A stretch of DNA of 21,541 nt from a virus, in IMG/VR virus record IMGVR_UViG_3300033064_003828, positions 1 through 21,541 of that record. One strand, written 5' to 3'. The notes beneath the pieces were generated by a model. The model was not told the DNA's origin. It saw nothing but the letters and a program-made list of their open reading frames with translations, and made no database searches. Of this stretch, positions 1 through 21,541 are shown piece after piece. Positions within the stretch are counted from its first letter, which is position 1, and each line of letters opens with the position of its first letter. A program made the position numbers and the translations under genes.

Positions 1-212
1 GGCCAGGGGCAATTGGGACATGGATTTGAGTCATCATCCATATTCCAAAATTGTTCACATAACGGGCAACTATGTGGGTAGCCATTTCTGCTTATTTTTC
101 CCTTTTTATAAAGGTACCCTATTGCCTGCCACTTATGTTCTATACCTGTTTGTGCTAAATACTTCCATAACACTTGACAGTCCTTAATGAATTGTTCTCT
201 AGTACTAAGCAT
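1..212 (-). CDS. Small Cys-rich (zinc-knuckle-like) phage protein, C-terminus cut by window edge
   Basis: Reading frame on the minus strand starts at an ATG whose first base is 212 and stays open for 70 codons to the edge of the window, so the C-terminus is missing. A purine-rich AAGGGAAAA lies just upstream as ribosome binding site. The start overlaps the stop of the upstream gene by 8 bases, which indicates co-translation. The visible protein has an N-terminal helix-rich part, then a CPLC motif (residues 49-52) and CPNC motif (65-68) separated by an acidic loop. That is the layout of a small treble-clef or zinc-ribbon-like metal site. Short proteins with CPLC...CPxC pairs are common in phage accessory regions, but their roles are mostly unknown. 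The metal-binding reading is inference; no enzymatic function can be assigned. Confidence 0.7.
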   Translation of the reverse strand, partial: MLSTREQFIKDCQVLWKYLAQTGIEHKWQAIGYLYKKGKISRNGYPHSCPLCEQFWNMDDDSNPCPNCPW

Positions 213-621
213 AAATTTTTCCCTTCACTTCCATCACTCTTTCAGAGTTTATTTTGATTTGGTTACAAGTTATTGACAATAGATTATTTGTATTTATACT
301 GCCAATAAACCTTCCACCCTTGTACTCAACCTCAAATATAAGGTTTAGAGGATACCCATGTACTGATGCCCATTCAATTGCTTCATTTAAATCAATAAAT
401 AGACACCATCCAAACTCCCCAAAGTCATCTTTCCATGAATGATTAATATCATAGCTACTCCTATAACTCCTTTCAATCATCCACTTATCAAATACTATTT
501 GCTTTTTACTTCGTGAATATGGAGTAGTTAATTCGCCAGAATTATACCTGATAATAAGGCATTTATAACCTATTCCACTCTTTAAGTCCTTTGGTATTGG
601 TTGTTTATTGTTCAAGCACAT
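205..621 (-). CDS. Met-Cys family phage protein of unknown function, paralogue 1
   Basis: A 138-residue protein with a good ribosome binding site (AAAGGA about 9 bases before the ATG). It begins Met-Cys and then has KSGIGY near residue 15, a GELTTPY segment near residue 30, an FGWCLFIDLNEAIEWA segment in the middle and VEYKGGRFIGS near the C-terminus. The gene just upstream (643-1032) has the same order of landmarks: MC start, KSGFGY, GKLISPY, GFHFFTNKRVALKFL, LQYRSGKYSG. The two therefore look like diverged tandem paralogues. From memory this layout (Met-Cys start, a SPY motif, a GFH-like motif, a late basic Gly-rich strand) recurs in uncharacterised phage proteins, but I cannot name a domain. 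There are no membrane segments. It overlaps the next gene downstream by 8 bases. Function unknown. Confidence 0.85.
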   Translation of the reverse strand: MCLNNKQPIPKDLKSGIGYKCLIIRYNSGELTTPYSRSKKQIVFDKWMIERSYRSSYDINHSWKDDFGEFGWCLFIDLNEAIEWASVHGYPLNLIFEVEYKGGRFIGSINTNNLLSITCNQIKINSERVMEVKGKIYA

Positions 622-642
622 ATTTTAATATCCTTTCCATCC

Positions 643-1032
643 TTAATCACTTAGTATTTCAAGAGGTTTAATTTCCATTGCTGTTGAGCAAGGTAAACTC
701 TTATCATCGCTAAGATTAGTAGCTGCACTCGTTGTCCCAGAGTATTTACCACTACGATATTGTAATTTAACAAGACGAACTACTTCATTGGAATACATTT
801 GTCTGTATTGTTTTAAGAATTTTAGAGCAACTCTTTTATTAGTAAAAAAATGAAACCCTACTTGCTTTAATTCAATCTTACTCAGGCCAACCTCCTCCAT
901 AGCTCCCTGCCACATTTTGAGTGGTGTAAAAGCTTCTTTGTAGGGCGAAATTAACTTACCCTTTACTACCATTCTAACAGTATAACCAAACCCTGATTTG
1001 TGTGTTATTGGTTTAATGTTATCTATACACAT
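643..1032 (-). CDS. Met-Cys family phage protein of unknown function, paralogue 2
   Basis: A 129-residue protein, start supported by AAGGA in a leader whose 15-base core is identical to that of the 1453-1989 gene. Landmarks in order: Met-Cys at 1-2, KSGFGY near residue 12, GKLISPY near residue 25, VGFHFFTNKRVALKFL in the middle and LQYRSGKYSG near residue 91. These match the neighbouring 205-621 protein, so the pair probably arose by duplication. The conserved Cys directly after the initiator Met would become the N-terminal residue if Met were removed; whether that matters is speculation. It is separated by 21 bases from its downstream paralogue and by 12 from the upstream membrane-protein gene, so it sits in the same leftward operon. 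No recognised catalytic motif. Confidence 0.85.
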   Translation of the reverse strand: MCIDNIKPITHKSGFGYTVRMVVKGKLISPYKEAFTPLKMWQGAMEEVGLSKIELKQVGFHFFTNKRVALKFLKQYRQMYSNEVVRLVKLQYRSGKYSGTTSAATNLSDDKSLPCSTAMEIKPLEILSD

Positions 1033-1035
1033 AGT

Positions 1036-1050
1036 ACTATTTCCTTATTT
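1036..1050 (-). promoter_or_regulatory. Translation-initiation leader, copy 1 of an identical 15-mer
   Basis: On the minus strand this reads AAATAAGGAAATAGT and contains the AAGGA ribosome binding site for the 643-1032 gene. It overlaps the last codon of the 1045-1434 gene. The same 15 bases occur at 1993-2007 in front of the 1453-1989 gene. Confidence 0.6.
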
Positions 1051-1434
1051 AATCAGTTGTTCAATAGTATACATAACTGGATAATTATAGGCAACTACAG
1101 CATCATAAAGACTGCCAATAAATATTACTAAAAATATCAGACCAAAGAATCCTATAATTATACCAATTATACTATACTTAACGTCAGCATCTCTGCTATA
1201 AAGTTTCTCATAATAGGGAGTCTCATATTTTAATATTTTACTAAGTCTAAGCAAAATAAGTAGTGTAGTCACCAATAAAATGGTACACATTGTGAATAAA
1301 AGTGCTGCACTAAATATTGCTTTGAATACCATATAATCCACATATTCACTGCCAAGTTCAATGGCATCTGGTTTTATATTCTGGAATGCTTCATTTAATT
1401 TACTTAAAGCATAATCTATTGTTTCTTTATTCAT
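1045..1434 (-). CDS. Two-pass membrane protein of unknown function
   Basis: A 129-residue protein with AAAGGA eight bases before its ATG. The first 35 residues are polar. Two long hydrophobic stretches follow, at roughly 38-63 (FKAIFSAALLFTMCTILLV and onward) and 86-108 (YSIIGIIIGFFGLIFLVIF), with a charged loop of about 20 residues between them (LSKILKYETPYYEKLYSRDADVK in part). A short tail follows. It would sit in the inner membrane. Two-segment small membrane proteins in phages include holins, superinfection-exclusion proteins and host-modifying proteins. Nothing here separates these, and no endolysin gene is adjacent, which weakens the holin reading. It lies inside the leftward unit, 12-18 bases from its neighbours. 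Confidence 0.8.
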   Translation of the reverse strand: MNKETIDYALSKLNEAFQNIKPDAIELGSEYVDYMVFKAIFSAALLFTMCTILLVTTLLILLRLSKILKYETPYYEKLYSRDADVKYSIIGIIIGFFGLIFLVIFIGSLYDAVVAYNYPVMYTIEQLIK

Positions 1435-1452
1435 GATTATTTCCTTTCATTT

Positions 1453-1989
1453 TTAACTAAGGTTAAACCTTCTTGGTTTCTCTAATTTCTTAACTGGTGA
1501 TACAATAGATTTTGGTTCAAAATGACAACTATAATCATCATAATACTTGTGTCCATAGCGCAGAGTATAACCACAATTAGCACATATTTCGGTGAAGTCA
1601 TCCCTAAAATTCTCGAACTGTCTTGGGTTGGAAGACTTGAAAACAGTGCCAAGAGGTGTATCAGTAGCAGTTAAGTCGTGTAGCTTATAATACAACAGCC
1701 CGTTACGTTCGGTGAGACTTGAAGTGAAAAGTTCAAGTGAAATGAATTTTTGAACATTTTGGGAGAAACAGAGACAGTCAGTCATACAGCCAGACGCTGA
1801 ATCGAAAGAAATTTTGAGAAAAATGTCATCTGTAAATGGCCCACAATTAATGAAATTCGGTATTCCCCCCATTGAAATCGGAAGCCCAGACTTAATAAAA
1901 TGTCGCTTCAGTTTGATAAATAAACGATTCTGGTCGTTAATATTTGTGCCCTCAAGGCTAACATATACCCTCTCAATTGTGTCTTTCAT
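1453..1989 (-). CDS. Hypothetical phage protein, 178 residues, Cys-containing C-terminus
   Basis: Starts at an ATG preceded by AAGGA in the conserved 15-base leader at 1993-2007. The protein is soluble, with mixed alpha/beta composition and no signal or membrane segment. It has a Gly/Pro-rich patch near residues 35-55 (SGLPISMGGIPNFINCGPF), a Cys cluster near 69-74 (GCMTDCLCF) and an ICANCGYTLRYGHKYYDDYSCHFEP segment near 134-160 whose CxxC and following His and Cys could hold a metal. I do not recognise the family. It is the first gene after the 216-base spacer holding the mirror repeat, so it may have its own promoter there. Confidence 0.8.
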   Translation of the reverse strand: MKDTIERVYVSLEGTNINDQNRLFIKLKRHFIKSGLPISMGGIPNFINCGPFTDDIFLKISFDSASGCMTDCLCFSQNVQKFISLELFTSSLTERNGLLYYKLHDLTATDTPLGTVFKSSNPRQFENFRDDFTEICANCGYTLRYGHKYYDDYSCHFEPKSIVSPVKKLEKPRRFNLS

Positions 1990-1992
1990 GAA

Positions 1993-2007
1993 ACTATTTC
2001 CTTATTT
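1993..2007 (-). promoter_or_regulatory. Translation-initiation leader, copy 2 of an identical 15-mer
   Basis: Exact copy of the leader at 1036-1050 (AAATAAGGAAATAGT on the minus strand), placing AAGGA in front of the ATG at 1989. Confidence 0.6.
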
Positions 2008-2107
2008 TTAAGGGCTACAATGTTGCTGTGCTCTTAAGTTACTGCTCTAAATTCGGTGTTTTCTCTTACTGATAAGTGTTAGCAAACTTTACTGTAATTT
2101 CTATCCC

Positions 2108-2132
2108 AACACTATAACACAAAAACACTATA
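2108..2132 (-). promoter_or_regulatory. Repeated TATAGTGTT element, possible promoter or operator for the 1453-1989 gene
   Basis: On the minus strand TATAGTGTT occurs twice, 16 bases apart (complement of 2108-2116 and 2124-2132), the distal copy joined to an alternating TATATA run. TATAGT resembles a sigma70 -10 element, but no convincing -35 sits at the right distance. A paired operator is as likely. It lies between the mirror repeat and the gene. Confidence 0.25.
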
Positions 2133-2148
2133 TATAAAGTACGATAGC

Positions 2149-2201
2149 TTTTCCTTTTCCTTTTCTTCTTTATATTACTTTCTTCTTTTCCTTTTCCTTT
2201 T
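2149..2201. repeat. Perfect homopyrimidine mirror repeat, 23-base arms, 7-base centre
   Basis: Arm 1 (2149-2171) is made only of C and T and contains two TTTTCC units followed by TTTTCTTCTTT. Arm 2 (2179-2201) is the same base string read backwards on the same strand, with no mismatch. The centre is ATATTAC. It is mirror, not inverted, symmetry, so it does not form a hairpin. Homopurine-homopyrimidine mirror repeats of this length are the classic substrate for intramolecular triplex (H-DNA). It begins directly after the stop of the 63-residue gene and ends about 160 bases upstream of the 178-residue gene. On the minus strand it is purine-only and contains repeated AAAAGGA. Confidence 0.9.
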
Positions 2202-2205
2202 ACCC

Positions 2206-2397
2206 TCAATATCGCCTAGCTAATTCCTTGAGAAAATGTTTAACCTTCCGTACCAGTCTCTTATATTGACTATGTTGAGTACCTATTTCATAAGCCCTCC
2301 AAATCATACCATTCAATTCAGTATGAGTCTTAGGCAGCTCACTGGTTGACAATCCAGCAACTTCTAACAGTTCTGTTTGTTCTTTAGTCAGTTTCAT
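2206..2397 (-). CDS. Small basic helical protein, 63 residues, unknown function
   Basis: I place the start at the ATG with first base 2397 rather than the in-frame GTG at 2418, because AATAAGGAT lies 8 bases before that ATG and nothing similar precedes the GTG. The sequence begins MKLTKEQTELLEVAGL and continues with a Ser/Pro/Thr hinge, a helix containing WRAYEIGTQH, and a very basic C-terminal helix (YKRLVRKVKHFLKELARRY). The tail could bind nucleic acid or membrane. It is too short for a family assignment by eye. It is flanked by the mirror repeat on one side and the structured gene-free stretch on the other. Confidence 0.65.
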   Translation of the reverse strand: MKLTKEQTELLEVAGLSTSELPKTHTELNGMIWRAYEIGTQHSQYKRLVRKVKHFLKELARRY

Positions 2398-2415
2398 TTC
2401 ATTTATCCTTATTAA

Positions 2416-2487
2416 CACAGTGGCAGCAATCTATACTGAAACCGGGTGGGGAAAGACCGGGAAAGGAAATTGACCACTGCCACTGTG
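2416..2487. repeat. Inverted repeat, 11 bp perfect plus 4 bp after a bulge
   Basis: CACAGTGGCAG (2416-2426) pairs perfectly with CTGCCACTGTG (2477-2487). The stem continues inward with CAAT (2427-2430) against ATTG (2469-2472) across a 4-base bulge (2473-2476). The loop is G/A-rich on the + strand and holds ACCGGG twice (2441-2446 and 2456-2461). There is no T-run, so it is not a simple terminator. Confidence 0.75.
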
Positions 2488-2492
2488 AAGAG

Positions 2493-2615
2493 TAATTGGG
2501 TGATATAGCCTTCTGGCCCACGGGAATTAACCATTTCAGCATCGTTCTGCTTGCTATAATTGGAAAAAGGCTCTAGAGGACTCATCCAACTGGATTCCAC
2601 ACCATCACCCAAATA
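2493..2615. repeat. Long-range inverted repeat closing a possible structured RNA domain
   Basis: TTGGGTGAT (2496-2504) pairs with ATCACCCAA (2604-2612). After one mismatch two more pairs follow on the outside. Inside, minus-strand GGAATCCAGTTGGATGAGTCC-type pairing (within about 2575-2600) forms a short hairpin with a 3-base bulge. The enclosed 99 bases are otherwise of mixed composition. A closing stem plus internal hairpins is the shape of a small structured RNA, but covariation evidence is needed. Confidence 0.5.
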
Positions 2616-2709
2616 ATTATAGGGTAACATGGCACTCTTGCTGAGCTGATATGTCAGTATATACCACTCATGAATGTCTCAACTAACTACCACAGTTACC
2701 GAGAAAATA

Positions 2710-2740
2710 CCCAACCGTAATCAGGTATCCCCTGAGTTGG
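2710..2740. repeat. Bulged hairpin
   Basis: CCAAC (2711-2715) pairs with GTTGG (2736-2740) and TCAGG (2721-2725) pairs with CCTGA (2731-2735), coaxial except for a 5-base bulge on one side. The loop is TATCC. Confidence 0.5.
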
Positions 2741-2768
2741 TTACTCTCACTGCTACCCTAATAAACAA

Positions 2769-2795
2769 TGTAACTGTAGGCTTACAGGTGTTACA
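2769..2795. repeat. Bulged hairpin with tetraloop-size loop
   Basis: TGTAAC (2769-2774) pairs with GTTACA (2790-2795) and TGTA (2775-2778) with TACA (2783-2786). The loop is GGCT and there is a 3-base bulge (2787-2789). It is the second of two adjacent hairpins in the gene-free stretch. Confidence 0.5.
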
Positions 2796-2877
2796 ACTTT
2801 GTCTCTTGCTTTACCACGCTACAGATTTACACACTGCTTTAAGTATTGGTATATTCAAACTTGTTATTTAAAGGAAA

Positions 2878-3096
2878 TTAATCTATTCTTTTAATTGAGA
2901 ATATTTGGAAGTCATTATTAATACATGGTGGAGATTCATGAAGGGAGAACCTCTGAAGAAGCTGTGCTTGTATCAATATCAAAGCTGAAAATATATCAGT
3001 TTGACGAACCTCAATGGTTTCCTTCCAAGCCTTTATAGTTTTCTTATCTTGAGTTCCCGCCTTACTACCAAATATACATCTATAAGTATTGAACAT
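2878..3096 (-). CDS. Hypothetical small phage protein, 72 residues
   Basis: The start is well supported: AGAAAGGAAAG lies 7-8 bases before the ATG. The protein begins MFNTYRCIFGSKAGTQDKK, has a basic stretch, then IEVRQTDIFSALILIQAQLLQRF, a probable strand-plus-helix, and a polar tail with a PPC motif. There is no membrane segment long enough to call, no signal peptide and no recognised family. It follows the 87-residue gene by 60 bases and would be the second gene of the leftward unit. Its stop is followed by the gene-free structured stretch. Confidence 0.7.
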   Translation of the reverse strand: MFNTYRCIFGSKAGTQDKKTIKAWKETIEVRQTDIFSALILIQAQLLQRFSLHESPPCINNDFQIFSIKRID

Positions 3097-3156
3097 AATT
3101 ACTTTCCTTTCTATTCTATTCTATTTCAACCAAAAAGGGGCGTTAGCCCCTTGCTA

Positions 3157-3420
3157 CTACTTACCTGGTTGCGTTGCGAAGATGTCATCTCTGGTGAGAG
3201 CTGGAGCTGCCTCGATGAGTTTGAGTTCGTTGAGTGCTTCGTCTCTGAGTTCTTTGAGCTTTTCCTTTTCAACAATGGCCTTGTAAGCCTCTTTGTTGTT
3301 GGAGAAAAAGACAGCTACAACACCTGGCTTGAACTCTGTAGTGTAGACATTCTGGTCTGTGCGGGTGGTAAGTGAGTTGCCTTGGTCGTCTTTGGTAGTA
3401 ATAGGCCATTTAATGTGCAT
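3157..3420 (-). CDS. Hypothetical small phage protein, 87 residues; first gene of the leftward unit
   Basis: Has a strong ribosome binding site (AAGGAGT, 7 bases before the ATG). The N-terminal half looks like a small beta domain (HIKWPITTKDDQGNSLTT, then FKPGVVAVFFSNNKEAYKA) and the C-terminal half is a charged helix (VEKEKLKELRDEALNELKLIE). It resembles small cytoplasmic phage proteins, but I cannot name a family. Codon choice is somewhat richer in G and C at third positions than in the genes to its left. As the first gene after the divergent control region it is probably transcribed early or strongly; that is inference from position. Confidence 0.8.
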   Translation of the reverse strand: MHIKWPITTKDDQGNSLTTRTDQNVYTTEFKPGVVAVFFSNNKEAYKAIVEKEKLKELRDEALNELKLIEAAPALTRDDIFATQPGK

Positions 3421-3442
3421 AAGTTACTCCTTGTGTGATTAA

Positions 3443-3468
3443 TGAAAAGTACTGAAAAGTTGAAAAGT
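3443..3468. repeat. Three TGAAAAGT 8-mers, possible operators
   Basis: TGAAAAGT occurs at 3443-3450, 3453-3460 and 3461-3468, the last two directly abutting and the first offset by 10 bases (one helical turn). They lie 23-48 bases upstream of the start codon at 3420, where a repressor or activator of the leftward unit would bind. The exact regulatory role is inference. Confidence 0.6.
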
Positions 3469-3514
3469 CAAAAACCTTAACGGGTACGGGGGTCAAGTAG
3501 TATGGCCACGTATT

Positions 3515-3700
3515 CCATCACTTAAAAAAATAAATAACTTTTTTATTGCTATCATCTTTCGTCTCATTGGCTATCCACCCTATCATGCAAAAAATCTGAT
3601 AACTTTTTCCCAATAGCTCTATTTTATTCTACTGCTGTTCACTCCATCATTGAAAAATTTCAATAACTTTTCTTGCAGCACTTTATTCCCTTTTCGCTGC
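3515..3700. repeat. Three imperfect direct repeats with 64-65 base period
   Basis: The shared core is a CYATCA box (3515, 3580, 3644), an A-run, then ATAACTTTT (3534, 3599, 3663). The boxes keep the same 19-base spacing to ATAACTTTT in all three copies, and the copies are 65 and 64 bases apart. The remaining parts of each unit are more diverged and pyrimidine-rich. Read on the minus strand each unit is A-run-GTTAT, about 14 bases, then GATRG, pointing toward the leftward genes. They could be tandem phage promoters, iterons or operators. Confidence 0.7.
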
Positions 3701-3723
3701 CACTATTTTATTTTAAAAAGTAC

Positions 3724-3755
3724 TTGTTTCCTATAACGTGGGTAGTGTATATTTG
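3724..3755 (+). promoter_or_regulatory. Candidate promoter of the rightward unit
   Basis: TTGTTT (3724-3729), an 18-base spacer and TATATT (3748-3753) make a weak sigma70-type promoter. The same site read as TATATTTG (3748-3755) fits the Bacteroidota -7 consensus TAnnTTTG with a TTG 21 bases upstream. It lies about 45 bases before the first rightward start codon. The match is short and the assignment tentative. Confidence 0.4.
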
Positions 3756-3800
3756 AGAGTGTTAAATGAGTCTTAATTAATTAATAAAGTGAGAATAAAA

Positions 3801-4076
3801 ATGAGTGAGAATAGTAGTGGCCAAAAAGAGCAGAAGCATCAAATTATTATTAGTAAAATTGTTTCCCTTGAGGCGACAATTAACAGACTTGAGCACTTTG
3901 TTAGAGAAGTTCAAGGTAATATTCAACCAGCTACAAATCCCAAAGTACCGGTAAATAAATCATTGCTTACCATTATGCCTTTATCTGAATTTCTAAGTCA
4001 AGCGCCTGACAGAATAATTAAAATGGATGTAAGCTTATCTGAAATATTATCCAGCTTAAAAGAATCACTGTTTTAA
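3801..4076 (+). CDS. Small coiled-coil protein, first gene of the rightward unit
   Basis: I choose the ATG at 3801 (91 residues) over an in-frame GTG at 3789, because GTGAG sits seven bases before the ATG while only an AT run precedes the GTG. Residues about 12-42 (HQIIISKIVSLEATINRLEH and on) show spaced hydrophobic positions typical of a short coiled coil. A Pro-rich linker (PATNPKVP) and a second helical region follow. A structural or adaptor role is possible, but the family is not recognised. It is followed after two bases by the next gene. Confidence 0.75.
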   Translation: MSENSSGQKEQKHQIIISKIVSLEATINRLEHFVREVQGNIQPATNPKVPVNKSLLTIMPLSEFLSQAPDRIIKMDVSLSEILSSLKESLF

Positions 4077-4078
4077 TA

Positions 4079-4321
4079 ATGAAACTATTTAGATGTGATG
4101 TTTGTGGGAGAGATGTTACAAATGAGAGTCAATTAGAAATTGTTAATGTTGGAGCTTTAGATACTGAAACACTTTTAATGAGAACCAATTATGAAATGTG
4201 TAAATCGTGCTTTGATAAGTATTTCTTCCTAAGAGCTGAGATGACTAAGCCTTTACGAATTGAATTTAGGCAAATATATGCTGAAGCTATGTTAAACTTG
4301 CTTGAGAATCAAGGTGAATAA
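4079..4321 (+). CDS. Small zinc-ribbon-like protein, 80 residues
   Basis: Begins MKLFRCDVCGRDVTN, giving a CxxC pair at residues 6-9. A second pair, CKSC, lies near residues 41-44, followed by FDKYF. Two CxxC pairs about 30 residues apart are the pattern of a zinc ribbon or treble clef, and many small phage proteins carry it. The remainder is helical. There is no strong ribosome binding site; the start lies two bases after the previous stop, so translation is probably coupled. Its stop overlaps the start of the PGDYG-type gene. Metal binding is inferred; the partner is unknown. Confidence 0.8.
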   Translation: MKLFRCDVCGRDVTNESQLEIVNVGALDTETLLMRTNYEMCKSCFDKYFFLRAEMTKPLRIEFRQIYAEAMLNLLENQGE

Positions 4322-4574
4322 TAAGTATCGCAAGAAACCAGTTATAATTGAAGCTATACAGTGGACTAAAGAAACAATGCCTGAGGTTATGAAGTTCACT
4401 AAGGAATTAGGTGAGAAACGCTTAATAAATATTGATGATACAATGTTAGTAATAAGAACTTTAGAAGGTGACATTGTTGCTAAGCCTGGTGATTACATTA
4501 TTAAAGGAATCAAGGGTGAATTTTATCCTTGTAGAGCAGACATATTTAAGCTAACTTATGAAGAAGTGAAATAA
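4314..4574 (+). CDS. PGDYG-type phage protein
   Basis: I prefer the GTG at 4314 as start (86 residues; an in-frame TTG at 4302 would add four), since family members as I remember them begin just before the KYRKKPV motif. The sequence has KYRKKPVIIEAIQW at 4-17, then a variable middle, VIRTLEGDIVAKPGDYIIKG at 47-65 and GEFYPCRADIFKLTYEEV at the end. This arrangement (KKPVxxEAxQW ... PGDYxIxGxxGEFYPCxxDIFxxTY) is a widespread small phage family whose PGDY core gave the domain its name. Its biochemical role is unknown. It overlaps the upstream gene by 8 bases. Confidence 0.85.
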   Translation: MNNKYRKKPVIIEAIQWTKETMPEVMKFTKELGEKRLINIDDTMLVIRTLEGDIVAKPGDYIIKGIKGEFYPCRADIFKLTYEEVK

Positions 4575-4593
4575 TTTACAAGGTGATATTATA

Positions 4594-4710
4594 ATGGCTA
4601 CAACAAAAGTGAGAAAGTGGATTGCTCTTCCAATTGGATTATTTGTTACTTTCCTATGTGAATTATGGATTGGAAGCAACTGGTCATATAGATACTTAAG
4701 GAAAAGATAA
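4594..4710 (+). CDS. Tiny single-pass membrane protein, 38 residues
   Basis: A short frame with a good ribosome binding site (AAGGTG, 8 bases before the ATG) that ends in TAATG overlap with the next gene. The product has a basic N-terminus (MATTKVRKW), a hydrophobic segment at about 10-27 (IALPIGLFVTFLCELWI) and a basic tail (YRYLRKR). The basic residues at both ends do not fix the topology. The coupling and ribosome site argue that it is real despite its length. Function unknown; small phage membrane peptides include lysis and exclusion factors. Confidence 0.65.
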   Translation: MATTKVRKWIALPIGLFVTFLCELWIGSNWSYRYLRKR

Positions 4711-4907
4711 TGGCTACAATTACAGTTACAGACGTACAATTATATAGCCTCAAGAAAACTCATGGGAACATCTTTAAAAACATTGAAAATAGGTGGGAAG
4801 TGATTGTTGGCATTTTAACCTTAAATTTGGGTAAAATTAAAATAGTGGAAGCTACAAGAGTTAAAGAGCTATTTAAAACAAAAGTTGAATATGAGGTGGA
4901 ACAGTAA
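4710..4907 (+). CDS. Hypothetical phage protein, 65 residues
   Basis: The ATG shares its A with the preceding TAA stop, and AAGGAAAAG lies 5-6 bases upstream. The product MATITVTDVQLYSLKKTHGN... is lysine-rich with alternating hydrophobic residues (VIVGILTLNLGKIKIVEATRV), suggesting a small beta-rich fold. Its own stop overlaps the next start as TAATG. No family recognised. The tight coupling on both sides shows that it belongs to the same translational unit. Confidence 0.75.
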   Translation: MATITVTDVQLYSLKKTHGNIFKNIENRWEVIVGILTLNLGKIKIVEATRVKELFKTKVEYEVEQ

Positions 4908-5383
4908 TGGTTACAATGAAAAAGAAATGGATGCAAAACGATGACACTTCTATTGAGAGGCTTGAACCTTGGGAGTTGGCATTTGAACTTAATAGACTGG
5001 AGATTTCCAGAGGTGGTAAAAATTTAATGACTACTGAAGAAGCTAAAGAATTAATGGATGAGAATCCTGAGGTCGGGCTAAGATTTGGCCCACAATATCA
5101 ACCTGAAACTCACTTTATATATAAACTTGATGAACCTGAACACGAAATGCCTGAAATGCATGCTTTCGTTGGCGTTGACCCTGCAAGTAAACCTATTGAA
5201 GAAATTAAGAAGAAAGCATTTAAAGGAACCCTCACAGCGGTGCTTGCTGCAGTGAAATCAGTGAAAGCAAGGTTTCCAATTATTAAAATAGTAACCGGTT
5301 TTGTTGAAGATTCAGATGATAAGGAAAGCAGATTGGCTCGCAAATCAGAAGCAGGAGAACCAGAAACTGTTGCTAAAGACTAA
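4907..5383 (+). CDS. Hypothetical phage protein, 158 residues
   Basis: Starts in a TAATG overlap with AGGTGG just upstream. The N-terminal 65 residues are charged and helical (LEPWELAFELNRLEISRGG, then TTEEAKELMDENPEVGLRFGP). A middle segment HEMPEMHAFVGVDPASKPIEEIKKKAFKGTLTAV could be a small alpha/beta domain. The last 30 residues are highly charged and probably disordered. VGVDPAS recalls the acidic strand of nuclease folds, but no second or third catalytic motif is present, so I do not call it a nuclease. It is the last gene before the hairpin at 5389-5412. Confidence 0.8.
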   Translation: MVTMKKKWMQNDDTSIERLEPWELAFELNRLEISRGGKNLMTTEEAKELMDENPEVGLRFGPQYQPETHFIYKLDEPEHEMPEMHAFVGVDPASKPIEEIKKKAFKGTLTAVLAAVKSVKARFPIIKIVTGFVEDSDDKESRLARKSEAGEPETVAKD

Positions 5384-5388
5384 CAATG

Positions 5389-5412
5389 TGAGGGCAGCTT
5401 TGGTTGCCCTCA
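5389..5412 (+). repeat. Intergenic hairpin, 8 bp stem, no U-tract
   Basis: TGAGGGCA (5389-5396) pairs with TGCCCTCA (5405-5412) around an 8-base loop. It lies six bases after a stop codon. The following bases (TTATCAT) contain no run of T, so it is not a canonical intrinsic terminator. It may pause RNA polymerase, protect a 3' end or be a processing site. Confidence 0.55.
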
Positions 5413-5444
5413 TTATCATACAACTTAATTAAGGAGACATGGAA

Positions 5445-6068
5445 ATGTCTAAACCAGTACTAATACTATACAACCCTTCAACTATGGCAGGTAAGGCTGC
5501 TGCCTCTATTGTAAGGTACTTTAACTCTGAACGTAGATTACAGTGGCGTGAAATTGAGAAAATAGCTGATGTACCATTTGGCCTAATAGAAAGTGGTAAC
5601 TTTCAAGTATACCTTATTGGGGTTGCCTTTAAAAAGGAAAGAATGGAAAAGCTAAATGAAATGACTGACTTGTTTTGGATTGATAATAGGGAAAAACTTG
5701 AGATACCTGAAATTTCAGGCTTGCGGAATGAGAGAAACTTGATGCAATTATGCTGGCAATACTTTCAGGCTGACCACCCGAATCAGGGCATTAGAAATTC
5801 TCCATTGCCTGAAGGTTATAATTTAATTTACTTGAAGGAATTATATGAAAGTACTGATAAGATTCCATCCAGTGACAATGCTATACCATTTAATTATGGA
5901 TTACTGAAATATGACCCTGATATGCTACAACCAGACAGTCATATGTGGTATAAAATAATTACAAGGGATGCCAGTTTTATGGCAAAAACTGTTACTGATG
6001 GTTATATAATAATGCAGTACCTTGTCGCTGAAGGTAAAAGACGTGGCGGACATCAGGATAAATCTTAA
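5445..6068 (+). CDS. Degenerate DHH-phosphoesterase-like protein
   Basis: I prefer the second ATG (5445) because AAGGAG is about 8 bases before it but only 2 before the ATG at 5439. The 207-residue product has the architecture of short phage DHH-family proteins: an N-terminal strand and helix (KPVLILYNPSTMAGKAAASI), a strand with following helix (VYLIGVAFKKERMEKLNEM), then a LFWIDNREK motif near 77-84, then RNLMQLCWQYF. In active relatives these places carry a D-G pair, an Asp, and DHH(K), and a W-Y/F motif follows. Here the metal-binding residues are replaced: GK for DG, G for the strand Asp and DNR (80-82) for DHH. If related, it would be a catalytically dead version. The homology is judged by pattern only. 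Confidence 0.5.
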   Translation: MSKPVLILYNPSTMAGKAAASIVRYFNSERRLQWREIEKIADVPFGLIESGNFQVYLIGVAFKKERMEKLNEMTDLFWIDNREKLEIPEISGLRNERNLMQLCWQYFQADHPNQGIRNSPLPEGYNLIYLKELYESTDKIPSSDNAIPFNYGLLKYDPDMLQPDSHMWYKIITRDASFMAKTVTDGYIIMQYLVAEGKRRGGHQDKS

Positions 6069-6225
6069 ATCAAGGTGCTGTAATAGAATAGTGAAACCAT
6101 CTTCAGAGATTAAAAAAGTCAATAGTGAATATAGAGGTATATGCCCTTTGTGTAGGTGCTATACTGAATTTTTGTTTGTGACAAAACTTACAGAGGAACT
6201 AGAATGCCTATTGATGAAAAGATGA
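6043..6225 (+). CDS. Small zinc-ribbon-like protein, about 60 residues
   Basis: The frame is open from a TTG at 6022, but the GTG at 6043 has AAGGT eight bases upstream and gives a product of normal small zinc-ribbon size. It contains KSRCCNRIVKP (Cys pair near residues 12-13) and YRGICPLCRCY (CPLC near 34-37), the pattern of Com-like or zinc-ribbon phage proteins that start with a CxxC-type knuckle and end with CPxC. It overlaps the previous gene by 26 bases and the next by 22, so it is compressed between two frames. The exact start is uncertain. Function unknown. Confidence 0.55.
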   Translation: MADIRINLKSRCCNRIVKPSSEIKKVNSEYRGICPLCRCYTEFLFVTKLTEELECLLMKR

Positions 6226-6515
6226 CAGAATTAAGTGGACTTACACCTGAGGAACAAGCGAAAGTTCTGAAGAAAATGGCAGAGGGTAAAGGTACTGGTT
6301 ACATTGTTTTGCCATTAGACATGGGCGGTGAGCTGATTTCGGTAGATGATAGGGTTGTTATGCTTGTACAACGTCTTTCTTTTGAAATAGAAAAGCTTGA
6401 AGGAAGATTGACTAAGAAGCAATTTGTTGATAAGACTATGAAAGTGTCTCCTGTTGCTGTTTGTGAAGTAGCAAAGGGTGTACAGAAGTTAGTTGATGAA
6501 GTTTCAAACGATTAG
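6204..6515 (+). CDS. Hypothetical phage protein, 103 residues, upstream of terminase
   Basis: AGAGGAAC lies 6-7 bases before the ATG. The protein has an N-terminal helix with a TPEEQAKVLKKMAEG motif, a short beta stretch (GYIVLPLDMGGELISVDDRVVML) and a long C-terminal helix (VQRLSFEIEKLEGRLTKKQ and on). It overlaps the start of the small terminase gene by 20 bases. Its position directly in front of the packaging genes makes a DNA-packaging or head-assembly accessory role possible, but nothing in the sequence shows one. Confidence 0.75.
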   Translation: MPIDEKMTELSGLTPEEQAKVLKKMAEGKGTGYIVLPLDMGGELISVDDRVVMLVQRLSFEIEKLEGRLTKKQFVDKTMKVSPVAVCEVAKGVQKLVDEVSND

Positions 6516-7374
6516 GAAAGTTCCACATTATGTTTTTGAGTCTCTTGATGAGATGAAAGAACATTATGCTGTTAAAGGTGAACTTATGCCTGAAATAGTT
6601 GATAACTGGCGTAAAGCAGAAGTATTTGATTGGGTCAGGTCTGATGATAACTGTTATGTGCAAGTACTGAAAGTTGACCGTACAATGAGACACCCTGATG
6701 AGAGTGAAACTTTTAAACCACATGAAGGCTATTTGAGAACTATAGTTGGTTCATTTATCATAAGAGACAAGAATCTTATGGATACTGATTTTGACATTCA
6801 TCCAAGCAGGTATTCATTTGCGAAGAAGTTTACATCAGCTGTGCATGGAATTGATGGAAGGCTTGGTGGGATTAGGCGGAAAACAGTAATAACCAAGCGT
6901 GAAAAAGCATTTGCGTTTATGGTATTCTATGGAGATAATTTAGACCCAGCAGATGTATATATGAAAATTTTCCGCACTAAGAGCTATGAATATGCTAAGA
7001 AGTATTCCATAGCATTGTTATCACAAAGGAGAATTATGCAAGTAATGAAAGATGAAATAGCTGAGGCAGCTGATAAACTTGGGGTTGATCATGAATTTGT
7101 TATACGTGGATTTCGTGATTTGTATACAAATGCTGAAGTTGACCCTGCTGTTAAGAGACTTGCTCTTAAAGACCTTGGAACAATTATAAAGACATACCCA
7201 CAAACTCAAGGCAAATATATGTTACCACCTGGTGCAAATCAGCACTACCTTCCTGGTGGAACTACTGAAGCTGACTTTCATGACCTTGAACCACCACAAC
7301 TTGGGGCTGGTGATGATGATATTGCTTCTACTCTTGATAGACCTTCAACTCCACAGGCTGATGTAAATTTGTAA
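6496..7374 (+). CDS. terS: Terminase small subunit (probable)
   Basis: A 292-residue protein directly upstream of the large terminase gene. The ATG at 6496 is chosen over the in-frame TTG at 6493; the ribosome site is weak and coupling to the overlapping upstream gene is likely. Residues about 132-190 (TKREKAFAFMVFYGDNLDPADVYMKIF, then AKKYSIALLSQRRIMQVM) have the shape of the terminase small-subunit helix-turn-helix. Residues 198-235 (DHEFVIRGFRDLY ... KRLALKDLGTIIKTY) match the oligomerisation helices often seen after it. The first 110 residues are an extra alpha/beta domain not usual in small terminases, and the last 50 are Pro/Gly/Asp-rich and probably disordered. It would recognise the packaging site and hand DNA to TerL. 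The assignment rests on pattern and context. Confidence 0.75.
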   Translation: MKFQTIRKVPHYVFESLDEMKEHYAVKGELMPEIVDNWRKAEVFDWVRSDDNCYVQVLKVDRTMRHPDESETFKPHEGYLRTIVGSFIIRDKNLMDTDFDIHPSRYSFAKKFTSAVHGIDGRLGGIRRKTVITKREKAFAFMVFYGDNLDPADVYMKIFRTKSYEYAKKYSIALLSQRRIMQVMKDEIAEAADKLGVDHEFVIRGFRDLYTNAEVDPAVKRLALKDLGTIIKTYPQTQGKYMLPPGANQHYLPGGTTEADFHDLEPPQLGAGDDDIASTLDRPSTPQADVNL

Positions 7375-7375
7375 T

Positions 7376-9142
7376 ATGTCTCAACGTGTTGAAATGTTTA
7401 ACATTATGAAGGTCATGCCTAGCCAGCATGAAAAAATTCTATGGAAAACATTTAATGATAACATGGCTTTTGGTAAGGTGTTTCTCACTGGTGATTTTTG
7501 TAAGTCTGAAACTCCAATATTTCATTATGAATTATCAGATGCTTTACATGCAAAGTCGATTAAACCTCTTGCTATAATTGTTCCAAGGGAGACTGCTAAG
7601 TCGACGTATGTAAGGGCTAAAGTTATAAGAGATTTTTGCTTTGCTAAGAAAGCTGAGGAATGGGGTTGGGCGAAGGAACGAGAGCATTTATTCTTTGGTT
7701 GGTGTGCTGATAATCAAAAGAAGTCTATAAGAAATGTTGGTTCTATACGTTTTCATCTGATTAATAATCCCAAATTAATATATTTTTTTGGTAGAGATGG
7801 TTTGCTTAGAGGGAAAATTTGGAACCAAGAGGAAATAACTACTATATATGGTGATAGATTACTGTCAAGCTCAAACTTAACTTCTATGCGTGGGGATAGC
7901 ACTGAAACATTAGAGGAAGGTGCTATAAGGTATAGTAATGTATTTGCTGATGACTTTGAAAATGAGAAGAATACTATTACTGATTTGAGTAGGGATAGAA
8001 TTAAGGATAATATTTTTAATGGTATTCAGCCTGCAGTTATTAAAAATGTACCTGGTAAATATATGTGTATCATTGGAACCCCAGTTCACTTTGATTCACT
8101 TATTCAAAATTTGTTAGATAAATGGGCTTTAGCTGTAAAAGAGGCTGGTGGTTCTGACTCTCTTAGATGGACAAGAGACCCTGTAGAATTAGCTGCAAGA
8201 AAAAAGGCTGCTGATGGTTTTGCTTGGAGAGTGATAGCTTATCGTTCTACACAACCAGAATTGGATGGTGGAGTATTATGGTCAAGTTATAGACCAAGAG
8301 TTGTTCTTGATCAGATTAAAGGAGTTTATAAAGTTCGTGATATTCGTGGTATAGCTGGTTATCATCAGGAATATGAACTTGAGGTTCAGTCTACTGCTAC
8401 CGCTACTTGGACAAGGGCACATATTAAATATCATGATGGGCGTTATCTACATAAGGATGGTTTCAATTATATTGTTATAAATAAGCAGATGATTCCTATT
8501 AATGTATTCATTGGTGTAGACCCTGCTACTGATATTGATACAAAGGATACAGATTTCTCAGTTTTATGTGTTATTGGTGTATCTGCTGCTATGGATTATT
8601 ATGTACTTGAGTATGTACGTGAGAGAAATATACCAACAATGGCTGCCAGAGACCCTTCTGGTGAAATAATTGATAAGAAAGGTGTAGTTGATCATTTAAT
8701 AGACTTATACCTTAAATACCATGCTGATTCTGCAACAGTTGAAGATGTTGCTATGAATAGAAGTGTATTCACTGATTTAAATGTTGAGAGAGTTAGGCGC
8801 AAGTGTGATGATATTGGTGTCATACCCGCTCCCCCGGGTGGGCAGCACAAACGCACACGCATATATTCTGGTATCAACGTAATATTTGCAAACGGTTCAT
8901 TTTACTGTTTGACTGAACACTATGCTTTAATAGATGAGATTATTAAATTTGGCCCGCGAATGGCACATGATGATACTATTGAGGCTTTTTACTATGCAAC
9001 AAAGAACGCATATGCTCCCGATGTTGGTGATAGTGTAGCAAGTACCCCGGACAAGAAGAATAGTATAATAGATGGATTTAACTGGCGTGCTGGTGTAACA
9101 CAACTTACTGGATGCAGGGATATACGAGAAAAGTACTGGTAA
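7376..9142 (+). CDS. terL: Terminase large subunit (ATPase-nuclease packaging motor)
   Basis: A 588-residue protein, normal length for TerL. The ATPase domain has a Walker A variant PRETAKST at 70-77, Walker B VFADDFEN at 189-196 with the DD/E pair, SMRGD at 170-174, and a coupling-type motif IIGTP near 232-236. The RNase-H-like nuclease domain has its three acidic motifs: GVDPATD (Asp 382), ATVEDVA (Glu 456) and HDDTIEAF (Asp 532 or 533). All key residues are present, so it should both pump and cut concatemeric DNA. It starts one base after the small subunit's stop. A locally GC-rich patch (about 8820-8862, encoding PAPPGGQHKRTR) stands out against its AT-rich surroundings. Confidence 0.95.
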   Translation: MSQRVEMFNIMKVMPSQHEKILWKTFNDNMAFGKVFLTGDFCKSETPIFHYELSDALHAKSIKPLAIIVPRETAKSTYVRAKVIRDFCFAKKAEEWGWAKEREHLFFGWCADNQKKSIRNVGSIRFHLINNPKLIYFFGRDGLLRGKIWNQEEITTIYGDRLLSSSNLTSMRGDSTETLEEGAIRYSNVFADDFENEKNTITDLSRDRIKDNIFNGIQPAVIKNVPGKYMCIIGTPVHFDSLIQNLLDKWALAVKEAGGSDSLRWTRDPVELAARKKAADGFAWRVIAYRSTQPELDGGVLWSSYRPRVVLDQIKGVYKVRDIRGIAGYHQEYELEVQSTATATWTRAHIKYHDGRYLHKDGFNYIVINKQMIPINVFIGVDPATDIDTKDTDFSVLCVIGVSAAMDYYVLEYVRERNIPTMAARDPSGEIIDKKGVVDHLIDLYLKYHADSATVEDVAMNRSVFTDLNVERVRRKCDDIGVIPAPPGGQHKRTRIYSGINVIFANGSFYCLTEHYALIDEIIKFGPRMAHDDTIEAFYYATKNAYAPDVGDSVASTPDKKNSIIDGFNWRAGVTQLTGCRDIREKYW

Positions 9143-9162
9143 CTTTGTAGAGGAAAATGCTA

Positions 9163-11406
9163 ATGAAAGTCGCTGAACAAGTTTATAATTTGTGGACTCA
9201 AGCCAATAGTGGGTTAAGAAAGACCTGGAGGCAAGACCAGGTTAATGCTAAGAATTATTATCTTAACCAACAGTTAAAGAAAACTGAAGAGGCAGACCTT
9301 AAAGCTGCTGGTATGCCTACGTTTACAGTTAATCGAATGACATCAAATATTGATGTTATGCGCTATTTTGTAACATCTAATTTACCAAGGTGGAAAGCTA
9401 TAGGAGTTGAGGGTTCTGATGTTGATTCAGCCAGTATATTCCAAGAGCTTTCTGATTATTGTTGGCATTTATCAGGTGGCCGTGCGAAGTTAGGACATAT
9501 TGTATTAGATACTTTTACTGAATCGCTTGGTTACTTCTGGATTCGTGTTGATTCACATCTTGATAGAGGATTAGGTGAGGTCATCATTGATAATCTTAGA
9601 CCTGAAGATGTTTATGTAGATGATACGACTGATGATATGATGTTTAAGAATGCTGGTTATATAATTATTAAGAAACGTAAAACAAGAAGTAAATTGATGA
9701 ATGAGCTTCCTGAGTTTGCTCTCCAAATTAAAAAGGCATCAGGTAAAGCTGAAGCAACTTCTTATTCTCCGGCAGTAATGGATTCAGGTGAGCAAGTTGT
9801 GAGTCCTGAAGATATAACTGTTGCATGGAATGCTCTGACTGGTGAGCAAGAGGACATTCTTGATTACTTTGAGAGATATAGAAAAGTTAGAGTTAAGTAT
9901 GTTTCAGTTTGGTTGAGAGAAGAGAAATCTGAAGCTGATGCGAAGCAGTCTATTAATGAAGCCAATGTTAGGGTCATGGAAATTGAAAAAGAGTTGGCAG
10001 TAAAATTAAAAGAGAAGGTTGTTGAACTTGATGAGTTAGTAAGGGATGGCTCAATGCTGGTTGAACGTAGAGAACTTGAGATTGAAAAGTTTCAAAGTGC
10101 TGCAACAGCTGAAATAATGAGAAATAGACAGCAAATGCAGTATGCTATATTAGATAATCAGTCTAATGTTGTACATAAGAAGATGACTCTGGAAGAGTAT
10201 AATATTATCAAGAATGACCCTGATTTTCAGGCAATATTAGAGGATAAAATTGAGTACTTTGATACAAGAATTGAGGTTACTTCAACTATTGGTTCTGATA
10301 CCTTCTTATATAAAGAGTTTTTAGATTCAAGAATTACTGAGTATCCAATTATTCCACTTCCTGCTATTTGGGCAGGAACTCCTTATCCAGTAAGTTTTGC
10401 TTCTTTGATGGTTGGGAAACAAACTGAGATTAATAAAGCTCATCAGATTATGATTCATAATGCTAACTTAGGTAGCAATCTAAGATGGCTTGGTGAGAAG
10501 GGTGCTGTTCCACAGGGTAAAATTAAAGAGTGGGAGGTTCATAGTACCATCCCTGGTTCTTATAATGAATATACTAAAGGGTTTGAGAAACCTGAAGCTG
10601 TTCAGCCTATGGCACTTAATAATGCTTTTTATAGCATTGTACAAGAAGGTAAAGAGGATTTGGAATATATTGGTGGTATTCCAGGTTCAGCTATGGGAGT
10701 GGCAAAAGACCAACCTGATACATATAGAGGAATGTTGGCTAATGATGAATATTCAACACGGAAAATAAGGTCATGGATGATAAATGTTTTCGACCCGGTG
10801 TTGGAACAAGTTGGGGAAGTATTTAAGCAAGTATCTCAGTCTTTGTATCGTTCCCATAAAGTATTTAGGTTAGTTAATCCTAATATTGAGGAAGGTACTG
10901 TTCGGAAAGTTGAGATGAATATACCTTTATATAATGAGCAGGGTAACGCAGTTGGACGTTTCAAGGATTATTCCACAGCCAGGTTTGATGTTAGAATGGT
11001 ATCTGGTTCCACTTTACCTACTAGTAGATGGGCACTAATTGAAGAGTATTTGCGTTGGTTTGAACTTGGATTAATTGATGATATTGCTACTGTTGCTGAA
11101 CTTGATATTAAGGGTAAGGATGCTCTTATGCAACGGAAGTCTAAATTGTCACAAGCCATGCAACAACTTGAGGTTAATGAAGATGAAATAAAGCAGAAGG
11201 ATGCTATAATTCAGTCATTAAAGAATCAAGTAACTCAAGGTGATATCCATGTTGCTTCCAGTAGAGCTGAAGGGGAAATTCGTAAGGTTGTATTGGAAAC
11301 TCAGACTCAAATGAAATTATTAAAACAAAGGATGGCTGATGAATATGCTATGCTTGAGAAAAGAATAGCTGAAACTGAAAAGTCAGCCAAGCCGAAAGAA
11401 AAGTAA
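9163..11406 (+). CDS. Portal protein, P22-like type, with long coiled-coil insertion
   Basis: I use the ATG at 9163, where GAGGA is 8 bases away; the ATG at 9157 is too close to it. The 747-residue product has the N-terminal wing pattern of P22-like portals: LNQQLKKTEEADLKAAGMPTF, TVNRM, then DNLRPEDVYVDDTTDD. The stem and crown region contains IGGIPGSAMG ... DTYRGMLANDEYSTRKIRSW, which corresponds to the portal stem-helix region. Between these, residues about 250-345 are a charged, heptad-like helical insertion. The last roughly 95 residues form another coiled coil (LMQRKSKLSQAMQQLEVNED and on, rich in E, K and Q). A dodecamer at the capsid vertex is the expected form. It lies 20 bases downstream of TerL and upstream of the scaffold, the usual order. 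Confidence 0.85.
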   Translation: MKVAEQVYNLWTQANSGLRKTWRQDQVNAKNYYLNQQLKKTEEADLKAAGMPTFTVNRMTSNIDVMRYFVTSNLPRWKAIGVEGSDVDSASIFQELSDYCWHLSGGRAKLGHIVLDTFTESLGYFWIRVDSHLDRGLGEVIIDNLRPEDVYVDDTTDDMMFKNAGYIIIKKRKTRSKLMNELPEFALQIKKASGKAEATSYSPAVMDSGEQVVSPEDITVAWNALTGEQEDILDYFERYRKVRVKYVSVWLREEKSEADAKQSINEANVRVMEIEKELAVKLKEKVVELDELVRDGSMLVERRELEIEKFQSAATAEIMRNRQQMQYAILDNQSNVVHKKMTLEEYNIIKNDPDFQAILEDKIEYFDTRIEVTSTIGSDTFLYKEFLDSRITEYPIIPLPAIWAGTPYPVSFASLMVGKQTEINKAHQIMIHNANLGSNLRWLGEKGAVPQGKIKEWEVHSTIPGSYNEYTKGFEKPEAVQPMALNNAFYSIVQEGKEDLEYIGGIPGSAMGVAKDQPDTYRGMLANDEYSTRKIRSWMINVFDPVLEQVGEVFKQVSQSLYRSHKVFRLVNPNIEEGTVRKVEMNIPLYNEQGNAVGRFKDYSTARFDVRMVSGSTLPTSRWALIEEYLRWFELGLIDDIATVAELDIKGKDALMQRKSKLSQAMQQLEVNEDEIKQKDAIIQSLKNQVTQGDIHVASSRAEGEIRKVVLETQTQMKLLKQRMADEYAMLEKRIAETEKSAKPKEK

Positions 11407-11443
11407 AAAAGTTATTGACATTTTGAGTGTCAGTAGTTAAATT
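11407..11443 (+). promoter_or_regulatory. Candidate promoter in the portal-scaffold spacer
   Basis: TTGACA (11415-11420), exactly 17 bases, then TAAATT (11438-11443): a perfect sigma70 -35 with optimal spacing and a 4/6 -10 box. The predicted start would be near 11450, which would clip the AGGAG ribosome site of the next gene, a point against it. The 18 bases at 11407-11424 match the minus strand of 3654-3671 at 17 positions, so the -35 side may instead be part of a phage-specific element. Confidence 0.4.
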
Positions 11444-11459
11444 AGTAGGAGAAATAACT

Positions 11460-12311
11460 ATGTTAGACGTCGAAAAAACAGAGCAACAGAAAGCAGAAGA
11501 AAAAGAACCTAAGATTGGTGTTGATACGCTCACTGATGACCAGAGAGTAGAACAAGCCAATCAAGTTTTTAATTCCCCTGATGAGTTTACTCCAGAGGAA
11601 CTTTTATCTATGCGTACTCCAAGCTCTGAACCGTCCCCAGGTATTAACACGCCAGGTAGCGAAGTAGATGATATTCCATCAAGCAAGCGAGGCATGGATT
11701 CCAGCATTGAATTGGACAGACTGCAGAAACAGCTTGCTGAAATCAAACCGTTTCTTCCTGTTATTAATCAAATGCGTAATGATTCAGGTCTTGTTGATAC
11801 TGTTCGTACATACTTAAAGAGTGGTGGTGAACCGCCTAAGAGTGTTATTGAGCAGTTTAAACTTGATAAAGAGTTTGTATTTGATATGGATGATGCGGTG
11901 AAGAATCCTGATTCTGATTCTGCCAAAGTATTCCAACACATGATTAACGCATCTGCAAGGTCAATGATGACCAGTGGACTTAAAGAGTTTCAACAAGTTC
12001 AAGATGCTGAACATGAGGAAGTGGAATTGAGGGAGAAGCATAAGCTTTCTGATAAAGATTTTGCTGATTTCATGCGGTATGCTGATGAGAATACATTGAC
12101 GTTGGAAGACATTTACACTTTGAGGAACTTACGTCAAAGAGATTCCAATATCCAATCGTCCGCCAGGCGTGATGTAATCGACCAAATGAACCGGGCTAAA
12201 GCTAATGACAGAACTGCCCTTCCGGGTGGTAATGCTGGTTTTGACCCGAATGATGATGATCAGGTGTTTGATTTGATATTTAAGCAGAGAACGGAAAGTC
12301 TCTTTGGCTAA
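11460..12311 (+). CDS. Scaffold-like head assembly protein
   Basis: Start at the ATG 11460 with AGGAG eight bases upstream; an in-frame GTG at 11427 has none. The 283-residue protein is very acidic, begins MLDVEKTEQQKAEEKEPK, has a long disordered Ser/Pro/Glu-rich stretch (about 40-80), then helices (SSIELDRLQKQLAEIKPFLPVI and DAEHEEVELREKHKLSDKDFADFM) and a short basic segment before a C-terminal FDLIFKQRTESLFG. Acidic, helical and low-complexity composition, together with its position between portal and major capsid genes, is the usual signature of a scaffold. Scaffolds are poorly conserved, so context carries most of the weight. No protease motif is visible, so it is not an obvious protease-scaffold fusion. 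Confidence 0.75.
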   Translation: MLDVEKTEQQKAEEKEPKIGVDTLTDDQRVEQANQVFNSPDEFTPEELLSMRTPSSEPSPGINTPGSEVDDIPSSKRGMDSSIELDRLQKQLAEIKPFLPVINQMRNDSGLVDTVRTYLKSGGEPPKSVIEQFKLDKEFVFDMDDAVKNPDSDSAKVFQHMINASARSMMTSGLKEFQQVQDAEHEEVELREKHKLSDKDFADFMRYADENTLTLEDIYTLRNLRQRDSNIQSSARRDVIDQMNRAKANDRTALPGGNAGFDPNDDDQVFDLIFKQRTESLFG

Positions 12312-12335
12312 TAAAATGCTAAAGGAGGCACTACT

Positions 12336-14015
12336 ATGCCTGACAATTATGGGGGCATTAATCGTCCCTACGGCGATACTCCGCATACTTTAGACCATCC
12401 CGCAACTTCCCTAAATGTAGCTGATGATAATGCTACATTGTCAACGGGGAATCTTCGGCGAAAGTATAATTTTGGAAAAAGTTATACGAAGTTATCGTTC
12501 CAGCGCGACCCGTTTATCCATATCCTCAATACCTACAGACGGAAACCAACAGACGACCCCAAATGGAAATATACCATGAAACGAAAGACCACCGTTTTCA
12601 AACGGTTTGGTTATGTGGTTGGCTGTTCCGGCGTAGGTGAGAAGGTAACTGGTGATGTTACAATAACCAGTGCATCTTCAGCTTGGGGAACTACACCATA
12701 CTTAGCATTCCTTGCTAGTACGATTGAAGGAAATGCTAATATGTTTGCAACGAATAGCGTACCAACAACTTTAAATCAAGAATGTGCAATAGCTTTAATG
12801 GGTGATTATGCTGCTGCTAAGGGTAATAAGGTTAATGTAATTGATGCTTATGGCTCAACAAAAACTTATACTCTTGGTGACTTATATACGAAACCCAAGC
12901 ATTTCCTGACAAACCAAATCATACGAATTAATACTGCTGCAGCCATTGCTACTGATGCTAATGGTGGAACGCTTGCTGGTTATGTACTTGCTCGTATTAC
13001 TGGAGTATATGACTTATCAATTTATGCAACAGGAACCACCACCGTAATTGGTGAGGGTAAAATTCTTAATGTTAAGATGATTCGTGTTGATTCAACGAAT
13101 AAATATCCAGTTAGTTATGGTTGTACAACTACTTGGAGTCAAACTGATGCTTTGCTGTTTAATGTTTATCATGGTGTTGGCAGTAATAGTTTAGCTCAAC
13201 GCTTAGAACCGGCTCGTTCCTATGTGGCTGGTAATGCGCATCATGAGTTATCTGGTTACGGTCAGACCTATAGACCACAACCATTTTCCACTGAATATGG
13301 TTATAATCAAATATTCAAGGAAACAGCAATGATGTCTAACCGTGCCCGTGCTACTGTACTGAAGTTTGAGGCAAACCCTTGGGCTGAGGAGTGGGAAGAC
13401 AAATTCCTTGAGATGACTTATGACATTGCTCAAGCAGGTTACTTTGGTGACCAGTATGAAGATGATGATGGTATTACATATACACAGGGTTGGGTTGATT
13501 GGGCTTTAGACAATGCAAACCGCTTTGGTCTGACTCTTAGTACTAAAACAGTTGATGATTTCCTTGATGACTACTCAGCGTTTAATGACCCTCGTCATAA
13601 ACCACGTCTTGGTAGCTCAATTGCCTACTTCTGTCGTACAGATGTATGGAACTGGTTACATCAAATGGGTGGATTCCAAAAGAACAGTGCTGAGATTTCA
13701 CCTAATTACCGGATGCAGTGGTCTGGTGAAGGTAAACTTGCAGGTGTTGATTACTCAACATTTAAAGTTTCCGGTGGCACAATGAATGTTGTTCGTGATA
13801 TTCATTTAGATGGCACAGTTGTTAAAATCGCTGCGATTGATATGAATCGTGCATTCATACGTCCTCTAATTGGTAACGGAATTAATCGTGATGTCACAGT
13901 TTATGTTGGCGTCAAGACGATTGAAAACTCCGGTGAGGACTATCGGGTGGACTTAATCCAGGGAGACATTGGCTTTGAATTTGATGCTCCTGAATTACAC
14001 GCCATTTGGCTGTAG
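12336..14015 (+). CDS. Major capsid protein (HK97-fold expected)
   Basis: The strongest ribosome site of the window, AAAGGAGG, lies 8 bases before the ATG. The 559-residue protein follows the scaffold gene, has no signal or membrane segments, and is beta-rich with the long middle helix region FKETAMMSNRARATVLKFEANPWAEEWEDKF typical of a capsid spine helix. Its C-terminal third (DFLDDYSAFNDPRHKPRLGSSIAYFCRTDVWNW onward, then NVVRDIHLDGTVVKIAAIDM) resembles the peripheral and axial domains of large phage capsid proteins. A 559-residue size is large and suggests an inserted domain. Codons in the first 110 positions are distinctly richer in G and C than those of the following 200, so it may be mosaic. 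Fold assignment is inference from order, size and pattern. Confidence 0.85.
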   Translation: MPDNYGGINRPYGDTPHTLDHPATSLNVADDNATLSTGNLRRKYNFGKSYTKLSFQRDPFIHILNTYRRKPTDDPKWKYTMKRKTTVFKRFGYVVGCSGVGEKVTGDVTITSASSAWGTTPYLAFLASTIEGNANMFATNSVPTTLNQECAIALMGDYAAAKGNKVNVIDAYGSTKTYTLGDLYTKPKHFLTNQIIRINTAAAIATDANGGTLAGYVLARITGVYDLSIYATGTTTVIGEGKILNVKMIRVDSTNKYPVSYGCTTTWSQTDALLFNVYHGVGSNSLAQRLEPARSYVAGNAHHELSGYGQTYRPQPFSTEYGYNQIFKETAMMSNRARATVLKFEANPWAEEWEDKFLEMTYDIAQAGYFGDQYEDDDGITYTQGWVDWALDNANRFGLTLSTKTVDDFLDDYSAFNDPRHKPRLGSSIAYFCRTDVWNWLHQMGGFQKNSAEISPNYRMQWSGEGKLAGVDYSTFKVSGGTMNVVRDIHLDGTVVKIAAIDMNRAFIRPLIGNGINRDVTVYVGVKTIENSGEDYRVDLIQGDIGFEFDAPELHAIWL

Positions 14016-14024
14016 GAGGATATG

Positions 14025-14825
14025 ATGGAAGCATTAAAATCTATTAGACCCAAACCAGCTGATGACCTGTATGAAGTTGGGCCACTTTTGTTTCATGAGG
14101 AACAACTTCGTCCATTAACAAATGTTTACAAATTTGAAGAAAGCCCAATTATTCATTTAATTAGCGGTGCGGCACATGTGTTAGATACTGGTGTTGATGA
14201 GGAATTTAGTCTTCATGCATATCCAGATGGATTGCGGTTAGTTAAATGGAACATTGGAACGCAAACAACTGACAAGCCAGCTCCTCATGCTCTGGGAATG
14301 GATTATGCTTTTGAACTTACTGCTGCTGACGGTGTAGAATGGGCTTTATCAGAACCAACAGCTAAGGGTAGAGAAGGTATTACTCATTTCACAGTTGGTA
14401 AAGCTGCCTTCTATGCTAAATTGAAGTTTAACATTGTTGATGTTACAGGTGCAGATGAATGTGCATTTGGGTTTTGCTTAGTAGATGACTTTGAAGATGC
14501 CATTGATGATAAAAATGACATGGCTGCTTTTAATATTCAGCTTGGTGTTATTAATATTGAAACAATTGTAAATGGTGGCTCTACTACAACTACCGATACA
14601 ACTGAAACTGACTGGGGCGATGGAGAAACTCATACTCTTGAGGTTTATGTATCGAAAGCTGGTGTTGCATCATTTAAGTATGATGGTGTCGCACCAACAG
14701 TTTCACCTACCACTGACTTTGAATTTGATTCTGGTGATGTTCTAACTCCGTTCTTCCATTTGTTACATGCTACAACTTCTCCAGGGGCAGTAATTATGGA
14801 AGAATTTGAATACGGTTATCAATAA
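14025..14825 (+). CDS. Probable capsid decoration protein with jelly-roll-like C-terminus
   Basis: Two adjacent ATGs exist; the second (14025) is 5 bases from AGGAGG and is preferred. The 266-residue product begins with a short Pro-rich arm (KSIRPKPADDLYEV) and then is almost all beta. The ending GETHTLEVYVSKAGVASFKYDG ... LTPFFHLLHATTSPGAVIMEEFEYGY has the order of strands seen in concanavalin-like jelly rolls, where a calculated-volume comment typical of lectin-like folds (small W/F/Y core, Asp-Gly turns) fits. Its position directly after the major capsid gene suggests a capsid-surface decoration or cement protein. The jelly-roll reading is moderate, the role is by context. Confidence 0.65.
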   Translation: MEALKSIRPKPADDLYEVGPLLFHEEQLRPLTNVYKFEESPIIHLISGAAHVLDTGVDEEFSLHAYPDGLRLVKWNIGTQTTDKPAPHALGMDYAFELTAADGVEWALSEPTAKGREGITHFTVGKAAFYAKLKFNIVDVTGADECAFGFCLVDDFEDAIDDKNDMAAFNIQLGVINIETIVNGGSTTTTDTTETDWGDGETHTLEVYVSKAGVASFKYDGVAPTVSPTTDFEFDSGDVLTPFFHLLHATTSPGAVIMEEFEYGYQ

Positions 14826-14837
14826 GGTTGGTGAATT

Positions 14838-15269
14838 ATGGCTAATGTAAAGTTAGGTGCTGTAGTTGATTCTGGTTACCATGTTGCTGAATTAGTATCA
14901 ACTGCTAAAACTCTCTATAAGGGTGACAGTGGAAAAGTATTTTACCTTGAGTCTTCAGGTGGTGCTTTCTCTGTTACTATTGATTCCAGTTGTTTGACAC
15001 CTGGGTGGAGAGCTAAGTTTGTTGCTCAGGAAGATACCCCAACTGGCGATATTACTATAGCCGCTGGCGATACTATAATTTATGGTAATCTCTCAATTGA
15101 GTCTGATACTGCTGAGAGTAATAGGGTCGCTTGTGTTGGTAAGTCAAATGTTTTATTTGACACTACTTGTCTTAAGGGTGACTCCCTTGAGATTAATTGC
15201 GATGGTACTAGCTTGTATGTTGTAGGTTTCTCTGCTTTGCCAGGTCAAGGCGGATTCACAGTATCGTAG
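14838..15269 (+). CDS. Small beta-rich virion protein, 143 residues
   Basis: Starts 12 bases after the previous stop with a weak GGTTGGTG upstream. The sequence is a run of short strands with Gly, Ser, Thr and Asp turns (AKTLYKGDSGKVFYLESSGG, then FSVTIDSSCLTPGW, DITIAAGDTIIYGN) and ends YVVGFSALPGQGGFTVS. Trimeric head-fibre or decoration domains in phages have this kind of sequence (a strand of the form SGKxFxLxxxGGxxxTI, a GWxxxFI/V strand, and a late strand ending in VxG). I infer a surface beta-helical or jelly-roll trimer. No enzyme motif. Its location in the head module supports a virion role. Confidence 0.65.
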   Translation: MANVKLGAVVDSGYHVAELVSTAKTLYKGDSGKVFYLESSGGAFSVTIDSSCLTPGWRAKFVAQEDTPTGDITIAAGDTIIYGNLSIESDTAESNRVACVGKSNVLFDTTCLKGDSLEINCDGTSLYVVGFSALPGQGGFTVS

Positions 15270-15274
15270 ATAAA

Positions 15275-15302
15275 TTGGGGGTTGGTTTCGGTCAGCCCCC
15301 AA
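15275..15302 (+). repeat. G/C-rich intergenic hairpin before a virion gene
   Basis: TTGGGGG (15275-15281) pairs with CCCCCAA (15296-15302). Inside, TTGG and TCAG add four further pairs, two of them G-U, leaving a loop TTTCGG. It lies 5 bases after a stop codon and 8 bases before the GGAGG of the next gene, without a T-run. It is probably an mRNA stabiliser or a translational spacer rather than a terminator. Confidence 0.65.
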
Positions 15303-15317
15303 CTTACTGGAGGCAAT

Positions 15318-15692
15318 ATGGCTGAGCAGATTCACATTCAGACTCGTCTGAGGTACACCCCAGCTAATATCAATGAGGTTGGGTTTGATACTGACTGGCT
15401 TGAAATATTTAAAACTATGACTGGTGCTGATGTCCAGTTCTTTACTCAGGTTATAGGCGATGCTAAGGAAGCTATTGAGATTGCTACTGATATTGGGACT
15501 CAGGGTCAGTTTCTTATTATTAATACCAGTACAACCTCAGGTGATGATGTAACTCTTGGTTCAACTACAGATGAAGCAGTTATGTTATTGAAACCAAAGG
15601 GTTGGTGTCTTTTCCAGGCTAACGCAGCTATGTATGCAAAGGCTGCTTCTGGTAAAACCGTTAAACTACAAATTTTCTGTTTTGAGTTATAA
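15318..15692 (+). CDS. Small virion-like protein, 124 residues
   Basis: Start at ATG 15318 with GGAGG five bases before; an upstream in-frame TTG at 15282 falls inside the hairpin and is rejected. The protein begins MAEQIHIQTRLRYTPANINE, has a short helix-turn motif (WLEIFKTMTGADVQFFTQV) and a beta-rich second half with GQFLIINTSTTSGDDVTLGS and KGWCLFQANAAMYAKAASG. This second half, with a nearly repeated order of short hydrophobic strands, is like phage head-fibre or tail-adaptor beta domains. Family not recognised. Its stop TAA and the next start overlap as TAATG. Confidence 0.65.
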   Translation: MAEQIHIQTRLRYTPANINEVGFDTDWLEIFKTMTGADVQFFTQVIGDAKEAIEIATDIGTQGQFLIINTSTTSGDDVTLGSTTDEAVMLLKPKGWCLFQANAAMYAKAASGKTVKLQIFCFEL

Positions 15693-15970
15693 TGGTAGTT
15701 GAAGAATTATATACAAGTGTAAAGCGTGTATTCCCTGATGTAACAATAGCTGATTGCGTCAGACTTGTTAATGAAGCTTTGCAAAGTGAATCAAGTGAAA
15801 TAACTGATATTCATAATGTACTATTTATTGATGTTGTTGCTAATCAAAGGTATTACAGACTTCCTGATCATGTTAATTCTGTTGAAACAGTTTGGTTTAT
15901 GGATTCTGAAGGTGAGTATCGGAGAATCAGCAGACTTGTTGGTGTAATAGATACTACGGATGAAACATAA
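15692..15970 (+). CDS. Neck adaptor-like protein, N-terminal half
   Basis: A 92-residue protein whose ATG shares the A of the previous stop. It opens with a helical part (LYTSVKRVFPDVTIADCVRLVNEALQ), then a strand set (NVLFIDVVANQRYYRLPDHVNSVETVWFMDSEGEYRRISRLVG). The order helix-rich NEAL segment, YYxLPxxVxxVxxV strand, and a YRRIxR motif is what the first half of podovirus head-tail adaptor proteins looks like. It ends in the middle of what would be a domain, and the next gene seems to continue it. The adaptor binds the portal and opens the neck to the tail. Assignment by pattern and position. Confidence 0.55.
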   Translation: MVVEELYTSVKRVFPDVTIADCVRLVNEALQSESSEITDIHNVLFIDVVANQRYYRLPDHVNSVETVWFMDSEGEYRRISRLVGVIDTTDET

Positions 15971-16386
15971 TGGCTAGCACATATTCCTATCCAAACGCTG
16001 AAGTATTTTGGCGAATTGAACGTGATAAATTAGAACTTGTTACAATTGATGCTGTTGATGTTGACAATAGTTATGAGTCCATTGATGAATCAGTTGCTCA
16101 GGGGGTTATGATTGAATATGATGGCCCACCAACATTACTTAATGTACATGACAAGAAAATTCATAAACATGAGTTACCATTAAGACCTAAAGCTCATACA
16201 GCATTAAAACATTATGTGCTTCAAGCACTTTATGAACAGAAACAGGATAAAAGTGAGCTTGATATTGTAATGATGAGAAATCATAATATGAAGTGGCTAA
16301 GGGGAATAGCTGCTGTAGATGGTGGTAAAATAACTATTAAGGATACTCCTATTGCTATTCCAAGGTATCCATTTAGGGTTACATAA
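15970..16386 (+). CDS. Neck adaptor-like protein, C-terminal half
   Basis: The ATG overlaps the stop of the previous gene (TAATG). The 138-residue product begins with SYPNAEVFWRIERDKLELVTI, a strand pattern that would follow naturally after the YRRISRLVG segment of the previous gene, then GVMIEYDGPPTLL, and a helix-rich ending (LRPKAHTALKHYVLQALYEQKQDKSE, then MRNHNMKWLRGIAAV). In single-gene adaptors this half carries the WYxxxG strand, an IxYxxxP motif and C-terminal helices. I see no slippery sequence at the junction, so two polypeptides made by coupled translation are more likely than a frameshift product. Ends in a TAATG overlap with the next gene. Confidence 0.55.
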   Translation: MASTYSYPNAEVFWRIERDKLELVTIDAVDVDNSYESIDESVAQGVMIEYDGPPTLLNVHDKKIHKHELPLRPKAHTALKHYVLQALYEQKQDKSELDIVMMRNHNMKWLRGIAAVDGGKITIKDTPIAIPRYPFRVT

Positions 16387-18362
16387 TGGCGGGGTTACAA
16401 AACTTAGACCAACAAGCACTTGATTTGGCAGGTGTGGCTGAATCTGGCTATCTTGGTATAAGTCAGGAAATAATTGATGACCTATTTACGCATGGGCTTA
16501 AAAAGGTTGTTGTAGATGTGGATGCTCTTAACCCACTTAGAACTGAGTTATTTTGTGCTGCTCCAACTTCTTTAACTGATGCTAATGGTAAAACATTTTC
16601 TGCATTGACTTCTGATATTATTGTAGGTGTTACAAGAAGTGATGGAGTTAGGACTCATCCATGTAGAAAGGTATCTCCACTTTTTAGTGGTGAAGTTGAA
16701 AATCCAGGAAGTCTTAATTTTGCTACTGTGAGAGACCCTGTGTATTTCGTTAAAAGTAGGGCTGTTTATATTAAACCAGACCCGACAAGTGATGAAGCGG
16801 CTTCTATTTATCATCCTGGTTTTATCTTTATTGATGCTTCTGCACAAGGAACATTAGATGCCTATACTGGAATTTCATTTCCAGAGGAACTTGATAGGGC
16901 TGTAATAATTTATGTAGTTATTGGCTTTAGGCACAGGGAATTATTATACTCACGAAGTCAGTCTAATGATGAGCTAACATCGGTAGGTACAGCTTTGACT
17001 AATTTTGGTAGTGCTTTACCTACTTTTGTTGCTGTTGTTGGTGTTACTTTTCCAACATTAACACTTGTATCAATGACTTCGCTTCCAACACTTACTCTTT
17101 CAAGTGCTACTGATACTTTTCCAATTATTCCAGTTAGGGCAACTTTACCAACATTATCAATTTCTGATACATTGACACTGCCAGCTGATTTAGTTCTTCC
17201 GTCTCTTAGTTTGACTACTGCTCCAACTTTTTCTGGGCTAACCTTACCCACAGTTCCAGTTCCTGCTATTTCTTATACGTCTGCTGGTGTTGAGCCTGAG
17301 GATACTATTACTATAACTCAGTCAATTCCAACATTTAATGAACCAATCCCATTTACTTTTAATACGACTAGAATTAATGATGCTACAACCAAAGCTCAGA
17401 CTATGATTGATTCTGATACTGTTAATTTTGAGACTGAAATAGCTGCTGATAATATTGGAGTTGTTAATTCTGTTATTAGTGCTGCTGGTCAAGAGGTTAG
17501 AAGGGCTGTTACTGAGGTTCAATCTCAAGGTGGGCAATTACAGGAGTATCAAGCAAATATCCAAAAGGTACTTGGTAAATTTAATGCTGAAATAAATGAT
17601 TATCAGGTTGAGGTTCAAAAAGAAGTTCAAGCAGCAGCAGTTGATGTTAATGCTTATGCTGCCAAAGTTAGTGATAATAAAGTTGCAATGGATGCCACTA
17701 TTGCTGATTTTCAAGCTGAAATATCTAAGTATCAAGTTAATACAAATGCTATAGTTCAGGAGTGGCTTGCTGAAGAAGTTCAGTTTAAATTAGCTAAGTG
17801 GGCAAAGCAGGTTAGTAATGAGATTGCTGAGTATTCAGCCAGTGCTACAACTATTATACAGCAATATTCTGGATTATCAAGTGCAAAAACATCTGAATAT
17901 ATTGCTAAGGTTGATAAGGTAATTAAAGAATATTCAGCTAAGGTTCAAGCGGTTATACAGGATTATTCTAATAGTATAGCTGCGTATTCAGCTCAAATTC
18001 AAGGTTATATAGGTGAATTAAATGCTCTTAGAACATCTGAAATAGGTGAATATCAGACAAAAGCCGGTGCATTTATTTCGGAATATTCAGCAAAGAATAA
18101 TTCTCTCATAGGTGAGTATTCAACTAAAATTCAAGCATTGATTAGTGATTACTCTGCTCGTATTAATAGTGAGGTTGGAAGATTTCAATCAAATTTAGCA
18201 AAGGCTGGTGCTTATTTACAAGAAGCCCAGGTGAGATTAGTAAAGTCTCAAGACCATAATAGTAGAAGCACATTGGCATTGGCTGATATAAGTGCTTTTA
18301 CATCTGAGTACAATGGCATGATAATGGCATTTGCTCAAGTGAAAGGAAGTATTGATGGCTAA
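16386..18362 (+). CDS. Long virion fibre or needle-type protein with Pro-Thr-Leu repeats and 11-residue coiled coil
   Basis: A 658-residue protein starting in a TAATG overlap. Three parts are visible. Residues 1-205 form an N-terminal domain with a helix-rich FPEELDRAVIIYVVIGFRHRELLYS ending that looks like an anchoring domain of neck or tail proteins. Residues about 206-305 contain repeated LPTLTL- and FPTLTL-like motifs (at least five) in a beta-rich Thr/Ser/Pro stretch. Residues about 387-620 are a coiled coil with strict 11-residue periodicity (units such as EYSAKVQAVIQ, EYSTKIQALIS and DYSARINSEVG). Undecad repeats make right-handed coiled coils and long straight stalks. Position after the neck genes suggests an extended neck or tail appendage. 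Exact role unknown. Confidence 0.75.
   Translation: MAGLQNLDQQALDLAGVAESGYLGISQEIIDDLFTHGLKKVVVDVDALNPLRTELFCAAPTSLTDANGKTFSALTSDIIVGVTRSDGVRTHPCRKVSPLFSGEVENPGSLNFATVRDPVYFVKSRAVYIKPDPTSDEAASIYHPGFIFIDASAQGTLDAYTGISFPEELDRAVIIYVVIGFRHRELLYSRSQSNDELTSVGTALTNFGSALPTFVAVVGVTFPTLTLVSMTSLPTLTLSSATDTFPIIPVRATLPTLSISDTLTLPADLVLPSLSLTTAPTFSGLTLPTVPVPAISYTSAGVEPEDTITITQSIPTFNEPIPFTFNTTRINDATTKAQTMIDSDTVNFETEIAADNIGVVNSVISAAGQEVRRAVTEVQSQGGQLQEYQANIQKVLGKFNAEINDYQVEVQKEVQAAAVDVNAYAAKVSDNKVAMDATIADFQAEISKYQVNTNAIVQEWLAEEVQFKLAKWAKQVSNEIAEYSASATTIIQQYSGLSSAKTSEYIAKVDKVIKEYSAKVQAVIQDYSNSIAAYSAQIQGYIGELNALRTSEIGEYQTKAGAFISEYSAKNNSLIGEYSTKIQALISDYSARINSEVGRFQSNLAKAGAYLQEAQVRLVKSQDHNSRSTLALADISAFTSEYNGMIMAFAQVKGSIDG
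17544..18245 (+). repeat. 33-base-period coding repeat (undecad coiled coil)
   Basis: Codes for about 21 consecutive 11-residue units beginning with (E/D)Y, (E/D)F or a related pair, with 7-residue spacers at least twice (QVSNEIA and LRTSEIG) that reset the phase. The DNA is diverged from unit to unit but keeps GAGTATTCAGC-like blocks (for example near 17829, 17929 and 18079). The repeat is imperfect at DNA level and mostly conserved at protein level, so selection on the coiled coil is the simple reading. Confidence 0.7.
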
Positions 18363-18846
18363 TGAAATTTTAATTGCATCATCTTTAACTCCAATAAATG
18401 ATGCTGGAACTGCGGGTGATTATACAAATAGAAAAATTGATGCTAATGCCTTGAGGTCATTTGGTGGTAAGTATAATACTTTAACAGCTTATACTGATGC
18501 TGGTATTGCTCGATGGAGTGGCGTAGTTGTTGTGAGTACTATTACTTATGATGGATTTAATGATAGTGGCTGGACTGAGGCTGCTGCTGTTACCGATGGT
18601 GCTATTCCAACTAATGTTTTTGCTGTTGCCATTGAATTTATTGGTAAAATTGGTGCTACTAATTATATTTATTTAGCGTTGTATAAGACTGGAGAAGAAA
18701 TCGTTATGGCTAAATTAGCATTGGGAGAAGGGATTTCTATCCCAATTCAAGAAGGTCTTGCTATTACTGACGTGAGAATTAAAGCAGAGGCTTATTCAAA
18801 TGGTGTGAATGAGGCAACTGTTAATGTTCTTATTTTAGGAACTTAA
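18355..18846 (+). CDS. Beta-rich virion protein, 163 residues
   Basis: Start at ATG 18355 with AAAGGA seven bases before; an in-frame TTG at 18352 is less likely. It overlaps the coiled-coil gene by 8 bases. The sequence is dominated by short strands with Thr/Asn/Gly turns (ITYDGFNDSGWTEAAAVTDG, then VFAVAIEFIGKIGATNYIYLALYKTGEE) and ends EATVNVLILGT. It could form a trimeric fibre subunit or an assembly partner of the coiled-coil stalk. No known catalytic motif. The three small genes at 18355-19572 share this composition and sit together between two fibre-like genes. Confidence 0.65.
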   Translation: MANEILIASSLTPINDAGTAGDYTNRKIDANALRSFGGKYNTLTAYTDAGIARWSGVVVVSTITYDGFNDSGWTEAAAVTDGAIPTNVFAVAIEFIGKIGATNYIYLALYKTGEEIVMAKLALGEGISIPIQEGLAITDVRIKAEAYSNGVNEATVNVLILGT

Positions 18847-18859
18847 AGAGGAAAATATT

Positions 18860-19210
18860 ATGGCTAAACTAACTGGAGTTAATGAACGAGAAGCAGCTGC
18901 AATGCAAGTTATGCAGGAACATACTGTAACTACACCACTTGCACCAACTGATTCTGCTGAAAAGAGAATCGCAGTATCTTGGCCAAGTCCAAAGGTATAT
19001 GTTGATAGTGATTCAGATTTATACTATGCTTGGTCTTTGACTAATGCTGATACTGTTAATTCTTCAAATAACTTGAGAGTGTATGGTGATGTTCATACAC
19101 CACTTGATGTTCCTTGGGGAATGCTTGGCCGTGTTGTTGGTTCAACTATTTATTTATGTTTATTGAAGGTTGACCCTGGTACTGCTGAAGCAAGAGTGGC
19201 CTTGTCATAA
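18860..19210 (+). CDS. Beta-rich virion protein, 116 residues
   Basis: AGAGGAAAA lies 6 bases before the ATG. After a helical N-terminus (NEREAAAMQVMQEHTVTTPL) the protein has WPSPKVYVDSDSDLYYAWSLTN and then VPWGMLGRVVGSTIYLCLLKVDPGTAEARVALS. The late segment GSTIYLCLLKVDPG resembles NYIYLALYKTGE in the previous gene, so the two may be distant relatives. Ends in a TAATG overlap with the next gene. No recognised family; position suggests an appendage component. Confidence 0.65.
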   Translation: MAKLTGVNEREAAAMQVMQEHTVTTPLAPTDSAEKRIAVSWPSPKVYVDSDSDLYYAWSLTNADTVNSSNNLRVYGDVHTPLDVPWGMLGRVVGSTIYLCLLKVDPGTAEARVALS

Positions 19211-19572
19211 TGTCAATACCATACCCAATAGCTAAACCACCCTTTTTAAAGGGTAAAATTGCTACAGCCGGTGCTACTGCAACGATTATTAAATCAATAG
19301 CAATTCCAACAAATGAAATCAAACAAATTGATGTTCATGCTACTGCTTATAAGGCTGATGGTGTACAGTTAGCTTCCTTTAACACTGTCAGAAGTGCTAA
19401 GAATGTAAGTGGAACTGTTACACTTCAAGGAGCACCAATTCATAAATATAGGTTGAGAAGTAAAAAGACTCTTGCTATAACCTTTGTTGTTAATAGTACC
19501 AGTATTGATGTTAAGGTTACTGGACTTGCAGCAACTGCTCTTACTTGGAAAGTTAAAATACTGGTGACTTAA
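19210..19572 (+). CDS. Beta-rich virion protein, 120 residues
   Basis: Starts in a TAATG overlap. The product begins MSIPYPIAKPPFLKGKIATAG and is a series of Val/Ile/Thr-rich strands (TATIIKSIAIPTNEIKQIDVH, then KTLAITFVVNSTSIDVKVTGL), consistent with an immunoglobulin-like or small jelly-roll fold. Ig-like domains are frequent in phage surface proteins and help in weak binding to cell surfaces. That fold is a guess from composition and strand spacing. It lies one base before the fibre gene, so it is likely co-translated with it. Confidence 0.65.
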   Translation: MSIPYPIAKPPFLKGKIATAGATATIIKSIAIPTNEIKQIDVHATAYKADGVQLASFNTVRSAKNVSGTVTLQGAPIHKYRLRSKKTLAITFVVNSTSIDVKVTGLAATALTWKVKILVT

Positions 19573-19573
19573 T

Positions 19574-21541
19574 ATGAAAAAAATATTACTTACTTTAATG
19601 GTTTTGTTCTCTTTTGTCTTTGGGCAAGTTGAGGCTGGATGGGATTTATTCCCAACATATTCTAACTTTGGAGTGCCAGACACTTTGTTTGCTGGTAGTG
19701 GACTTGTTGTTACAGGGCTATCAACAGTTGACTCCATTGATGTTCTCAATTGGGTTAAAACTGACAGTATTTGGAGTGCTGGGGCAATGGAGATAACCTC
19801 AGTTGGACAGTTGAATTTATTGACAAGTGCTGGAAATGCTGATATTGTATTATATCCTCATGGTACTGGCGCTGTAAGGATTGACGGGAACCCAGTATTG
19901 GCTACCAATGACGATTTATTGACAATAGCCGCAGATTATAATGCTAATGGGGCTGGTGTAATATCCTTTACGACTACTGGTTCTGAGAAATTAAATCTTG
20001 GTGCTACTGCTGATGGGTTAGTTTATGTAAAAGGTGGAGCAGGTGGTGTCCGTCTTGACAACACAGTCGGGATAGGAGTTGCGCCAAATGCTGATACTTT
20101 CCTTTATATAAGTGGAACTGTTACTGGTACTGCAAATTCAAAAGGTATTATTAATACTGGCACTGTAGCTACAAATAATCCCACTGCAACAATTTATGGG
20201 CATTATTTTGCACCTACTCTAAATCTAACAGATGGAACAGCGGGAACAAAAATTGATGCCGCTGGAACTTTTCTTATAGCTCCTTCTGGAACAGTAACAT
20301 CTGGAACACTAACTACGGCAAGTACACTTAAAATAAGCGGTGCGCCATCCATAGGAGCAACTAATTACGCTTTAAACGTAACTGCTGGAAATAGTTTGTT
20401 CGGTGGCGCACTATTCGCACAGGATGTAACAGTAAGCGGTGGTAATGTCAATGTTGGAGTTGATGATACTCGATTTGGAATACTTACATTATATGGACAC
20501 GTTACACCTTCTACTGTTGGTGGTATTGTCCAATTACATACCGCTGCTGATTATGATGGCACTTATGAATATTATCGGCTTAAAGCTAATGAAGATGATT
20601 TCTGGATACAAAGAAATGGTGTTGTAACTCCTGATTTTAAAGTAGAAAGCAGTGGCAATATCACCTTATTTGCCGGTATAGCTGGAATTGATTACACCCT
20701 TACTTTTCATGGTGAGACTAATGATGGTATAATAACTTACATGGAGGACGAGGATAGGTTTGATTTTGATAATGATGTCGATGTAGTCGGTGCGTTAACG
20801 GCTGATACTGTTGAGGTGGCTGATTATCTCCGTATTGCTGATGATAGCTTTTTATATTTCGGTGATGATAAAGATTTCAGCATGGAATACGATGAGGACG
20901 GTAACGACCTCATGATATTCGATGGTGCTAATATTAACTATTCTGGACAGTACGGATTAAACGACCAGACCGCTACCAATATGCAAGCAGGTGAAGCGGT
21001 GTGGAGGTTTGATGGGGTGAATGACTATATTTCTCTACCATCAGGTGTTTATCAGGCATTTTCCAACCTCTCTGATTTTACTATTGTTGTTGATATATAT
21101 TATGATGGACATACCCCAGACGGTACAAGTGAGTCAATCATTGGTTTTATTGATAATGCGGGATTAAATCGTCCTCAAATTGCATTGTTGTTTTCTAACC
21201 CTACAGCTAAAATTTCATTTACTATAAGGCAAACTGCGGATGCCACATCAAGTACAATTCTGTCGGCAAATGCTATTACCGCTGGCTGGCATAAAATAGT
21301 AGCAATACAGACTGGTGGATCAAGTCCATCTCTTGAACTTTATCTTGATGGGATTTCAGAAGGTACAGATGCTACGAATCCATTAACTTATGTTGGGACG
21401 GATTTTGATGTAGGTAATGTTGGGGCTTTTGACCCAGCTGGGGCAAGTGTTGACCTTTATTATGATGGTGGGGTAGATAAGGTAAAACTCTACAACCGCG
21501 CCCTCTCCGCCGCCGAAGTATTAAACCTCTCCGCACCTACA
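19574..21541 (+). CDS. Large fibre-like protein with signal peptide and LamG-like domain, C-terminus cut by window edge
   Basis: An open frame of 656 codons running off the end. It starts one base after the preceding stop, with no strong ribosome site. Residues 1-21 form a clear Sec-type signal peptide: MKK, a hydrophobic core ILLTLMVLFSFVF, and VEA before the likely cleavage site. Residues about 30-470 form a Gly/Thr/Asn-rich beta repeat region (motifs such as GTVTGTANSKGI, LNVTAGNSLFGGAL and YLRIADDSFLYFGDDKDFS) typical of fibre beta-helices. Residues about 476-656 form a LamG/concanavalin-like domain (WRFDGVNDYISLPSG, then AGWHKIVAIQTGG, LELYLDG and KVKLYNRALSAAEV). Codons become GC-rich in the last 54 bases (about 59% G+C by my count). 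A receptor-binding appendage is the best reading; the signal peptide is unusual for a virion protein. Confidence 0.85.
   Translation, partial: MKKILLTLMVLFSFVFGQVEAGWDLFPTYSNFGVPDTLFAGSGLVVTGLSTVDSIDVLNWVKTDSIWSAGAMEITSVGQLNLLTSAGNADIVLYPHGTGAVRIDGNPVLATNDDLLTIAADYNANGAGVISFTTTGSEKLNLGATADGLVYVKGGAGGVRLDNTVGIGVAPNADTFLYISGTVTGTANSKGIINTGTVATNNPTATIYGHYFAPTLNLTDGTAGTKIDAAGTFLIAPSGTVTSGTLTTASTLKISGAPSIGATNYALNVTAGNSLFGGALFAQDVTVSGGNVNVGVDDTRFGILTLYGHVTPSTVGGIVQLHTAADYDGTYEYYRLKANEDDFWIQRNGVVTPDFKVESSGNITLFAGIAGIDYTLTFHGETNDGIITYMEDEDRFDFDNDVDVVGALTADTVEVADYLRIADDSFLYFGDDKDFSMEYDEDGNDLMIFDGANINYSGQYGLNDQTATNMQAGEAVWRFDGVNDYISLPSGVYQAFSNLSDFTIVVDIYYDGHTPDGTSESIIGFIDNAGLNRPQIALLFSNPTAKISFTIRQTADATSSTILSANAITAGWHKIVAIQTGGSSPSLELYLDGISEGTDATNPLTYVGTDFDVGNVGAFDPAGASVDLYYDGGVDKVKLYNRALSAAEVLNLSAPT

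Follow-up and report, generated by a model that had tools for sequence, protein, structure and literature searches.

A predicted Sec signal on a phage fibre gene and a possible route to the virion from outside the cytoplasm

The window, the whole 21,541-base IMG/VR record analysed here with its 34 genes, ends in a gene for a fibre-like protein that opens with a predicted Sec signal peptide. The reading favoured on balance is that this protein is a Sec-exported receptor-binding (side) fibre of a short-tailed phage, which would be joined to virions outside the cytoplasm. Confidence in the parts of this reading differs, as a matter of judgement rather than computation: from the sequence, the signal is almost certainly real and export of the protein is very probable, and membership of the virion in its own phage is fairly probable. 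Because signal-bearing fibre and spike proteins of cultured Cellulophaga phages have been recorded in virions by MS/MS, some tailed phages probably, by analogy with those records, export the fibres that bind the host before joining them to the particle. No published account of signal-bearing virion fibres, or of such an assembly route, was found in the literature searched.

The fibre gene, its setting and its signal peptide

In order along the plus strand, the window encodes TerL (phrog_38, 7376-9142), a P22-type portal (phrog_156, PF16510, 9157-11406), a scaffold-like gene (11460-12311) and an SU10-type major capsid protein (PF17236, 12336-14015), none of them with a signal. More same-strand genes follow, including three small genes (163, 116 and 120 aa, within 18355-19572, plus strand), likewise without signal, that lie just 5' of the fibre gene, which begins at 19574, immediately past the preceding stop. 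The 116-aa gene has relatives in two other loci (L092 and L093), where they stand behind the same genes. With a P22-type portal, an SU10-type capsid protein and TerL, all genes of the short-tailed type, the window phage is, by predicted gene content, a tailed phage of the podovirus type. The searches run returned no relatives of its capsid protein, and a TerL profile search of genome contigs, directed at a host through a prophage, gave no match. Shine-Dalgarno sites accompany 76% of the window genes versus 9-10% in the Cellulophaga phages phi10:1 (9%) and phi14:2, so that the host is not a typical (Shine-Dalgarno-less) member of the Bacteroidota; a host of that kind was ruled out on this ground despite an FG/Q cleavage-type site in the fibre (slashes mark cleavage sites throughout).

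The fibre gene (19574-21541, plus strand) has an ATG start and is cut at its 3' end by the end of the contig, leaving 656 aa visible. Its body (19637-21010, plus strand) holds a repeat motif, LYFGDDKDFSMEYDEDGNDLMIFDG, near residues 421-462, which is common to ordinary phage fibres, and the fibre repeat 'YFGDDKDFSMEYDEDGND' is common to about 80 phage contigs in IMG/VR. There follows a Laminin_G_3 (ConA-like lectin) domain at residues 480-649 (21011-21520, plus strand), which scores 45 bits (PF13385, E=1.6e-11) against a Pfam gathering cut-off of 27.6 and is nearly complete at the end of the visible residues; residues 478-653 have a PDB relative, 4qvs_A, and AlphaFold gave the C-terminal 192 residues alone a mean pLDDT of only 33. 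The fibre repeats and LamG-like domain named in the first-pass annotation are thus borne out, and the protein combines the two marks of a tail fibre, a body like those of phage fibres and a site beside structural genes. No cytosolic tail-docking domain is recognisable at its N-terminus, which is taken up by the signal (compare the G001 fibre, below). No DGR was seen in the window, where the fibre gene is cut off by the contig end. Close homologues of the protein numbered zero in 50,697 phage records, and IMG/VR yielded three repeat-only relatives.

The predicted Sec-type signal peptide, assigned by a sequence rule, spans residues 1-21 (19574-19636, plus strand). In the N-terminus, MKKILLTLMVLFSFVFGQVEAGWDLFP, K2 and K3 precede a hydrophobic core; written with the mature start it reads MKKILLTLMVLFSFVFG/QVEA/GW, which displays two cleavage-type sites, VFG/QVE (after residue 17) and VEA/GWD (after residue 21). 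There is no Cys at +1, and no further segment of transmembrane hydropathy lies beyond the signal. A positive n-region, a core, small residues at -3 and -1 and the lack of a later transmembrane segment together describe a putative substrate of Sec and signal peptidase I. A mis-called start is an unlikely source of the hydrophobic segment, since the frame is open for only two codons upstream of the ATG and the in-frame ATGs downstream fall at codon 9, inside the core, and then at codon 72. The positive start and hydrophobic core noted at first pass therefore hold, with cleavage-type sites and no good alternative start; the VEA site proposed with them is plausible, but it is one of two.

Signals were called not by SignalP but by a simple rule devised for this analysis, which looks for charge, a 9-residue core and a -3/-1 site. 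Applied throughout, this rule picks out the fibre alone among the 34 window genes, and none of 305 conserved cytosolic virion and packaging genes of the window's TerL family. Its false-positive level is given by the predicted ORFs in the TerL-family loci, where 11 of 1100 were positive, all of 61-112 aa and mostly antisense. Among repeat-bearing fibre ORFs with a visible start, 4 of 75 are positive (the window, L002, L006, which is the contig of L003, and L022). The signal on the window fibre is more than chance.

Fibre modules with and without the signal

The other 71 of those 75 ORFs lack a signal and mostly have ordinary fibre N-termini (for example MAGYSARQS and MADTATTAL). Ordinary fibres with the DFSMEYDEDGND-type repeat, such as those of L010, L014 and L049, share the body motif of the window protein but differ from it in having a cytosolic N-terminal domain and no signal. 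A nearer comparison is offered by the phage G001 (IMGVR_UViG_3300022912_000001, L087/L164), which belongs to the window's TerL family and encodes behind the same structural genes a homologous LamG fibre of about 33% identity; unlike the window protein, it starts MIRQLTNNNAKLSL..., with a cytosolic N-terminus and no signal. In G002 (L165), again of the same TerL family, two consecutive fibre-like proteins do carry signals (218-2392 and 2398-3228 of the reverse complement, reverse strand), downstream of capsid and connector genes; a search for relatives of the G002 signal-bearing fibre returned only itself. Since the G001 fibre lacks a signal and the G002 fibres have one, fibre body and signal are separable. 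The first-pass annotation held that homologues starting downstream of the hydrophobic segment would speak against the signal; 71 of the 75 relatives do start in this way, yet they point to an optional prefix rather than to an artefact.

The prefix character of the signal is clearest in DGR-type fibre modules. L002 holds a complete DGR (3792-6897), with VR at 5419-5536, TR at 5589-5706 and RT at 5707-6897; all 23 TR-to-VR differences fall at A, as in a DGR target, and the target gene opens with a Sec signal. Its relatives form two groups, one signal-bearing and one signal-less. When target and neighbouring module gene were considered together, the two agreed at 16 of 16 loci: both carry a signal in six (L199, L203, L206, L208, L213, L215), neither does in ten (L200, L202, L204, L205, L210, L227, L236, L237, L238, MetMV), and mixed loci number zero. 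The Fisher p for this covariation, 1e-4, is too optimistic and serves as a guide only, the loci being related by descent. In the clearest alignments, the signal-less homologue has its cytosolic start at the cleavage site of the signal-bearing one, as in ANA/YRRKHHRAYG (L203) versus M-AHRRKHFQATG (L204), AFA/DKYALVKDG versus MK-KYALIQKN, and AETAESKTSPP versus MKTIAESKSSPP. In the compared pairs the signal is a clean, removable and optional prefix on fibre modules, present on both genes or on neither.

Portal, capsid or head-tail genes flank the DGR-type modules in L203, L208 and L215. The DGR-diversified modules (L002, L203, L213, L215) resemble the window in being signal-bearing fibre genes in phage contigs and differ from it in having a C-terminal DGR-type variable domain in place of LamG. 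The isolates with relatives of the DGR-target body, MetMV and Bacteroides phage Versailles, lack the signal. In the former (L230, Methanosarcina virus MetMV, an archaeal virus), the target body and a similar small neighbour gene, both without signals, lie at 5911-7839. A MAG labelled uncultured Bacteroidales (L239, 5585-7635) has a signal-bearing target and preceding gene followed by a DGR-RT-like gene, and a near-identical target start occurs in a MAG labelled Geobacteraceae (L240), so that the bin labels conflict. Phage DGR targets have been reported to lack signals, an absence used to support their phage origin (PMC6199706); the signal-bearing DGR loci described here look like exceptions to that pattern.

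Signal-bearing proteins in Cellulophaga virions

Cellulophaga phages from two families, the Assiduviridae (phi10:1, phi19:1, Nekkels_1) and the Pachyviridae (phi18:3, phi13:2, phi19:3), have signals on the genes of their fibre/pectate-lyase module. Across these phages the codons of the signal vary at silent positions and the signal peptide is kept. For phi10:1, phi19:1 and phi18:3, 38 virion proteins identified by MS/MS were checked. Eleven have a signal, all of them in the fibre/spike module (41847-48878 in phi10:1, L175; also L183 in phi19:1 and L188 in phi18:3), and none of the remaining 27 does. The virion assignments are second-hand, from notes in GenBank records, and a secreted protein co-purifying with the virions may be another source of them. 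The first-pass argument that a Sec signal speaks against a virion protein is, in view of these 11, not supported. PHROGs places the pectate-lyase family under moron/host takeover, and NCBIfam detects no T9SS sorting domain on the signal proteins. In phi19:3 (L186) a signal-bearing fibre gene is present in two copies, at 12351-13262 and 15650-16564, with N-termini alike.

A further phage of the same host species, phi4:1, has related bodies in its virions and a fibre module without signals, although one other structural protein, spanin-like, has an N-terminal hydrophobic segment. Export is thus not required to make such bodies, and there seem to be two routes to virions, one signal-bearing and one signal-less. 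The Cellulophaga modules resemble the window in that fibre and spike genes open with Sec signals, with MS/MS records from the virion in three phages; they differ in showing no detected homology to the window fibre, in having several signal-bearing genes in a row and in mostly lacking Shine-Dalgarno sites. Given this last difference, the comparison is one of design, not of descent.

Bacteroidota O-glycosylate exported proteins at D[ST][AILMVT], and the occurrence of this sequon was examined in an exploratory test picked after the data had been seen. Nine signal-bearing Cellulophaga bodies (from L175, L183, L184, L186, L187 and L188; the N-terminal stretch common to them was scored a single time) contain 8 sequons against 23.5 expected, a ratio of 0.34 that none of 3000 shuffles matched or undercut, whereas virion proteins without signal hold 30 against 33.8. 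Most control motifs are not depleted in the signal-bearing bodies, and when nine phage proteins without signals were drawn at random, 1.1% of the draws gave a ratio equally low. The initial idea of an enrichment for O-glycosylation was dropped, the Cellulophaga data showing depletion. The test is neutral in the window fibre and the DGR-type modules, and the G002 fibres go the opposite way, with 12 sequons against 4.5 expected. The scarcity of sequons in the Cellulophaga bodies is consistent with passage through the periplasm and counts as a hint of modest weight.

A possible export route and its alternatives

In the proposed route, the cleavable N-terminal signal would send the window fibre through the host Sec translocon, and the protein would fold outside the cytoplasm, in the periplasm or beyond. 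The likeliest moment for the mature fibre to meet the cytoplasm-built virion would be lysis or shortly before it, when holin and endolysin would let the compartments mix and the fibre could attach. Late addition of fibres is feasible, since in vitro addition to particles works for P22 tailspikes and for T4 fibres. What might be gained is folding of lectin or lyase domains with the help of calcium, the keeping of depolymerases out of the cytoplasm, or a second job for the free fibre protein before lysis. In a wider version, offered tentatively and held to be a little short of even, a whole host-binding module (fibres, spikes, DGR-diversified tips) would be Sec-exported and fitted to virions outside the cytoplasm as a second assembly route, and lineages would switch route through the concerted gain or loss of signal prefixes across all genes of a module.

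The main rival, which is rather unlikely, accepts export and denies virion membership: the protein would be a secreted or surface adhesin or decoy that coats the cell, blocking superinfection or aiding aggregation. Proteins of this kind ordinarily carry Sec signals, some signal-bearing phage proteins met in the survey resemble lipoproteins or membrane proteins, and phage lambda has, between its tail fibre genes, the gene for an exported protein, Lom (PMC12309495). Exported morons of the Lom type match the window in encoding an exported product among tail genes; Lom itself is an outer-membrane barrel with no fibre body (PMC12309495). Against the adhesin stand the place of the window gene directly behind the small genes of the structural region, the record of signal-bearing modules in virions of cultured phages of the same design, and the occurrence of the signal on whole modules rather than on lone accessory genes. 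Of the first-pass proposal of display on or secretion from the infected cell, export survives as the natural reading of a Sec-type signal on a fibre/LamG protein; its non-virion conclusion is not supported, and display or superinfection control is a less likely alternative for the window's own phage.

It is improbable that the hydrophobic N-terminus serves something other than export, as a tail-docking or membrane-touching helix or as tolerated noise. Fibre N-termini usually dock onto the tail, and export is here a prediction from the sequence; however, the segment has the charge, core and cleavage motifs of a signal, other signal-bearing fibres have sites of the SPI type (SAQ, NAQ, AFA, ANA), the starts of their signal-less homologues coincide with the predicted cleavage site, signals also stand on neighbouring genes whose bodies are unrelated, and the Cellulophaga sequon avoidance fits periplasmic passage. 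A virion with an envelope or membrane, into which the signal would direct the fibre, was also suggested at first pass; this has nothing specific in its favour and is highly improbable for a tailed podovirus-type phage with a P22-type portal, an SU10-type capsid protein and TerL, whose fibre shows no transmembrane segment apart from the signal.

In the textbook scheme, every part of a tailed-phage virion is assembled in the cytoplasm. It is easy to class a protein with a signal peptide as non-virion, as in the 'moron' filing by PHROGs and in the treatment of DGR targets (PMC6199706). If Sec-exported fibres of the kind favoured here are a real class, such non-virion calls would be wrong for them; receptor-binding proteins would have been overlooked, and phage assembly would gain a Sec- and lysis-dependent step.
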